NCBI RefSeq assembly: GCF_900142705.1
Contig: NZ_FRBV01000004.1
Location: 1-64,000 of the forward strand
From: Nitrosospira sp. Nsp11
GTDB lineage: Bacteria; Pseudomonadota; Gammaproteobacteria; Burkholderiales; Nitrosomonadaceae
DNA: 64,000 nt
Direction: 5' to 3'
The position numbers and the translations under genes are program-made. Position 1 is the first letter of the stretch. Each line of letters starts with the position of its first letter. Positions 1 through 64,000 of the stretch are shown here, in pieces. The notes beneath the pieces are model-generated. The model was not told where the DNA came from. It ran no database searches and worked only from the letters and a program-made list of their open reading frames with translations.

Positions 1-9
1 ATTCGCCCG

Positions 10-36
10 CCAGGCAAGGGAAAATGCCTTGCCCGG
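10..36. repeat. GC-rich hairpin downstream of the recombinase gene
   Basis: Ten-base arms (10-19 and 27-36) pair with one mismatch around a 7-base loop. It lies just past the 3' end of the leftward recombinase gene, so it could stop that transcript, but there is no T-run on the minus strand, so a terminator role is only a guess. Confidence 0.35.
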
Positions 37-64
37 CAGGCCTACTGAGTCGGAAATTTCTACT

Positions 65-652
65 TTAGACCGGTACTGATTTCGGGGTCAGGTCAACGCC
101 GAATTGACCTGCGATCTGGGCGGGAGTCATGCCGGGTTGAGTCTGTAGCAAGCCCTGCATCTGGGCAATCTGGGGATGAGACAGCTTTCTCGGTCTCCCC
201 AGATGTGCACCGCGTTGACGTGCAGCTTCCATACCGGCCTTGGTGCGCTCCCGGATGAGATTTCGCTCCAGTTCAGAGAACGCATGACGTATCTGGTACA
301 TGCATTTTCCCATCGCGGTGGTGGTGTCAATATCCTCAGTCAGGCACCGGAACTCGATACCCCGATTTTCAAACTCCTCCAAGACGTTCAGCGCGTTTTT
401 GAGAGAGCGAAAGGCTCGATCCATTTTCCAGACAACAAAAACATCGCCTGCTTGCAAGCTGGATAAAGCCTGCTCGAAACCGGGCCGCCATTTAGCAGTG
501 GCCGACACGCCCTGATCCTTGAAAATGGCGCTGCACCCGGCAAGCTTCAAGGCATTGATCTGAAGGTCGAGATGTTGGTCTTCTGTCGAGACGCGGGCAT
601 AACCAATCGTGCGACATGTGTCTTCCAGCATGCGATTGCGCTTCCTATCCAT
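65..652 (-). CDS. Small serine recombinase (resolvase/invertase family), C-terminus probably damaged
   Basis: Predicted site-specific DNA recombinase of the resolvase/invertase family. The N-terminal catalytic domain is intact: the YARVST motif around residue 18-23 carries the nucleophilic serine, and the conserved KMDR, ELERNLIRERT and GRP motifs follow in the usual order. Start chosen at 652 because AGGGAG lies 4 bases upstream. The C-terminal helix-turn-helix begins normally (PAQIAGQFGV) but the recognition helix is replaced by a short unrelated tail, LTPKSVPV. The break coincides with an 8-base inverted repeat (89-96/104-111) and a GGGGTCAGGTC-like sequence, so a rearrangement may have cut the gene. 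DNA binding may be altered. Two hix-like palindromes lie upstream and could be its sites. Family call is firm; activity is not. Confidence 0.88.
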   Translation of the reverse strand: MDRKRNRMLEDTCRTIGYARVSTEDQHLDLQINALKLAGCSAIFKDQGVSATAKWRPGFEQALSSLQAGDVFVVWKMDRAFRSLKNALNVLEEFENRGIEFRCLTEDIDTTTAMGKCMYQIRHAFSELERNLIRERTKAGMEAARQRGAHLGRPRKLSHPQIAQMQGLLQTQPGMTPAQIAGQFGVDLTPKSVPV

Positions 653-668
653 TCCACTCCCTTAGCGA

Positions 669-694
669 TAGACAAAAGGGGACCCTTTTGACCT
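669..694. repeat. hix-like 26-bp palindrome, site 1
   Basis: Two 12-base half-sites (TAGACAAAAGGG and, on the other strand, AGGTCAAAAGGG) flank a 2-base core, GA at 681-682. The 12-2-12 layout is that of serine-invertase crossover sites. It sits directly upstream of the recombinase start, so it could also be a simple operator. Confidence 0.5.
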
Positions 695-792
695 ATCTTC
701 ATAACTGTTCCCCGTCAATTTAAAATGGAAAAAACGCATTAAAAAAACACGCAATATCGACTGTTTTTCTTTCGTAAAGAGATATGTGAATT

Positions 793-818
793 GTGACAAA
801 ATGGTCCCTTTTTGTCAC
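793..818. repeat. hix-like 26-bp palindrome, site 2
   Basis: Half-sites GTGACAAAATGG and, on the other strand, GTGACAAAAAGG flank a 2-base core TC at 805-806. It shares the GACAAAA..GG pattern with the palindrome at 669-694. The core is the complement of the core there, so the two sites are in inverted orientation, 124 bp apart centre to centre. It overlaps the proposed TTG start of the next gene. Confidence 0.5.
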
Positions 819-1270
819 AGCACAAGGTACTGAAAAGAAAAAGTCTTTTCAGTTATTTGATGGTAGTTGTGGGTGCTTTGTTTGTGACTTTTGGCAGCAA
901 CACTGGATATGCAAAGGATGCCTTACTATCAGCCAAGAAAGACTATATCACCTGCTGGAAACAGCCTTGTGTGATGGTAGCCGGTAGCGAGTGGTCGGAG
1001 AAAAATCCGAACGGTGTTGGGATTGCGGTCGCCATGGGAACTCAGCCGGGCGTTACAGATGACCAAATCAAAACCGTTCTCACGCGGGATTTTGCCGCGC
1101 ATGGCATGAGGAACATCAAGTTTTTCTTTGAACAAAACGATGCTCCGGCCTTGGGTATTACTTTTCACGTTCGCGGAGGCACGAAGGGTATCTTTACGAT
1201 TGACGATGTGCGTGAACAGATACCAGCAATAGCCAAACGAGCGGCAAATACAAACCCGGTCTTCCAGTAA
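812..1270 (+). CDS. Secreted hypothetical protein
   Basis: Family not recognised. The protein begins with a typical signal peptide: basic KRK, then a hydrophobic stretch (YLMVVVGALFVTF) and a likely cleavage after GYA near residue 34. The mature part is about 117 residues, with two cysteines close together (CWKQPC) near its start that could form a disulfide, and no known catalytic motif. It is therefore probably periplasmic or exported. The start is uncertain: TTG at 812 keeps the basic n-region but has no clear ribosome-binding site and overlaps a palindrome. An internal ATG near 860 would remove the charged part. It is divergent from the recombinase gene and its promoter would lie in the palindrome-bounded segment. 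Confidence 0.55.
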   Translation: MSQHKVLKRKSLFSYLMVVVGALFVTFGSNTGYAKDALLSAKKDYITCWKQPCVMVAGSEWSEKNPNGVGIAVAMGTQPGVTDDQIKTVLTRDFAAHGMRNIKFFFEQNDAPALGITFHVRGGTKGIFTIDDVREQIPAIAKRAANTNPVFQ

Positions 1271-1272
1271 AC

Positions 1273-2082
1273 CTACGACAAAAATTTCAAGGCAGCCTCG
1301 GAAGAGCGTGCCTGTGAAAGTACTTCATCACGTCTATTGTCTGCGAGGTCACGCATAGATGCTTGCGTCTCGTTGCTTTGGGTCGTTCGATCAGCAAAGG
1401 TCATTTCTTCGAAATATCCGCGCTGTTTCATTTCATCGAGGAGTTGTTCCTTGCGTTGCGGGCCGGTGTTGTCATCATCCAGTTCCGCGACAACCGCTCG
1501 TGCGCTGTTTAGATGGAATTGTTTCTGCGCCCAGTCTGCATAGTCGCCATATTTCGCATCGTTTTTATATCTATCCTTGATCGTGCCATCAGAGTTGAGC
1601 ATTTCGTTAATGAGGTGCTGTTCCAGCCGCTTGCGGTACGCGTTAATATTTTCGCCGGATCGCTGCTGCGGAATATCGTCCGCTCCCAGAATATCGAGCG
1701 CCAGCTTTTCCCGCCATGCATCGCCGTCGCGCTTCTCGAACGATGCCACTAAAGCTTTAACATCACTTTCCATTTGCTTGATGGAGGCGCGAATTTGCTC
1801 AAGCAATTCGACGAACTGCGCTGTGCGGCGCTCCTTGGAATTACGTTCTTCGGCGTGTCTGGATTGACCTGTATTAGCTACCGAATTGCGCTCGATAACA
1901 CCGGCGACAGAACCGCTGATCTGGCCATGGTGAATATGGTTTTCTTTTTGGGTAAATTCCATACGGCGCAAACGATCAAAATTCTCGTCCGATAGACACG
2001 TATCGCAATGAAGGAAGGTAGTTGTTAGGCCGCCAGAAACCCGCAATTTTGCATCGGTCGCCTCAACCATTACCGGCTCCAT
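1273..2082 (-). CDS. Hypothetical protein with predicted coiled coil (mobile-island gene)
   Basis: Not recognised. The 269-residue protein is hydrophilic with no signal peptide or membrane segment. From about residue 85 it is rich in charged, heptad-like sequence (QFVELLEQIRASIKQMESDV) suggesting a coiled coil. A middle part around INAYRKRLEQHLINEML looks helical too. Two Cys residues (HCDTC) sit near residue 26-29. An alternative start 12 bases in (ATG after GGAG with 6-base spacing) is as good as or better than 2082. Its end meets the end of the secreted-protein gene tail to tail (2-base gap). A perfect palindrome and a hairpin lie just upstream. Its place in the island suggests a role in the element, but none can be named. 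Confidence 0.6.
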   Translation of the reverse strand: MEPVMVEATDAKLRVSGGLTTTFLHCDTCLSDENFDRLRRMEFTQKENHIHHGQISGSVAGVIERNSVANTGQSRHAEERNSKERRTAQFVELLEQIRASIKQMESDVKALVASFEKRDGDAWREKLALDILGADDIPQQRSGENINAYRKRLEQHLINEMLNSDGTIKDRYKNDAKYGDYADWAQKQFHLNSARAVVAELDDDNTGPQRKEQLLDEMKQRGYFEEMTFADRTTQSNETQASMRDLADNRRDEVLSQARSSEAALKFLS

Positions 2083-2108
2083 GGAGGAGCCATGCCGCCG
2101 AAAAAGCG

Positions 2109-2128
2109 CGGTATGCTATAGCATACCG
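2109..2128. promoter_or_regulatory. Perfect 20-bp palindrome upstream of the coiled-coil gene
   Basis: CGGTATGCTATAGCATACCG reads identically on both strands. It lies 27 bases upstream of the leftward gene at 1273-2082, where an operator for a dimeric repressor would be expected. The rest of the stretch up to 2370 holds no gene that I can support. Confidence 0.5.
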
Positions 2129-2130
2129 AT

Positions 2131-2159
2131 GGCTCAGAACAACTGCGTTATTCTGAGCC
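2131..2159. repeat. Inverted repeat (9-bp arms, 11-base loop)
   Basis: GGCTCAGAA (2131-2139) and TTCTGAGCC (2151-2159) pair perfectly. It is 2 bases from the 20-bp palindrome. The pair could be a control region, or part of a transfer origin; nothing else in the sequence decides between these. Confidence 0.45.
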
Positions 2160-2370
2160 ACTGCTGAAGAAATCCCGGACATACTACGCCCCAATGTCCC
2201 TGCCTCCCGGTTAATCGAGCTGTAAAAATTGCCCTTTTACGCTAACAGGAATGGGTTAAGAAGTGGTTAATGAGTGAAATAACATTTTCTCGTTTCTCGT
2301 GCGGGTGGTCTAGGAGCTGTCCGGTCAACATGGGCTCACCCCTAAGTGACGTACTACGGTATCACAGGGT

Positions 2371-5300
2371 CTATTGAGCTCTATTTATTAAATTAGTGGG
2401 ACGTAAAGGTTTGCGGAATATACCATCATATTCATGTTGTAGGATGGGGAGTTCATTAAGAATACAACTACCATCTTTTAGGGAAATCCATCCATTAAGG
2501 AACACTTCAAAGGTTTGGAAATAAAGATTATTTCCATGAAGCACGCATGCTTCAAGTTTTTCCCAGCCTTCTTTTGGTAAATTGCCTTCAAAACATCGAG
2601 GAATAAATTCAATGCTTCGGGGAACGAAAATTGAATCTTTTATTTTGTCTATTACATATTGATCAGCCTCTGTATCAAAAGGAATTTCATTTAAATCGGT
2701 AATAATCTGGTAGGGCTTATGCTGATTCAGAACATTCGAACAAAAAAACTGCAAATAATCTAATGTAGAGCTTTTACCTTCGAAAGATAATATATGGTGA
2801 TTAAGATCAAAAATAATATCTCTTTTTCCAGTAAGCAATATCGCCCTTGTAGTGTTGAAAACCGCTGAGACAATAAGGATATCTTTAGTCGATGGATCAT
2901 AAAGCTGTATATCCACTAAGTTACAATCTTTGTAAAAATTTAAGGCCAGACGGCGTGCATATTGACCCTTATAGCCTGTAAGATTTTTGGTTATTCCTAA
3001 AATTTCAAATGAGGCAATAAGTCGATCAAGACAGGCTGTTACTCTTTCCTCAGCGAGTTGTTCCCAATGCCCCGCAATAATCGGAGGATCAAATACTGGA
3101 ACCGCAGCTTGTGAGGGAAGTTTACTGTTTGACCAATAAAAATTTTTATAAGTTTTGTTGTTTTTCACGCCTAGAAAATTTTGTAAAAGTAAGTTGTTTT
3201 GAATTCTAGAAATGGCTTTAACGTCTCCAGCACTAACCGCTCGTTGATAAAGATCAATAGCTTTATCCCAATCCTGCTTAATTCCTATGCCTTGTTCATA
3301 GCGATCAGCTAGATTAATTAGAGCTGAGCTATCACCTTGATCAGCCGCCCGTTGATAAAGATTTATAGCCTTATCCCAGTCTTGCTCAATCCCATCACCC
3401 TGTTCATAGCGATTACCTAAATTAATTAGAGCTGAACTATCGCCTTGATCAGCAGCTTGTTGAAATAATATAATCGCCTTGACTGGATCTTTCGTAATCC
3501 CGTCACCTGTTTCATAGCAAGAAGCCAGTCTGATCATAGCTGTACTGTTCCCTCGCTTAACCGCTTGTTGATATAGCTCTATGGCCTTAGATCGATTTCG
3601 TACTACTCCATTGCCTTCTGCGTAGCAAAACCCGAGATGTGTCAAGGCGTCGCTGTTACCTTTCTCTGCCGCTTTGTGATACAACTGAAAAGCTCTTGTA
3701 GAGTTTCGCTCAACACCTATACCCTTAAGATATAAGAGACCGAGAAAAAACATAGCAGCGGTATCGGATGAGTCAGCAGCATGTTCTAATGCAACGATAA
3801 GGTTAGGAGGTATTGTTAAATAATTTCTAAATAACTTAACCCCAATCTCTACTGCGACCTTGGCCAGTGCTGGATAATAGGTTTCATGTGAGGAAGGGTG
3901 CGCAAGTAACTTTTCGACTAAATTTCCATTAGGATGCCTCTGGGAAAAATCGATAAAATCTTGTGTGATCCTTTGAAGGAAAATTGCCGTTTCGTTTGGA
4001 GAACAATGCCAGGCTAGATCCAACAATTCTTCGAACTTAAGGCCTTGGTAGAAGCAATACAATACAAACCACTCGCCTAATAAATCAGGTTCCAATGCGT
4101 GAATTTTCTCGGGACGATTATCATCATTAATGAGATATCCACTGGTAATCGCTATCGCTTCCTTTCTGAGGAGTGAGTCAATGTTGCCAAAATATTGTTC
4201 AATTTGAGTGTCCTGAAACTTTACTTCACGAACTATCGTTGCGAGTACAGCTAATTTCATGGCGGAATGAGAATCCCCCCACGTTGGTGATGCCTCGGCT
4301 TTAAAAGCCTGCTTCCAGCGTCTTTTGTCCCTTATCAGTTGATAGTTCAGCAGATCGAACTTTGTCCAGCTTTGAAAGCCTTCCTGCGTCTCCCCCAATT
4401 GTTGTGCCAGTAAATATGCATACAACGGACGACATTGACCGTCGATTCGCGCCAATGTTTTTTTTAACTCATCGTCAGAGAGAGTAAGGGCTTTCCCGGA
4501 TAACCGGGTCATCAATTGCTTGACGATAGTTACCAGATAATCAAGATCCAGCCCTTTTAGCTCCTCAACACCGTTATCGAAACGACAGGACCTAAAATTT
4601 TCCCCTTCAAGATCCTCTTCTTCGCAAAGCTTTAAAAACCACTCTGCTTTATCGCCGATAGTTGCTGGCTGTCCTCCCTCATCTTTAGTATGTTGATCTT
4701 GGGCTTTTATTACACTTCCCCGATCCCATCGCTGCCTTTCGATCAGAAGGATACGAACTTTATGTTTAAATTTATCTTGGTTATAAAACAGCGTTTGAAG
4801 AATAGGCTTGATTTTCTGCTCTCGTCCAACCACGTAATCGAATATAAATAAGTGATTAATGTTTGGCTGCCAGTCTTTCCAATGATCCTTGAAAGATTCA
4901 ATCTCGTATTCTGTAAGAGATCCGGCATGCCAACCAGAATTCGAAGCATCATAGAGCAGGTCAAATGCGAGACGGCTTTTGCCTTGTCCTGCATCCCCCG
5001 CTAGCTGAAACCATGCAACATTCAATTTACAGGTCAAAAACTGGTTTAAGCGTGCTTTCTGGTTATTGCGACCAAATACTTGCAGAAGAGAATTAGCGTA
5101 ATAATTAGCGTTATCTTCTTTTGCTTTTGGGAAGGCTAATTTCAGTTGGGCCGGTTGAGATGAAAAAAAAGATGCGGGCGTGTTTTGCGATGGATTACCG
5201 GTTATGTCCTCACGATCCTCCTCCTTTTCAAAATCTGCTTCATTTTCATCAATGTTGTCGCTGTCATATTTCTTTAGAATACTTTTGATGGTTTCATCAT

Positions 5301-5724
5301 GCCCTTTAAAGCCCTTAATGTCATATTTTCTTCTTTTACAACGAACGATATAACTCTCGATATATTCGTTCAGGGATATTTTGAGAAGTTGTGCAGATGT
5401 GCAAATGGCAATTTCTGCATTATCTAAAGTTGCCCCTTGGTAGGGCGTCTTGCTTAACGTACCAAAACTTGCTCCGTTTTCACTTAGCAAATTCTCGAAA
5501 TCTTCTTTATCGTCCTTTTGTAAATTGCTTACAAAATTCCAAAAATATCGACCGTCCCACGCCACATCCTTGGCAGCAGTGTTTGGAGGTATGGGTACTC
5601 CGTTTAAAGCATCAGCGGTTAGCTGATCAAGAATTGATTGTAATAGCTCAGAATAATCCTTACCGAGCGAGCTTTTATCGTACCGCGTCCCCTCGTAGGA
5701 ACGTTTCTTGTCATCAGATTTCAT
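2371..5724 (-). CDS. STAND-like P-loop NTPase with Sel1 repeats
   Basis: Large (1117 aa) multidomain protein. An unrecognised N-terminal domain (about 1-230) is followed by an ATPase with Walker A GDAGQGKS near residue 245 and a Walker-B-like strand LFIFDY near 295. About five Sel1/TPR-like repeats follow (about 645-840, pattern A..LG..Y..G.G...D..KA..LY..AA..G). A unique C-terminal domain of about 270 residues ends it. This order of effector-like N-terminus, NTPase and helical repeats resembles STAND/NACHT signalling ATPases, many of which act in phage defence; the role here is inference. The gene is visibly more AT-rich than its neighbours, which suggests transfer. I chose the ATG at 5724 because the upstream GTG at 5757 lies inside a palindrome; neither has a good ribosome-binding site. 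A small possible regulator lies upstream on the same strand. Confidence 0.7.
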   Translation of the reverse strand: MKSDDKKRSYEGTRYDKSSLGKDYSELLQSILDQLTADALNGVPIPPNTAAKDVAWDGRYFWNFVSNLQKDDKEDFENLLSENGASFGTLSKTPYQGATLDNAEIAICTSAQLLKISLNEYIESYIVRCKRRKYDIKGFKGHDETIKSILKKYDSDNIDENEADFEKEEDREDITGNPSQNTPASFFSSQPAQLKLAFPKAKEDNANYYANSLLQVFGRNNQKARLNQFLTCKLNVAWFQLAGDAGQGKSRLAFDLLYDASNSGWHAGSLTEYEIESFKDHWKDWQPNINHLFIFDYVVGREQKIKPILQTLFYNQDKFKHKVRILLIERQRWDRGSVIKAQDQHTKDEGGQPATIGDKAEWFLKLCEEEDLEGENFRSCRFDNGVEELKGLDLDYLVTIVKQLMTRLSGKALTLSDDELKKTLARIDGQCRPLYAYLLAQQLGETQEGFQSWTKFDLLNYQLIRDKRRWKQAFKAEASPTWGDSHSAMKLAVLATIVREVKFQDTQIEQYFGNIDSLLRKEAIAITSGYLINDDNRPEKIHALEPDLLGEWFVLYCFYQGLKFEELLDLAWHCSPNETAIFLQRITQDFIDFSQRHPNGNLVEKLLAHPSSHETYYPALAKVAVEIGVKLFRNYLTIPPNLIVALEHAADSSDTAAMFFLGLLYLKGIGVERNSTRAFQLYHKAAEKGNSDALTHLGFCYAEGNGVVRNRSKAIELYQQAVKRGNSTAMIRLASCYETGDGITKDPVKAIILFQQAADQGDSSALINLGNRYEQGDGIEQDWDKAINLYQRAADQGDSSALINLADRYEQGIGIKQDWDKAIDLYQRAVSAGDVKAISRIQNNLLLQNFLGVKNNKTYKNFYWSNSKLPSQAAVPVFDPPIIAGHWEQLAEERVTACLDRLIASFEILGITKNLTGYKGQYARRLALNFYKDCNLVDIQLYDPSTKDILIVSAVFNTTRAILLTGKRDIIFDLNHHILSFEGKSSTLDYLQFFCSNVLNQHKPYQIITDLNEIPFDTEADQYVIDKIKDSIFVPRSIEFIPRCFEGNLPKEGWEKLEACVLHGNNLYFQTFEVFLNGWISLKDGSCILNELPILQHEYDGIFRKPLRPTNLINRAQ

Positions 5725-5742
5725 ATATTTAGAAACTGAAGT

Positions 5743-5759
5743 ACGTGTGACGCACACGT
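5743..5759. promoter_or_regulatory. 17-bp palindrome, candidate operator
   Basis: ACGTGTG-ACG-CACACGT is symmetric and lies 18 bases upstream of the ATG chosen for the STAND-like gene. It could bind the product of the small gene just upstream. No binding data; inference from position. Confidence 0.4.
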
Positions 5760-5849
5760 TTTAAAAATTCTATTAAATCACATTGTAAATAGCTTCAACG
5801 CCATTGAACCAGAAAATTATAAAGCACTCGATTGAATCTTCAGAATTTT

Positions 5850-6107
5850 CTATAGCTCCGGCTTATCTTCTTCCTGTGCTTTCAAGCGATTTTGGTAATC
5901 TCTGTATGCTTGAATTTTGTAGTCAGCATGACCTTCACCAAAAGTTTTATTTAACTCTTCACGCACTATCCGAGCAAAAATCTGTGCCGGAGTTTCTCGA
6001 TGATTTACCCTGCAAATCGCCTTGAATGCGTGGCGACTTTCTCCGCTAATACCTTTGATCACCAAGTCATATTCGTTCTTGTCCGGCTTTCTTGGTTTTT
6101 TAAGCAT
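5850..6107 (-). CDS. Small basic protein, possible ribbon-helix-helix regulator
   Basis: Eighty-five residues, starting MLKKPRKPDKNEYDL. The start at 6107 is chosen because AAAGGA lies about 8 bases upstream; a longer form starting 22 residues earlier has no such support. A short beta-like segment (YDLVIKG) followed by two predicted helices (SGESRHAFKAICRVN and PAQIFARIVREELNKTF) fits an Arc/MetJ-type ribbon-helix-helix fold, but I do not recognise the family. It lies 92 bp from the GTG end of the STAND-like gene on the same strand, so the two may be co-transcribed, and a palindrome lies between them. A regulator is the best guess; an antitoxin-like or phage-type accessory protein is possible. 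Confidence 0.5.
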   Translation of the reverse strand: MLKKPRKPDKNEYDLVIKGISGESRHAFKAICRVNHRETPAQIFARIVREELNKTFGEGHADYKIQAYRDYQNRLKAQEEDKPEL

Positions 6108-6327
6108 CCGAACATTCCTTTCCTCTGGATACCAACTGCTATCCATACTCCGGCAGCATCCCATCGCTAGCACACAGTTTTCATAAAGTCAAGGAAACTT
6201 CTTTCTGTTGGGTTAGAGGGTTCTTTCATTCTAATCCTATGTTTCCCCAAACATAATCTCGTCCGTAGCCTTCGAGAAGCTTTACAAAAATATCGATTTA
6301 TTAATCCGTTTATTTGGAGAGTAGATC

Positions 6328-7578
6328 ATGAACAGTGATAGCAATAAAAAGGAAAGGGTCGAAACCGGTCACTTCCAGACCGAGCTGCACCGTCACTACA
6401 CGAAGTTAAACAAACCGCTACAGGCGATGTCGGGCGCTCTGTTGGCGCAGTGTAAAGAGGCCGACGATATCAAAGGCTGTATCAAGCCTGACCAAGGCGG
6501 CGACACTTCGCCCAATGCCCAGCTTGAAAGCGTCATTCTCAAGGCTGAGCAGACGCTCCCGCAGAAAGTGCTTACGCTCCGGCAAGCCGAACAGTCGGAG
6601 AGGTCTTTCTGCACCACTCACAAACTGATCGATAAATCCGTCCAGCCGAACGCGGTGATATCCATGCTCTGGATTTCCGTTTGCGTGTTTATCGATGCGG
6701 CAGTCAACAGCTCTTTTCTGTACAACGCTCATATGGTCAGCGGTCCGTTTGCAGCGCTACTCACAAGCTTTTTGATTTCATTGACCAACGTGACGCTATC
6801 GGTTTCCGCAGGATATTTCATTGGCCGTTTCCTTAGCTATGGCAGTAACAGTGCGGACCCGGAAGCACAGGAATTTCGGGCGGTTAGAAACAGAGCCAAA
6901 TGGCAATGCCGGGTTTTCATCGGCGTAATGGCTTTCTTCATCCTGACGGTGGGACTTGTCCGTTCCATGGGCTCGCTCGACCGCGTAGCGCATTCGCTGG
7001 CGCATTACGGCCAGCTATTGGCGACTCCCGAAAGTGTCTTCCTTGTGCTTCTAACTATCTGCATTACCGTTTTTTCTTATCACAAAGGGCGCACGGGCTT
7101 CACACATCCATATGGAGATTACAGTACCTACCAGCAAAGCGTTGCCGCTGCCCGTGACGATTTGTACCGGTTTTACGATGAGCTTGTCGAAGAAATAGAA
7201 GAGATTTGCGCTGACTCCGAGGATGACGCGGAAGTCCGGGTAACGGCCCAATCGAAAACCGCCAAGCAGTACCACAAGAAAGTCACCGAATGCCATCAGG
7301 CATACCGTGAACTGCAAGAAGCCATACGCGCTGCCGAGAATGAATTTTCGGCATCAGTGGCAAGGCTAATTAATTCCCAATCGGTGCTGGAAGGCAAAAA
7401 TCTCGCCATTCCGGGCGATCTGCTCGCTCCCTTTGCCTTTACCAATATCGCCGCCATCAAGCTGCCCGATTCCCACGAACCATCTCATCCCAGCGCGAGT
7501 AGGTCTTTGCTCGCCAAGGAAAAAGCAGCCGTGCTTAAACGATTAAGCGACCTATTCAAACGTGTCCTTCAATCCTGA
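6328..7578 (+). CDS. Membrane protein of the island's transfer-like module
   Basis: 416 residues, family not recognised. The first 105 residues are hydrophilic. Four hydrophobic segments follow near residues 109-130, 138-165, 195-213 and 237-255, so it is an integral inner-membrane protein. Residues about 275-345 are strongly charged and helical (EELCADSEDD-like acidic run, then a predicted coiled coil), presumably cytoplasmic. GGAGAG lies 7 bases before the ATG. Twenty bases separate it from the vWA-like gene, which is followed at once by the coupling-protein gene, so the three look like one operon. A scaffold or partner of the coupling ATPase is a reasonable inference. Confidence 0.65.
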   Translation: MNSDSNKKERVETGHFQTELHRHYTKLNKPLQAMSGALLAQCKEADDIKGCIKPDQGGDTSPNAQLESVILKAEQTLPQKVLTLRQAEQSERSFCTTHKLIDKSVQPNAVISMLWISVCVFIDAAVNSSFLYNAHMVSGPFAALLTSFLISLTNVTLSVSAGYFIGRFLSYGSNSADPEAQEFRAVRNRAKWQCRVFIGVMAFFILTVGLVRSMGSLDRVAHSLAHYGQLLATPESVFLVLLTICITVFSYHKGRTGFTHPYGDYSTYQQSVAAARDDLYRFYDELVEEIEEICADSEDDAEVRVTAQSKTAKQYHKKVTECHQAYRELQEAIRAAENEFSASVARLINSQSVLEGKNLAIPGDLLAPFAFTNIAAIKLPDSHEPSHPSASRSLLAKEKAAVLKRLSDLFKRVLQS

Positions 7579-7598
7579 CTCTTTTCAAGGAGACCCCC

Positions 7599-8462
7599 AT
7601 GAGACGAAGAAAGAACCGCGATTTACCCAAGATCGTCATGCTGAGCGTTGCGCTGGCTTCAGGTATCGGGGCTTTGGCTTACGCCGCATTGACCACCTTC
7701 GATCAACCGGTATCCGACCAGTACGGCTGTTTCGATGGATTCGAGCAACGCCATACCGTGGTGCTGTTCGATGCGAGCGAGCCAAGGCTCAACACGATGC
7801 AGACGCGCTCGGTGCGTCATTATCTCGATGAGCTTTACGCCAATCTCGGGTTTAACGAGCGCCTGAGTTTCATCACCACCGAGGGCGACCAGATCAGCTC
7901 CGCTCCCAAGGCACGGTTTCATGTCTGCGGTGCGCCGCGTAGTTCCGACGACCTTGAGAATATCGGTGCATCTGGTGTGTCCGCCGGTTATCTGAAGAAG
8001 CAAAAGAAAAAGCTGTTTGAGACGGTGTATATCCCCCAGATCGAGGCCATGCTCTCGCCCACGCCGGACGAGGCACGCAGGCAAGTCTCGCAATCGCCGA
8101 TGCTGGAGATGATCAAGCACGTTTCGGACATGAAGGATTTCGTGCCGGGCAGCCGCCTGATCGTGTTGAGCGACCTGTTGCAAAACTCGGATACCGCGCA
8201 GTTCTGCTACAGACAAAACCAGATGCCGCCTTTCCGCATCTTCCGGGAACGGGAAACCTATAAGAACCGGCTTACTCCGCGCTCGTTCGAAGGCATCGAG
8301 GTCGAGGTGTTGCTGTTGCAGCGCTACGGCTATGGGCGGGGTCCATTGCAGTACTGCCAGAGTGAGGAAGAACTGACCGGCTTCTGGCGGGATTATTTTA
8401 TCGGTAACGGGGCGGTGAACCCGGGCTTCACCCGCATTCGCGACGGTCATACCGCTGGATAA
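7599..8462 (+). CDS. Membrane-anchored protein with vWA-like fold
   Basis: 287 residues. A basic N-terminus (MRRRKNRDLPK) and a single hydrophobic segment (residues 12-32) suggest an N-terminal anchor with the rest outside the cytoplasm. The body has features of a von Willebrand factor A-like fold: strand VVLFDASEP near residue 54 (a partly kept metal-site D-x-S) and strand RLIVLSDLLQNS near 188. The third Ser of the usual DxSxS is replaced by Pro, so metal binding is doubtful. The start has a strong ribosome-binding site (AAGGAGA). It sits between the four-helix membrane protein and the coupling ATPase, five bases before the latter. Role in DNA transfer or a surface complex is inferred from context only. 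Confidence 0.6.
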   Translation: MRRRKNRDLPKIVMLSVALASGIGALAYAALTTFDQPVSDQYGCFDGFEQRHTVVLFDASEPRLNTMQTRSVRHYLDELYANLGFNERLSFITTEGDQISSAPKARFHVCGAPRSSDDLENIGASGVSAGYLKKQKKKLFETVYIPQIEAMLSPTPDEARRQVSQSPMLEMIKHVSDMKDFVPGSRLIVLSDLLQNSDTAQFCYRQNQMPPFRIFRERETYKNRLTPRSFEGIEVEVLLLQRYGYGRGPLQYCQSEEELTGFWRDYFIGNGAVNPGFTRIRDGHTAG

Positions 8463-8467
8463 GAGCG

Positions 8468-10222
8468 ATGTATTCCCGTCATTCCAGCCGTCAATCCCCC
8501 GCCACCCTGCTGGCACTCGCCCTCATTGCGGCGGGGCTGGCGTGGTGGGCCTATCACCTCAATCCGCCGATGTTGGGTGGGCGTATCGACTGGTTTTCCA
8601 CGCTCATTCATTTGCTGGCGGGTCTGTTTTGCCTGCAAACCGTAATCCGCTCGCTCGACAATGCCGCACATTTGATCGATTTTTTTGCCAGCCGCGAACC
8701 TACGGGGAAACATGGCACCGCCGCATGGGCCACGTTCAAGGAAATCAAGGGCGGGTTGACCAGAGACAAGCGCGGGCCGTTCTGGGGGCGGTATGCAGGC
8801 GGTTCGCGGTCTGCTTTGTTCTTTGACTTTGCTTCCGCAGCCATGACGGTTAGCCCAGCAGGAAGCGGTAAAGGCATCTATACGGTTGTGCCTTCGATTA
8901 TGAGCATTGGACATAGCAAGGTAGTTGCGGATTTTAAAGGCGAGCTGGTATGCATGTGCAAGGCCGCGCTGGAAAAGCGCGGTGAGACGGTGCGCGTACT
9001 CAACCCCGGCAGTTTATGGGCGGATATCATCGGGCATGGGGATAGTTTCAGTCCTCTGGATATTATTGCCGACAATCTTTCCCGTTCCGGCGGCCTGCGC
9101 GATGTCATGGACGATCTGCGGGAAATGGGCGGCCAAGTGTTGCCCGAGCCGGGCGACAAGGAGACGGACGATAGCTACTTCAGGGAGGGTTCACGACGGC
9201 TGATCGCCGATGCGCTTCTTTTCGAAGTCATGGTCGATTTGCATGACGCGACGCTCTCATCGGTTGCGCTGCTGATCGAAAATCGAATCCGGCTCGGCGA
9301 TATGGCTCGGTGGGTCGTGGGAGTAGACATTGAAGACAAGCCGCATCCTGAAGGCCCGTTTCCCATCGAGCAGACCGAATGGGCGCAAGTGCACGATTCA
9401 AGGGATGTTGCTGAGTTCGCGGCGCTGGTCAGGGACAGAGCACGTAACCTGATTACCCTGATGTCGGGGGGCGATAGCCGCACCTTCGACAGCTTCATCA
9501 CCGGCGCTCAGCAAACCTTGGCTCCATTCGCGTTCGGACGGCTCGCCCCGGCGATGGGCCGCTCAACCTTCAGCATGAACGATCTCAAGGAAGGCAAAAC
9601 ACCCACCACGTTATTCATCGTGGCCGATGCCAGCAGGATGGAGGCGTACAAAGCGTTTATCGGTTTGATGCAGTGGTGCTGCATGACGGCGGTGAAGCGC
9701 CATCTGAATAAAGAGCGCCCGGTATACGCAGTGCTTGATGAAATAACCAATTACAAGGTCAACGGGCTTGAGAACCTGCTTACATGGGGCAGATCGTACG
9801 GGCTTAGGCTTCACTTGATCTTTCAGGATTTCGCTGCGTTCGAGCGTACCTACGGCAAGACAGCACTTGATACTTTATTGAGCGAAACCGAAATCAAGCA
9901 ATTCCTGCCCGGTCAACGTTCTCCCAAGACATTGGAACTCATTTCCAGACAAATGCTGGGAGATCAAACCGTCATGGCCACCGGCACTAGCCGCTCCATC
10001 GACCAGTTCGGCTTGAACGAAAACCTGAGCGAAGCAGCCCGTCCGCTCGCCACCCCGGACGAGATCAGGCGGATGCAACAAGGCATCCTGTTTGTGCGCC
10101 AGTACCGTCCCATTCTGTTCGAGCCTGTGTCGTATGCGGAAGTAGAGCCATGGCGTTCGCAGGTCGGGATCAACCCGTTCCACGGCAAGCCCTTCCGCAA
10201 AAAAATCAAACTGCGTCTATAG
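8468..10222 (+). CDS. Type IV coupling protein (VirD4/TraG/TraD family ATPase)
   Basis: 584 residues. Two hydrophobic segments at about 12-28 and 42-62 anchor it in the inner membrane. The cytoplasmic part has Walker A SPAGSGKG near residue 129 and a Walker B strand ending in DE (YAVLDEIT) near 421. The segment NLLTWGRSYGLRLHLIFQD fits the TraG/VirD4 pattern in which the ATPase inspects substrates. Proteins of this family bring a relaxase-DNA complex to a type IV secretion channel. No relaxase or channel gene is visible in the window, so the element may be mobilisable with borrowed machinery, or the rest lies outside to the left. Overlaps nothing; 5 bases follow the vWA-like gene. Confidence 0.85.
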   Translation: MYSRHSSRQSPATLLALALIAAGLAWWAYHLNPPMLGGRIDWFSTLIHLLAGLFCLQTVIRSLDNAAHLIDFFASREPTGKHGTAAWATFKEIKGGLTRDKRGPFWGRYAGGSRSALFFDFASAAMTVSPAGSGKGIYTVVPSIMSIGHSKVVADFKGELVCMCKAALEKRGETVRVLNPGSLWADIIGHGDSFSPLDIIADNLSRSGGLRDVMDDLREMGGQVLPEPGDKETDDSYFREGSRRLIADALLFEVMVDLHDATLSSVALLIENRIRLGDMARWVVGVDIEDKPHPEGPFPIEQTEWAQVHDSRDVAEFAALVRDRARNLITLMSGGDSRTFDSFITGAQQTLAPFAFGRLAPAMGRSTFSMNDLKEGKTPTTLFIVADASRMEAYKAFIGLMQWCCMTAVKRHLNKERPVYAVLDEITNYKVNGLENLLTWGRSYGLRLHLIFQDFAAFERTYGKTALDTLLSETEIKQFLPGQRSPKTLELISRQMLGDQTVMATGTSRSIDQFGLNENLSEAARPLATPDEIRRMQQGILFVRQYRPILFEPVSYAEVEPWRSQVGINPFHGKPFRKKIKLRL

Positions 10223-10230
10223 GAGGAAAC

Positions 10231-10524
10231 ATGAAAACCTATTTCCCTAAAAAATACCGCCCGTTTGCTTGGCTCTCGGTGTTACTCCGCACCGTGACTT
10301 ATCTGCTGCGCCACTGGCTGCTGCTGCTCATTGCCATGTGGGTGATCTCGCCTGTCGGGCCGCACCTGCTGGTCTGGTACACCTACAAGCAATATGGCAC
10401 CTACCGCGACTACAACGATTGCGTCTATCTCGGCGGGCGCGGATTGATCGAGCGCAACGTGGGCGATGACTGCCCGGTAATCGTGATCATCGACCGGCGA
10501 ACAGGACAGCAAATACAACTGTAA
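10231..10524 (+). CDS. Small membrane protein
   Basis: Ninety-seven residues, not recognised. One long hydrophobic segment (about residues 22-50) follows a basic N-terminus; the rest is likely periplasmic with two cysteines. The start at 10231 is supported by AGGAGG 4 bases upstream, and it begins 8 bases after the coupling-protein stop, so translation is probably coupled. Likely accessory subunit of the transfer-like module. Confidence 0.65.
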   Translation: MKTYFPKKYRPFAWLSVLLRTVTYLLRHWLLLLIAMWVISPVGPHLLVWYTYKQYGTYRDYNDCVYLGGRGLIERNVGDDCPVIVIIDRRTGQQIQL

Positions 10525-10552
10525 GCGTCGATTTTTTAACTGCTCCCGGCAT

Positions 10553-10592
10553 TTGCCTGCATGCGGGGTGCGGTATCGATACATGCAGGCAA
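10553..10592. repeat. Inverted repeat with 11-bp arms
   Basis: TTGCCTGCATG (10553-10563) and CATGCAGGCAA (10582-10592) are perfect complements around an 18-base loop. It separates the small membrane gene from the next gene. It could end the upstream transcript, although no T-run follows, or be a DNA-processing site of the element. Confidence 0.5.
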
Positions 10593-10610
10593 CTGACCGA
10601 GGATTTAACC

Positions 10611-10916
10611 ATGAGCAATCGAAATTCAAGCGACACGCCGCATGAAGATTCTCCACAAGCGGGACGCAAACCCGACCAGATTGCCTACACGGTAAGGGGT
10701 ACGCCGGACGGCAAGGAATACTGGAACCGCGTGGGCGCGATGTGGATGCACAAGGACGGACGTGGAGCCGAGCTTATTCTCGATAGCGTGCCGGTTGACG
10801 GACGCATTACCTTGCGCGAGCAACGCGATCAAAGGATGCAGGAGTATCAGGACGAGCGGGCTGCGCAACAGCAGGTAAATAATGGCCGAGCGCCGGATCA
10901 TGGCCGCGAACGGTAA
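10611..10916 (+). CDS. Hypothetical protein of the transfer-like module
   Basis: 101 residues, hydrophilic. An internal stretch (TVRGTPDGKEYWNRVGAMWMHKDGRGAELILDSVPVDGRI) looks like a small beta-rich domain, similar in feel to small proteins found beside mobilisation genes, but I cannot name the family. The C-terminus is very rich in Arg, Glu and Gln. GAGGA lies 7 bases before the ATG. Its end overlaps the next gene by 35 bases in another frame. Confidence 0.6.
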   Translation: MSNRNSSDTPHEDSPQAGRKPDQIAYTVRGTPDGKEYWNRVGAMWMHKDGRGAELILDSVPVDGRITLREQRDQRMQEYQDERAAQQQVNNGRAPDHGRER

Positions 10917-11346
10917 CAGATCGGGGGCAACGCACGCGACGAGCTTTGCCGGAAAACACCCGGAACTGGCAAACGATAATCCTGAAAGCTTCCGGCAAGC
11001 GCCACCGCTCCACCGAGAGTTCGATCTTGCCCGCGATCCGTACATCGCCAAGCAAATCAGGGCAATGGAGCAAACCGAGGCGCAGCGGCGCGGCGACAGT
11101 GAACGCAGCGGGGGCGGCTCTCAGATGGTAAAGAGGGATAAGCCGTTTCCCGAACTGCGGCCTGAATGCGTGCAAGCTCCTATCCGCGAGACATTCAACC
11201 GGGCATGGCTGCGCGAACAACGTGACGCCCGGCTGGCCGATCTCAACCGGCAACGCGAGCAACACCGCACGCTTGAGCAGCCCGAACACACCATGCAGAT
11301 GAATGCGGAGACAAAGATGCAGAAGCAAAGGGTGCCGCAGCGCTAG
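10882..11346 (+). CDS. Hydrophilic, Arg/Gln-rich hypothetical protein
   Basis: 154 residues with no membrane segment, and many Arg, Glu and Gln (LREQRDARLADLNRQREQHRTL). The composition suggests an extended helix or a DNA/protein-binding tail. It may be the remnant C-terminal tail of a larger transfer protein, but no relaxase motif is visible. Start at 10882 has only a weak ribosome-binding site; another ATG lies 18 bases in. Overlap with the preceding gene suggests coupling. Confidence 0.5.
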   Translation: MAERRIMAANGNRSGATHATSFAGKHPELANDNPESFRQAPPLHREFDLARDPYIAKQIRAMEQTEAQRRGDSERSGGGSQMVKRDKPFPELRPECVQAPIRETFNRAWLREQRDARLADLNRQREQHRTLEQPEHTMQMNAETKMQKQRVPQR

Positions 11347-11483
11347 GAGCGGAAGTTCGATGAATCGTTGCATACGGAAAACCGTTACGGAAAAAATCCG
11401 GCTTTCCACCGGAATATCGACAGTAAGGTTAGGATTTTATTGCTATTTCAGGAAAACTATGTTCTATATTTGTTCTTGTTGAG

Positions 11484-11504
11484 TTGTTTAATTTTTTTAA
11501 ACAA
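11484..11504. repeat. AT-rich inverted repeat in the gap before the integrase operon
   Basis: TTGTTTAA and TTAAACAA (8-base arms) flank five T's. The surrounding gap 11347-11571 holds no supportable gene. The repeat is 68 bases upstream of the next gene and could be an operator or a weak terminator. Confidence 0.35.
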
Positions 11505-11571
11505 TGAAGGGGAAACGATAGATGAACTCATAGCCAGCAAGGCATCGCCTTGATAACGTAAAGGAGGCAAT

Positions 11572-11889
11572 ATGAACGACGAAACGGTAACACAGCGTAA
11601 AAACGAACAGGTCATCTCTGCGCCCATCCTCGATTGTGACGCCTATCGTACGGACTTGGCCGATTTCGATCTGACTGCCGAGCAGGAAAACGAATTACTC
11701 TCGATCCTGTGGGATATTATGCGCACCATGTGCGATCTCAATCTGGACATGGATGCGGTGCAGATGATCATGCCTACATTTTTGTATGCTGCATTGAATG
11801 AGGAAAAGGATGAATCTGAAAAGGCAGCGCAACCATTCAATCGAAGCGCTGACATACAAGATGGCGAAAGGAGCAAACCGAATGGATAA
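11572..11889 (+). CDS. Small acidic protein upstream of the integrase
   Basis: 105 residues, acidic (many Asp and Glu), with a helical middle (EQENELLSILWDIMRTMCDLNLDMDAVQMI). AAAGGAGG lies 5 bases before the ATG, a very strong site. It overlaps the integrase start by 8 bases, so translation is probably coupled. A directionality factor or regulator of the integrase is a reasonable guess from position; no DNA-binding motif is clear. Confidence 0.6.
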   Translation: MNDETVTQRKNEQVISAPILDCDAYRTDLADFDLTAEQENELLSILWDIMRTMCDLNLDMDAVQMIMPTFLYAALNEEKDESEKAAQPFNRSADIQDGERSKPNG

Positions 11890-13561
11890 AGCTGTAATTT
11901 ATTGCCGGGTATCTACAAAACGGCAGACGAAAGAAGGCGACGGATTGGCTTCGCAAGCCACCCGTTGCCGGGAGTTTGCCCGCTATCGCAATCTGGAAGT
12001 CATTGAGACTTTTTATGATTCCGAATCTGGCTCGCTGATCGACCGGCCCGGCATGCAGGCGATGCTCAAGTTTGCACGGATGCACCGTAAGGATAATCTG
12101 ACAATCATCATCGACGACTTGAGCAGACTGGCTCGGGGAATTTCCGCACACATTCATTTGCGTACTGCCATTGCCAATGCAGGTGCAAAGCTGGCCTCGC
12201 CCAGCATAGAATTCGGTGAGGATTCGGATTCAGTACTGGTCGAGCACCTGCTTGCCAGCGTATCGCAACACCACCGGCAGAAAGGGGCAGAACAAACACG
12301 CAACCGGCGTCGGGCGCGTATGCTCAACGGCTATTGGGTGCACTTCGCCCCCATCGGCTATAAATACGCTTCGAAACCGGGCCACGGAAAGGTGCTGGTA
12401 CGCAACGAGCCGCTAGCGAGTATCGTGGCCGAGGGACTGGAAGGGTACGCCAGCGGGCGCTTTCAGCTCAGGGCCGAGGTGAAGCGCTTCTTTGAGCAGT
12501 TCCCGGAATTTCCCAAGAACGCCAAAGGCGAAGTCAGCAACGAACATGTGAACCGGATTCTCAGCCGGGTGATTTACGCCGGTCATATTCAATCGGACAT
12601 CATGGATGTGTCCTTGCGTCCGGCACAGAACGAGCCCCTCATTTCTTTGGCGACGTTTCAAAAAATCCAGCAACGCACGCAGGAAAAAGCCAAAATACCG
12701 GCGCGTAAAGATTTGAACGAAGATTTTCCGCTAAGGGGGGCAGTACGTTGTTCTTGCGACAATCCGTTGACTGCATGCTGGACCAAGGGGCGCAGTAAAC
12801 ACTATCCGTATTACTATTGTTTTACCAAAGGCTGTGAGAGCTATGGCAAAGCCATTCAGCGCGAGAAGATCGAAGGCGAATTTGAAAGCCTCCTACATAC
12901 ACTCGAACCTGCTGCACCATTATTCAAAACTGCGACAAGGATGTTCGAAACATGGTGGAATTACCGGCAGGCGCAGATTGCGCAGCGCGGAAAAGCGCTT
13001 GAGGATGAAATACGCAAGCTGGATGGTAAGATTGGACAGTTGATGGACAGGCTGGTTGAGACGGATAGCAATTCGATGGTTAAAGCTTATGAAGCGCGAA
13101 TCAAGAAACTCGAAACCGACAAGGCTATTCTGGTCGAAAAATCCGGCCAATCGCTGCGTCCGATGCGTTCATTCGATGCAGCACTTAGAACCGCTTTGGA
13201 TTTTATCTCAAACCCGCATAAACTCTGGAGTTCCGGGCGATTGTGTGACCGCCGTGCCGTGCTCAAACTCGCTTTTCCGGGGGGATTTCAATATCATCGG
13301 AATACAGGACTTAGAACCGCTGAAACCCCGTTACCTTTCAAGGTATTAGGGGGGCTTACAAATAAGCGGATTCAATTGGCGGAGAGAGAGGGATTCGAAC
13401 CCTCGGTACGGTTTGAGCCGTACGCACGCTTTCCAGGCGTGTACCTTAAACCACTCGGCCATCTCTCCGAATACAAAATCACCTGCCGGAACCGGCACGG
13501 GGCGCAAAGAATAAACCAGAACGGCGTTTCCGGCAACTTTTCCGGTATTATAAAGGATTAA
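11882..13561 (+). CDS. Large serine recombinase (integrase), reads through the tRNA-Ser gene
   Basis: Integrase of the large serine recombinase family, 559 aa. The catalytic motif YCRVSTKRQ with the nucleophilic serine is near residue 10. A recombinase domain (about 160-270) and a zinc-ribbon-like domain with CSCDNP and CFTKGC (about 280-330) follow. A long coiled coil (about 355-430) completes the usual order. Start at 11882 is chosen because AAGGAG lies 8 bases upstream. The family's normal end comes after TPLPFKVLGGL; the tail from about residue 500 (AEREGFEPSV...) is the antisense translation of the tRNA-Ser gene. The stop lies beyond the tRNA. This shows that the integrase gene abuts the attachment site at the tRNA 3' end. 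Confidence 0.9.
   Translation: MDKAVIYCRVSTKRQTKEGDGLASQATRCREFARYRNLEVIETFYDSESGSLIDRPGMQAMLKFARMHRKDNLTIIIDDLSRLARGISAHIHLRTAIANAGAKLASPSIEFGEDSDSVLVEHLLASVSQHHRQKGAEQTRNRRRARMLNGYWVHFAPIGYKYASKPGHGKVLVRNEPLASIVAEGLEGYASGRFQLRAEVKRFFEQFPEFPKNAKGEVSNEHVNRILSRVIYAGHIQSDIMDVSLRPAQNEPLISLATFQKIQQRTQEKAKIPARKDLNEDFPLRGAVRCSCDNPLTACWTKGRSKHYPYYYCFTKGCESYGKAIQREKIEGEFESLLHTLEPAAPLFKTATRMFETWWNYRQAQIAQRGKALEDEIRKLDGKIGQLMDRLVETDSNSMVKAYEARIKKLETDKAILVEKSGQSLRPMRSFDAALRTALDFISNPHKLWSSGRLCDRRAVLKLAFPGGFQYHRNTGLRTAETPLPFKVLGGLTNKRIQLAEREGFEPSVRFEPYARFPGVYLKPLGHLSEYKITCRNRHGAQRINQNGVSGNFSGIIKD
13377..13420. other. Candidate attachment site (attR-like end) at the tRNA-Ser 3' end
   Basis: The integrase frame runs into the T-arm half of the tRNA gene, the usual target of tRNA-directed integration. 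A matching copy should mark the other end of the island; I do not see one in this window, so it probably lies to the left. The exact crossover point cannot be seen. Confidence 0.4.
13377..13468 (-). tRNA. tRNA-Ser (anticodon GGA)
   Basis: Read on the minus strand it begins GGAGAGATGGCCGAGTGG and ends CTCTCTCC-G-CCA, with the TTCGAATCC T-loop. The anticodon stem CACGC/GCGTG has loop CTGGAAA, giving anticodon GGA for UCC codons. A long variable arm (GTACGG...CCGTAC) marks it as a serine tRNA. The CCA end is encoded (13377-13379). The 5' flank contains a promoter candidate at 13581-13608. Its 3' part overlaps the end of the integrase gene, so it is the integration target of the island. Confidence 0.93.
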
Positions 13562-13580
13562 TGCCGTTTGCCCTCGAAAA

Positions 13581-13608
13581 ACCATAATGCGAACTGCGTT
13601 ATTGTCAA
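13581..13608 (-). promoter_or_regulatory. Candidate sigma-70 promoter of tRNA-Ser
   Basis: On the minus strand TTGACA (13603-13608) is followed after 16 bases by TATGGT (13581-13586). It would start transcription toward the tRNA gene. A second TATAAT (13547-13552) lies nearer, with no good -35. Confidence 0.4.
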
Positions 13609-13745
13609 TTTATAGCTGTTTACCTGTTCGGCTTCTCAAATTGAGAGCTCATCATTTTTACGCGAATAGCGGAGCCCCAGGCTATGGCGGCATATAGGCG
13701 CTCCCGGGTGTCGAAGAAATTAAAATCAGAAAAACAGGACTTCTT

Positions 13746-14273
13746 ATGCAAATTAAATCCCGCATTCGCACTATCGCGCATTATCCTCATGAAGGCATCA
13801 TGTTTCGGGATATCACTACGTTGTTGAAAGACCCGGTCGGTTTGCGCGCCACCATACAGGAAATAGCGGAGCGTCATAAAAACGTAAAGATCGACAAGGT
13901 TGCCGGGATCGAGTCGCGAGGTTTCATCATCGGAGCACCGGTTGCTTATGAGCTTGGCATAGGCTTTGTGCCGGTACGAAAAAAAGGCAAGCTGCCTGCC
14001 GAAACACGTGGCCGCGATTATCAACTGGAATACGGGAGTGATCGCATCGAGATTCATGTGGATGCGATTCAGAAAGGCGATCGGGTGCTGCTCGTGGATG
14101 ATCTCATTGCCACCGGTGGAACGGCGGAGGCCGCCGCGAAGTTGATAGAGGAAATGGGCGGCGAAGTGGTGGAGTGCTGTTTCGTTATCGACCTGCCGGA
14201 TATCGGCGGCAGGTCACGTCTGGAAAGCCAGGGGCTGAAGGTATTTGCCCTATGCGAGTTTGAGGGCGATTGA
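13746..14273 (+). CDS. apt: Adenine phosphoribosyltransferase
   Basis: Makes AMP from adenine and phosphoribosyl diphosphate in purine salvage, in the cytoplasm. The PRPP-binding motif VLLVDDLIATGGTA is near residue 118. The N-terminal part (YPHEGIMFRDITTLLKD) and GIESRGFIIGAPVAYELG are typical of Apt. Length 175 is normal. The gene is the first chromosomal gene beyond the tRNA-Ser island boundary. The start is ATG 13746 with AGGA a few bases upstream. Nothing odd. Confidence 0.95.
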   Translation: MQIKSRIRTIAHYPHEGIMFRDITTLLKDPVGLRATIQEIAERHKNVKIDKVAGIESRGFIIGAPVAYELGIGFVPVRKKGKLPAETRGRDYQLEYGSDRIEIHVDAIQKGDRVLLVDDLIATGGTAEAAAKLIEEMGGEVVECCFVIDLPDIGGRSRLESQGLKVFALCEFEGD

Positions 14274-14400
14274 GTACCTCCACGGATATCTTGATAAACT
14301 CGATCATGGGGGAGGCATCCGTGGCGACTCATCCGGATAGAATGCCCCCCATCGGCATTTTCAACTTTGCGAACGGTGGTGGTTCTCTAAACAGTTTCAT

Positions 14401-14433
14401 ACGGCGCAATGCGCTTTGCTTATTGCGCCCTAC
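14401..14433 (+). repeat. REP-like repeat, copy A
   Basis: 33-base GC-rich element containing the inverted pair GGCGCAAT...ATTGCGCC. A near copy in opposite orientation lies at 16360-16393. The two flank the alginate-porin gene. The remainder of 14274-14508 shows nothing else. Confidence 0.6.
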
Positions 14434-14508
14434 GTTTCTTACTCATCCTGAAGCCATATATATTTTTCTCACTTGTCATATTGGCGCGCGCGTTTCCTGA
14501 TCAATCGT

Positions 14509-16200
14509 TTAGAAACGGAAGTTGTACTGAACGTAGAAGAGGCCCGGTGAAACGCCCGGTGCTCTTGCCTTTAGAAAATTCCCTGCAAACAGCTTCGAAT
14601 ATCCCACCAGGACGTCCTGGTGCCGGTCGACGTGAACATTGAGACGGAAGTCGATTTCATCACCGACATAGCTGCCTGATCGGCCTGTGGGATCTCGCAA
14701 GGTAGCGGCGCCTGCGGCGTTGTATAGAAAGTCGCGCTTGTTTGCCAGATAGAACCGATGATACTGGGCTGTGAAAGTTGCCCATGGCTGGGGATGAAGA
14801 TTGATCTGGGCATTGAAATCGTGGATGTTCTGCCTGCCAACACGATCGATCCAACCCAGGTAATAGTTTCCGAAGGGGAAGAGCTGATTGAACGTGTTGC
14901 GGCTGCCGTCGGTTGAGTTATTATCCCCGGAGGCGAAGTCATAGCGCAGCCAGAACTGGGGATTCATCGGCGTTCCCTTGAAGTGATAGCCGGCGCCGGA
15001 CGCGACCGCAAAGGCCGAGATGTCCTGATTGGAATACTGGCCAAACTGGTACATGCCTTCCAACTCGTACAGAAAACGGTTGTAGTCGCCTGCAATTCGA
15101 CTGCCGAGAGTATGCACGATTGAATTGCCTCTCGCATTATTTCTTCCGATCGCCATATCCCTATTGTCGGCAAGGCTCAGGAAATAAAAATCGGCCAGTT
15201 GGCCCTTCATGGGCTTGTACGTTCCCCACAAGCCGAAGAATTCACGCTTTGTGTCCCAGTTATCGAATGCATCTCTTTCCGTATTCATCGGGCGTACCCA
15301 GAACGCGTCCAGATCGAATGTCGGGGTTCGCCAGAAGCCCTTCACACCTTGAAATGTCCGCCGCGTATTAACCCAGTCCAGGGTGGAGATCAGCCTCTGC
15401 GAGCCATAGAGCAATTCCTGGCGGCCGACGCGCAGATAAGCCGGCCCGTCCTTGATGTTGGCGATCTTGATATCCGCAAATAGATTCAGCATGTCCGTAT
15501 GGTTGACGTCCGTGGCAAGTGGCGTCAGGCCCTGGCCGAAGCCGCGTGCATCCAGAAACTCGGCAAATAGCCGGACCCGGTCCTGGTACCAGAAATCGGC
15601 ATGGAATCGGCTGCGTATCAAATGGTAATTATCATTTGCGGAAGTCAGCCGCACATCTGATTCCCGCATGTACCGGTACCAGAAGCTGCCCCCAAACGAC
15701 AGCAGAAAGTCATTACCGATATGGATGCGTTTGATGGGGTCGAAGAGATCCTTTTCATGCCCCGGTTTTTCCAGGTAGCGGAAATCGATATCAAAAGCCG
15801 GTGTGGTCATGAGCGCATAGGGCGCGTAAGGCGAGACCGGCGGAGTTTGGCGTTGATTGCCGGTGACTTGATCCAGGATCGAGTAATATCCCGGCCCGGA
15901 CGGCGCTATCGAGAACAGGCCGGGACGCGATGGAGCGGTGACAGGAGGAACTTTTGACCAATCGAATAGAGCGCTGATGGTTGGGCCCGCCGAAGCTGAT
16001 GCAGCAGCCGTTGCCGTTGCAGTATTACTGGCAGATATGGAATCCGCCGCCCACACTTGAAGCGTCAAACTCAGCGCGCTTGCTCCGAGGCAGAATTTCA
16101 ATAGTGGAGTGCGCGTGAGTGGTGTGGATAAAATGGAAAGCATCTTTGGTTCGGCGCCGCCGCTTGTGGCTACCGAAACCGGGGAACTGATCAGGGTCAT
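14509..16200 (-). CDS. Alginate-export-family outer-membrane porin (AlgE-like)
   Basis: 563 residues. A putative signal peptide ends near AWAADS (about residue 52); the first 20 residues before the basic/hydrophobic part look long, so the true start may be the internal ATG at residue 20. The beta-barrel part is rich in aromatic, alternating strands (SFGGSFWYRYMRESDVRL, RSRFHADFWYQDRVRLFAEFLDARGFGQ, RVGRQELLYGSQRL) typical of the alginate export domain. It ends in FYVQYNFRF with a terminal Phe, the usual outer-membrane barrel signal. Substrate is not certain: homologues export alginate, but many of the family are of unknown specificity and no alginate synthesis genes are seen here. REP-like elements flank it. 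Confidence 0.85.
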   Translation of the reverse strand: MTLISSPVSVATSGGAEPKMLSILSTPLTRTPLLKFCLGASALSLTLQVWAADSISASNTATATAAASASAGPTISALFDWSKVPPVTAPSRPGLFSIAPSGPGYYSILDQVTGNQRQTPPVSPYAPYALMTTPAFDIDFRYLEKPGHEKDLFDPIKRIHIGNDFLLSFGGSFWYRYMRESDVRLTSANDNYHLIRSRFHADFWYQDRVRLFAEFLDARGFGQGLTPLATDVNHTDMLNLFADIKIANIKDGPAYLRVGRQELLYGSQRLISTLDWVNTRRTFQGVKGFWRTPTFDLDAFWVRPMNTERDAFDNWDTKREFFGLWGTYKPMKGQLADFYFLSLADNRDMAIGRNNARGNSIVHTLGSRIAGDYNRFLYELEGMYQFGQYSNQDISAFAVASGAGYHFKGTPMNPQFWLRYDFASGDNNSTDGSRNTFNQLFPFGNYYLGWIDRVGRQNIHDFNAQINLHPQPWATFTAQYHRFYLANKRDFLYNAAGAATLRDPTGRSGSYVGDEIDFRLNVHVDRHQDVLVGYSKLFAGNFLKARAPGVSPGLFYVQYNFRF

Positions 16201-16359
16201 GGTGGAGGTTATTGCAAATTTCCGGGTTAAAAATTGGCCGCGACTATAGCAGAATCAGGGCAGCCTTTGAACAACTGAGCAGTTGACCGGCATCGGATTT
16301 CCTGCCGGACTCGAGGTTTCCGCAAAGTAATTTCAAATTTAAGCAAGTCATGACAAGGT

Positions 16360-16393
16360 GTAGGGCGGCAATAAGCGCAGCGCATTGCGCCGT
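16360..16393 (-). repeat. REP-like repeat, copy B
   Basis: On the minus strand it matches the element at 14401-14433 except for two changed bases and one extra base. The 350-base gap 16201-16550 holds this repeat and no supportable gene; it should also contain the porin promoter. Confidence 0.6.
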
Positions 16394-16550
16394 AGGAATA
16401 GCGGTACGAATCGAATAAATCAATCCGACTGCCGGTATGACTGATGGGTCAAGCAGGTGAGTGAGCGGGCCATGTGTAACCTTTCATCCACTGGATAAAA
16501 TGAACAGTTATCCAGTGGATCTGCAGAAGCCGATTGAGTGCTGCAGGGCT

Positions 16551-16961
16551 CTAGCGGTAGAATTTTCCTTCGCGTTCCGGTTGGTAGACGATTTCCACTA
16601 TCCGTACCTTTATCATGCCTCCACCCGGTCGGGGCCACTCTATTTCATCCCCGGTGGAGAGGCCCAGGAGGGCGCTGCCTACCGGTGCGAGGATGGATAT
16701 CTTGTCACCGGAGCCGTCAACGTCTTTGGGATAGACCAGAGTCAGGCAGAAGTCATCACCGGAAGAATCGATACTGAAGCGTACGGTTGAATTCATGGTT
16801 ACCACGGAAGGCGGTATCTGCTCGGGCTCGACGATTTCGGAGCGGTCAAGCTCGGCTCGCAATTCCTTGGCGGGAAATGCATTGGCTGGAAGGGTCTCGA
16901 GCAAAGCTTCAAGCCGGTCCAGATCCTGAGACGTTAGTACAACTTGCGGTCTGCTATTCAT
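16551..16961 (-). CDS. rnk: Rnk-type nucleoside diphosphate kinase regulator (GreA-like)
   Basis: 136 residues: a short N-terminal helical part (SQDLDRLEALLETLPANAFPAKELRAELDRSEIV) and a GreA/GreB-type C-terminal domain (about 50-125) with the signature VTMNSTVRFS, ISILAPVGSALLGLSTGDEIEWPRPGG. The family binds RNA polymerase near the secondary channel; Rnk has been linked to NDP kinase levels in Pseudomonas. It lacks the long coiled coil of true GreA. GAGGGTG lies upstream of the ATG. It is monocistronic as far as can be seen. Confidence 0.9.
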   Translation of the reverse strand: MNSRPQVVLTSQDLDRLEALLETLPANAFPAKELRAELDRSEIVEPEQIPPSVVTMNSTVRFSIDSSGDDFCLTLVYPKDVDGSGDKISILAPVGSALLGLSTGDEIEWPRPGGGMIKVRIVEIVYQPEREGKFYR

Positions 16962-17683
16962 TTCACCCTCATTTCAAGTTTGGATTTTAATTCAGGCAAT
17001 CAAGGCAACTGTTTGCCTTGGCCGATTTGCGTTAGAGTCGCTGAGGCCCACGCGAAGGCCAAAGGAAGTAATGCGACTGGGCTTTTCGTTATCTGTTTGA
17101 CCGGCACTGTACAGATTAGTGCGGCGCCTTACCTCAGGTACATTGCGCAGGTACATCTACCGGCGATCCAAATGTGATAACCCAATTTGGAAAGGAAAAA
17201 ATACATTCTACACCAAATGGCATCAATATTACTCAGCAGTGCTCTGCCTGCCAGTGCCAGTGATTCGCCTCGTTGGTAAGTAAATATGACCTATTCAAAA
17301 TATGCGCTCCGGGGGCGCCGGGTAGTGCGTTCAATGCTGTAGGAATGGTCCTCCAATTTCAATTGATTCTGCCATTTAATATCTATACGGCATAGAAATG
17401 ATTTGAAGGTTTTAGCATGTGAAATGTTATCCATGGGCATGCGCCGGGGGCACGGCCAACCCATGCGTTGACCCCTCCTTGCGTTGAGCGTAGAGTCAAT
17501 CATTGAACCTGACTCCGGCAGTTGACCGCTCATTTGTCAACAGCTATAACTGAAAAGGATTGCGCCTTGCTCTGCACCCCAAAAACCGCTTACTCCACCC
17601 CGTCCAACTGCCGGATTTAGGTTGAATCCAGCTTCAGCGTGCAGTTTCCATTCCTGTTTGTTTCTTGAGGAGCAATCATCGAA
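16962..17683. other. Gene-free stretch of 722 bases
   Basis: I find no supportable gene, tRNA or clear inverted repeat here. It must contain the leftward promoter of rnk and the rightward promoter of the O-methyltransferase gene, but neither is distinct. Confidence 0.5.
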
Positions 17684-18364
17684 ATGCAATCTCCTACCGT
17701 TTCAAATCCCGTCGTATTAGCCCCGGTTAACCCGGCAATTGAAAAATACATGATCAGCCTGGTCAGCCAGACCGATCATCCAGTTCTGGCCGAAATGGAA
17801 GCTGTGGCGGAGAAAAACAATTTTCCTATCGTAGGCCGCTTGGTGGGCGTTTTTCTGGAAACTTTGGCAAAGACTGTTAATGCGAAACGTATATTCGAAT
17901 TCGGCAGCGGCTATGGTTATTCCGCCTACTGGTTTGCGAAGGCAGCGGGCATGGATGGACGAGTGATTTGTACCGATGGAGATCCGCTCAACAAAGAGCA
18001 GGCGGAGCGATATCTCAAGTCTGCGGATTTAGCGCAGCGGGTCAATTTCCATGTTGGGATCGCACAGGAGACATTCACGCAAACCGAAGGAATATTCGAT
18101 ATTTGCTACAACGACGCCGACAAGGGCGATTATCCCCAGATTTGGCGTATGGCTAAAGACCGGATTCGCCCTGGCGGTCTTTACATCGCTGATAACGTGC
18201 TTTGGCACGGAAGGGTGGCGCTGGAGCATTATGTTGATATTGTTCCCGGCTGGACAGAAGCCATTCTTGAGCACAATTCACTCATTTTTAACGATCCCGA
18301 ATTTGATGCTTTTATAAATCCGACCCGTGACGGCGTTGTCGTTGCACGTAAAAAAGAGATGTGA
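17684..18364 (+). CDS. SAM-dependent O-methyltransferase (class I, family 3)
   Basis: 226 residues. The SAM-binding glycine motif FEFGSGYGYSAYWFA is near residue 70, and the acidic DGDPLN at about 100 binds the SAM ribose. DNVLWHGRV (residue 166 on) carries the metal-binding and methyl-transfer residues of caffeoyl-CoA-like O-methyltransferases, and NDADKGDYP the other metal site. The family methylates catechols or similar hydroxyls in a Mg-dependent way. The true substrate cannot be read from sequence. GAGGAG lies 11 bases upstream of the ATG. It stands alone before the guanidine region. Confidence 0.85.
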   Translation: MQSPTVSNPVVLAPVNPAIEKYMISLVSQTDHPVLAEMEAVAEKNNFPIVGRLVGVFLETLAKTVNAKRIFEFGSGYGYSAYWFAKAAGMDGRVICTDGDPLNKEQAERYLKSADLAQRVNFHVGIAQETFTQTEGIFDICYNDADKGDYPQIWRMAKDRIRPGGLYIADNVLWHGRVALEHYVDIVPGWTEAILEHNSLIFNDPEFDAFINPTRDGVVVARKKEM

Positions 18365-18529
18365 CGAGAAAACGAGAGTGTGGAAGCCAATGCTCTGCAG
18401 AGACTGGCCCTGTTCAGAGGTTAAGTATTGCTTTTTTGGATGAGGTGTGTAAAATTATTTGTACCTGAAACAGCTGCCTGATTTGCTGTTTATTTAAAGA
18501 AATACCGAAACACGCCGCAGTGTAGCGCG

Positions 18530-18640
18530 GTTGAAGTAAAGCGAAACTAGGGTTCCGGCTTTCGGTTGAGAGTGTCTGGTCCAAGAGTTTCCGGCTTCGT
18601 CGTGACGAGGCTCCACGGAGGGATAAAAGCCCGGGAGATA
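18530..18640 (+). ncRNA. Guanidine-I (ykkC) riboswitch
   Basis: Three hallmark stretches of the ykkC/guanidine-I aptamer occur in order. CTAGGGTTCCG lies at 18547-18557. GTCTGGTCCAAGAG lies at 18574-18587. The ACGGAGGGATAAAAGCCCGGGAGA-type box lies at 18615-18638. A small hairpin (TCGTC/GACGA) lies between the second and third boxes. The class binds guanidinium and switches on guanidine carriers and degradation enzymes. Here it lies about 200 bases upstream of a permease-carboxylase operon, which makes sense as its target. Recognised by motif order only; no covariance search was run. The edges are approximate. Confidence 0.93.
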
Positions 18641-18657
18641 ATGTAGGTAATACATTA
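18639..18657 (+). repeat. Hairpin directly after the aptamer
   Basis: TAATGTA and TACATTA (7-base arms) with a 5-base loop begin at the end of the aptamer. No T-run follows, so it is not a plain terminator; it may be part of the expression platform. Confidence 0.45.
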
Positions 18658-18680
18658 ACTCTTGGAATTTGATCCGCTGA

Positions 18681-18717
18681 TAAAGGAGACTGGTCATGCA
18701 CTTCTCTTTAGTTTTTT
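18681..18717 (+). terminator. Candidate expression-platform hairpin that hides a ribosome-binding site
   Basis: TAAAGGAGA (18681-18689, one bulged G) can pair with TCTCTTTA (18703-18710), followed by GTTTTTT. It would act as a weak intrinsic terminator and also mask AAGGAG. In the guanidine-bound state it would have to be melted. The stem is AT-rich, so this is a proposal. Confidence 0.35.
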
Positions 18718-18788
18718 CTCCCCCTTTAGCAATAATCGATAGTGCCCAGGATCGCTTGATCTCATCGAATGGCGTTTTTCCAGCATGA
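18696..18788 (+). CDS. Possible 30-aa leader peptide between riboswitch and permease
   Basis: The frame MHFSLVFSPPLAIIDS... has a strong ribosome-binding site (AAGGAG, 7 bases upstream) that the permease start lacks. It ends 50 bases before the permease start and is in another frame. It may be a translated leader used for coupling, or a chance ORF. No known family. Confidence 0.3.
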   Translation: MHFSLVFSPPLAIIDSAQDRLISSNGVFPA

Positions 18789-18837
18789 GTTGGCGTGGGG
18801 ATAATCGGCCAGGCAGGGTCGTACCGCTACTCTCGAA

Positions 18838-20313
18838 ATGGGCGCCATGCCAATGAGGGAGAGCCGGTATACCCCTCCTTCCGCTGCTGAAGCGGCGCCC
18901 GTCATCGCCGATAAACTCCACCGTAGCATGAGTGTCTGGAGTAGCCTCATCCTCGGCTTTGCCGTTGTTTCGCCGGTAGTAGGGCTCTACGCCATCATTG
19001 GCGTTCAGACTGTCGTGACAGGCGGCGGCTGGTTTGGCGCGCTGATGCTCTGCCTGGTGATGCAATTGCTTGTTGCTACAGTCTATGCGGAGCTTTCCTC
19101 GCAGTTTCCAATCGCTGGCGGCGCCTACAAATGGGCGCATCAGCTCGGTGGCGCCATCACCGGTAAATATGCCGGCGTAATTTACGTCAGCTCCACGGTT
19201 GCAATGCTGACCACAACTGCTTATACCGGGGGAGTCTGGCTTTCCCTCTTTTTTGGATCAGAGAGTGAAACCGGGCTCAGGTTGGTGACGTGGGGCGCGG
19301 TATTTCTATTGCTTTGCACGCTGATCAACGTGGTGCACATCAATATTTTCAAGCTGATCATTTCATTGGGCGTTTATGCGGAAATGATCGGGTCCGTGGG
19401 TGTGGCTCTGCTGCTGTTTCTTTTTTTTCGGCAACATTCATTTTCGGAGTTATTTCAGCATTTGGGCACGGGCACGGCACCCAATGAGATAAGCGCCTTT
19501 CTGGCGGCGCTCGCCATCGCGGGTTGGGCGTTTATCGGGTTTGACGCCTGTTCCACCATCGCCGAAGAAACGCACGATCCCAAACGCATGGTGCCGCGCG
19601 CGGTCTTTTTTTCCCTGTGCATGGTGGGGTCAGTAGTGCTGTTCAATTCCGCGGCGCTGACGCTGGCTTTCGATCGCGATACGCTGATTGCCAGTGCGAC
19701 GTCCGACCCCATTACGCCCGTGATCATCTCAAGCTTCGGCGCGTGGGCGGAGAAGCCGTTCCTTGGAATTGTCATGATCGCCTTTCTCGCTTGCGGGGCA
19801 TCGGTGGTGAAGTACACGTCGCGCATCATTTATTCGATGGCCCGCGAAGGCAACATGCCCGCTGTGTTAAGCCGGTTGGCGCCCGATAAGACGCCGCGCA
19901 ACGCGGTGATATGCACGGTATCGATGTCCGGGCTTGGGTTGCTGTTCGGGCTGAACGATGGCGCCGTGGCTACGGTGATTGCGTTTGGCACAGGTGGACT
20001 CTACGCCATGTTTTCCATGACCACCGGGGTTGGGTTGTATGCCCGGCTCTCCGGTCGCTGGAACCCGGCTCTCGGTGAGCTAAAGCTTGGTATCTGGGGC
20101 TTGTTGATCAACTCGGTAGCCTTTGCCTGGTCGGTGTTTGAATTCGTCAACATTGCCTGGCCGCGCGCCTACGCGGTTGCACCCAACGCACCCTGGTGGC
20201 AGCTCTGGGCGGTGCCTCTGGTGCTGGGCGGCATCCTGGGAATAACGACTCTTCATATCCTGATGTCCCGAACGCAGCAAAAAGACTTTGAAAAAAAGAT
20301 TTTGTCTAAATGA
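18838..20313 (+). CDS. APC-superfamily permease, probable guanidine/amine importer
   Basis: 491 residues with about twelve hydrophobic segments and the APC motif of the first helices (SVWSSLILGFAVVSPVVGLYAIIG near residue 33). It resembles amino acid and amine permeases of the inner membrane. It is the first gene of a set with UAAP1, UAAP2, the carboxylase and allophanate hydrolase, behind a guanidine-I riboswitch, so guanidine is the likely cargo; amino acid or urea cannot be excluded from sequence alone. Start uncertain: 18838, or the ATGs 9 and 15 bases on; none has a good ribosome-binding site. The stop is 63 bases before the UAAP1 start chosen here. Confidence 0.85.
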   Translation: MGAMPMRESRYTPPSAAEAAPVIADKLHRSMSVWSSLILGFAVVSPVVGLYAIIGVQTVVTGGGWFGALMLCLVMQLLVATVYAELSSQFPIAGGAYKWAHQLGGAITGKYAGVIYVSSTVAMLTTTAYTGGVWLSLFFGSESETGLRLVTWGAVFLLLCTLINVVHINIFKLIISLGVYAEMIGSVGVALLLFLFFRQHSFSELFQHLGTGTAPNEISAFLAALAIAGWAFIGFDACSTIAEETHDPKRMVPRAVFFSLCMVGSVVLFNSAALTLAFDRDTLIASATSDPITPVIISSFGAWAEKPFLGIVMIAFLACGASVVKYTSRIIYSMAREGNMPAVLSRLAPDKTPRNAVICTVSMSGLGLLFGLNDGAVATVIAFGTGGLYAMFSMTTGVGLYARLSGRWNPALGELKLGIWGLLINSVAFAWSVFEFVNIAWPRAYAVAPNAPWWQLWAVPLVLGGILGITTLHILMSRTQQKDFEKKILSK

Positions 20314-20376
20314 AGTGCGATGTCAGCCTTCTCGAAATTCATTCAACCGAAAATTTATTACGATGAGGAGAAAAAC

Positions 20377-21108
20377 ATGAACCAACCGGATGCATTGATT
20401 TGGGAACAGCACATCCCCGGCGGGTGCCACTGGTCTGGCATTGTGCGGCGGGGTACGACACTACGCCTGGTGGATGTGATAGGACGAGCCAATGCCGCCG
20501 TACTATTTTTTAATCAGGAGGAAAAACTGGAACGTTACAACATGGCCGATACGCTCAAGTCTCAGCATACGTTCCGTTTGACCAGGGGCCATGCGTGCCA
20601 TTCGGATATGGGTCGTATTTTCTGCTGCATTACCGAAGATACCGCGGGGTGGCACGACACCGTATGCGGCATGAGCGATGCCGAATTGATACGCCAGAAA
20701 TATGGTTCGGCGCGGTTCGAGGAGCGTCGTAACGAGATGTTTCGCAACGGGCTGGATGGCATGCTGATCGAATTGGGAAAGTGGGGGCTGGGCACACGTG
20801 ATGTCGTATCCAATATCAATTTCTTCAGCAAGGTAACCGCCAATTCATCCGGTGAATTGACGTTTCATCCGGGTAACAGCAAGGCGGGAGATTATGTGGA
20901 TCTGAGCTTCGAAATGGATACGCTAATGGTCTTATCCGCTGCGCCACACCCGCTTGATTCGTCAAAGACTTACCAGCCGGGCGCAGTCAATCTGGTGGCT
21001 TTTGTGACGCCGCCATCGGTGGTAGCGGAGTGCACTCGCATTGCCGAGAACGCGCGCGCGCTGCTGAATACCCAGCATTTATATGCTTGTCATGGAGGTG
21101 CGGCATGA
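20377..21108 (+). CDS. Urea-amidolyase-associated protein UAAP1, likely carboxyguanidine deiminase subunit
   Basis: 243 residues. It matches the UAAP1 pattern: IPGGCHWSGIVRRGTTLRLVDV, ERYNMADTLKSQHT, GHACHSDMGRIFCCITEDTAGWHDTVCG and DVVSNINFF. With UAAP2 it forms the two-part deiminase that in studied bacteria turns carboxyguanidine into allophanate and ammonium (established for homologues, inferred here). ATG at 20377 is chosen because GAGGAG lies 7 bases upstream; a longer frame exists without support. Its TGA overlaps the next ATG (ATGA), which implies coupled translation and a complex. Confidence 0.9.
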   Translation: MNQPDALIWEQHIPGGCHWSGIVRRGTTLRLVDVIGRANAAVLFFNQEEKLERYNMADTLKSQHTFRLTRGHACHSDMGRIFCCITEDTAGWHDTVCGMSDAELIRQKYGSARFEERRNEMFRNGLDGMLIELGKWGLGTRDVVSNINFFSKVTANSSGELTFHPGNSKAGDYVDLSFEMDTLMVLSAAPHPLDSSKTYQPGAVNLVAFVTPPSVVAECTRIAENARALLNTQHLYACHGGAA

Positions 21109-21788
21109 ACAGGAAGCAATTTGTTGAAAGCAAGCTCGATCCCGAGGCAGCAACGGTGGACGAAGTCTGTCCGGCGGGTGAGCCTTGGGTCAGGCTGCTG
21201 ACAGAGAATCAGGTGCTTCGCATTGTAGATTTGGGGGGTAACCAGGCTGTCGATACATTGTTCTACAACGCATCCCACGCCTTTGAGCGATACAGCGCAA
21301 CCGATACCATCCGCCGCCAGAAGAAGCTCTATCTGACCACCGGCAGCAAGCTGTATTCCAACTTCGGCAATGTCATGCTCAATATCGTGGCGGACACATG
21401 CGGACGGCATGACACCATAGGCGGGGCCTGCGCCGCGGAGAGCAATACCGTCCGGTATGGGTTGGAAAAATTTCCAATGCACAGTTGTCGCGACAACTTT
21501 CTGCACGCGCTGGCCCATGAACCGGTTTGTGAACATCTTGACATGAACAAGCGCGATCTGCCCAGCAACATCAATTTCTTCATGAACGTGCCCGTGTCGG
21601 AGGCCGGCGGCCTGGAGTTCGCAGATGGCATGTCCGCCCCATTCAAATATGTGGAAATGAGGGCCGAAATGGATGTGATCGTGTTGATTTCGAACTGTCC
21701 GCAACTGAACAATCCGTGCAACGCCTACAACCCTACACCGATCCGTCTCCTGATCTGGGATGATCCCGAAGACATGTCGTTTGATTGA
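21105..21788 (+). CDS. Urea-amidolyase-associated protein UAAP2, likely carboxyguanidine deiminase subunit
   Basis: 227 residues. Diagnostic stretches are RIVDLGGNQAVDTLFYN, RYSATDTIRRQ, IVADTCGRHDTIGGACAAESNTVRYG and MHSCRDNF. The conserved Cys, His and Asp residues in CGRHDT and HSCRDN probably bind a metal or form the active site. It overlaps UAAP1 by 4 bases. Paralogous to UAAP1 but shorter, as expected of the pair. It is followed by a 142-base gap (nothing seen) and the carboxylase. Regulated with the riboswitch operon. Confidence 0.9.
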   Translation: MNRKQFVESKLDPEAATVDEVCPAGEPWVRLLTENQVLRIVDLGGNQAVDTLFYNASHAFERYSATDTIRRQKKLYLTTGSKLYSNFGNVMLNIVADTCGRHDTIGGACAAESNTVRYGLEKFPMHSCRDNFLHALAHEPVCEHLDMNKRDLPSNINFFMNVPVSEAGGLEFADGMSAPFKYVEMRAEMDVIVLISNCPQLNNPCNAYNPTPIRLLIWDDPEDMSFD

Positions 21789-21930
21789 TCATTCCTGGGT
21801 TGCGAGCGGATTACGGAGTGCTCCACGTCGCCATTGTGATTCTTTCAAATTACGCGGGCGACGCGGCTGTTGAGGTTTGCGCGCATCGTGCGGTAGCTTC
21901 CAGGAAGTAGAACTGAACAGGAAATAGACC

Positions 21931-24900
21931 ATGTTTAAGAAGGTATTGATAGCTAATCGCGGCGCTATCGCCTGCCGCGTCATCCGTACGCTGCGCCGGA
22001 TCGGTGTGAAAAGCGTGGCGGTCTATACGGATGCCGATGCGCTGTCGCAGCATGTGATAGAAGCCGATGAAGCATACCGAATCGGCAGCGGCGTCGCGGC
22101 GGAAAGCTATTTGCGGGCCGACAAGATTCTGGAGATCGCCGCACACTCAGACGCCAAGGCTATTCATCCTGGTTACGGCTTTCTCAGCGAAAAAGCGGAC
22201 TTTGCCGAGCAATGCGATGCGCATGGCATTTGTTTCATTGGCCCCACCCCACAGCAGATGCGTGCGTTCGGGCTGAAACATACGGCACGGGAACTGGCTT
22301 TGCAGAACCAGGTGCCGCTGCTGCCGGGAACCGGTCTTTTGGAAGACCTGGAAGATGCACTCCGTCAGGCGGCCCACATCGGTTATCCAGTCATGCTGAA
22401 AAGCACCGCGGGAGGGGGCGGTATCGGCATGCGGTTGTGCTGGAACAGGGAAGAACTCAATGCTGCCTACGAATCGGTGAAATATCTGGCGCAAAATAAT
22501 TTCAAGGATGCGGGTCTGTTCCTGGAAAAATATGTGGAGAATGCTCGCCATATCGAAGTCCAGATTTTTGGTGACGGCAGGGGCGGGGTTATCGCGCTGG
22601 GCGAGCGCGACTGTTCCATGCAGCGGCGCAACCAGAAGGTGATCGAAGAAACGCCGGCACCCCACTTGCCATCACGCGTACGCCAGGCGCTATGGGATGC
22701 GGCGGTACGTCTGGGCAAAACGGTCAACTATCAGTCAGCCGGCACAGTGGAATATATTTTTGATGCCTCCACCAGCGAGTTTTATTTCCTTGAGGTAAAT
22801 ACCCGGCTGCAGGTCGAGCATGGCGTGACAGAGGAGGTGACCGGTATCGACCTGGTGGAATGGATGGTCCGGCAAGCTGCCGGAGAGCTGCCAGCCCTGG
22901 ATTCATTCGATATCGAGCCGCGCGGCGCGTCAATTCAAGTGCGGGTATACGCCGAGAACCCTGCCAAGGATTTTCAGCCATCGTGCGGTACGCTCACCTC
23001 GGCGGAGTTCCCGCCCGCGTCTGTGGCGCGGGTTGAAACCTGGGTGGAACGCGGCGTCGAGGTCTCGCCCTTCTATGATCCGATGCTGGCGAAAATAATC
23101 GTGCACGCGGCAGACCGTGATCAGGCTATCGCCAGGCTCCTGGCCGCGCTGGACGCTACTGCGCTGAACGGCATTGAAACCAATGTGGGTTATCTCAAGC
23201 AGATCCTGCGTGGGGCGGCGTTTCGCGGTGGACAGCACACGACGAGCTTCCTGAATGGTTTTCGTTATTTTGCTCATACCGTCGATGTGATGAGTCCCGG
23301 CGTACAGACTACGGTACAGGATTACCCAGGGCGAACGGGCTACTGGAATATCGGTGTGCCGCTATCGGGCCCGATGGATGGGTTGGCCTTCCGCTTGGCT
23401 AATCGGCTGGTTGCCAACACGGAAGACAAGGCCGGGCTCGAGATCACCTTGGCGGGCCCGACCTTGCGTTTCAACTGCGACTCCATCATTGCGGTGTGCG
23501 GCGCGCCCATGGAGGTGCGCCTGGATGGCGAGCCGCTGACCTTTTGGCGATCATATCCGGTCAAGGCGGGCGCAATATTACAATTCGGAAAGCTCGTAAG
23601 CAATGGCTGTCGCGCCTATCTGGCGGTTCAGGGCGGTTTCCAGGTTCCTGACTATCTGGGCAGTAAATCCACCTTTACCCTCGGACAGTTTGGCGGCCAC
23701 GCTGGGCGGACCCTGCTTACCGGCGATGTGCTGCATATCGTTGCGGCCGATGCCAGTGATACCTCAGACCATGATGGTACGCGCAGTGCTGGTGCAAACG
23801 GTGCCCGGAGCTCACTACCGGCAGAGTTGATTCCCTATTACAGTGATAAGTGGGAAATCGGCGTGCTGTATGGTCCGCACGGTGCGCCGGACTTTTTTAC
23901 CGAAGAGGACATTCGGACACTCTTCGCTGTCGACTGGGAGGTTCATTACAATTCCAATCGCAGCGGCGTTCGCCTGATCGGTCCCAAACCAAAGTGGGCA
24001 CGAAGCGATGGCGGCGAAGCGGGGCTGCATCCGTCCAACATTCATGACAATGCATATGCTATTGGCACGGTGGACTTTACTGGCGATATGCCGGTAATAC
24101 TTGGTCCGGATGGGCCAAGTCTGGGTGGGTTTGTCTGTCCCGTAACGATAGTTCAGGCTGAATTGTGGAAAATGGGCCAGCTCAAACCGGGCGATAGCGT
24201 GCGTTTTCGCCGGGTTTCAATGGACGAGGCACTTGCACTCGAAGAATTGCAGGATGCCGCTATCGAAAACCTCCGGGTGTCAAAAGCAGTCCCGCTGGAA
24301 ATCGAACAAAAAACACGGGCCACAGCAGTAACCAATACGGCAACGACAACTACACCCATCCTCCACGCTATCCCGCCGGCTGGCCAGCAGGTACAGGTAG
24401 TGTATCGGCAGGCAGGTGACAAAAACCTGCTGGTTGAATATGGCCCGCCCGAGCTCGATCTCAACCTGCGCTTCCGTGTTCACGCGCTCATGGAGTGGGT
24501 TCAGGCTGCCATCGATAACGGCAGCCTGAAAGGTATCCTGGATCTGACGCCCGGCATCCGGTCTTTGCAAATCCATTTCGATTCACGCCTGCTGGCGCGC
24601 GATAAGCTGCTGGATTTTTTGATCGCCGCGGAAAAGAAGCTGCCGGACATCGAACACCTGGAGATTCCCACACGTATCGTGCATTTGCCTTTGTCATGGG
24701 ATGACGCGGCAACGCGGTTGGCGATCGACAAATATATGCAATCCGTGCGAAGCGACGCGCCGTGGTGCCCGAGCAATATCGAATTCATCCGCCGGATAAA
24801 CGGGCTCGAAAGCATTGAAGAAGTGCAACGCATCCTGTTCGAGGCCAGTTACCTCGTGATGGGGTTGGGTGATGTATACCTGGGGGCGCCGGTTGCGACC

Positions 24901-25626
24901 CCTGTCGATCCTCGCCACCGCCTGGTCACTACGAAGTATAACCCCGCACGTACCTGGACGCCCGAAAACGCGGTGGGCATTGGCGGGGCCTATCTATGCA
25001 TATATGGTATGGAAGGGCCTGGCGGTTACCAGTTTGTCGGGCGCACGGTACAGATGTGGAATCGTTATCGTCAAACCGCTGATTTCAAGGATGGCAAGCC
25101 GTGGTTGCTGCGATTCTTCGATCAGATCAAATTCTATCCGGTTAGCGAGAGTGAACTGCTCAAGCTGCGCCGCGATTTCATTACTGGGCACTTCAAGCTG
25201 CGCATGGAAGAAAACCGGTTCAGCTTGAAGCAATATAACGCCTTTCTGCAAGAGAACGCGGCGTCAATCAGCGCTTTCAAGGCAAAACAGCAAGCTGCGT
25301 TTGAGGCCGAGCGTGAGCGCTGGGATGCCGAGGGCAAGGTCGAATATGTGAGCGAGATGACGCTTGAGGAAGCCGATGCGCAAAGCGAACTAAACCTTCC
25401 GGAGGGAGCGCAAGCGATCAGCTCGCACGTGACCGGCACCGTGTGGAAACTGCTGGTCGAGGAGAGTCAGCATGTTGAAGCGGGAACGCCGGTTCTTATC
25501 GTCGAATCGATGAAGATGGAGTTCGTCGTGGAAGCGACAGTGCGCGGCACGATTGCGCAGTTTTTCTGCAAGGTAGGCGGACATGTGTCCGCCGGCCAGT
25601 TGCTGCTAGTAATTCAGGAGGATTAA
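21931..25626 (+). CDS. Biotin-dependent urea/guanidine carboxylase
   Basis: 1231 residues. Domains in order: biotin carboxylase (1-450; ATP-grasp with [11 protein letters not shown] and [16 protein letters not shown]), a KipA-like (AHS2) domain (about 460-760), a KipI-like (AHS1) carboxyltransferase part (about 800-1060) and a biotin carrier domain with ESMKMEF near 1192. It carboxylates a small amide or guanidine with bicarbonate and ATP. Homologues called urea carboxylase beside UAAP1/UAAP2 and ykkC riboswitches have been shown to prefer guanidine. An Asp/Asn difference in the carboxyltransferase site is said to separate the two, but I cannot place that residue with certainty. The start has AGGA upstream. 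Confidence 0.93.
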
Positions 25627-25627
25627 C

Positions 25628-27505
25628 TTGAACGAATTGATGCCTCTGGGCGATATACCCTCGTTGCTGCAGCGCTATGCCAGCGGCGAACTGACGCCCA
25701 GCCAGATGGTGGAAGCGGTGCATGCGGCGATCCAGGACGATACGACTGTATGGATACATAAACTGCCGCTTGAAACCTTGAGACGCTATGCTCGCGAGGT
25801 GGAGGCCAGGGGCAGGACCATGGATAAGGGGGCGCTGCCGCTGTACGGTATTCCCTTCGCCGTAAAGGACAACATCGATCTGGCGGGTGTGCCGACCACG
25901 GCAGGGTGCCCCGGCTTTGCCTATACGCCGCAGCGCAGCGCAACGGTGGTGCAGAGATTGATTGACGCTGGCGCAATTCCCATCGGCAAAACCAATCTCG
26001 ACCAGTTCGCAACCGGATTGAATGGTACTCGCTCTCCGTACGGGGCTTGCTGCAACACCTTCAATTTCGATTATATTTCGGGTGGGTCGAGCTCCGGTTC
26101 GGCGGTGGCCTTGGCGAAAGGCTGGGTATGTTTCAGCCTGGGAACCGACACCGCCGGTTCCGGCAGGGTGCCCGCTGCATTCAATAATCTTGTCGGGTAT
26201 AAGCCGACCAGGGGCTGGCTTTCCACGCGTGGAGTGGTGCCCGCCTGTCGCTCGCTTGACTGTGTTTCCATCTTTGCCCTTACCGCAGACGATGCTGGGC
26301 GAGTTCTTGAAGTAACCGCCAGCTTTGATGCTGAAGACATTTATTCGCGGGAAAGACAAGGCGGCCGTGGCCCTGATTCTGCTACACAACGCTTTTTGGA
26401 ACATCGTTTTCGCTTTGGTATTCCCCGCAAGGATCAATCGCAATTCTTCGGTAATCGAGAGTATGAACGGCTGTTCAACGAGGCTATCGTAAAACTGCAA
26501 GGTCTGGGCGGTAAATCCGTTGAGATAGATTTTGGACCTTTTCTGGAAGCGGCGCGCTTGCTCTATGAAGGCCCCTGGGTAGCCGAGCGTTATGCGGCGA
26601 TTCAGCAATTTTTTGACTCGCGTAGCGAGCAGATAATTGCGCCAGTACGGGAAATAATTGGCAGCGCCAAACGATACTCCGCTGCCGACGCCTATAACGG
26701 TGTATATCGCTTGAATGGGCTTAAACGGCAGACTGATCGAATCTGGACTGAAGTGGATTGTCTGCTGACGCCAACAGCCGGAACCATTTATACAATCCAG
26801 GCGATGCAGCAGGACCCCATACGCCTCAACGCAAATCTTGGTTACTACACCAACTTCATGAACCTGCTGGATTATTCAGCGGTAGCGGTGCCCGCCGGTT
26901 TTCAAGGTGACGGACTGCCGTTCGGCATAACCCTTTCAGCGCCAGCCCACCACGATGAGGCGCTGCTGCATCTCGCCGGACGCCTGCAACAAGCTTATGC
27001 GCTGCCCCTTGGGGCAACCGGCATTCCCCTGCGAGAAGAGGTCTTGCCGGAACATCTCTTGATTCGGAGCTCATCAGAGGCACCGCGATCCGATCAGCAG
27101 CCCGGCCACGTACGCGTGGCGGTTTGTGGCGCGCACTTGTCCGGGCTCCCGTTGAACGGACAACTGATCAGCCGCAGCGGACGTTTGGTGTTGAGCACCA
27201 CGACTTCACCAGACTATAAACTTTACGCGCTACCGGGAGGACCGCCCTATCGTCCCGGATTGGTGCGAGTGGAAAGAAATGAACAAGGAACCGCCATCGA
27301 AGTCGAAGTGTGGGAATTACCGACGCAGGAATTCGGCAGTTTTGTGGCGGGTATTCCTGCGCCTCTAGGCATTGGTACCATTACCCTGGCAAATGGCGAC
27401 ATTGTGCAGAGCTTTCTGTGTGAGGGATATGCAGTCGCAGATGCGGAGGATATCAGCCGGTTTGGAGGCTGGCGAGACTACATGCAACAGCTACGCAACA
27501 CCTGA
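25628..27505 (+). CDS. atzF: Allophanate hydrolase
   Basis: Splits allophanate to ammonium and CO2. 625 residues: an amidase-signature domain (about 1-460) with catalytic Lys in FAVKDNIDLAGVPTTAG, the GGSSSGSAVA serine box and GTDTAGSGRVPA, then a C-terminal domain (about 470-625) characteristic of AtzF-type enzymes. The TTG at 25628 is chosen as start, because AGGAGG lies 5 bases upstream; the ATG at 25640 would be too far. It begins one base after the carboxylase stop, so it is coupled. Carboxylase and hydrolase are separate here, not fused as in yeast urea amidolyase. Confidence 0.95.
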   Translation: MNELMPLGDIPSLLQRYASGELTPSQMVEAVHAAIQDDTTVWIHKLPLETLRRYAREVEARGRTMDKGALPLYGIPFAVKDNIDLAGVPTTAGCPGFAYTPQRSATVVQRLIDAGAIPIGKTNLDQFATGLNGTRSPYGACCNTFNFDYISGGSSSGSAVALAKGWVCFSLGTDTAGSGRVPAAFNNLVGYKPTRGWLSTRGVVPACRSLDCVSIFALTADDAGRVLEVTASFDAEDIYSRERQGGRGPDSATQRFLEHRFRFGIPRKDQSQFFGNREYERLFNEAIVKLQGLGGKSVEIDFGPFLEAARLLYEGPWVAERYAAIQQFFDSRSEQIIAPVREIIGSAKRYSAADAYNGVYRLNGLKRQTDRIWTEVDCLLTPTAGTIYTIQAMQQDPIRLNANLGYYTNFMNLLDYSAVAVPAGFQGDGLPFGITLSAPAHHDEALLHLAGRLQQAYALPLGATGIPLREEVLPEHLLIRSSSEAPRSDQQPGHVRVAVCGAHLSGLPLNGQLISRSGRLVLSTTTSPDYKLYALPGGPPYRPGLVRVERNEQGTAIEVEVWELPTQEFGSFVAGIPAPLGIGTITLANGDIVQSFLCEGYAVADAEDISRFGGWRDYMQQLRNT

Positions 27506-27514
27506 TTAATTACG

Positions 27515-27578
27515 CTCACGGTGGGTCGGGCTGCGCCCGCCATCGTTTCTTAGATCGTCGGGCGGAGCCCGACCTACT
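27515..27578. repeat. REP-like inverted repeat / possible terminator
   Basis: GGTCGGGCTGCGCCCG and CGGGCGGAGCCCGACC are near-perfect inverted arms around about 25 bases. It lies just after the allophanate hydrolase gene and may end the operon's transcript. No other copy is seen in the window. The rest of the gap to 27785 is empty. Confidence 0.55.
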
Positions 27579-27785
27579 GCCGCAACTCCAAACGCTGTTG
27601 ATTATGGTTGTGAACACTGGTGAATTTTGCCATTATGGTTATAGCTTACTTTTAGGTGTCGCCATGACCACCATGAATATTCTCGATCGGCGTCCGCGTT
27701 AGCATGAACTCGCCGCAAGGATTTAACCGGCAGGATTTCCTGAGTACTCACAAATAATTAGCCATCGTATTTACAGCAGGGTTTC

Positions 27786-30287
27786 ATGAACATTTTCAGG
27801 CTTTCTTTTCGGATGCTTCGCCGCGATTGGCGTGCGGGGGAGTTACGTGTACTGACGTTCGCTCTGGTTATTGCGATCGGTGGGATGACCACGGTCGGGT
27901 TTTTTGCCGATCGTGTGCAATTGGCGCTTTCCCGCCAGGGCAACCAGTTGCTTGGCGCAGACTTGATCGTTTTTTCAGACCATCCGCTGGCCCCGCGTTA
28001 TGCCGATGAAGCGAAACGGCTGCGGTTGGCAGTTTCCACCGCGCTTAAATTCCCCAGTATGACCGGGAAGGGGGAGAGCAATTTACTGACGGAGATCAAG
28101 GCAGTCACCGCTGGGTATCCTTTGCGCGGTACCTTACGTATCACCGAGGATTTCAGCAATGTATCCCCTGAAGCCACACGGGTTGCAAATGCAATTCCGG
28201 CGCCTGGTTCGGCATGGGTGGATGAGAAGCTCATGGTCCGCCTTGATCTCCATCGAGGCGATAAGATAGAGGTGGGGGCGGTACACCTTACTGTTGACGC
28301 ACTGATAACGCAGGAACCGGATTATTCCATCGGATTCCTCAACCTGAGGCCCCGGGTGCTGATCAATGCGGCGGACCTGCCCGCAACCAAGTTGGTGCAG
28401 GAAGGTAGCCGGATCGGCTATCGTCTTCTGGTTTCCGGAGAATCCGGCGACGTGGAGAATTTCAGGAGATGGGCCCAATCGCATTTGATGCTTGGGGAAA
28501 GAATAGAGGGGATTCGCGATGCCCGTCCCGAAATCAAAGCGGCGCTGGAGCGTGCGGAAAAATTCCTCAGTCTTGCCGCACTGGCAAGCGTAGTGCTGGC
28601 GGCTGCGGCGGTAGCGCTTGCCGTACGCCGTTTTACTCAGCGCCATCTTGACGGTTGCGCGGTGATGCGTTGCCTGGGCGCCAGCCAGGGTTCGATGTTA
28701 CGCCTGTACCTGTATCATTTTATTACACTGGGGCTGATCGCCAGCGGGGCAGGATGCCTGCTCGGTTTTGTTTCGCAGGAGGCGCTGACTTTCTGGCTTT
28801 CTGGGTTGGTGGAAGCTGAATTACCGTGGCCGAGTATATGGCCCGCCGTGCACGGGTTGCTGACCGGCATGGTGTTGCTGCTTGGGTTTGCATTGCCGCC
28901 TCTGCTCAATTTGCGAAGCGTGCCGGCGCTACGCGTATTACGTCGCGATATTGGTATGCCGAATACCTTTAGCATTACCGGCTATGCGCTGGGGCTGGCC
29001 GCATTGTCGATATTGTTCTTATGGAAAGCCGGCGATGTGCGCCTGGGTGTATCTGTCATAGGCGGATTCGTTGCGGCTATCGCGGTTTTTGGTTTGATTG
29101 GATGGCTGCTGTTAAAGGCCCTGACGCACATGCGTGGTCATACAGCGGGCGCATGGCGTTACGGATTGGCAAGTATCCGCCGGCGTGCGACTTCCAGCGT
29201 GGTTCAGGCCGTAGCATTGGGATTGGGGCTGATGGCGATGCTCGCGCTGACGCTCATCCGGGACGATCTGCTGCAGGACTGGCGTACCAGCCTGCCACCG
29301 GATGCACCCAATCATTTTCTGATAAATATACAGGAAGACCAATTACAACCATTGGCGGCATTTTTCAGTCAGCACAACATGGAACGCCCACCCGTCTTTC
29401 CAATGGTGCGCGGACGCTTGACCGAGATCAATGGCAAGTCGATCGCGTCAGGTGAATATGCCGATATCCGCGCCAAACGCCTCGTGGAACGCGAGTTCAA
29501 TCTGTCCTGGGCAGACGAAATGCAGAGTGACAATCAGATTGTCAGCGGCCACTGGTGGAAAAAGGGAGACAGCGGAAAAGCGGAATTGTCCATGGAGGAG
29601 GATATCGCGAAGACAATCGGCATCAAGCTGGGAGACAGGCTGACTTACGATGTGGCGGGCAGCGTATTTTCCGCCAAAGTGACCAGTCTGCGGAAAGTAA
29701 ATTGGGATTCCTTTCGCGTCAATTTTTTCGTGGTGACGCCGCCGGGTGTACTGGAGAAATACCCGGTGAGCTATATTACCAGTTTCCATTTGCCGTCTCA
29801 GCAGATAGAAGTGACGAACCAACTGATCAAGGCCTTCCCCAACCTGCTCGTGCTCGACGTTGCGAACATCATCAGCCAGGTCCAGAAGGTAATTGAACAA
29901 GTGACCAAAGCGATCGAATTCGTTTTCCTTTTTACGTTACTGGCGGGACTGACGGTGTTGTATGCCGCCATTGTCTCTACTCAGGATGAGCGAATTCATG
30001 AGGCTGCCATTTTCCGCACCTTGGGAGCGAAGCGCCGACAACTCGCAGGCGCATGGGCAGCCGAATTCGCCATATTGGGCGGCCTTGCCGGGCTGTTTGC
30101 TGCGGCGGGCGCCAACGCGCTGGGCTATGTCGTCGGAGAATATGCGTTGAATCTGAGCTATACATTCAACCCGTGGATATGGTTGACCGGCTTATTTGCA
30201 GGGATTGTGGGCGTGACCGCGGCGGGGCTGATGGGCACTCGCTCCGCACTCTCGACACCGCCGCTTATGACATTGCGTAAAGTTTGA
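27786..30287 (+). CDS. FtsX-family permease, YbbP-like
   Basis: 833 residues, long-form ABC-transporter permease of the FtsX/MacB family. One N-terminal membrane helix (FALVIAIGGMTTVGFFADR), then a large periplasmic part (about 45-250), a group of membrane helices (about 258-470), a second periplasmic domain (about 490-700), and three helices at the end (AGLTVLYAAIVS, GGLAGLFAAAGANALGYVVGEY, GLFAGIVGVTAAGL). YbbP homologues pair with the ATPase YbbA, but none is next to this gene. Function is probably lipid or envelope related; unproven. The gene is not overlapping others. Confidence 0.8.
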   Translation: MNIFRLSFRMLRRDWRAGELRVLTFALVIAIGGMTTVGFFADRVQLALSRQGNQLLGADLIVFSDHPLAPRYADEAKRLRLAVSTALKFPSMTGKGESNLLTEIKAVTAGYPLRGTLRITEDFSNVSPEATRVANAIPAPGSAWVDEKLMVRLDLHRGDKIEVGAVHLTVDALITQEPDYSIGFLNLRPRVLINAADLPATKLVQEGSRIGYRLLVSGESGDVENFRRWAQSHLMLGERIEGIRDARPEIKAALERAEKFLSLAALASVVLAAAAVALAVRRFTQRHLDGCAVMRCLGASQGSMLRLYLYHFITLGLIASGAGCLLGFVSQEALTFWLSGLVEAELPWPSIWPAVHGLLTGMVLLLGFALPPLLNLRSVPALRVLRRDIGMPNTFSITGYALGLAALSILFLWKAGDVRLGVSVIGGFVAAIAVFGLIGWLLLKALTHMRGHTAGAWRYGLASIRRRATSSVVQAVALGLGLMAMLALTLIRDDLLQDWRTSLPPDAPNHFLINIQEDQLQPLAAFFSQHNMERPPVFPMVRGRLTEINGKSIASGEYADIRAKRLVEREFNLSWADEMQSDNQIVSGHWWKKGDSGKAELSMEEDIAKTIGIKLGDRLTYDVAGSVFSAKVTSLRKVNWDSFRVNFFVVTPPGVLEKYPVSYITSFHLPSQQIEVTNQLIKAFPNLLVLDVANIISQVQKVIEQVTKAIEFVFLFTLLAGLTVLYAAIVSTQDERIHEAAIFRTLGAKRRQLAGAWAAEFAILGGLAGLFAAAGANALGYVVGEYALNLSYTFNPWIWLTGLFAGIVGVTAAGLMGTRSALSTPPLMTLRKV

Positions 30288-30306
30288 TGAAAAACCATCA
30301 AACTTT
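30279..30306 (+). terminator. Hairpin after the FtsX-family gene
   Basis: AAAGTTTGATG and CATCAAACTTT are perfect 11-base arms with a 6-base loop; GTTGTTT follows. It overlaps the stop codon region, and probably ends the upstream transcript before dinB. Confidence 0.6.
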
Positions 30307-30337
30307 GTTGTTTCCGATTTAGCCGGGAGGCTGTTAA

Positions 30338-31495
30338 GTGTGCCGGCGTATTGCTCATCTCGATATGGATGCCTTCTACGCATCGGTCGAGCTGCTTCGC
30401 TACCCCGAATTGCGCGGTTCGCCGGTTGTGATTGGCGGGCGGGGCGATCAGCAGCCGGAGAAGCTTAAAGACGGCAGCAGGCGTTTCGCCCGGTTGAGGG
30501 ACTATGCCGGCCGGGGCGTCATCACTACCGCCACCTACGAAGCTCGTGTTTTCGGCGTCTCCTCCGGGATGGGTCTGATGAAAGCCGCACAGCTTGCGCC
30601 GGATGCCATCTTGCTGCCTGCCGACTTCAGCGCATATCGCCACTATTCAGGCCTGTTCAAAGTAGCTGTGGCAGAGGTTGCTCACCACATTGAAGACCAT
30701 GGCATTGACGAGATTTACATCGACCTGAGCGAACTGCAGGATGATGTGTTGACGCTTGCCCAGCACATCAAGCAAGCTGTGCGCGACAGCACCGGGCTTT
30801 CTTGTTCCATTGGTGTTGCTTCCAACAAGCTGTTATCGAAAATCTGCTCCGATCTGGAGAAACCGGATGGCCTCGTCATCCTGAATCCAGCGGATATTCC
30901 CCGCCGGATATGGCCTCTTCCAGTCAGCAAAATCAGTGGAATCGGGCCAAAAGCCACTCAAAAGTTGGCGATGCTCGGCATTACTACTATCGGCGAGCTG
31001 GCTCAAATTGATGCTGCGTTTCTTCAAACGCACTTCGGTCGCAGCTATAGCCGCTGGCTGCAAGAAGTTTCTCATGGCATCGATGAGCGGCCGGTAATAG
31101 TGAATTCTGAACCCAAGTCGATCAGTCGCGAAACGACGTTCGAAAGAAATCTGCACGTTCAGCATGATCGCTCCATTCTGTCGGAAATTTTCACCGGCCT
31201 TTGTGCAGATTTGGCAAAAGACCTCCAGCGAAGGGGTTACGTTGCCCAAACCATCAGCATCAAGGTGCGGTACGAAGACTTCCACACCATAACCCGCGAT
31301 ATTACCTTATCCTTTCCTGCGGCCGATGCTGTCGCAATTCGTCGGGCGGCGGAAGAGTGCCTGCGGCGCACGCCGTTGAAGCGCAAGTTGCGATTGCTGG
31401 GCGTCCGTGCCAGTTCGTTATCTTCAGGCAGCACCTTGCAGAGCATGGGCATGGCGCGCCAGACGGAATTGCCGCTGACTGTACTGGAAGCATGA
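30338..31495 (+). CDS. dinB: DNA polymerase IV
   Basis: Y-family translesion polymerase, 385 residues. LDMDAFYASVELL near residue 8 has the first catalytic Asp, and GIDEIYIDLS (about 128) the second catalytic acidic pair; the little finger domain follows after about 235. HhH region ISGIGPKATQKLAMLGITTIGELAQ is present. The GTG start at 30338 is chosen, with GGGAGG 7 bases upstream. The usual GIDEAYLD is changed to IDEIYIDL, still within family range. It could be induced by SOS; no LexA box is clear in the 50 bases before it. Confidence 0.93.
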   Translation: MCRRIAHLDMDAFYASVELLRYPELRGSPVVIGGRGDQQPEKLKDGSRRFARLRDYAGRGVITTATYEARVFGVSSGMGLMKAAQLAPDAILLPADFSAYRHYSGLFKVAVAEVAHHIEDHGIDEIYIDLSELQDDVLTLAQHIKQAVRDSTGLSCSIGVASNKLLSKICSDLEKPDGLVILNPADIPRRIWPLPVSKISGIGPKATQKLAMLGITTIGELAQIDAAFLQTHFGRSYSRWLQEVSHGIDERPVIVNSEPKSISRETTFERNLHVQHDRSILSEIFTGLCADLAKDLQRRGYVAQTISIKVRYEDFHTITRDITLSFPAADAVAIRRAAEECLRRTPLKRKLRLLGVRASSLSSGSTLQSMGMARQTELPLTVLEA

Positions 31496-31619
31496 TACTG
31501 GGCGCTAGCGATTGCAAACGGCAACTATAATTCATGACGACCCGCCACTTTTGCCACTCTTGCCCAGCAGGCGCCATTAATAATAATCTGGAGCACTACC
31601 AGCAGAATAGGTATCGGAT

Positions 31620-32090
31620 ATGCAGCATCCCATTGTTACTCTTGCGCTGCTTATATTTATCGCCTTCCCCGGCGTGGCCCGCGCGGACCTCACCGGCAAG
31701 GTGGTCCATATCGCGGATGGCGATAACCTTACCGTGATAATAAACAATGAGTGGGTAAGGGTTCGTCTGGCGGGAATCGACGCGCCCGAAACAAACCAGC
31801 CCTTTGGCACCCGTTCGAGACAATCCCTAACTGAACTGTGCTTTTGGGAAAAAGTGACAGTGTCTCCGAAAGGCAAGGACCAGTATGGCCGCATGTTTGC
31901 GAAGGTTCGCTGCGGAGATGTCGATGCAGGCGAGGAACAGGTGAGACGCGGCATGGCCTGGGTATACGACCGCTACGTAGAAGACCCGACCCTCGACCCC
32001 CTCGAGGATGAAGCCCAGGCCGCCAAGCGCGGATTATGGTCTGATCCTTATTCTTCCCCTCCTTGGGAATGGCGCGAAATATGGAATTAG
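31620..32090 (+). CDS. Secreted thermonuclease-like nuclease (SNase fold)
   Basis: 156 residues. Signal peptide about 1-22 (LALLIFIAFPGVARA), then an OB-fold SNase domain with the catalytic set: D in HIADGDNLTV, R in RVRLAGIDAPE, and SPKGKDQYGRMFAKV. Ca2+-dependent cleavage of DNA and RNA in the periplasm or outside is expected. Length is typical of the mature enzyme. It lies 124 bases after dinB; no evident link. Confidence 0.9.
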   Translation: MQHPIVTLALLIFIAFPGVARADLTGKVVHIADGDNLTVIINNEWVRVRLAGIDAPETNQPFGTRSRQSLTELCFWEKVTVSPKGKDQYGRMFAKVRCGDVDAGEEQVRRGMAWVYDRYVEDPTLDPLEDEAQAAKRGLWSDPYSSPPWEWREIWN

Positions 32091-32248
32091 CTTAAATTCA
32101 TCCAAATCCGTCAGCGCGCCCAGGCTGAATAGCTGAGGTAATACACGCCTGAATCGTAGGTGTGTTAGCCATGCCTGCTGTGCCGGATAAGTTTTCTTGC
32201 CGCCATTGCTCTACCTGACCTGGCTGCAAAATCGCGGATTCTTAATCC

Positions 32249-32533
32249 TTACAAAGACTGCTTGTCTCTGCGCAACCAGCGAAAAAAGAATACATAAATA
32301 AAAGCTGGAAGAAACGGCAGAATCCATGGAAACATCTGCGAAAACCATGCAGAATAAAAACTATGCACATAGCGCGCCTTGGCCGAGGCGCAGGCCTCAG
32401 CAGCAGGCACGCGGCAGGAAAGCGTGATCTCCAGGGATACCTGGGTATGGGCCCGCCATATCCAGTAGGTCATTGCTGTGGCAAAAACAATCAACAACAG
32501 CGCGAGCAGGGTTATGCCTTTTTGTCGTGGCAT
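32249..32533 (-). CDS. Small two-helix membrane protein
   Basis: 94 residues, not recognised. Hydrophobic helix about 8-27 and another near 65-88, with two Cys between (CRVPAAEAC). Topology N-in, two helices, short periplasmic loop. GGAG is 10 bases from the ATG. Hypothetical, but codon use and topology look real. Confidence 0.5.
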   Translation of the reverse strand: MPRQKGITLLALLLIVFATAMTYWIWRAHTQVSLEITLSCRVPAAEACASAKARYVHSFYSAWFSQMFPWILPFLPAFIYVFFFRWLRRDKQSL

Positions 32534-32777
32534 AGGTGCAATTCTCCGGATACAGGAAGAGTTTGTTAAAAAAGAGGAAATTCAGCAGCTTTGATTGATG
32601 CTCGGGAAATTCATGGGATGATAAAGAATCCATGAACGTGTAATTCCGGGTTCAATGATGTCCTCCAGCCACGATGTTGTCAAGGGGTGAGAGAGCACAT
32701 GAGGCATTTGCAACTGAACAACTGACCTTCAATGAAGTATGGGGCTGGGTGAAATAAATGTTTGCAGCCCGAGCAGT

Positions 32778-34430
32778 TCAGGCATTGCGAAATCGCGTGC
32801 GCTTGACCAGCAGGATAGCCAGTAGCGGCAGCACGAAGCCGATCGCAGTTACCGAGATCAACAATATGCCAAGCTGACTGTAGTCCGCGGGAACCAGGAT
32901 CTGGCCGGTAAGGGGATCATCTACCTCACGCGTAACGATGAAAATCTGATTCATGTACTTAGTGGCGAGCTGCGAAGCGGACAGGGCAAGATTAGTGAAC
33001 GAAGCCATCACCGCGAAGAAAGTCGCCTTGAGTCTTTCCGGCGCCGAGTTGGCGATCCACGCCAGCATGGGAATCATTGCGATTTGCCCCAGAGGCGATT
33101 CAAGTGCAGTATCGATCACGGCAATAAATCGCGCGTCCACTACGCCACCGGTCAGGGAGGCGGTCCACTCATGCAGCCCGAAGTACATGCCGATTGTAGG
33201 CAGCGAAAGCAGGGTTCCCAAAACGGTGAGCGCGCCGATGATATATGCGATCGACCGTTCAGCCATGAAACGGCGAAAAATGAACATACCGGCAAGAGTC
33301 AGCGTCGCACCAATCAGAGACAATGCGGCGAGAAACTGCTGGTCGAAGCCCAGGCTGTCAATCATCCACCAGGTGGAACCGGCGCCCGGTCCCGGTATCG
33401 CGCGAAATACAAATATCAGAACTGCCGTACCCACCAGTACGTTGCGTGCATCAGGCTCAAGTTCGCCTGTCAGTCGCCACATCAGAAACAAAACAATTGC
33501 CATGGATACCGCGAAGATAATTTCTTCCCCGCCGGGGATGCGGCTTAGTCCGACGCTCAGGGACACCGCCGTAAAGGCGAATCCGCCGCCGAGAATCCAC
33601 CAGTTGACTGGAGGCGGGTCTATATCAATGCCAAGGAGGGCCTCGGCTTGCTGGCGGCTATGTCCCTGCGCTGCAAATCGCGCCATATCCCGCCGCCGCA
33701 ACCAGGAGGCGAACAAGACGCCGGCTACTGAAACCAGCGGAATTATCAACGCAAGCTCGTAGACGAACAGATAAGCGGCTGCTTTCTGCGCCTCGGGTAA
33801 TTCGCCCACCCCTTGCAACACGACGACATTCACAACCGAGACCAACACACCGCCACTGATAATCGCAACCCGCCCGAGCGTCTGCATGGTGACGTGCATG
33901 GACTTGCGATTTTCAAGGGTCAGCGGATGTCCATTTGCATCCACTCGCGGCACGGCCTCTACCGTCATGGCGTCTGCTACCACATCCTGAACAACATAGC
34001 CGATGGGTGCGAGCAAAGCGGCGGTAACGTACCAGGTTTCTACTGTAGCGATAGCGCGCATGGCGTCCAGGTGCCCGAGCAGCCCGATCATGATCAGCAG
34101 GCTCAGCGTAATCAGGGCCGCGCCGAGATACACAAGCAGGCTCTTCCATCGCCACACCAGGTCCACCAGATGGCCGAGCGGCATCTTCAATGCCCAGGGC
34201 AGCATCATCCAGAATCCGAGCGCCGCCAGAAACTCGGCGGAAAGCCCTAGCCGCTCTTTAACATAAAAGGTGCCGACGATTCCCGTCAGGCTGGAAATGC
34301 CAGCGGCGGCGTAGACCATGAGTGGGGGGAGGTAAGACAAGCGCATTTCACGCCCCAGCGCGAAAATGTTGGCGTCGAGCCAACGGCCCACAGTCGCGAA
34401 GAGCCCGATGGCTGGGGGAACGGCTGTCAT
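32778..34430 (-). CDS. MFS-type transporter
   Basis: 550 residues with about twelve hydrophobic helices and large loops. Segment ALKMPLGHLVDLVWRWKSLLVYLG in the second to third helix region has the MFS-like loop. It resembles folate/biopterin-type carriers or the AmpG-like MFS in general layout, but the substrate is unknown. C-terminal half carries charged loops. It stands alone; its own start (ATG 34430) follows a gap of about 236 bases up to the isochorismatase-fold gene that holds nothing I can name. Confidence 0.72.
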   Translation of the reverse strand: MTAVPPAIGLFATVGRWLDANIFALGREMRLSYLPPLMVYAAAGISSLTGIVGTFYVKERLGLSAEFLAALGFWMMLPWALKMPLGHLVDLVWRWKSLLVYLGAALITLSLLIMIGLLGHLDAMRAIATVETWYVTAALLAPIGYVVQDVVADAMTVEAVPRVDANGHPLTLENRKSMHVTMQTLGRVAIISGGVLVSVVNVVVLQGVGELPEAQKAAAYLFVYELALIIPLVSVAGVLFASWLRRRDMARFAAQGHSRQQAEALLGIDIDPPPVNWWILGGGFAFTAVSLSVGLSRIPGGEEIIFAVSMAIVLFLMWRLTGELEPDARNVLVGTAVLIFVFRAIPGPGAGSTWWMIDSLGFDQQFLAALSLIGATLTLAGMFIFRRFMAERSIAYIIGALTVLGTLLSLPTIGMYFGLHEWTASLTGGVVDARFIAVIDTALESPLGQIAMIPMLAWIANSAPERLKATFFAVMASFTNLALSASQLATKYMNQIFIVTREVDDPLTGQILVPADYSQLGILLISVTAIGFVLPLLAILLVKRTRFRNA

Positions 34431-34667
34431 AACAAGGGGCTTCTCATGAGCTTTATCGGTTGGACCGCCGGTTTGGACGTGGGATTATTCTAGAGCCTGT
34501 TAACACTAAGGAAAGTTCAACTATTAAAGCGAAGTGAATAAATCAGATAAACATCACGTCAGTTACTTCACTGCGCTGGAAGCGCATCAATGCCGACGAG
34601 TTGATGATCCTGAACTCGGGCATTCACCCCAAGCCATTTATCGCTCGACTGAGCTCATCGCTGACGC

Positions 34668-35222
34668 CTACGGCTCGTCGGACAAATACTCCCGCGTCGA
34701 TTTCACTGTGGCGTAGCCAAACTCGAAGGCCGCCATCATCGCCGCATGCACGTGGGCGGCAGGTACTGTCACGCCACCAAAGGTGAGATCGAGCGTGGCG
34801 CAGGCATCATGCAACACCGTCACCGGATAACCCATGTCGGCCGCTGCGCGCACACCGGCATCGACACACATGTGGCTCATCGCGCCGACAATCACCACCT
34901 CGTCGACACCGCGCGCTTCCAACTGCTGCTTCAGGTCCGTCTCACGGAACGAATTGACATGATTTTTGACAACGACTGGCTCGCCTTCGACTGGCGCGAC
35001 GGCGGGCTGAATCTCGACGCCGTCCGATCCCGGTACGAAGACCGGCATTTCACCATTTGCGAACTCGTGCCGAATGTGGAAGACCGGAATACCGTTGGTC
35101 CTGGCATTGTCGATCACCTTGGCCGCATTGGCGGCGGCCGACTCGATGCCCCACAGAGGCAGCTTGCCCGAAGGCAAGTACTCGTTCTGAAGGTCGATCA
35201 CGATTACGCCACGTTTCTTCAT
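34668..35222 (-). CDS. Cysteine hydrolase of the isochorismatase family
   Basis: 184 residues, isochorismatase/nicotinamidase fold. Catalytic triad residues seen: Asp in VIVIDLQNEY (near 10), Lys in PVVVKNHVNSF (about 87) and Cys in AMSHMCVDAGVRAA (about 119). The family hydrolyses amides such as nicotinamide, N-carbamoyl compounds or ureido compounds. Which one is not readable. It precedes squalene synthase on the same strand but 113 bases apart, no obvious link. Confidence 0.88.
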   Translation of the reverse strand: MKKRGVIVIDLQNEYLPSGKLPLWGIESAAANAAKVIDNARTNGIPVFHIRHEFANGEMPVFVPGSDGVEIQPAVAPVEGEPVVVKNHVNSFRETDLKQQLEARGVDEVVIVGAMSHMCVDAGVRAAADMGYPVTVLHDACATLDLTFGGVTVPAAHVHAAMMAAFEFGYATVKSTREYLSDEP

Positions 35223-35335
35223 GATTGAGTTCTCCTAGTCAAAAATTTTAGCGGATTTTATCTTGCGGATTTATCTGCTTCACTCGCTCAAACTCGGGCG
35301 ACTCGCTGCTACGCTGCACCAGCCAGATCCGCTGC

Positions 35336-36406
35336 TCAGGCAACCTGGTTTCTGAGGTGATCCCAATATGAAGTCGCAACGTAACTGTTGGCGCAGGTAA
35401 GCGTTGTCAAGGCCATCACACGGTAAACCACGCTGCGCGGCACTTTGACATTCACAGCCGGATTGAGCAAATCGGGGGAGACCGCGACCCGTTTCAATGT
35501 TTCCCCGGCCAATAATATTGGCCACATGCAAGCCAATCTTTGGCGGATTTCGGAGACGGGAAGCGATATCGTATAAAGCCATCCCTGATCCAGGTGTTCC
35601 ATGGCAAGCCCGATGAGCTGATTCAGGATGGGCCTGAACTTGGGGAGGTTGCCTTCAACCAGCAAATCGGCCGGTTTCAATCCGGCCTCCACCAGAAGCG
35701 ACTCCGGCACGTAGCAACGACCGTTGTGCAGGTCACGGGCGACATCTTTAACGATATTGGTGAGCTGCAAACCTTTGCCGAATCTGACGCCTATGGCCGA
35801 CATTTCCGTGACATTCCACCGAGCCATTGCCGGCCGGTGCGCGCAGACCATCCTGGTCCAGAATTCTCCTACGCACCCCGCTACATAATAAGTGTACTGA
35901 TCCAGCTCGTCCAGCGTGGACAATGCGGCAAGTTGTCCGCTGGACTCACCGGGGAAGCGGGTCAGGTCCATTTTCATCCCCTCGGGTAGCACCTTCATCA
36001 GCCATTGGATTCGCTCTCGGTCCCCTGCAGAGCATTTTTCATATAATTTCAGGCAGTCTGCAAGGCGCTGAAGGAGAATGCTCTCCGCAGAGTCTTTCTG
36101 GTGGGGAACAAGCGCTGCCTGAATCTCCTGGATGGCCTTCCAGTCAATCTCGGCATGTGCGAACTGCGCAGAGAACTGGTTAAGGTATCTCAGGCGCTGC
36201 GGGCGATCGAGCAGATCCGTATCGGCGATGGTATCTGCTGCGCGCGCAAAGAGATACGACAACCCCATCTGGTCGCGCACGCCAACCGGCAGCACATTCA
36301 GCGTGAGATAAAACGAACGGGAAACCTGCTTGAGGATATCGTGCAGGAGCTCATGTGTAACCGGGTCAGTACTCAACGATGGAATCCAAAGCCGCTCAAT
36401 TAACAA
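35336..36406 (-). CDS. Squalene/phytoene synthase family protein (farnesyl-diphosphate farnesyltransferase)
   Basis: 356 residues. First Asp-rich motif in LFARAADTIADTD near residue 52, second in LTNIVKDVARDLHNGRCYVP near 215. Both are complete, so catalysis is likely. It condenses two prenyl diphosphates head to head. YVAGCVGEFW and the longer C-terminus with hydrophobic end fit squalene synthase better than phytoene synthase, but both substrates are possible. It probably feeds hopanoid synthesis. A CruF-like carotenoid gene lies 7 kb away. The start has no strong ribosome-binding site. Confidence 0.85.
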   Translation of the reverse strand: MLIERLWIPSLSTDPVTHELLHDILKQVSRSFYLTLNVLPVGVRDQMGLSYLFARAADTIADTDLLDRPQRLRYLNQFSAQFAHAEIDWKAIQEIQAALVPHQKDSAESILLQRLADCLKLYEKCSAGDRERIQWLMKVLPEGMKMDLTRFPGESSGQLAALSTLDELDQYTYYVAGCVGEFWTRMVCAHRPAMARWNVTEMSAIGVRFGKGLQLTNIVKDVARDLHNGRCYVPESLLVEAGLKPADLLVEGNLPKFRPILNQLIGLAMEHLDQGWLYTISLPVSEIRQRLACMWPILLAGETLKRVAVSPDLLNPAVNVKVPRSVVYRVMALTTLTCANSYVATSYWDHLRNQVA

Positions 36407-37093
36407 GGGGCGAACATTACCTGTTGTGCAACCTTAAGGTCAAGACGTTGTGTTCCTGAAACCTGTGTTTAAGTCGGAAAGCTTCGGATTTCCAGTGGGC
36501 AAGAGCTGACGAACCGTGAAGAAACGCAATTGGAGTTTAAGTTGGGCAGGTCGCAACGTTGCGCGGCTTGGGTAGCGCCCGACCAACCGACCGGGCGAGC
36601 GTTGAAACATGAGCCTGGCTGTCAGTTTGTGCAGCTTCAGGTGTGGCACCCCGCCGTCTGACGGCGGAGATTGAACCGTCGTGCTGGTATTAGCCTTCCC
36701 CGTTGGCGCAAGTAGCAGTGCCGAGAGACTTATGCGGCTGCATTTTGCTGGTGTAGCGGAAATTCTAAGTGACGGCAGCAGCGAACGCTAGCAAGGTGAC
36801 CGGTGTTAATAATATTGCCGCGGGTACAATCAACTTTGGCAGGAAGAAAGCTGTCAAAGTAGGAAGTGGCGGGTATGGCGTTATACCAGCAACGAGTGTT
36901 TGGAACTCAAACTTGCCCGCCAGAAGCATCCGTGCGCGGGAACGCGTCATTATCTTGACAATACAAGGAGGATTTCGTCCCGATGCTTCGGAAAACTGCC
37001 TCAGCAGACAGATTAAGCCATAACGTTTATGCAATCGTTTGCAGGGAGAATATTCAGGGGGAATAGCTATTAGCTCCAAAGGAGGAGATTGAC
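36407..37093. other. Gene-free stretch with one hairpin
   Basis: No gene is convincing. A strong hairpin (CCGCCGTC/GACGGCGG at 36651-36667) lies in the middle. The right half has a weak open frame (36769-37023) without a ribosome-binding site or known motif. A GGAGGAG precedes the next gene at 37080. Confidence 0.5.
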
Positions 37094-37501
37094 ATGCGAA
37101 CAGTTGGCGATGTGATGATTCCGGACGTGCACACCATCAGCCCGGACGCAACAATCGAGGAAGCAGCGCAAGAAATGCGCGATGGGGATTTTGGCCTGAT
37201 GCCTGTGGGAGAAGAAGACCAAATGCTTGGTGTGATAACCGACCGTGACATCATAATTCGCGCGGTCGCCGAAGGCCAGGGCCCGAGCTTTAAAGTTCGG
37301 GATGTCATGTCCAATGAGCCTGTCTGGGCGCATCAGGACGATTCTATAGGTAATGCAGCCCAGATCATGAGGGAGCATCAGATTCGACGCTTGCCGGTAG
37401 TGGACGACGATCAACGGCTCGTAGGGATCGTGGCGCTTGGGGCCTTTGGCGTCGAGGACGCCGATATCGGGCCTGTCTCCGAAGCGCTGCCCGAGTCTTG
37501 A
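37094..37501 (+). CDS. CBS-domain protein
   Basis: 135 residues, two CBS domains in tandem (MIPDVHTISPDATIEEAAQEM to DRDIIIRAVAEG, and VRDVMSNEPVWAHQDDSI to LVGIVALG). Such pairs bind adenosyl nucleotides and often sense AMP/ATP. It carries no other domain, so it acts on unknown partners. GGAGGAG lies 7 bases before the ATG: strongly translated. Stand-alone gene. Confidence 0.92.
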   Translation: MRTVGDVMIPDVHTISPDATIEEAAQEMRDGDFGLMPVGEEDQMLGVITDRDIIIRAVAEGQGPSFKVRDVMSNEPVWAHQDDSIGNAAQIMREHQIRRLPVVDDDQRLVGIVALGAFGVEDADIGPVSEALPES

Positions 37502-37665
37502 AATTATATCAATACGGGTATCTGCTTGTGCCGTAAGGGAAGCGATAGCTCTATGACTCCTGCCTTGAAAGCTGGCGGCTAGCGGCTTCTGCCCGTGCAG
37601 GAATGGTATTTCTTTCCGGTATTCAGTCCGGCACGTTCGTTGCGCCAATAAGGCGGACGATTATT

Positions 37666-38952
37666 TCACGCTACCCGAGCGCGACCACTACTTTTTCTTT
37701 GTGTCTTGCACTTAGCGAAGCGCCTCACGCGTAGCGAGACAAGGGCCATGCCTGCAAGCATCATAGCCCAACCCTCCGGTTCGGGTATGGCGGTGATCAT
37801 TCCCACTTGACCATTGATGCTCACCAGATACAGGTTACCGGCAGCATCCTCGCCAAATGAGGAGATGCCATCTGAAATACCGTTAGGAGACAGCAATTCG
37901 GCGGTGCGATCGGTAACATCGGCATTTGTAATGGGCGCGCCGGTAAAGTGGAAAGACATCACCTTGTCGTTAATGAAGTCCGCGAAGAAATAAGTGCCGT
38001 CCAGCCCATCGATCGCCGACCCACGGTAAACATAGCCACCCGTGATCGAGGCACCGCCGCCATTGTGGTCATATTCGAAGATTGGCAATGTATGATGCGC
38101 AAGCGACGGATCATCAGGAAAATTTAACCGTGTGCCCTCGAACTTGCGCCATCCGTAATTGGCGCCAGCAGTGCCAATATTGATCTCTTCGCGATTATCC
38201 TGTCCGACGTCGGCAATATAAAACGTGCCGGTTTCCCGGTCGAAGCTGTCCCGGTATGGATTGCGCAACCCATAAGCATAGATTTCCGGGTTGCCGCCAG
38301 GAAGGTTGCCCGCAGGGATTGCATAGCCATATTGCGCAGCATCGTTAGGCAAACGATCGGTTGATACATCTACCCTCAACATTTTTCCCAAATTTTCGGA
38401 AAGATTCTGTGCGCGATTCTGAGGATCATCGCGAGATCCGCCGTCGCCGGTGCCAATGTAAAGGTTCGCGGCCTCGCCGGGGCGAAAACCGATCCAACCT
38501 GCCTTGTGATTGTTGAGCCCGGCTGGTTGAGCGATGGTGATCACCGTTTGCCCGCTTGCGGCATCCGCTATATTGGGTTGCGCCGCGCTGGCCTGATAAG
38601 TGGCGACGACCGTGTTGAGCGTTGTCTTGTCTATATAATCGACATAAAAGCGGCGATTGGTCGCGAAATTCGGATCAAACGCCATACCGAGCAGGCCGCG
38701 CTCGCCGTCGGTATTGACCGAGCCGGACAAATCGAGAAATGGAGTGGAACGCACCGCCCCGTTCTCGAGGATTTTGATCAATCCACCCTGCTCTACAATG
38801 AATAGCCGCGAATCGCCATTGGGTGAAGTAGCGAACAAGGGCCGGCTTAAACCGGTGGCGACGATTTTGGTTTGCAACTGCGCAAGCGCGGGTGGTATCC
38901 AGACGGTAGCGGCAAAAGCTGCAGTGAGCAAGAGGGAAAAAAACTTGTTCAT
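37666..38952 (-). CDS. Exported PQQ-dependent sugar dehydrogenase-like protein with PEP-CTERM tail
   Basis: 428 residues. Signal peptide about 1-24 (LLLTAAFAATVWIPPALA). A six-bladed GSDH-type propeller follows, with LSRPLFATSPNGDSRLFIVEQGG, RGLLGMAFDPNF, LYIGTGDGGSRDDPQNRAQ and ADVGQDNREEINIG, all matching soluble glucose dehydrogenases. The C-terminus has a PEP-CTERM signal: IPEPEGW, a hydrophobic helix (AMMLAGMALVSL) and an Arg-rich end. This is processed by an exosortase in Gram-negative bacteria making exopolysaccharide. Substrate not known. Confidence 0.9.
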   Translation of the reverse strand: MNKFFSLLLTAAFAATVWIPPALAQLQTKIVATGLSRPLFATSPNGDSRLFIVEQGGLIKILENGAVRSTPFLDLSGSVNTDGERGLLGMAFDPNFATNRRFYVDYIDKTTLNTVVATYQASAAQPNIADAASGQTVITIAQPAGLNNHKAGWIGFRPGEAANLYIGTGDGGSRDDPQNRAQNLSENLGKMLRVDVSTDRLPNDAAQYGYAIPAGNLPGGNPEIYAYGLRNPYRDSFDRETGTFYIADVGQDNREEINIGTAGANYGWRKFEGTRLNFPDDPSLAHHTLPIFEYDHNGGGASITGGYVYRGSAIDGLDGTYFFADFINDKVMSFHFTGAPITNADVTDRTAELLSPNGISDGISSFGEDAAGNLYLVSINGQVGMITAIPEPEGWAMMLAGMALVSLRVRRFAKCKTQRKSSGRARVA

Positions 38953-39301
38953 GATAGCTCCTTCGCGTCGAGTTATATCGGGCTATACAAAGCTATGCAA
39001 AGCCGAAGCAGAAATAACACAAGTGCCCGTTCTTTATTTATATAGACAACGCTCAGTCGGTTGTCAAATGGGTGCGAGTCATGACTATCGTTTTTTTACG
39101 CTGCCAATCTCGCCGCTGGTCTAGTCGGCTTGACCGGTTTGTGTGCAGCTACTGATGAAGCATCATTCTGGTGAATTGGAGTTGGACGCGCCGTCTAGCC
39201 GGACGAATCCATGCCGGCAAAGAGAAAATGCTTAAGCCGGTGGAAAATTGGTAGCCGGCCTTCATGAGGAAAATGAAAGCAACGTGGTTCCCAACCATCA
39301 A
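38953..39301. other. Gene-free stretch of 349 bases
   Basis: Nothing recognised. It holds the leftward promoter of the sugar dehydrogenase-like gene. The AT-rich piece TATTTATATAG at about 39039 could be part of it. Confidence 0.4.
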
Positions 39302-41695
39302 TTATGGCGTTTTCGTAAGCGGATGCAGGTGCAGTGTCTGTTCGGGTGGTCCCGGGAGAAATGGAGTGGGTATGCCGTTAACCCAATCGGCATGCCCGCT
39401 GCCATAATAGGGTGAGAAAGGGTGCCCGCTCTGTCCGCCGGGCATTTCGAAATAACCTCGTTCTTCATTACCGGGGGCAACTGCAAAACGATTTGCGGCC
39501 CCGAAGCTTGGTCCCTGCACGCGAGGCATATTGCTGTCGCCGGGCAGCTCATCCTTTGGCATATTCAGCCATACTCCGATAAAGTCAGGTAGAGCACGGC
39601 TGAGCGAATGCCTGATGCGGGCGGTGTTACGCTCACCCCAGCTACGAGCCATAATGCCGCCCGGTTGGCTTAGCATACGCTCCGCCACGCGTCTGGCAGA
39701 GCTGCCCAGCAAGTCTTCCCAGTCGGCGTACGCAGGCGGCAACAGGTGTTGTGGACGTTGCTCGATCAAGGTCCACACAGCGTGTTCGGCTTGATTCAGC
39801 TTTGGCAGCACGAAATCTGGCGACTGACTGCGCACTGCTGCCGCAAAACCGTCGAGTACTCTATTGGTGACCTCCCGGCGGAATGTGCGGACCAGATGAT
39901 AGGCAACTGACGATGTCGAGGCATGTCCATCCCAATCGCGGAGCGCTTGCTGCATTTCGGCCTGCCAAGGCGCCGTTTCTGTACGGTTCAGCGTCAGTTC
40001 GAGAAGTCCCCGCCAGCGCGCCAGGAATAACGCGCGGTCGTCCAGCTGGATTGCAAGCATGCTTGCGGGTGAGAAATGCCCGCTTCCGCGTAAACTATCG
40101 CGGATCTGCTTCGAGCGGGCACCGAGGTCATAGCCTCCATCGCCGAGCCGGTCGAGCATAAGGCCGTCGACAGTACGTGCATTCGCCGTCCACAGTCTCT
40201 GTTGGGGTGGATTAACGATCAATGGGTACTGGGCGGGCATAAGCCAGCCGCTCCACCCCATACCCGGCTCGCTCCAGTCTGCCGGCATTGTTGGATCATA
40301 ACCACCGGTTCTGACTGGAATACGCCCGGCAATGGTCCAGGCAATATTGCCCTCGCGGTCACCGACAATAAAATTTTGGGCGGGAATGCCCGCATTCTGG
40401 GCAATCATGACGGCTTCACCCACGGTTTCCGCCCCGTCCAGCTGGGCGAGCTCCATATTGATCGCGCCGGGCTGGTGCGCAGTCCAGACGAGCGCAAGCG
40501 GCACGCCGTCGTGGTCAGTCGCGAGTATTGGTCCCCACTCGGTCTCATAAATATCGAGTGCCTCATCCGGCGCGCCGCGCGCATGCAGGGTTTCGCGATG
40601 AACGGTGACGGAGTTCCACCCGGTTGCGTTGCGGTACCTCGATTTATCCGCCGGGTCCAGCCTGACCCGCACCCAGTCCGTGAAATCACCATAACTGTTT
40701 GTAAAACTCCACGCGATACGACGATTCGAACCGACTGCGATTGCGGGCGTGCCAGGAAGGCTGGCCCCGATAATGTCGTGGTCAAGCCCGGGACGCCGCA
40801 AGTTCGGGTAGATCAAACGGGTACGGAACCAGATATTGGGAACACGCAGTTCCAGATGCGTATCGTTGGCGACTAGCGCGGCGCCCGCAGCCAACTCGCC
40901 GGCCACGGCAAAGCTATTGCTGCCGGGCAAATTATCGCTGTGATCCTCGGTATCGCGCAAAAGGCCGGGGTCGAGCTTGTGCAGGTCGAGCTCATCCGCG
41001 GAAGGCGTTCGTGGCCACTGGGATGCGTTGCCGAGAAGTGGCGCATCCCATTCACCGCCACCAGCGGTGAGAAACCGGTAAGCCGCTTCGGGTAATGTTG
41101 CATGCATGGTAGAGAATGCAAGCTCGCGAAAATTACTTCCGTCATTCAGCGTGAAATACATCGCATTGACGACCAGTATGCTATCTTCAGTGCGCCACGC
41201 AACCGGGAGCGTGCGCGTCAGCAGATATGGGAATGGCCGCGTAGCGAGCGCGTTCAGGCCTCCATTTACCCCATCGCGATATACGTCGAGTAGCTGCCGC
41301 TGGCCGGTCGGCAATTCTTGCAATACCGCCGATGCACGCGAGCGCATGCGGTGCCTCCGCGCTTTGCGGTCGGCCGGCAAGGCTGCCGGTCCGAACAACT
41401 CTGCCAATTCACCGGCTGCTTGTCGTCTCATCAGATCCATCTCGAAGAAGCGCTCCTGCGCATGGGCATAACCAAGCGCCCAAACCAGATCATGGCGATC
41501 CTGCGCGTGCAAAGTCACGCTACCCAGCGCATCGCGCTCGACAGTGACCGGAGCAGACAGGCCCTTTACATTCACTGTTCCGGCATACTGCGGCAAGCTC
41601 CCGCGCAGCACCAGCCAGCAGCCACCTGCCAACAATACCGCCAGTATGAGAAATACCAGTAGAACCCGGTAGATCGGGCGGAGCGCAGCAGTCAT
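39302..41695 (-). CDS. Penicillin-acylase-family N-terminal nucleophile hydrolase
   Basis: 797 residues, Ntn-hydrolase precursor. Hydrophobic anchor or uncleaved signal about 10-30. Alpha part up to about 258, then the self-cleavage site with the new N-terminal Ser: LPG|SNSFAVAG. The beta chain has the oxyanion and binding residues in LVANDTHLELRVPNIWF and NFIVGDREGNIAWTIAGRIP. Family members cleave penicillin amides, acyl-homoserine lactones, or maturing siderophores; the substrate here is unknown. Length is that of quorum-quenching acylases. It probably acts in the periplasm. Confidence 0.9.
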   Translation of the reverse strand: MTAALRPIYRVLLVFLILAVLLAGGCWLVLRGSLPQYAGTVNVKGLSAPVTVERDALGSVTLHAQDRHDLVWALGYAHAQERFFEMDLMRRQAAGELAELFGPAALPADRKARRHRMRSRASAVLQELPTGQRQLLDVYRDGVNGGLNALATRPFPYLLTRTLPVAWRTEDSILVVNAMYFTLNDGSNFRELAFSTMHATLPEAAYRFLTAGGGEWDAPLLGNASQWPRTPSADELDLHKLDPGLLRDTEDHSDNLPGSNSFAVAGELAAGAALVANDTHLELRVPNIWFRTRLIYPNLRRPGLDHDIIGASLPGTPAIAVGSNRRIAWSFTNSYGDFTDWVRVRLDPADKSRYRNATGWNSVTVHRETLHARGAPDEALDIYETEWGPILATDHDGVPLALVWTAHQPGAINMELAQLDGAETVGEAVMIAQNAGIPAQNFIVGDREGNIAWTIAGRIPVRTGGYDPTMPADWSEPGMGWSGWLMPAQYPLIVNPPQQRLWTANARTVDGLMLDRLGDGGYDLGARSKQIRDSLRGSGHFSPASMLAIQLDDRALFLARWRGLLELTLNRTETAPWQAEMQQALRDWDGHASTSSVAYHLVRTFRREVTNRVLDGFAAAVRSQSPDFVLPKLNQAEHAVWTLIEQRPQHLLPPAYADWEDLLGSSARRVAERMLSQPGGIMARSWGERNTARIRHSLSRALPDFIGVWLNMPKDELPGDSNMPRVQGPSFGAANRFAVAPGNEERGYFEMPGGQSGHPFSPYYGSGHADWVNGIPTPFLPGPPEQTLHLHPLTKTP

Positions 41696-41827
41696 GTTTA
41701 AGGAAGAGCGATTGAAAACGGGTTATTTCTATCTTGGGGCAATGCGCGAAGCGGGTTTATTCATGCTTTCCCCACCGATGGGCGGTGCATGGCGAACCCC
41801 CAGCCATTTTGGGCAACGGCTCAACAA

Positions 41828-42316
41828 TCAAGAAGAACCCAGTTTATGACGAATGGATTCGATGCGCTCGCGGTTCACGCCGAGATCCGATTTTCCCAAG
41901 CGGGATGCCGAGCGAACTTGAATCACCCCGGCGGCGGGATCGAACCAGAACTCGGAATCGTCCACGTACTTCATGAGCCGGGTAGTGAACTGTGCATAGA
42001 GGTAGGCTGGCTCTCTTTTGACTATCTTGGCACCATCCATTGCCCTGATAACATCGGCGATGTGGTCCAGCGTAGCGTCCGGATCGCCTTTCAGCGGCAG
42101 CGGTGCTATCTCGGCATACGTGCGTTGTGGATGATCGGGGTAGAGCGAAGCCTGGCTCGACACGCTATTAGGTGTTTTCGAGGGAGGCTTCAGCCTGCCG
42201 TCATGTACGCCCAGGTCAGTGGGTGGCGCGCCTTTGAGCAGCCCGAGTTGACCGGCGAGTAACCCCGTAATGACGACAACGGCAATGACAACAAGCGCCC
42301 ACTTTACAATAACCAT
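41828..42316 (-). CDS. DUF1499 family protein, membrane anchored
   Basis: 162 residues. N-terminal hydrophobic helix about 4-24 as anchor. Then the DUF1499 pattern: TPNSVSSQASLYP, PLKGDPDATLDHIADVIRAMDGAKIVKREPAYLYAQFTTRLMKYVDDSEFWFDPAAGVIQVRSASRLGKSDLG shortened here, with R..SR..S.GVN at the end. Function unknown across the family. It is 131 bases from the acylase on the same strand. Confidence 0.85.
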   Translation of the reverse strand: MVIVKWALVVIAVVVITGLLAGQLGLLKGAPPTDLGVHDGRLKPPSKTPNSVSSQASLYPDHPQRTYAEIAPLPLKGDPDATLDHIADVIRAMDGAKIVKREPAYLYAQFTTRLMKYVDDSEFWFDPAAGVIQVRSASRLGKSDLGVNRERIESIRHKLGSS

Positions 42317-42546
42317 GTCAATGCCTGGCGACGCCCCAATGTGATAGACGAGGAAAGCACTGTTAGGCCGCAGGCAGCGGCGGGGTCACAAATGTGGCCG
42401 GCAACGACAGCGTCATGTAATCTCGCCGGCAGTGGCGGCGTCACATATTTTCCTTTGCCCATGCCGCTCCTTTATCCACCATGTCATCCGTTTGTGCCCG
42501 GCATGGCCGCGTCATCAGTGTCAAAAAAGGCTAGCCAATGGTCAAA
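42317..42546. repeat. Short gap with imperfect repeats
   Basis: Three loose copies of a GGC(A/G)GC...GGCG..GTCA-type unit lie between 42368 and 42450. The copies are too diverged to call a satellite. No gene. Confidence 0.3.
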
Positions 42547-42852
42547 CTACTTGGTTTTGCTATTTGCCAGGACGAATTCTGCCAGACGTTGCGCCGGTTC
42601 GCCTTTAATGTTGGGAAATGCGGTCATCCCCATGCTTCCTTTCTGAACTTTCTGAATAATGGCATCCTTGTTCGCCATTGCGGTGCTTATAACCATCACG
42701 CTGCCGCTTTCCGGCTTATGGCATTTTGTACAGTTTGTATAAAATATGTCCTCCCCGCTGATATTCTCGGCCGGCGTGTAATTATCCGTCTTCGAGCAAC
42801 CCACCAAACTCACCAATGCGGAAACAGTTAGCAATAAGGCCATTTTTTTCAT
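42547..42852 (-). CDS. Lipoprotein c-type cytochrome, monohaem
   Basis: 101 residues. Lipoprotein signal with lipobox LVSLVGC (Cys near residue 19), so anchored at the membrane. The haem motif CTKCH follows near 41, and the axial Met is in GSMGMTAFP. The fold is a small class I cytochrome c. ATG at 42852 is chosen because GGAG is 8 bases upstream; the longer GTG form lies on the ribosome-binding site itself. Electron partner not known; cytochromes of this size are common in ammonia oxidisers. Confidence 0.9.
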   Translation of the reverse strand: MKKMALLLTVSALVSLVGCSKTDNYTPAENISGEDIFYTNCTKCHKPESGSVMVISTAMANKDAIIQKVQKGSMGMTAFPNIKGEPAQRLAEFVLANSKTK

Positions 42853-43173
42853 TTTTTGCACTCCAATTTTTATAAGATGAACATTTCTTTAAGCTGCTAT
42901 GAGAGGCATTATATCGTCCTTACGGATCGTTCAGGTATTATCCTGAATCCTGTAGGTCGACAGCTTATTTTTCAGCTTATTTGCCAGTTCCTTTGTCAAT
43001 TAAGCGCTATACGAAGAGGTTTTTCGTACCCCTTTTTCGTACCCCATGAGCTTCGCCTTTTTGGTGAGCTTACTCAACCCCGTCCCCGTCCAACTGTCGG
43101 AGGTTTATTGCCGCGATTGTCCATATTGCGGTGAGCACGGCAGGATTCGATGAAGAAGAAATGAAGAAAGACC
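42853..43173. repeat. Gap with two tandem duplications
   Basis: CAGCTTATTT is repeated at 42961-42970 and 42973-42982, and TTTTTCGTACCCC is repeated exactly at 43020-43032 and 43033-43045. These look like slippage. No gene is visible. Confidence 0.6.
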
Positions 43174-44004
43174 TTACGCCTTATCCGTTGCCGGCAAGTG
43201 ACCCAAGAGTCGAAGAGCAAGCAGTACGGTGATCGGTATATAAATGAATAAGCCTGTAACCCCCAGAAGCGATTCTCCAATCCAGAAAGTGATGACGAGA
43301 TTAAAGATCAATACCCCATAATATAGGCCGCAACCGAGCAACACGCGCCCGGTCACCGATGGGGCAGGGAAGAGGCTGGCTTCGGCCTGAAGTTTGCGAT
43401 CGAGAGGAAGATAGGCGCGAAGAGAGAGGAAGCCAACGACAGCCCAGCCAATATAATTAGCTATCGGGATGCCGAAATGCGTGCCGGGATCGGGATAGTA
43501 ATATATCCGACCGAGGAACCAACGGTCCCCGCGGAGCGCGACCGGATCGATGACGACGTCGATGAACATGAAAAAAAGAATGGTGAGTACCACTGTCGGC
43601 CAGCCGGTCCTGGTTGCGAGAGGGAATCCCATCGGGATCATACTCATACCAGGGCGGGGGCTTGTGCCGGTGGCAGGCAGGAGAAAAGCCAGAGCCATGC
43701 AATAGCTCGCATAGAGAAGAAAGGGAAACGAAAGGGAATCCATCGCGGGGACATCCGAGATATACAATTCCTGCCCGACGGTTGAACCGGTATAGTAATA
43801 CCAGCCGAAAGGAACGCCGGTGCGAGTGGAAGAGAGTTCGCACAGAAGCGCCACAATATATGTAATAGCCATGAAGCAGGCTGTCCTGCGCCAGCCGATC
43901 AGCCTGCTCGCGGAGAAGAGGAACGCGGCCAGGAACACAAATACATAGGGGCGAAGGATAACTGTCTTCAGCAGGAGACTAACGAATTCCATCGAATGTT
44001 CCAT
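43174..44004 (-). CDS. Carotenoid biosynthesis protein, CruF-like membrane enzyme
   Basis: 276 residues with about seven hydrophobic helices. FGWYYYTGSTVG and FFMFIDVVIDPVALRGDRW (about 92-105 and 155-173) are hallmarks of the bacterioruberin/CruF-like family (DUF422), which hydrate carotenoid ends. YYPDPGTHFGIPIANYIGW is the third landmark. Its carotenoid substrate and pathway genes are not in this window. ATG start at 44004 or 12 bases later. Confidence 0.82.
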   Translation of the reverse strand: MEHSMEFVSLLLKTVILRPYVFVFLAAFLFSASRLIGWRRTACFMAITYIVALLCELSSTRTGVPFGWYYYTGSTVGQELYISDVPAMDSLSFPFLLYASYCMALAFLLPATGTSPRPGMSMIPMGFPLATRTGWPTVVLTILFFMFIDVVIDPVALRGDRWFLGRIYYYPDPGTHFGIPIANYIGWAVVGFLSLRAYLPLDRKLQAEASLFPAPSVTGRVLLGCGLYYGVLIFNLVITFWIGESLLGVTGLFIYIPITVLLALRLLGHLPATDKA

Positions 44005-44537
44005 TTGTCCGGCAGATGGGCTCTTACCGGAGGTTGATCTCCTGGAGGTTTGTCTTCAGGAGCAAAGGAGCGCAATACATTTATTTTTGTACTATCTGGG
44101 CATCTTCCTGGCGTTTTGACGCCGCCCATCGGCGGACGAGATTATATCCTTCATATTCGGTAATCGGAAACTATAAGGCAACAAGCAGAACCTCTGCCGG
44201 ATTTTCCCGGGCGAGCAGGGCTGGCAAGAATCAAATTTTCGCATAAAACCAAATAACTCAAACAACTCGAGGGCAACAGAGAGCAACAGTGAACTCAGCG
44301 CATCATGCCCTGTCATCATCCTCATTGTTGATTGCGACCGGGGTCCTGTTCTATGAAAGCGCTGTCGTCAGTTGTATTCGAGTCATAATCGATTTGTTGC
44401 CGTTTTACTTCGATTTGGCGGGGTTTTACCCCTCAAATGCGGCTGCGAGAAAGATTTCTCCTACCTATACTTGTAAACCTTGTGACTTGGTGTCTTCCAT
44501 GGATCTTTAGTGTTTTATTATTTTTGATGACTCTATC
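44005..44537. other. Divergent intergenic region, 533 bases
   Basis: It separates the carotenoid gene (leftward) from the penicillin-binding protein gene (rightward). I see no supportable gene or RNA. Promoters for both must lie here. Confidence 0.5.
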
Positions 44538-47500
44538 GTGAGGCGCGTTCTCAGATTTTTTGCCTTTGCAGTTTTGACTCTGCTTCTCGCCGCACTTGCT
44601 ATTGCAGCCCTCCTTCTTTACCGGGAGGTTCTAACGTCTTCCTATCAAGCGCGGCAACTGTGGAATTTGGCCGATGATCTGCGCTGGGAGATGAAAAGTG
44701 GACCGAGCGACAAACCGCCTTTCTCGCAGGCGGGGCCATATGATATTCGCCTGGGCTATAGTCGCCTACCGGAATTGCTTCAGCATCTGGCAAAGCACGG
44801 CTTTCAGGTTCATGCGCAGGCACGGGTTTCTGCACGCATGGAGGAACTTGTAGAGCAGGGCCTGTTTATTCCCTATCGCGAAAAATCCCAGGCTGGTCTG
44901 CAAATAACTGCCGATGATGGCGAGCCATTGTATCGCGCTGCGTTTCCGGCGCGTGTTTACGAGAATTTCCAGTCAGTGCCGTCTGTGGTGGCGAATAGCC
45001 TGCTGTTCATCGAAAATCGTGAATTACTGGACCTGACCCAACCGAAAAAAAATCCGGCTGTCGATTGGAACCGGTTGGGTAGGGCAGTGCTGGATAAGGC
45101 GATTCAGCTTTTTCGTCCCGAGCACGATGTATCAGGGGGCAGCACGCTGGCAACGCAAATTGAAAAATACCGTCATTCCCCCAACGGAATGACGATGAAT
45201 GCAACGGATAAGCTTCAACAGATTGCGTCTGCGTCCGTGCGCACTTATCTGCAGGGCGAGTACACACTGCCCGCGCGCAAACAGATCGTAGTGGATTACC
45301 TTAATACAGTCCCGCTTGCGGCAGCTGCAGGTTTCGGAGAAACGAACGGGATAGGAGACGGCCTGTGGGCATGGTACGGCCTGGATTTCGACAAAACCAA
45401 TTACATCCTTAACTCGCGGTTTGTACAAGGAGACGCTCTTGCCGAAACGGCGCTCCTCTACAAACACGTGTTGAGCCTGATGATTGCCCAGCGTAGACCT
45501 TCCTATTACCTGATAGCGGGGCGAAAAGAACTGGGTGAACTTACCGACAGCTATCTAAGAGTGTTGGCTCAGGCTGGCGTGATACCGGATCGCCTCAGGG
45601 ATGAGGCGCTCAAGCTGCCGCTGAATTTTCGTGTTGCACGTTCTCCGGAAGAAGGCAGGAATTTTGCGTCGAAGAAGGCTGTTAATGCTGTTCGCGTGCG
45701 TCTTGCCTCACAGCTCGGGTTGCAACGTATGTATGACCTGGACCGCCTGGATTTGTCGGTGCAAAGCACGCTTGACTTGGAGCTACAGAAAAAGACCACC
45801 GATATGTTGCGCCAGTTGAAGGATATGGGACATGCGCAGGCCGCCGGGCTCTATGGACACCGTCTGCTGGGCACGGAAGATCCGGGAAAGATTATCTACA
45901 GCTTCACGCTTTCCGAATTGACGCCGCAAGGCGCCAAGTTTCGAATCCTGGCGGATAATTTTGAACAACCCCTGGACATCAACAAGGGGACCAAGCTGGA
46001 TTTAGGTTCCACCGCAAAATTGCGGACGTTGGTGACCTATCTTGAAATTGTCGAAGCGCTGCATAACAAATATGCGGCGCTGGCGCCGAAAGTACTTAAT
46101 GGACAAGAGGTTGACCCCGGCGATATTCTCAGCCGCTGGGCAATTGGTTATCTCTTGCAAAGCAGGGACAAGAGTTTGGCGTCCATGCTGGATGCCGCTC
46201 TCGAACGCAAGTACTCGGCTAATCCCGAAGAACGATTCTTTACCGGCGGCGGCTCGCACGTCTTTCATAATTTCAAACATGAAGACGACCGCAAGATCAT
46301 GAGCGTGCGCGAAGCGACAAGGAATTCAGTCAACCTTGTCTATATCCGCCTCATGCGCGATATCGTGCGTTATCACATGTTTCAGGTAGGAGGTTCATCG
46401 GCCAAGATACTCAAGGATGTCGGGAATTCGGGCCGCGTGGAATATCTCAAACGCTTCGCGGACAAGGAAGGCACTGAATTCATCAATCGTTTTTATCTAA
46501 AGTACAAAGGTAAAACAACGGAGCCGGGTGCAATCAGCAAACTGCTCTTCTCCAGTTTCCGGCACACACCACGCCGTTTGGCGGCCGCTCACCGTTATAT
46601 TTACCCGGAGTCTACCCTTGCAGAGTTTGAGAAATTCATGGCGCCGTATCTGCCCGGCTTCAAAAATGTGACCCCGACAATGGTTCAAGACCTGTATGAG
46701 GCTTATGCACCCGGCAAATATTCGCTGGCCGATCAGGGCTACGTAGTAACCGTCCACCCGTTGGAATTATGGTTGGTACGCTACCTGAATTCCCATCCAC
46801 TTGCCCAGTACAAAGACGTGATCACGGCGAGCAAGGACGAGCGAATCGATGTCTACCACTGGTTGTTCAAGACGATACACAAGAATTCGCAGGATGTACG
46901 CATTCGTGGTCTTCTGGAACTTGAAGCATTTCTCGAAATTCACCGCAGCTGGAAACGCCTCGGCTATCCGTTCGATTCGCTGGTACCCTCACTAGCCACA
47001 GCCATCGGAAGTTCCGCAGATCATCCCGCCGCGCTTGCGGAATTGATGGGTATCGTTCTGAATGATGGAGTGCGACTGCCTGCCGTACTAATCGAACGCT
47101 TGCATTTCGCAGCCGATACCCCTTTTGAGACGATGGTCGAACGAGCGCCCATTCAAGGCGAAAAAATGTTTTCTCCCGAATTGGCCGCGGCAGTGCGTGG
47201 CGTACTGACAGACGTGGTAGAGACAGGTACAGCTTCGCGGCTGGCGCGAGCCATGGTGGAAGAGGATGGGGCTGAAATTTCAATTGGCGGAAAGACAGGG
47301 ACGGGCGATCATCGTCATATTACGTTTTCTTCGCCTGGTGTCATCAAGGAATCACGCGCCGTGAATCGCTCCGCCACTTTTGTCTTCTTTATCGGAGACC
47401 GCTTTTTTGGAACGATGACCGCATTTGTGCCCGGCGCGGACGCCGCCAACTATACGTTTACATCAGCGCTTTCCACGCAAGTCATGAAGCATCTCTTGCC

Positions 47501-47663
47501 CATCCTGAAACCCCTTCTCGATCGGGCCCAGCCGCTGCCGGAGCAGCTCCTGGCAAGAAGCGGGATCAAGGGCAATCTACCTGAAGGAAGCAAAAAAGGA
47601 AGTAAAAAGGGAAGTAAAAAAGAAGATGAAAAACGGAAGGTGAATCAACTGGCGCGCAATTAA
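44538..47663 (+). CDS. Class A penicillin-binding protein (transglycosylase/transpeptidase)
   Basis: 1041 residues. N-terminal membrane helix 8-28. GT51 part about 130-350: VVANSLLFIENREL (catalytic Glu near 157) and GGSTLATQIEKYRH (near 199). Transpeptidase part from about 450: SxxK motif as GSTAKL (near 490), SxN as NSVNL (about 596), and KTGTG (about 917). All are present, so it should make and cross-link peptidoglycan. The middle is longer than in E. coli PBP1 proteins. Lys-rich tail with GSKK repeated three times. GTG start at 44538. Confidence 0.88.
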   Translation: MRRVLRFFAFAVLTLLLAALAIAALLLYREVLTSSYQARQLWNLADDLRWEMKSGPSDKPPFSQAGPYDIRLGYSRLPELLQHLAKHGFQVHAQARVSARMEELVEQGLFIPYREKSQAGLQITADDGEPLYRAAFPARVYENFQSVPSVVANSLLFIENRELLDLTQPKKNPAVDWNRLGRAVLDKAIQLFRPEHDVSGGSTLATQIEKYRHSPNGMTMNATDKLQQIASASVRTYLQGEYTLPARKQIVVDYLNTVPLAAAAGFGETNGIGDGLWAWYGLDFDKTNYILNSRFVQGDALAETALLYKHVLSLMIAQRRPSYYLIAGRKELGELTDSYLRVLAQAGVIPDRLRDEALKLPLNFRVARSPEEGRNFASKKAVNAVRVRLASQLGLQRMYDLDRLDLSVQSTLDLELQKKTTDMLRQLKDMGHAQAAGLYGHRLLGTEDPGKIIYSFTLSELTPQGAKFRILADNFEQPLDINKGTKLDLGSTAKLRTLVTYLEIVEALHNKYAALAPKVLNGQEVDPGDILSRWAIGYLLQSRDKSLASMLDAALERKYSANPEERFFTGGGSHVFHNFKHEDDRKIMSVREATRNSVNLVYIRLMRDIVRYHMFQVGGSSAKILKDVGNSGRVEYLKRFADKEGTEFINRFYLKYKGKTTEPGAISKLLFSSFRHTPRRLAAAHRYIYPESTLAEFEKFMAPYLPGFKNVTPTMVQDLYEAYAPGKYSLADQGYVVTVHPLELWLVRYLNSHPLAQYKDVITASKDERIDVYHWLFKTIHKNSQDVRIRGLLELEAFLEIHRSWKRLGYPFDSLVPSLATAIGSSADHPAALAELMGIVLNDGVRLPAVLIERLHFAADTPFETMVERAPIQGEKMFSPELAAAVRGVLTDVVETGTASRLARAMVEEDGAEISIGGKTGTGDHRHITFSSPGVIKESRAVNRSATFVFFIGDRFFGTMTAFVPGADAANYTFTSALSTQVMKHLLPILKPLLDRAQPLPEQLLARSGIKGNLPEGSKKGSKKGSKKEDEKRKVNQLARN

Positions 47664-47697
47664 TAGAATTGCGCTGAAAACATACGAATACGATGAT

Positions 47698-47799
47698 TTA
47701 GTCCTCGGTATTGATCCACCATAAGAAGACGACAATGCCCAGCACAAGCCCGAGACCCAGGATGGCCTTTACAAATTCTTTGACGAACCAGAACACCAT
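47698..47799 (-). CDS. 33-aa membrane peptide
   Basis: MVFWFVKEFVKAILGLGLVLGIVVFLWWINTED: one hydrophobic helix at 12-28, shown here as pieces MVFWFVKEF and LGLVLGIVVFLWW. It lies downstream of the DUF2905 gene on the same strand, 44 bases apart. The ribosome-binding site is weak. It is short, so the call is tentative. Confidence 0.4.
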   Translation of the reverse strand: MVFWFVKEFVKAILGLGLVLGIVVFLWWINTED

Positions 47800-47843
47800 C
47801 GCTTCATATAAATCCAATTGTTCATGCCCTTCTAAAAAGACAG

Positions 47844-48047
47844 CTATTTACGGGACCACCACCATAGCAGTAACGACAGAAACAAGGACACCAGCAAGCC
47901 TGTCGTCAGCGGAAAGTAGAGCCTGAAGTTTTCCCGCTCGATAATGATGTCTCCCGGCAACCGACCGAATGGTAGTTTCGATAACCACGGCCATGCGACG
48001 CCCGTAACCAGCAGCAGTATCCCGAGAACGATGAGTAGACGTTGCAT
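47844..48047 (-). CDS. DUF2905 family small membrane protein
   Basis: 67 residues with two hydrophobic helices (3-22 and 45-64). The GRLPGDI segment and the IIIERENFRLYFPL strand between the helices are typical of DUF2905. Function unknown. It is likely to be co-transcribed with the 33-residue membrane peptide downstream. AAGGA lies a few bases upstream of the ATG. Confidence 0.85.
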   Translation of the reverse strand: MQRLLIVLGILLLVTGVAWPWLSKLPFGRLPGDIIIERENFRLYFPLTTGLLVSLFLSLLLWWWSRK

Positions 48048-48538
48048 AAGGATTTCCTCGAGGATTTTTGCGAAACTTTATCCGCACAATTTGGCGAGGA
48101 ACACAAAAATCTACGGATTAGTGTAAACCGTTTTCTTCGGAAAGATCAATTTACCCCTTCTGCTTCCGCCTCCGCCTCAATATTCACAAGATCAATATTC
48201 ACAAGATCAGGTCGGCACGCGGCCTTCGCCGGCTTCAACTTCTTCAGGAATATTTTCGCAGCTCAGCTTGTCGTTCCATTGATGCGTTTTTTGTTGGGTG
48301 TGCTAACACACGGAAATACGGCACAGCCTCCGATAAAATTCCTTTTTGGATTTTTTGAGCCGGGGGAAAAATAACCCAACGCCTTGTTCTGTTTGCCGCG
48401 CTGTACACGGCACATGCTGCAGTAGGGCCGAGATAAATGGCTGTGCTATCACATCGGATACAGCAAGACAACGCGAAGGGTGAACGTCAAGGCCTGGAAA
48501 ACGAGGTTGAAAAAGCTGTTTTATCGTAAAAATCGATC
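48048..48538. repeat. Divergent gap with a tandem duplication
   Basis: TCAATATTCACAAGA is repeated exactly in tandem at about 48178-48207. No gene is supported in either strand. Promoters of the DUF2905 gene and the glucoamylase-like gene should lie here. Confidence 0.5.
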
Positions 48539-49858
48539 ATGCCGGAACCTGAGCTCATCGCGTCTGAGCAATCTGAACAAGATGAATTGCTAAGCAGCCT
48601 GCAGCAGGAGTCGTTTGCATATTTTGTTCATGAAGCCAACCCCGCCAACGGGCTCATCCGCGATAAATCGCGCCCTGATTGGCCGGCAAGCATTGCTGCT
48701 ATAGGCTTGGCACTCGCGGCATATCCGGTGGGAGTCGAACGGGGTTTCATGACTCGCAACGAAGCGGTAAAACGCACACTCGCCGTTTTGAGATTTTTCA
48801 CCAACGCGCCCCATGGTCCTGGAAGCGATGCTACCGGCTACAAGGGATTTTACTATCACTTCCTCGACATGAATACAGGGAGGCGCGTTTGGAACTGTGA
48901 ACTCTCCAGCGTGGATACTGCCTTTCTTCTCGCCGGTATGTTGGTTGCACAGGCTTACTTTCGGCATGAAACGGCAGAGGAGGAAGAGATCGGCAAGCTT
49001 GCCGATGCGCTTTACCGGCGGGCTGACTGGCATTGGATGCAAAATGGAAAGGCGGCGGTAAGTCACGGCTGGACTCCGGAGAAAGGTTTTTTGCCTTATC
49101 AATGGAAAGGCTATGACGAAGCCCTGATCATATACCTGCTGGGGCTCGGCTCGCCCACACATCCGTTGCCGGAAGAAAGTTACACTGCGTGGACTTCGAC
49201 CTATACCTGGAAAAAAACGTATGACGTCGAACTGCTTTACGCGGGACCATTATTTGTCCATCAATTGTCGCATGCATGGATCGACTTCCGGGGAATTCGA
49301 GATTCATTCATGCGCGAGCATGATATGGACTACTTCGAAAATTCCAGACGCGCGACGTTCGTTCAGCAACGATACGCCAAGGTAAATCCGCTTGAGTTCG
49401 AGAATTACAATGAGCATTGCTGGGGCATCACTTCCAGCGATGGGCCGGGGCCTGTCACCGAGCAGGTAAAGGGCATCCTCCGGGTTTTCTACGACTATAT
49501 CGCCCGCGGTGCGCCTTACGGCCCTGATGACGGTACGCTGGCGCCATGGGCTGTGGTCGCTTCGCTCCCGTTCGCACCCGAGATTGTGCTTCCGACCATC
49601 GAAAACTTCGAACGCATGAGCCTGAGAAAGCCCCGGATGTACGGCTATAAAGCCACATTCAATCCGACCTTTCCCGTTGAACCCAACCGCGAATTTGGCT
49701 GGGTGTCGCTATATCATTTTGGTTTGAACCAGGGTCCGATCGTAATCATGATAGAAAACTACCGGTCCGGATTGTTGTGGTCACTGATGCGGGAATGCCC
49801 TTACTTGTTGACTGGCTTGCGTCGTGCCGGATTCCGTGGAGGCTGGCTGGAAAGTTGA
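48539..49858 (+). CDS. Glucoamylase-fold protein (PF10091-like)
   Basis: 439 residues. (alpha/alpha)6-type domain with DKSRPDWPASIAAIGLALAA, GTD-like NCELSSVDTAFLLAGMLVA, HGWTPEKGFLPYQWKGYDEALIIYLLGLGSP and YNEHCWGITSSDGP. These match the conserved domain of bacterial glucoamylase-like proteins next to cyclic beta-glucan enzymes. No signal peptide or membrane helix is seen, so it may be cytoplasmic. Substrate unproven; a beta-glucan is likely. It stands alone. Confidence 0.85.
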   Translation: MPEPELIASEQSEQDELLSSLQQESFAYFVHEANPANGLIRDKSRPDWPASIAAIGLALAAYPVGVERGFMTRNEAVKRTLAVLRFFTNAPHGPGSDATGYKGFYYHFLDMNTGRRVWNCELSSVDTAFLLAGMLVAQAYFRHETAEEEEIGKLADALYRRADWHWMQNGKAAVSHGWTPEKGFLPYQWKGYDEALIIYLLGLGSPTHPLPEESYTAWTSTYTWKKTYDVELLYAGPLFVHQLSHAWIDFRGIRDSFMREHDMDYFENSRRATFVQQRYAKVNPLEFENYNEHCWGITSSDGPGPVTEQVKGILRVFYDYIARGAPYGPDDGTLAPWAVVASLPFAPEIVLPTIENFERMSLRKPRMYGYKATFNPTFPVEPNREFGWVSLYHFGLNQGPIVIMIENYRSGLLWSLMRECPYLLTGLRRAGFRGGWLES

Positions 49859-50261
49859 AGGGAAAAAATCTTTGGTGAAAATAGATCCGATCCGAGGACT
49901 CGTTGAATACCTTAATCCCTGGCACGTTCAACACTTAGTGAAGATTTTCTGAAACTCGGCGTGAAATGCGCATCTATCTGTTCAACTTCCGGTCCTGGTT
50001 TCCACATCGCCCGACGTGATTTAAAAGAACCGCATCTTTTTGATTTCACAAGCGCAGCAAACGGAGTAATACATTAGCCTTTAGGTATGTATGCCAGCGA
50101 ACGGATTGGCTCCGTACCCTGGTCTTAAAATCCTGTTTCGCAATAACCGACCAACGACATGGGGTGTCGGTACTTTGCAACAGGTCGGTCCTTTCCGCGC
50201 GATATACAACCGTATATCGGTAGGGTATCAATCTTTCAACCATTCTTTTAAGGAGAATAAT
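49859..50261. other. Upstream region of the crystallin-like gene, with an inverted repeat
   Basis: CGATATAC (50200-50207) and GTATATCG (50212-50219) form 8-base arms with a 4-base loop, 32 bases before the ribosome-binding site at 50251. It may be an operator. The rest shows no gene. Confidence 0.45.
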
Positions 50262-50792
50262 ATGAATATTCTGACAAAGAACCCACGCAATTTCCTGATC
50301 GCCCTCGCAGCCGTGTTTGGGCTATATGCCGGGTCTGGTGTTTATGCGCAAGACTCGGCTGAGAAAGCAAGGGTGAACGATAAATCGAAGCATGCGGAAA
50401 AAAGCAAGCAATATTCAAAGTCGGGAAAGAAGGAGGAAGGAACCATCATTGAAGTACCGGTGCTAATGATGGTGCCGATGAAGGTATCGACCGACACGTC
50501 GGCGAATAGCGGGTGCTGGGTGAAGCTATACGATAAGAAAGACTTTAACGGCGATAGCTTTTTGCTGGTTGGCCCCGTGGAGTTGCCGGTGATGACCGGG
50601 CCCTTCGGCTTCAACTGGGAAAATAAGGTTCGCAGCCTCGAGGTCGGCCCCAACGCCAATCTCACGATTTTCGATAATCGCGATTTCCGGGACCAGGATA
50701 AATTCGTCGATGCGGGCGAAAAAATCCCAAACATGTCAAAAAAGATGGGATTTCTTGACGATTTCCGGTCGATGATGCTCACTTGCATATGA
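50262..50792 (+). CDS. Secreted beta/gamma-crystallin-like protein
   Basis: 176 residues. Signal peptide about 1-29 (IALAAVFGLYAGSGVYA). A Lys/Ser-rich linker (KARVNDKSKHAEKSKQYSKSGKKEE) follows, and then two Greek-key motifs: CWVKLYDKKDFNGDSFLLVGP and LTIFDNRDFRDQDKFVDAG. Such domains often bind calcium through N/D-x-x-S/T-S sites, here weakly kept. ATG at 50262 is chosen: AGGAG is 6 bases upstream. Roles in calcium or stress response are known of some relatives. Confidence 0.85.
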   Translation: MNILTKNPRNFLIALAAVFGLYAGSGVYAQDSAEKARVNDKSKHAEKSKQYSKSGKKEEGTIIEVPVLMMVPMKVSTDTSANSGCWVKLYDKKDFNGDSFLLVGPVELPVMTGPFGFNWENKVRSLEVGPNANLTIFDNRDFRDQDKFVDAGEKIPNMSKKMGFLDDFRSMMLTCI

Positions 50793-50909
50793 GCCGGTAA
50801 AAAGAGAGCTGGCGTTAGCTTATCGATCCAGGCGTTTTCTGGGCCCTGACGTCAGCCCATTGATAAAATCCAATGGCCGCCTTTGTCGGCCTTCCGGCTT
50901 CCTTCCGAA

Positions 50910-51593
50910 TCAGCATGAATCGAGAACGATGCGCTTGAGGATATGCAATCGTCGGTGAAAAAAATGCTCTGCGCCGGGCACGACGACCACAGGTAATTCC
51001 TGCGGAGCAGCCCAATCCAGGACAGTTTGAAGGGGAACCACCTCATCCTGATCACCTTGTATGATCAGGACCTGGCGGGCGCTTTCAATGTCGTGTTTAG
51101 TATCGGGTTTGGCGAGGTGGGGCGCGCTGAGCCGCTGAACGGCTGGAGCCACCAATACCACTATTTGCGGCTTGAGGCGTTGCGCCGCATAAGCCTGGAC
51201 CGCGCCCCCGAAGGAAAAGCCTGCCAGTAGTAATAGTGGAGGGGTATCAAAGGAGGCAGCGAATTCGTTTCTTATGGTTTCAACCACCGCAAGCACGTCT
51301 TCAGTTTCACCCGCCCCGTTGTCCTTGCCTGAGTTAAGTTCGCCTTCGCTTTGTTCCACGCCGCGAAAATTGAATTTGACTGTGACAAATCCCAACTCGA
51401 GAAACGCCTTGAACAGCGTATGGACCACCTTGTTATTCATTGTCCCACCATATAATGGATGGGGATGGGCAACCACGGCAAAGCCACGGCGGTAGCGGAA
51501 ATCCGGCTCCGCCAGAACCGTTTCCAACTTCCCTGCCGGGCCATCAATGAATAATTTCTGTGGAATATGTGAATTCAACAGTATGCTTGACAA
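50910..51593 (-). CDS. Alpha/beta hydrolase
   Basis: 227 residues. Nucleophile elbow GFSFGG near residue 123. FAVVAHPHPLYGGTMNNKVV near 40 forms the HP..GG oxyanion loop. Acid residue in IIQGDQDEVVP and catalytic His in PGAEHFFH complete the triad. The closest group is small esterase/dienelactone hydrolase-like proteins common in proteobacteria. Substrate unknown. Follows the ferredoxin gene on the same strand with a 29-base gap, so probably one operon. Confidence 0.88.
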   Translation of the reverse strand: MSSILLNSHIPQKLFIDGPAGKLETVLAEPDFRYRRGFAVVAHPHPLYGGTMNNKVVHTLFKAFLELGFVTVKFNFRGVEQSEGELNSGKDNGAGETEDVLAVVETIRNEFAASFDTPPLLLLAGFSFGGAVQAYAAQRLKPQIVVLVAPAVQRLSAPHLAKPDTKHDIESARQVLIIQGDQDEVVPLQTVLDWAAPQELPVVVVPGAEHFFHRRLHILKRIVLDSC

Positions 51594-51622
51594 TATGGAT
51601 GAAAATACGTTTATTGCCTGCT

Positions 51623-51934
51623 CTAAATTCGCAACCGCTCGACGATACGCCCGTTTTTCAAATGTTCTTCGATGATCTCGTCAATATCTTCTTTGTCCAC
51701 ATACGTGTACCAGACATCTTCGGGATAGACAACGATAACCGGACCTTCGTTGCAGCGATCGAGACAACCCGCATTGTTAATCCGTATTCTTCTGCTCTTG
51801 CTGTCGAGCTTGAGGGCCTTGATTCGCTCCTTGGCATAATCACGCATGGCCTGGGCGCCATGATTGTTACAGCATACGGCTCCCGGCTCACGCTGGTTTA
51901 CGCAGAAAAATACATGCCGCAGGTAGTAGCTCAT
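51623..51934 (-). CDS. Thioredoxin-like [2Fe-2S] ferredoxin
   Basis: 103 residues. Four ligand cysteines are visible: in HVFFCVN, AVCCNN, AGCLDRC. This spacing and the length match the stand-alone Shethna/NuoE-like [2Fe-2S] ferredoxins. It carries one electron in the cytoplasm. First gene of a pair with the alpha/beta hydrolase. Start ATG. Confidence 0.92.
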   Translation of the reverse strand: MSYYLRHVFFCVNQREPGAVCCNNHGAQAMRDYAKERIKALKLDSKSRRIRINNAGCLDRCNEGPVIVVYPEDVWYTYVDKEDIDEIIEEHLKNGRIVERLRI

Positions 51935-52138
51935 AATATGTTCAACGGGATGAGAAATGATGAATCCAAAATTATTATACCGGAACAGCGATTACTTCTT
52001 CCACTGCTGAGTTAATTGAACTTTTTACCCCGCATGGCTTGCTTCGCAGGTCTTTCGAGGAGTGCGAATGACGAGCCCGGCCTGGAACGAACCGCTGCTG
52101 TTTTTCGCGATTTCTTCTTTATTATTTTGGATTGCGGT

Positions 52139-53269
52139 CTATCTCAATTTAATTTCGGTCCACAGGCGGCTTAACACGCGGCGTTGTTTACGGTCCAGGT
52201 CCCGCAGCATTTCAAGGCGGTTCAGCATTTCGGGGGCTGGGAATATGGCTTCATTGTCTGCGATTTCTGCCTGGATATATTGTATTGCATCCATATTGGG
52301 ATTGCCGGAACCTATGAGATTGGTGAGCTCGGCGGAGTTCTTCCCCTCCAGCATGAAGTTGATGAATTGATGGGCGAGGTCGGAACGACTTCCGCTTCGA
52401 TGCAGTACCATGCTGTCGAGTGCCAGAACCGCGCCTTCTTTCGGAGTCGAGTAGCCGATGGTGAATTTGCGCCCGGTATTTTTGGCATCAAGCGCCGCCT
52501 GGAACATATCGTTGGAATATCCTTGCGCCACCCACAAGTTGCCAACGGCCAACTCCTTGATATAACCGGTATTGCTGAATGCGGCCCAGTAGGGCTTGGC
52601 GCGCACGATAAGGTTTGCGGCTTCTTTCCAGTGGTTCTCATCGGTATCGTTAACCGAATAGCCTAAATATTTCAGCGCCGCAGCCATCAATTCGCGCTGA
52701 CTGTCGAGCACGGTTACGCGTCCTTTGATTTTTTCGAGGTATTTCGGCTCAAAAATGATTGCCCAGGTGTCGGTAGGCAGGCCAAGGCTCTTTACTTTCT
52801 CCTGATTGAAGCCGAGCAGGGTAAGCGTGTAGGCATATGGAACGGAATATTTATTGCCGGGATCGAATGGTGTATCTAGGTATGCAGGATTGATATTCCC
52901 GATATTGGTCAACAAGGATTTATCCAGCGGCTTCAGCGCGCCCTGGCGAATAAGAGTGTCCATTGCATTACCGGTGGGAATGATGAGATCGTAGCCGGTC
53001 GCGCCCGCCGACAGTTTCGCCAGCATTTCCTCATTATCGGAATAATAATCCTGGGAAAGCCTGCAATTGCAGAATTTCTCGAAGCGTCTGACCGTTTCCG
53101 GCGCAATGTAATTATTCCAATTGAATAAATGCAGAACGTTTTCCTTGCTGGAGAGGACAATATCCTGATCCTGTCTCGCGCAACCCGTGGTGGACAGAAC
53201 CAGCCATGCAAGCAGGAGCACGAACGATGCGGTCGGCGCTGGGGAGGTGCACCGCGTATTCATCATCAT
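52139..53269 (-). CDS. potD: Polyamine ABC transporter, periplasmic substrate-binding protein
   Basis: 376 residues. Lipoprotein-like signal (LLAWLVLSTTGC with Cys near 30). Type II binding fold: LHLFNWNNYIAPETVRRFEKFCNC, YDLIIPTGNAMDTLIRQGAL, NINPAYLDTPFDPGNKYSVPYAYTLTLLGFNQ, and WVAQGYSNDMFQAA match PotD/PotF. Polyamine substrate is inferred from the family. It overlaps the permease gene by 4 bases and is the last of four genes in one leftward operon. Confidence 0.9.
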   Translation of the reverse strand: MMMNTRCTSPAPTASFVLLLAWLVLSTTGCARQDQDIVLSSKENVLHLFNWNNYIAPETVRRFEKFCNCRLSQDYYSDNEEMLAKLSAGATGYDLIIPTGNAMDTLIRQGALKPLDKSLLTNIGNINPAYLDTPFDPGNKYSVPYAYTLTLLGFNQEKVKSLGLPTDTWAIIFEPKYLEKIKGRVTVLDSQRELMAAALKYLGYSVNDTDENHWKEAANLIVRAKPYWAAFSNTGYIKELAVGNLWVAQGYSNDMFQAALDAKNTGRKFTIGYSTPKEGAVLALDSMVLHRSGSRSDLAHQFINFMLEGKNSAELTNLIGSGNPNMDAIQYIQAEIADNEAIFPAPEMLNRLEMLRDLDRKQRRVLSRLWTEIKLR

Positions 53270-54066
53270 TTCGCCTTGCGCGACGTTGCGTTTGCGCTTG
53301 ATGAGGCGTGCGATTCGAGCTTGGCTGCAATGATGATCATGACCAGCGTGAGCAGCATCAGCAATGTGGAGATGGCATTCACTTCCGGTGTCACCGCAAC
53401 CTTTATCATCGTATAGATATGGATGGGCAGAATCGGTTCGCCCACTCCCTTGGTGAAGAATGTAATGACGAAGTCATCGATGGACAACGTAAACGACATC
53501 AAGGCTCCTGCAACCACTGCGGGCATGATCAGCGGCAGGGTGACAAGACGAAAAGTCTGCCAGGGAGAGGCGCCGAGATCGCGCGCCGCTTCAAAAATAC
53601 TTTCGTCCATGCCCTGGAGCCGCGCCCGTACGATGATGGCAACGAAACCGATACAAAATGTGGTGTGCGCGATAATAATAGAAACCATGCCGAGCGTTAA
53701 ATTAAGCACTTGCAAAAAGAATAGGAGCAGCGATACCCCCAGGAGGATTTCGGGCATCGCGACTGGCGTGAACACCAATATGGGCAAGACCTTGAGCTTA
53801 TACCGATGTATCGCCAGACCGGCCATCGTGCCGAGCAATGTTGCGCTAAAACTTGCGCTGAGCGCGATAAACAGCGAATTACGCGCGGCGGTGAGCATTT
53901 CCGTATTCTGGAACAGCGTTTTATACCAGGACAATGTAAATCCCACCCATTCGGCATTCAGTTTCGAATCGTTGAACGAATACAAAACCACGATAGCCAG
54001 CGGAACGTACAGGAAGGCGTAAATCACGCCCGCTGCGGACCAAAGCCAGATATTGGTGCGGCTCAT
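53266..54066 (-). CDS. potC: Polyamine ABC transporter permease (PotC-like)
   Basis: 266 residues, six membrane helices. The EAA motif is EAARDLGASPWQTFRLVTLPLIMP near residue 161. Forms the membrane channel with the PotB-like partner. It begins one base after the partner's stop and overlaps the binding-protein gene by four bases. The specificity for spermidine or putrescine cannot be read. Confidence 0.92.
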   Translation of the reverse strand: MSRTNIWLWSAAGVIYAFLYVPLAIVVLYSFNDSKLNAEWVGFTLSWYKTLFQNTEMLTAARNSLFIALSASFSATLLGTMAGLAIHRYKLKVLPILVFTPVAMPEILLGVSLLLFFLQVLNLTLGMVSIIIAHTTFCIGFVAIIVRARLQGMDESIFEAARDLGASPWQTFRLVTLPLIMPAVVAGALMSFTLSIDDFVITFFTKGVGEPILPIHIYTMIKVAVTPEVNAISTLLMLLTLVMIIIAAKLESHASSSANATSRKAK

Positions 54067-54067
54067 G

Positions 54068-54982
54068 CTACGCCGCGCGCTGCCCGGTGGCGGAGCGTGC
54101 GAACCAGGTAGCCAGCCCGGCGACGGAGAGCACTGCCAGCGTCAGCATGATTGATAGCGCTGAACCAAAAGGCCAGTCACGGGTGCCAAGGAATTGATCC
54201 TTGATCAGATTGCCGATGAGAATGTCGCCCGTGCCGCCGAGTATGTCCGGCACGGCAAACATGCCGAGTACCGGGATGAATACGAGTGCCGAGCCCGAAA
54301 AAACGCCGGGGAGAGATAGCGGCCAGGTTACGCGCCAGAAGCGCTGCCAGCCGTTGGCTCCCAGATCCTGTGCCGCGTCCAGAAGCGAGGGATCATGCTT
54401 TTCCAGGTTGGTATAAAGCGGTAGCACCATAAACGGCAGGTGTACATATACCATGCCGATCAATACGGCAAACGGCGAGAACAACAACGTCACAGGGGCA
54501 ATCCCGAATGCGCCGAGAATAGTATTGATGAAATGGCTGAGTCCGGATTCCGGCCCAAGAATAATCATCCAGGCATAAATACGGATAAGGAAATTACTGG
54601 CAAATGGCAATACCACCAGCAGCACCATCAGATTTCGGAAACGTTTTTCACTGCGCGCGATCAGCACTGCCAGCGGATAGGCCATAACGAGACAAATGAG
54701 GGTAGTTGCTGACGCAACGCCGAAGGATTTGAGAAAAATTTCAGCGTAAAGAATGTCGCTAAAAAAAAACTGGTAAGCTTCGGCAGTAAGGCCGTATTCG
54801 CCGTCGACTGCTCCCGCGGGCGCAGTGATGGGCGCCAGGCCCCCGAACTCGCCCGGAAAGCGGAACGAGGTGAGGATCATAATCAGGCTGGGGACAACAA
54901 AGAACACGACCAGGAACAATAGCGGCGGTCCGCTTACCAGAAATCGGGCAGCGCGAGGCGCATTGGCTTCTTCTTTAGTCAT
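54068..54982 (-). CDS. potB: Polyamine ABC transporter permease (PotB-like)
   Basis: 304 residues, six membrane helices. EAA motif: LLDAAQDLGANGWQRFWRVTWPLSLPG near residue 203. Overlaps the ATPase gene by 8 bases. Pairs with the PotC-like protein in the inner membrane. Confidence 0.92.
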   Translation of the reverse strand: MTKEEANAPRAARFLVSGPPLLFLVVFFVVPSLIMILTSFRFPGEFGGLAPITAPAGAVDGEYGLTAEAYQFFFSDILYAEIFLKSFGVASATTLICLVMAYPLAVLIARSEKRFRNLMVLLVVLPFASNFLIRIYAWMIILGPESGLSHFINTILGAFGIAPVTLLFSPFAVLIGMVYVHLPFMVLPLYTNLEKHDPSLLDAAQDLGANGWQRFWRVTWPLSLPGVFSGSALVFIPVLGMFAVPDILGGTGDILIGNLIKDQFLGTRDWPFGSALSIMLTLAVLSVAGLATWFARSATGQRAA

Positions 54983-56060
54983 TGAGAAAAATACCCGCGT
55001 CGTGATGCCACGAGATGCTTACTTGATCCCCTACCTCGAAAAACTTTGCACGTCCAGGTGCGGAATTAGGCAGCAAAGCCTCTATAAAGGCACCATTGGG
55101 GAGTTCAACGATATAAGTGGTAACATCTCCAACATATAAAAAATCACGTACTTTACCGAGGAAATGGTTTTTCAGCCGCCGCGCTTCGGATGGGTGGGAA
55201 ATCAATATCTGTTCGGGGCGTATCGCGATCGTACCTTTGTCGCCCGCTTTGATGCCTTCCTTGCCAGCGGTGGTAACTTCTCCCACTTCGCCCACATCAA
55301 GTCTCAAATGGGTAGGCGCAGCCTCCAGGACTTGCGCGTTCATCATGCTGATCTTGCCGATAAAATCCGCAACAAAGCGATTTTTGGGAAAGCCATAGAT
55401 TTTGGAAGGTTCGTCGATTTGCTCGACATTGCCACGGTTCATCACGGCGATGCGATGGGACAGCGCCAGCGCCTCATTCTGGGCGTGGGTAACAAAAACG
55501 AACGTTACCCCAACCTCTTTCTGAAGATTGATCAACTCCATCTGCATTTCCTCGCGCAATTTGGCATCGAGTGCGCCCAATGGTTCATCCAGCAGCAACA
55601 ATCGGGGGCGATTGACTAATCCTCTCGCAAACGCCACTCGCTGTTTCTGCCCGCCTGATAATTCGTTGGGGAAACGGTTGCCGAAATTCGACAGGCGGAC
55701 ACTGTCCAGTGCATCCGCTACCCTGGTTTGTATTTCATGTGTTTTTTTGCCGGCCATCCTGAGTGGAAACGCAATGTTGTCCGCTACCGTCATGTGCGGA
55801 AACAACGCATAGGTTTGAAATACCGTATGCACGGGGCGTTTTTCCGGGGGTGTGCCGACCATATCTCGTCCGTCCAGCAGGATCTGGCCGGAATCGGGAA
55901 GATCAAACCCGGCTATCATCCGTAGGAGCGTTGTTTTACCACAGCCCGACGGCCCCAGCAGCGTGAAGAATTCCCCCGCCTCCACACTGATGCTGACATT
56001 GTCGACCGCGGTATAGCTGCCAAAGCGCCGCGTGACATTACGGATTTCAAGTAGCGCCAT
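54975..56060 (-). CDS. potA: Polyamine ABC transporter ATP-binding protein (PotA-like)
   Basis: 361 residues. Walker A GPSGCGKTT near residue 36, ABC signature LSGGQKQRVAFARG near 134, Walker B LLLLDEPLGALD near 155, and a C-terminal TOBE-like regulatory domain (about 275-355; KGTIAIRPEQILI). First gene of the operon; a gap of about 250 bases before it toward ubiB holds no gene I can support and would contain the operon promoter. Confidence 0.94.
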   Translation of the reverse strand: MALLEIRNVTRRFGSYTAVDNVSISVEAGEFFTLLGPSGCGKTTLLRMIAGFDLPDSGQILLDGRDMVGTPPEKRPVHTVFQTYALFPHMTVADNIAFPLRMAGKKTHEIQTRVADALDSVRLSNFGNRFPNELSGGQKQRVAFARGLVNRPRLLLLDEPLGALDAKLREEMQMELINLQKEVGVTFVFVTHAQNEALALSHRIAVMNRGNVEQIDEPSKIYGFPKNRFVADFIGKISMMNAQVLEAAPTHLRLDVGEVGEVTTAGKEGIKAGDKGTIAIRPEQILISHPSEARRLKNHFLGKVRDFLYVGDVTTYIVELPNGAFIEALLPNSAPGRAKFFEVGDQVSISWHHDAGIFLND

Positions 56061-56317
56061 TGCCGTGCCGGTTAAAAGACAAAAGACGGGGATTTTACCA
56101 AAGTTTATCCATGGATTGACGAACCGCCATCGTTTGGAACATTGCCTTGGGCGCTGCGGAAAAGGAGATGGGTTGCCGGTTTATCGTTTCGTCAGGAAGA
56201 TGCAGATGTTGCCGGAGTGGACGCTAAAGTGGGCGGGCGTAAAATGCGTTCGCTAGTCGTTATTCCAAAGCTGAAGCAGTACAGGCGGAAGAGAACGAAA
56301 AAAAGGATTATCAGCCC

Positions 56318-57832
56318 TTATAGCCATAGCTGCCACAGCATTGCCACCGTTAGCAATACTATAAGGATGGAAAACAAGCGGTTCTGACGCCTTTTTTCGA
56401 GGATAAACTGATTCATCTTTTCTTCCAGCCCGCTTGTACGGACTTCCGTCAAGGCATGATGCATCAAGCGCGGAAACTGCGGCATGATGACCGCCCAGCT
56501 CGATGCTTCCTTCTGCAGCCGACGGCTGAGCCCGCGCCAGCCAAGCTGTTCGGCCATCCAGTTTTCCAAATACGGCTTCGCGGTTGTCCACAGATCGAGA
56601 TCAGGATCGAGGTCGCGTCCCAACCCCTCGATATTCAGCAGGGTTTTTTGCAGCATTACCAGTTGCGGCTGGATTTCCACGTTGAACTGGCGAGATGTCT
56701 GGAATAGACGAAGCAGTACACGGCCAAAGGAGATTTCTTTCAGCGGTTTGTCAAAGATGGGTTCGCATACGGCACGGATTGCGGTTTCGAAATCATCAAC
56801 ACGAGTATTCTTTGGCGCCCATCCCGCCTCAACATGCGCTTCGGCCACACGCTTGTAGTCGCGCCGGAAAAATGCAAGGAAATTTTGCGCCAGATAATTT
56901 TTATCCTCGTCAGTGAGCGTTCCCATTATGCCGAAATCGACCGCGATGTAACGCCCGTCCTGGCCGACAAAAATATTGCCCGGATGCATATCGGCATGGA
57001 AATAACCGTCCCGGAATACCTGGGTAAAGAATATTTCCACGCCGACTCGGGCAAGCCTTGGAATATCGACTCCCTGCTCGCGCAGTTTCGCCACCTGACT
57101 GATGGGCGTGCCTTTTACGCGCTGCATCACCATAACGCCGGAATAGCAATAATCCCAGTAAACTTCCGGCACCAACAGTAATGGAGAATCCAGAAAATTA
57201 CGCCGCAACTGGCTGCAGTTCGCTGCCTCGCGCATGAGGTCCAGTTCGTCATCCAGGTGGCGGGCAAATTCGGTCACGACCTCGCGTGGCTTGAGCCGCT
57301 TGCCGTCGGGCCACAGTGCTTCGACCAGCAAAGCGCCGGAATCCATCAATGCCACATCATGCGCGATGATAGGCGCGATGCCCGGCCGCAGCACTTTGAC
57401 TGCAACTTCTGTTCCGTCATTCAGCACCGCCAGATGAACTTGTGCGATGGATGCACTGGCTACCGGTTCTGCATCGAAGACCAGAAAGACTTCAGTAACG
57501 GGTTTTCCATAGATCTGCTCCAGCGTTTTGATGGCGAGACTGGAGGGAAACGGAGGGACCTGGTCTTGCAGTTTGGCCAGTTCATCGGCGATATCCTGCG
57601 GCAGAAGATCTCGACGAGTCGAAAGCATCTGGCCAAACTTGACGAATATAGGGCCCAGAGTTTCCAGCGCAAGGCGAAGGCGCTCACCCCGCGCCCTATC
57701 CAGGCGTCGCCAGAACGTCGCTGCCTTGACAACAGGGCGCAGCAACCGCAGCCGCTCGTGGCCCAGAAAAAATTCATCAAGGCCAAAACGAAATGCTACA
57801 GAGAGTATTTTGAGAAGGCGAAAGAAACGCAT
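56318..57832 (-). CDS. ubiB: Ubiquinone biosynthesis regulatory ATPase-like protein UbiB
   Basis: 504 residues, ABC1/ADCK/UbiB family atypical kinase fold. The KxGQ motif is [16 protein letters not shown] near residue 67, and the nucleotide loop [14 protein letters not shown] at about 127. [10 protein letters not shown] and [10 protein letters not shown] are the catalytic-loop motifs. Two hydrophobic helices lie at the C-terminus ([19 protein letters not shown]). It supports coenzyme Q synthesis. Third gene of a leftward cluster after the Tim44-like and UbiJ genes. Confidence 0.95.
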
Positions 57833-57896
57833 TTATTCCATGGAATGGTAGTACGTCTGTAATCTTCTCGGTTTTTTTTGTCGTGGAGTCGACTTT

Positions 57897-58469
57897 TTAG
57901 CGATCCAGCGCGTTCACGCGTACTTCCAGACTTGCCGCACGGCTCCGTAATGTGTTTATTTCACGAACAAGCTCATGCATATCCATGGATTTTGCAAGTA
58001 ATGGCTGCTCTTCTGTCAGATATTCCGCCAGCGTCTGCCATAAATTACGTGCGGTTTCAGCTTGCCAGTGCATCAGGCCTTCGCCAGTCTGCACCACCCG
58101 ATGCGCGAGAATATCTCCCATTACACCGCTTATATCCTGCTCCACATCCCAATGCAGGTTTTTTCCGATAAGGAGAATTTCTTCCGCAAACTCGCTATCA
58201 CCGGAAATTGTGACTTCGCGATATGCATCTTCGTCATGAGCGAGCAAGCGCGGTAATAAACCTGGAATAAGCGTCAAGGTGGCGTCATCGAGAGCGCCCT
58301 TTACCGCCGCCGATACCTCACCGCTGGCCTGGATGGTCAGGGCGAGGTCAGGGAAGGGAGGGAGGCGAAAACGTGCCGTCCTGCCTGCATGAAGCTGCAA
58401 TCGCTTGCGCGCCCAGTTCTCTCCACGCAACAAGTGGTTAAGCGGGGCTATCGCAACGGATGCCAGCAT
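57897..58469 (-). CDS. ubiJ: UbiJ (SCP2-type lipid-binding accessory of ubiquinone synthesis)
   Basis: 190 residues. N-terminal SCP2-like lipid-binding domain and a C-terminal coiled coil (LVREINTLRSRAASLEVRVNALDR), as in UbiJ. UbiJ binds the lipid intermediates in the soluble Ubi complex. It lies between the Tim44-like and ubiB genes; ubiE, its usual neighbour, is not seen here. The gap to the Tim44-like gene is 11 bases. Confidence 0.9.
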   Translation of the reverse strand: MLASVAIAPLNHLLRGENWARKRLQLHAGRTARFRLPPFPDLALTIQASGEVSAAVKGALDDATLTLIPGLLPRLLAHDEDAYREVTISGDSEFAEEILLIGKNLHWDVEQDISGVMGDILAHRVVQTGEGLMHWQAETARNLWQTLAEYLTEEQPLLAKSMDMHELVREINTLRSRAASLEVRVNALDR

Positions 58470-58480
58470 GGCAGGCAGAT

Positions 58481-59359
58481 CTATGAAACTTGCTGAATTC
58501 CTGCCAACAGCCAGACGGATTCAGGGTCCTTTATATTCTTCTGCACGTGCCAGATTTCATCAAACGCTTCCGGTGGATTGGAAGACTCCCGTAATTGGCC
58601 GTTGAACCGGACACTGGCAATGGCCGTATTATTTTCGGTAACCACCTCAAGCAGTTCCGCATTAATACCCATTACCTCGGTTCTTTGAGGCTCATTGCCG
58701 CGTTCGGTGATCTGCATGCTGATCTCCGCAAACATTTCCGGTGTAGTGTATTCCCGGATATCGCTCAGGTCCCGTGCATCATTGGCCGCTTGCAAGCGGA
58801 TAAATGACGTTTTTGCATTGCGCAGGAATGGCTCGACCTGGAAGTCCGCAGGAATATTTGCGGTTTTGCTGGTGACAGCTTGTGCCTGGGCTGGCGCTGC
58901 GGTGCTTTCCCCCGCCGGCGCCGCCGTGGGTTCTGTTGCTGGCGCGGTCGCGCTACTGCCGGGGCCTGCTCCCATGCCCGAATACTGCATTGGCCGTGCC
59001 GAATGTTCCTGCCGCGGCTTGCGCAGCATGCGCACGACGAAGAAAACCGCAGCCATCAGTGCAGCCAGCATCAACACATCCATCATATTGATGCCTTCAA
59101 ACGCGCCACCCATGAACAATGCCGCCAGCAATCCTCCCGCAGCCAATCCAGCCAGCGGGCCCATCCACCTATTACCTGCTGCGGCAGGTGCCGACGCAGC
59201 AGGGGGTGTTTGCGCCGATTTTGGAGGAGTTTGCGGGCTGATGGCTTCACGTTGCTTGCCGATGCTCTTGCCGCCGCCGAAGCGCCTTGCTTCAGCATCA
59301 AAGGCGGCCAATCCGAAGCTTAAAATGGCCAGAGTCAGCAGGGTCAATATTTTCTTCAT
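58481..59359 (-). CDS. Tim44-like domain protein
   Basis: 292 residues. Signal peptide about 1-24 (LLTLAILSFGLAAFDAEA), RRFGGGKSIGKQRE (typical of the family) and a hydrophobic Gly-rich helix pair about 65-115. Then a Pro/Ala-rich linker, and the Tim44-like C-terminal domain from about 165 (FLRNAKTSFIRLQAANDARDLSDIREYTTPEMFAEI). ATG at 59359 has AGGAG 6 bases upstream; a longer frame is unsupported. Envelope role is inferred; function unknown in bacteria. Confidence 0.9.
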   Translation of the reverse strand: MKKILTLLTLAILSFGLAAFDAEARRFGGGKSIGKQREAISPQTPPKSAQTPPAASAPAAAGNRWMGPLAGLAAGGLLAALFMGGAFEGINMMDVLMLAALMAAVFFVVRMLRKPRQEHSARPMQYSGMGAGPGSSATAPATEPTAAPAGESTAAPAQAQAVTSKTANIPADFQVEPFLRNAKTSFIRLQAANDARDLSDIREYTTPEMFAEISMQITERGNEPQRTEVMGINAELLEVVTENNTAIASVRFNGQLRESSNPPEAFDEIWHVQKNIKDPESVWLLAGIQQVS

Positions 59360-59544
59360 GATGGTCTCCTGAGAGGACGGTGAAAGGAAAGAGTATAGCA
59401 TTATCGATTCACCTGGATGTTCCATAAATTGCATCGGATACGCCTGCCTGAAAGCGTTTCCCAAGGTTAATCACAATCTCGACATGTCACTGCCCGGATA
59501 AGGGAACAAGACAAAAAAATATAGCTGATTTTGGCGAGTGATTG

Positions 59545-59658
59545 ATGATTGTTGGCATCTGTATTCTGACCGCCATCGCCGCGCTAAGTGCAATCTTGCC
59601 GCTTATTATTCCACTATTTGATAGGTGGGTTTATCACCCGGTAGCCGTGTTCACCTGA
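59545..59658 (+). CDS. Possible 37-aa membrane peptide
   Basis: MIVGICILTAIAALSAILPLIIPLFDRW... has one hydrophobic stretch and a modest ribosome-binding site (GGCGAG). It sits in the 486-base gap between the Tim44-like and acetate kinase genes. A chance ORF is equally likely. Confidence 0.25.
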   Translation: MIVGICILTAIAALSAILPLIIPLFDRWVYHPVAVFT

Positions 59659-59793
59659 AGCCTGAACGGCTGTATCTGAAGCGCCGCTGATGGTGGAGAT
59701 CGAAATAGAGTGTCATATGTTGGCTGGCATACAGACTCTTATGCAGAACCGTGTTTAATCAGTGAATCGATTTACTTGATGTCCAGTCTCGGC

Positions 59794-59815
59794 CAGTCCC
59801 TATGACTAGGGAGTG
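59794..59815. repeat. Hairpin at the acetate kinase leader
   Basis: CAGTCCCTA and TAGGGAGTG (one mismatch) with a 4-base loop, about 30 bases upstream of the ATG. It argues against the GTG at 59813 as start. Could be a regulatory site. Confidence 0.4.
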
Positions 59816-59845
59816 GGCTGTGATTGGCGATACATTTCTGCATCC

Positions 59846-60946
59846 ATGACCACAATCATACTGACCGTTAATACTGGCAGCTCATCAGTTCGCCTGGGAG
59901 CCTTCACTTGCGATGGCGACACGGTCACCGAGCTGGCGAGCATACGGCATGACCTTTCCGCCGGCGAACCGTGCGTCATACTGAAAGAATTCATGCGGAG
60001 GCACGCGCTCACAGGGATAACGGTGGCAGCGCATCGGGTGGTTCACGGCGGTATGAATCTTGCCGCATCATGCCTGATCGACCAGAAAGTCGAGCAGGAG
60101 ATCGAGCGGTTGACGCTGCTGGCACCACTTCACAACCCCGTCGCGCTGCGGTGGATACGCGCAACCCGCGAGGTGTTGAAGGACATTGTCCAGGTCGCGG
60201 TGTTTGATACCGCGTTTTTTACGGATCTACCGGAAACAGCGCGGGCGTATGCTATTCCGCATGGGCTTGCTGAAAAGCATGGATTGCGCAGATATGGCTT
60301 TCATGGGCTGGCGCATAAGTCAATGTGGCAAAGCTGGCGGGCGCTTCAACCGGACTCTTTGCAAAGTGCGAGAATAATTTCGATGCAACTCGGCGCGGGT
60401 TGCTCGATTACGGCGATTGATAATGGATTGCCACGAGATACTTCAATGGGGTTTTCACCCTTGGAGGGGCTCGTGATGGCGACACGATCAGGCGATATAG
60501 ATCCGGGGCTCGCTACATTTCTCCAGCGTCAGGAAAGCCTCACGCCGGAGCAACTGGATCGACTGCTCAATGCGCGCTCGGGCCTGTTGGGTGTTTCCGG
60601 GATCAGCGCCGATATAAGTGAGTTGTTACGAACTCCGGATGAGCTTGCGCGGCTGGCGGTGGATTTATACTGTTACCGGGCACGTAAATATGTGGGTGCT
60701 TATCTCGCGGTATTGGGTGGCGCCGATGCCATCGTTTTTGGAGGAGGCGTGGGCGAAAATGTGCCGGAAGTGAGGGAAAAGATCTTGACCGGCATGGACT
60801 GGTGCGGAATTGCAGTCGATACCCAAAAAAATTATAGGGCCAAGGGAATATCATGCATCAGCAGTCCTTTCAGCCGGATCGAGGTTTGGGTTACGCCCGT
60901 AAACGAGGCAGTTATCCTGGCGCGCGAGGCGGAGGTTTTAACCTGA
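59846..60946 (+). CDS. ackA: Acetate kinase (acetate/propionate kinase family)
   Basis: 366 residues. Family pattern in order: TVNTGSSSVRLGAF near residue 7, AHRVVHGG, HNPVALRWIRA, FDTAFFTDLP, RRYGFHGLAHKSM and GGVGENVPEVREKI. The enzyme makes ATP and acetate from acetyl phosphate. Some usual residues differ (SSSVRL for SSSLKF; LGAGCS for LGNGAS), and it is shorter than the typical 400. ATG 59846 is chosen over a GTG inside the upstream hairpin; neither has a strong ribosome-binding site. It precedes phosphoketolase by 149 bases; both probably form one path. Confidence 0.92.
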   Translation: MTTIILTVNTGSSSVRLGAFTCDGDTVTELASIRHDLSAGEPCVILKEFMRRHALTGITVAAHRVVHGGMNLAASCLIDQKVEQEIERLTLLAPLHNPVALRWIRATREVLKDIVQVAVFDTAFFTDLPETARAYAIPHGLAEKHGLRRYGFHGLAHKSMWQSWRALQPDSLQSARIISMQLGAGCSITAIDNGLPRDTSMGFSPLEGLVMATRSGDIDPGLATFLQRQESLTPEQLDRLLNARSGLLGVSGISADISELLRTPDELARLAVDLYCYRARKYVGAYLAVLGGADAIVFGGGVGENVPEVREKILTGMDWCGIAVDTQKNYRAKGISCISSPFSRIEVWVTPVNEAVILAREAEVLT

Positions 60947-61095
60947 ATCCGCCCCCGTAGCGAGCCCACCAAAAAAAGGTGAAGCTCACAGGGTACAAAA
61001 ATCCTCTTCGGTTATAGCTCTTAGTTTACAACTGGCAACTGGCGGATTCCAATTTAATGGCGCCAGAAGCGCATTAATGATTTCAGGAGGACCAT

Positions 61096-63486
61096 ATGAG
61101 CGAAACCAAGCCGATAAGCACACCCGAAAATAAGCCGCTCTCCGCAGATGATTTGCGCAAGATGGACGCGTACTGGCGCGCGGCGAATTATCTCTCCGTC
61201 GGACAAATCTATCTGCTGGACAACCCTTTACTCAAGGCGCCGCTCGCGCTTGAGCATATCAAACCTCGATTACTTGGCCATTGGGGCACAACACCGGGGC
61301 TTAATTTTATTTATGTACATCTGAACCGGCTTATAAAAAAATATGATGTGAATATGTTCTATATAGCCGGGCCCGGCCACGGGGGACCGGCTATGGTCGC
61401 GAACACATGGCTCGAGGGTAGCTACAGCGAATTCTATCCCCACATTTCCTGGGATGCCATAGGCATGCAACGGCTGTTTAAACAATTCTCGTTTCCCGGC
61501 GGTATTCCCAGCCATGTGGCGCCGGAAACCCCGGGCTCGATCAACGAAGGCGGCGAATTGGGTTATTCGCTGTCGCATGCCTTTGGGGCGGCTTTCGATA
61601 CCCCGGATCTGATCGTGGCGTGCGTAGTGGGGGATGGCGAAGCTGAAACCGGACCGCTTGCGGCCGCCTGGCACTCCAACAAATTTCTGAATCCAGCCCA
61701 TGACGGCGCGGTGTTGCCGATCCTGCATCTTAATGGCTATAAAATTGCAGGCCCAACGCTATTCGCGCGCATCAGCCACGAAGAGTTGGAGATGCTATTC
61801 GCGGGCTATGGTTATGAGCCGCATTTTGTCGAGGGGTCCGATCCCGAACTCATGCATCAGGCAATGGCCGCTACGCTGGATGTCGTGATCGGCAAGATCA
61901 GGGCAATCCAGCAGGAAGCGCGTAGCAATGGTGTATCCACATATCCCCGCTGGCCGATGATTATTTTGCGCAGCCCCAAGGGGTGGACCGGTCCGGAAGA
62001 GGTTGACGGCAAGAAAGTCGAGGATTTTTGGCGCTCGCACCAGGTGCCGTTTGCGGAGATCGGTTCAAAGCCATGGCACCTGAAGCTGCTCGAAGACTGG
62101 ATGAAAAGCTACAAGCCGGAAGAGTTATTCGATGACAAGGGAACATTGGTACCGGAGTTGGCTGCGCTCGCGCCCCAAGGCAAGCGGCGGATGGGCGCAA
62201 ATCCCCATGCTAATGGAGGCCTACTGCTGAAAGACCTGGAAATGCCGGATTTTCGCGATTACGCCATTGCTGTACCCACGCCAGGATCGGTAGTAGGCGA
62301 AGCCACGCGGGAGATGGGAAAACTTTTACGCGATGTCATGAAGCTCAACCTGGACAGCCGCAACTTCCGCGTGATGGGGCCGGACGAAACCAGTTCAAAT
62401 CGCCTTGGTGCTTTGTTCGAAGCAACGGATCGAACCTGGGTGGCGCAAATCCTGCCGGAAGATGAGCATCTTTCCCCGGATGGGCGAGTGATGGAAATTC
62501 TTTCAGAGCATACATGCCAGGGCTGGCTCGAAGGTTATCTGCTGACTGGCCGGCACGGCTTGTTTTCATGCTATGAAGCATTCATTCACATCATTGATTC
62601 CATGTTCAATCAGCATGCCAAATGGCTCAAGGTCACCAAGGAAATCCCTTGGCGCAGGCCGATTGCCTCGCTTAATTACCTTTTGACATCGCATGTATGG
62701 CGCCAGGATCACAACGGTTTTTCTCACCAGGACCCCGGCTTTATCGACCACGTGGTAAACAAGAAGGCGGATATCATTCGAGTCTATCTCCCGCCGGACG
62801 CCAACACATTGCTTGTCATAGCCGATAAATGCCTGCGCTCGCGCAATTATATCAACGTTGTCGTAGCGGGGAAGCAACCTGCGCTACAGTGGCTGGATAT
62901 GGACGCCGCAATCACGCACAGTACCGCCGGTATCGGTATCTGGGCCTGGGCGAGCAACGACCAGAATGGCGAGCCGGATGTGGTGCTGGCCTGTGCAGGC
63001 GATGTACCGACCCTGGAAACCCTTGCAGCGGTCGACTTGCTGCGCCATCAGGTTCCGGAGCTGAGGATAAGAGTGATAAATGTAGTGGACCTGATGACGC
63101 TACAGCCGAAAGAGGAGCACCCGCATGGCCTGTCCGGCCGCGATTTCGACACGCTGTTCACTACCTGCAAGCCCATAATTTTTGCCTATCATGGCTACCC
63201 CTGGCTCATTCACCGCCTGACATACCGCCGGACCAACCATGAAAATCTGCATGTTCGCGGGTACAAAGAGGAGGGGACAACGACGACTCCGTTTGACATG
63301 ACCGTGCTCAATGACCTGGACCGTTTTCATCTGGTAATGGACGTGGTCGACCGCGTACCCGCACTAGGCTATAAGGGGGCCTATCTCAAGCAATTGATGC
63401 GGGATAAACTGATCGAGCACGAGTCGTATATCAGACAGTATGGTGAGGATATGCCCGAGATCCGCGACTGGAACTGGAGTTCCTGA
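61096..63486 (+). CDS. xfp: Xylulose-5-phosphate/fructose-6-phosphate phosphoketolase
   Basis: 796 residues, full-length. It cleaves xylulose 5-phosphate (or fructose 6-phosphate) with phosphate to acetyl phosphate plus glyceraldehyde 3-phosphate (or erythrose 4-phosphate), using thiamine diphosphate. GPGHGGPAM near residue 93 and the ThDP motif [17 protein letters not shown] near 178 are present. AGGAGG lies 7 bases before the ATG. With acetate kinase it would give ATP and acetate. Confidence 0.96.
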
Positions 63487-63571
63487 TCAGATCAGCTCAA
63501 TCATCATAGGTTTGTCACCGAGCGGGAGCGAATATAAATACAAGTCCGACTACCTGTGAGAGGGAGGATTG

Positions 63572-64000
63572 ATGATATTTCTCATCAATGCCATCGCAAT
63601 TTTTGCTTCATTTTCGCTGAATCAGATACATGCTGTTTATTGGGGCGCCGTCCTGCCGACGCTTTATGCGATTGTCGTGGCGCCACAGGCGTTGATCGCC
63701 AGACCCGAGATACCGGCGTCGGCGATAACGAAAATTCTTGCTGACAAGTGGGACAACGCGGAGGATTTAACCGCTTATATCGTGACGTATTGGATGGCCT
63801 TCGCCCATCCCGCTACTTCAGGGAAGAAGCAGCGTAACAGCGTGATTTTATACCTGACATCGTTTTTCCTGGGTATCGTATATTTTCTCAGGGAATTGTT
63901 CGTTGCCGGCATTATCGTGTTTGTCATGGGATATATTCTCTATCGAATGAGCCTCAGAGCGGACAGGCCGAGATCGGTATATGCCAATACGGATTTCAGA
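63572..64000 (+). CDS. Membrane protein, cut by the window end
   Basis: Open frame of 143 codons without stop up to the window end. Four hydrophobic helices are seen so far (about 1-20, 22-42, 92-110 and 112-128). AGGGAGG is 4 bases before the ATG, a strong site. Start MIFLINAIAIF. Family not recognised. Confidence 0.6.
   Translation, partial: MIFLINAIAIFASFSLNQIHAVYWGAVLPTLYAIVVAPQALIARPEIPASAITKILADKWDNAEDLTAYIVTYWMAFAHPATSGKKQRNSVILYLTSFFLGIVYFLRELFVAGIIVFVMGYILYRMSLRADRPRSVYANTDFR

Follow-up and report, generated by a model that had tools for sequence, protein, structure and literature searches.

The window analysed, a stretch of 64,000 nucleotides from Nitrosospira sp. Nsp11 (contig NZ_FRBV01000004.1), contains a guanidine operon of the kind already known and published for betaproteobacterial ammonia oxidisers, headed by a Guanidine-I riboswitch whose leader carries two short overlapping open reading frames (ORFs) that run from a conserved Shine-Dalgarno (SD) sequence to the start of the first gene of the operon. 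The best explanation, and a reasonably likely one, is that this known operon is governed by a translational switch whose output would reach the permease through leader-ORF coupling. A broader proposition is given an even chance: that the Guanidine-I riboswitch of Nitrosospira acts on translation, with its regulated ribosome-binding site detached from the permease and feeding a fast-evolving leader ORF in which delivery of the ribosome matters and the peptide does not, and with a two-step relay in the window and in leader L131. Overall, support for the leader ORFs and the switch is good at the level of sequence geometry and moderate at the level of mechanism.

An Rfam cmscan search of the whole window revealed a single Guanidine-I match (RF00442), at 18536–18639 on the + strand (90.6 bits, gathering score 63, E 5.5e-15), which covers the model over its full length (1–107 of 107) and is the only such match in the whole genome. 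A preliminary description of this DNA had placed ykkC/guanidine-I motifs about 200 bases upstream of an APC permease and had proposed a covariance-model search for the aptamer; the search returned a match over the gathering score and the spacing of ~200 nt was correct, while the plural was not, the motifs being parts of one aptamer. The genes that it had listed, for an APC permease, UAAP1, UAAP2, a carboxylase and allophanate hydrolase, were likewise recovered with PF13520 and NCBIfam profiles, and all lie downstream of the riboswitch in the same orientation.

The first gene (18847–20313, +) encodes an APC-superfamily permease (PF13520), a putative guanidine importer, which can be named by superfamily only because its score with TIGR03428 ("urea carboxylase system" permease) is 152.9 bits, under the cut-off of 740.45. 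Its start is favoured at 18847 over 18838 because many tblastn homolog alignments open at residue 4 of the reading from 18838. UAAP1 (20320–21108, +) and UAAP2 (21105–21788, +), the CgdA/CgdB-type genes for the two putative subunits of carboxyguanidine deiminase, are both present and overlap by 4 nt, each scoring over its NCBIfam curated cut-off (TIGR03425, 328.5 bits, and TIGR03424, 328.9 bits, respectively). They are followed by a biotin-dependent carboxylase of 1231 aa (21931–25626, +), which is annotated as urea carboxylase, contains the biotin motif ESMKMEF and scores 1944.5 bits with TIGR02712 (NCBIfam cut-off 1303.85). The last gene (25628–27505, +) is an allophanate hydrolase (TIGR02713, 808.6 bits against an NCBIfam cut-off of 511.05), with a TTG start as listed and a possible ATG at 25640; allophanate hydrolases are also the nearest solved chains to its product. 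As listed, the hydrolase starts 1 nt past the carboxylase stop, and this, with the 4-nt overlap of UAAP1 and UAAP2, suggests translational linkage across most of the operon.

The order methyltransferase, riboswitch, permease, UAAP1, UAAP2, carboxylase and hydrolase is common to four named loci (L004, L006, L070, and L073), in which an FtsX-type protein is found further along, past the hydrolase. The closest carboxylases among the 78 loci named by organism are those of Nitrosospira sp. NpAV (83%) and Nitrosovibrio tenuis (82%). Among plasmid records, eight show partial, more distant similarity and none reaches 80% coverage.

The substrate of the carboxylase was considered in the light of PMC11410670 (cited here and below from part of its text), which gives as criteria an Asp at the position of Kluyveromyces lactis residue 1584, together with an Asp at position 1330 that separates guanidine carboxylase from urea carboxylase. 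Alignment to the solved K. lactis chain (5i8i), with the residues re-read, places Asp715 (codon 24073–24075, +) opposite Asn1330 of the K. lactis urea carboxylase and Asp981 opposite Asp1584. Both residues are present in 93 of 93 aligned relatives, a set that comprises 73 sequences that include the biotin carboxylase part, 16 that lack it and 4 that are partial, where some entries are one gene from two sources and some are cut at contig ends. Because Asp715 and Asp981 agree with the published criterion, the enzyme is very probably a guanidine carboxylase and "urea carboxylase" a misnomer, as the preliminary description had supposed.

By the route proposed for these genes, guanidine would enter via the APC permease and be carboxylated with ATP and biotin, the UAAP pair would deiminate the product to allophanate, and allophanate hydrolase would split the latter, with a yield of three ammonia and without passing through urea. 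The organism, described beforehand as an apparent ammonia oxidiser, is confirmed as one by amoA (PF02461), which is found beside amoB elsewhere in the genome (3.2 Mb in 35 contigs, listed as 99.97% complete), both AmoA_BACT and AmoB_BACT being over cut-off there. Palatinszky et al. (2024; PMC11410670) reported the operon for Nitrosospira multiformis, where it is headed by a type I guanidine riboswitch, and found genes for guanidine degradation in 135 of 145 genomes of betaproteobacterial ammonia-oxidising bacteria (AOB). The prevalence in our own sample of 120 family genomes agrees with theirs, with the riboswitch found in 99 (22 of the 23 from the genus) and the carboxylase model over cut-off in 103. 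The window shares with the N. multiformis-type operon the Guanidine-I riboswitch, the APC permease, the deiminase pair, the signature-bearing carboxylase and the allophanate hydrolase. It differs in two respects: each of the four genomes in Fig. 1c of that study has urease, whereas urease alpha is not detectable in the window genome, and the part of the study available calls the riboswitch transcriptional and mentions no leader ORF, whereas the window has leader ORFs.

Of the overall interpretation first given to the locus, the aptamer, the operon, the guanidine chemistry and the ammonia oxidiser therefore stand, as matters already published, but the statement that guanidine would serve as a source of nitrogen and also of the ammonia that yields energy was too strong, since none of the five tested AOB carrying the full gene set used 50 µM guanidine alone (PMC11410670). 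That the main role of the operon is to detoxify guanidine or to scavenge nitrogen, with guanidine no energy substrate for this organism, is a serious possibility, if slightly short of an even chance. In the same study three of the five strains did convert a fraction of the guanidine when ammonium, which was required, was present, and N. europaea was inhibited by 1 mM guanidine. An energetic role is favoured by the nitrite that these three strains, the present one not among them, formed from part of the guanidine, and ammonia released inside an ammonia oxidiser would in principle be oxidisable.

The arrangement of the leader is a separate matter, and the ORFs that lie there ahead of the permease had escaped the preliminary description. 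The SD of the window (AAGGAGA, with GGAG at 18685–18688) and the ATG of leader ORF1 together occupy 18683–18698 (+), an element that is conserved in 22 genus genomes and in which the SD is predicted to be paired with the aptamer. Leader ORF1 (30 codons; 18696–18788, +) ends in a TGA that overlaps the ATG of leader ORF2 in the sequence ATGA, and leader ORF2 (23 codons; 18785–18856, +) ends in a TGA that overlaps the start of the permease by 10 nt (ATGCCAATGA). Throughout the genus the leaders keep, in order, a hairpin that takes in the aptamer's 3′ half, a AAGGAGAC-like SD and a start codon, with the SD situated ~45–55 nt past the aptamer (46 nt past the aptamer core in the window). Among the 39 family leaders that were read, the start codon served by the SD is that of the permease in 17, mostly from Nitrosomonas and with the identity of the permease checked, and that of a short ORF in the remaining 22.

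In Nitrosospira a leader ORF, 30 to 123 codons long, begins at the SD in all 22 of the sampled riboswitch-bearing genomes; because these genomes are related, such counts are not independent events. Its stop overlaps the permease by 10 nt in 12 of the 22, one of which (L137) has ATA where the leader start codon is expected, by 4 nt (ATGA) in two and by longer stretches in two more (L134 and L101), while in three it lies 11 nt and in one 4 nt before the permease start. The window and L131 make up the 22 with a two-ORF relay, in which an ATGA junction leads into a second ORF that overlaps the permease by 10 nt. The first in-frame stop falls between -16 and +20 nt of the permease start in 17 of 19 genus leaders, against 1.06 expected from 1000 dinucleotide shuffles per leader, and the other two (the window and L131) arrive there via their second, overlapping ORF. 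Three additional genus leaders (L148, L149, and that of genome G056, L101), which were outside the leader-start search pattern and were checked separately, also reach or overlap the permease start. Outside the genus the fit is looser, most leader ORFs ending 9 to 93 nt short of the next gene. Comparisons of related leaders gave no sign of purifying selection on the peptides: substitutions are distributed evenly across codon positions (e.g. 14, 12, and 15), and the peptide is for that reason regarded as free of coding constraint. It is thus the open path to the permease start that is conserved, and not the peptide.

How guanidine might act on this arrangement is suggested by predicted folds. 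In the absence of guanidine, the 3′ half of the aptamer would fold into an anti-P3 hairpin (18621–18675, +; -22.7 kcal/mol), a predicted alternative (OFF) structure that is present in the minimum-energy structures of the window and whose sequence is kept in the genus. This would free the 3′ strand of P2, which, along with other aptamer segments, could pair with the SD-start segment, a mimic of the P2 5′ strand, and so block ribosomes; with guanidine bound, the aptamer would hold its own strands and leave the SD within reach. In Nitrosospira the ribosome admitted at the regulated SD would start the leader ORF rather than the permease, and termination at the permease start would couple permease translation to it, a coupling that would proceed via two leader ORFs in the window.

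Pairing of the SD was computed for 53 leaders, comprising the family loci and the genus set. The mean unpaired probability of the SD was 0.10 with the aptamer, compared with 0.34 when the downstream part stood alone and 0.36 when the aptamer was shuffled, and the SD was less unpaired than in the shuffled-aptamer control in 49 of the 53 and than in the downstream part alone in 45. Its partner in most leaders is the 3′ strand of P2, and the SD-start segment does resemble the P2 5′ strand, but the peak partner is not uniform, automatic calling having assigned another aptamer segment in some leaders, that of the window included. The duplex between the P2 3′ strand and the SD-start segment has a mean energy of -17.7 kcal/mol, against -12.5 kcal/mol with shuffled spacers and -16.3 kcal/mol with the spacers of other leaders, and a leader's own segment is better than those of other P2 types in 38 of 53. 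One position of this duplex is G-C in 22 leaders, A-T in 21, G-T in 6 and non-standard in 4.

Release of the SD is less clear-cut in these calculations. With the aptamer enforced, the cost of opening the SD falls from 9.9 to 7.1 kcal/mol in the window and on average from 8.2 to 5.6 kcal/mol, a difference of only 2.6 kcal/mol, and the opening cost exceeds that of the shuffled-aptamer control in 39 of the 53 leaders and not in the other 14. The SD of the window moreover remains paired (unpaired probability 0.03) in a weak local hairpin of -5.2 kcal/mol, formed with a run of pyrimidines downstream of the start codon and with six T shortly behind, so the fold alone does not show that the SD is released. 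Taken as predictions, the pairing and duplex data fit an ON switch that would act on ribosome access.

The same leader might instead be read as an ordinary transcriptional ON switch, in which guanidine would prevent a leader terminator, intrinsic or Rho-dependent, and the leader ORFs would be minor or would only expose the RNA to Rho. This would conform to descriptions of the class, which is held to be usually transcriptional (PMC11410670 and, both cited from part of their text, PMC12186494, where this "usually" transcriptional ON switch is contrasted with translational guanidine-II and -III, and PMC12508155, where guanidine-I is "presumably" transcriptional). The anti-P3 hairpin is also located where the terminator of other families lies, and in the window six T (18710–18715) stand behind a hairpin of -5 to -6 kcal/mol. 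It is nevertheless a less likely account of this leader, in which no U-run directly follows the anti-P3 hairpin, no hairpin of -9 kcal/mol or stronger precedes a U-run and no terminator-like site was found on the + strand between 18300 and 18900. Within the genus, the U-rich stretch past the leader start is not kept (e.g. in L130, L132, and L143), and the frame to the permease start is kept open although the peptide varies. An intrinsic-terminator platform, usual but not universal for Guanidine-I, was thus not found in the window, where the weak hairpin and its T run remain.

For comparison, 29 Guanidine-I leaders were taken from the class's other families. A strict scan for perfect-stem terminators gave one positive in the 53 family leaders and one in the 29 comparison leaders, and a folding rule was preferred because imperfect terminators in the comparison leaders had plainly escaped the scan. 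Under this rule, 7 of the 53 family leaders and 8 of the 29 comparison leaders have a U-rich stretch preceded by a hairpin of at least -9 kcal/mol in strength; in three of the family cases, which count against the translational reading, it is -15 kcal/mol or stronger. Terminators of -24 kcal/mol or stronger, with a U-run and at the anti-P3 position, occur in four of the comparison leaders, and none of the 53 family leaders has one as strong.

Because the SD is predicted to pair with the aptamer while Guanidine-I is described as usually transcriptional, the leader is probably a translational variant of the Guanidine-I riboswitch with coupled leader ORFs. It shares with the RF00442 class a full-length aptamer over the gathering score and differs in that no terminator was found in the window, the conserved SD serving leader ORFs instead. 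No report of a leader-ORF or translational platform for Guanidine-I was found in the open-access literature searched, and this output of the Nitrosospira switch appears to be unreported. The nearest analogue is the Mbox riboswitch upstream of pe20 in Mycobacterium tuberculosis (PMC12810186, cited from part of its text), which controls an upstream ORF (uORF) by a translational platform plus Rho; in both systems a riboswitch acts, or in Nitrosospira would act, on a small upstream ORF ahead of transporter or operon genes. The Mbox has another ligand and another aptamer and is an OFF switch, and its uORF is described as highly conserved, whereas the Nitrosospira leader preserves no more than an open frame and the place where it ends. 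The M. tuberculosis B12 riboswitch (PMC11260477, likewise cited in part) also works together with translation of a uORF, in a different riboswitch class and with different genes.

There remains the gene family's own name. No match to urease alpha, an enzyme that would accompany a Ni-dependent guanidinase in the GdmH pathway, was found in the genome of the window, one of five such genomes among the 23 of the genus (17 are over cut-off and one has a fragment); in the family sample 71 of 120 genomes are over cut-off. A urea amidolyase route, in which the carboxylase would act mainly on urea and substitute for the missing urease, would suit that absence and the "urea carboxylase" name of TIGR02712, but it is very improbable given the Asp, the published discriminator (PMC11410670), that stands where K. 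lactis has Asn1330, the guanidine riboswitch upstream, the UAAP pair in the operon and the occurrence of urease alongside the same carboxylase in most of the family sample (58 of 91). The guanidine route, which would bypass urea, fits a genome in which urease alpha is not detectable. The separate idea that genomes without allophanate hydrolase lean on urease was not supported, urease being found in 32 of 45 genomes with the hydrolase and in 26 of 46 without it (Fisher p 0.19).

The operon described here is another urease-free member of a published guild trait. Its leader raises the testable point that Guanidine-I, usually called transcriptional, may act on translation across a whole bacterial family, in which the leaders would grade naturally from direct permease control (17 of 39) through control by way of one leader ORF to the two found in the window. 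If this is true, the output of a riboswitch can be relocated away from its gene with control preserved by coupling, and the control of guanidine genes in nitrifiers may escape measurements of transcripts alone.

A second carboxylase of ~760–810 amino acids, which is without the biotin carboxylase part, was found in 13 of 120 sampled genomes of the family Nitrosomonadaceae. It comprises the carboxyltransferase halves and the biotin domain (Pfam matches were checked in one protein). Both signature Asp residues (equivalent to D715 and D981 of the window carboxylase) are retained in the short form. The short gene mostly lies directly 3′ of the permease, UAAP1, and UAAP2, and is located, in loci of relatives compared with the window operon, at L121:6837–9155, L122:4332–6716, L123:11964–14282, L124:3867–6185, L125:4167–6518, L126:186–2579, L127:9661–12018, L128:10285–12555, and L129:1015–3420.

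The layout of the operon also varies among relatives. In L008, L012, L035, and L041 a permease and the carboxylase follow the riboswitch, and no UAAP gene passed the detection threshold. Loci of iron-oxidiser relatives (L046, L047, L048, L056, L058, L060, L076, and L078), which carry the names Sideroxydans, Gallionella, and Ferriphaselus, L048 being named just Gammaproteobacteria, contain UAAP1, UAAP2, the carboxylase, and the hydrolase but no APC permease; ahead of the set stand other genes, whose type is unassigned. Biotin synthesis genes of the bioB, bioF, bioC, and bioA types (by Pfam) adjoin guanidine carboxylase genes in several relatives (L123:7793–11758 and L126:2771–11199, as well as L007, L072, L015, L034, and L025), an arrangement that would suit a link between the provision of the cofactor and guanidine carboxylase, a biotin enzyme.

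Within the window, two genes in the region 8468–13561 point to the border of an integrated element. One encodes a conjugative coupling protein (PF02534); the other, for a large serine recombinase (11798–13561), overlaps with its 3′ end a tRNA-Ser gene on the opposite strand (13377–13468). A protein of 1128 amino acids with Sel1 repeats is encoded at 2371–5757 on the reverse strand, its nSTAND3 match being weak and below the cut-off. At 59813–63486 the gene for an acetate kinase-type protein precedes that for a phosphoketolase (XFP), and the two proteins score above the Pfam cut-off.

None of the 13 genomes bearing the short carboxylase has an over-cut-off allophanate hydrolase. Among 91 family genomes with completeness of at least 90% and a full carboxylase, the short form was present in none of the 45 with the hydrolase versus 12 of the 46 without it (Fisher p = 0.0002, the genomes being related). 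An over-cut-off urease is also missing in 20 of these 46. Without an over-cut-off hydrolase, the pathway as drawn, from guanidine through carboxylation and deimination, would end at allophanate in all 46 of the 91 genomes.
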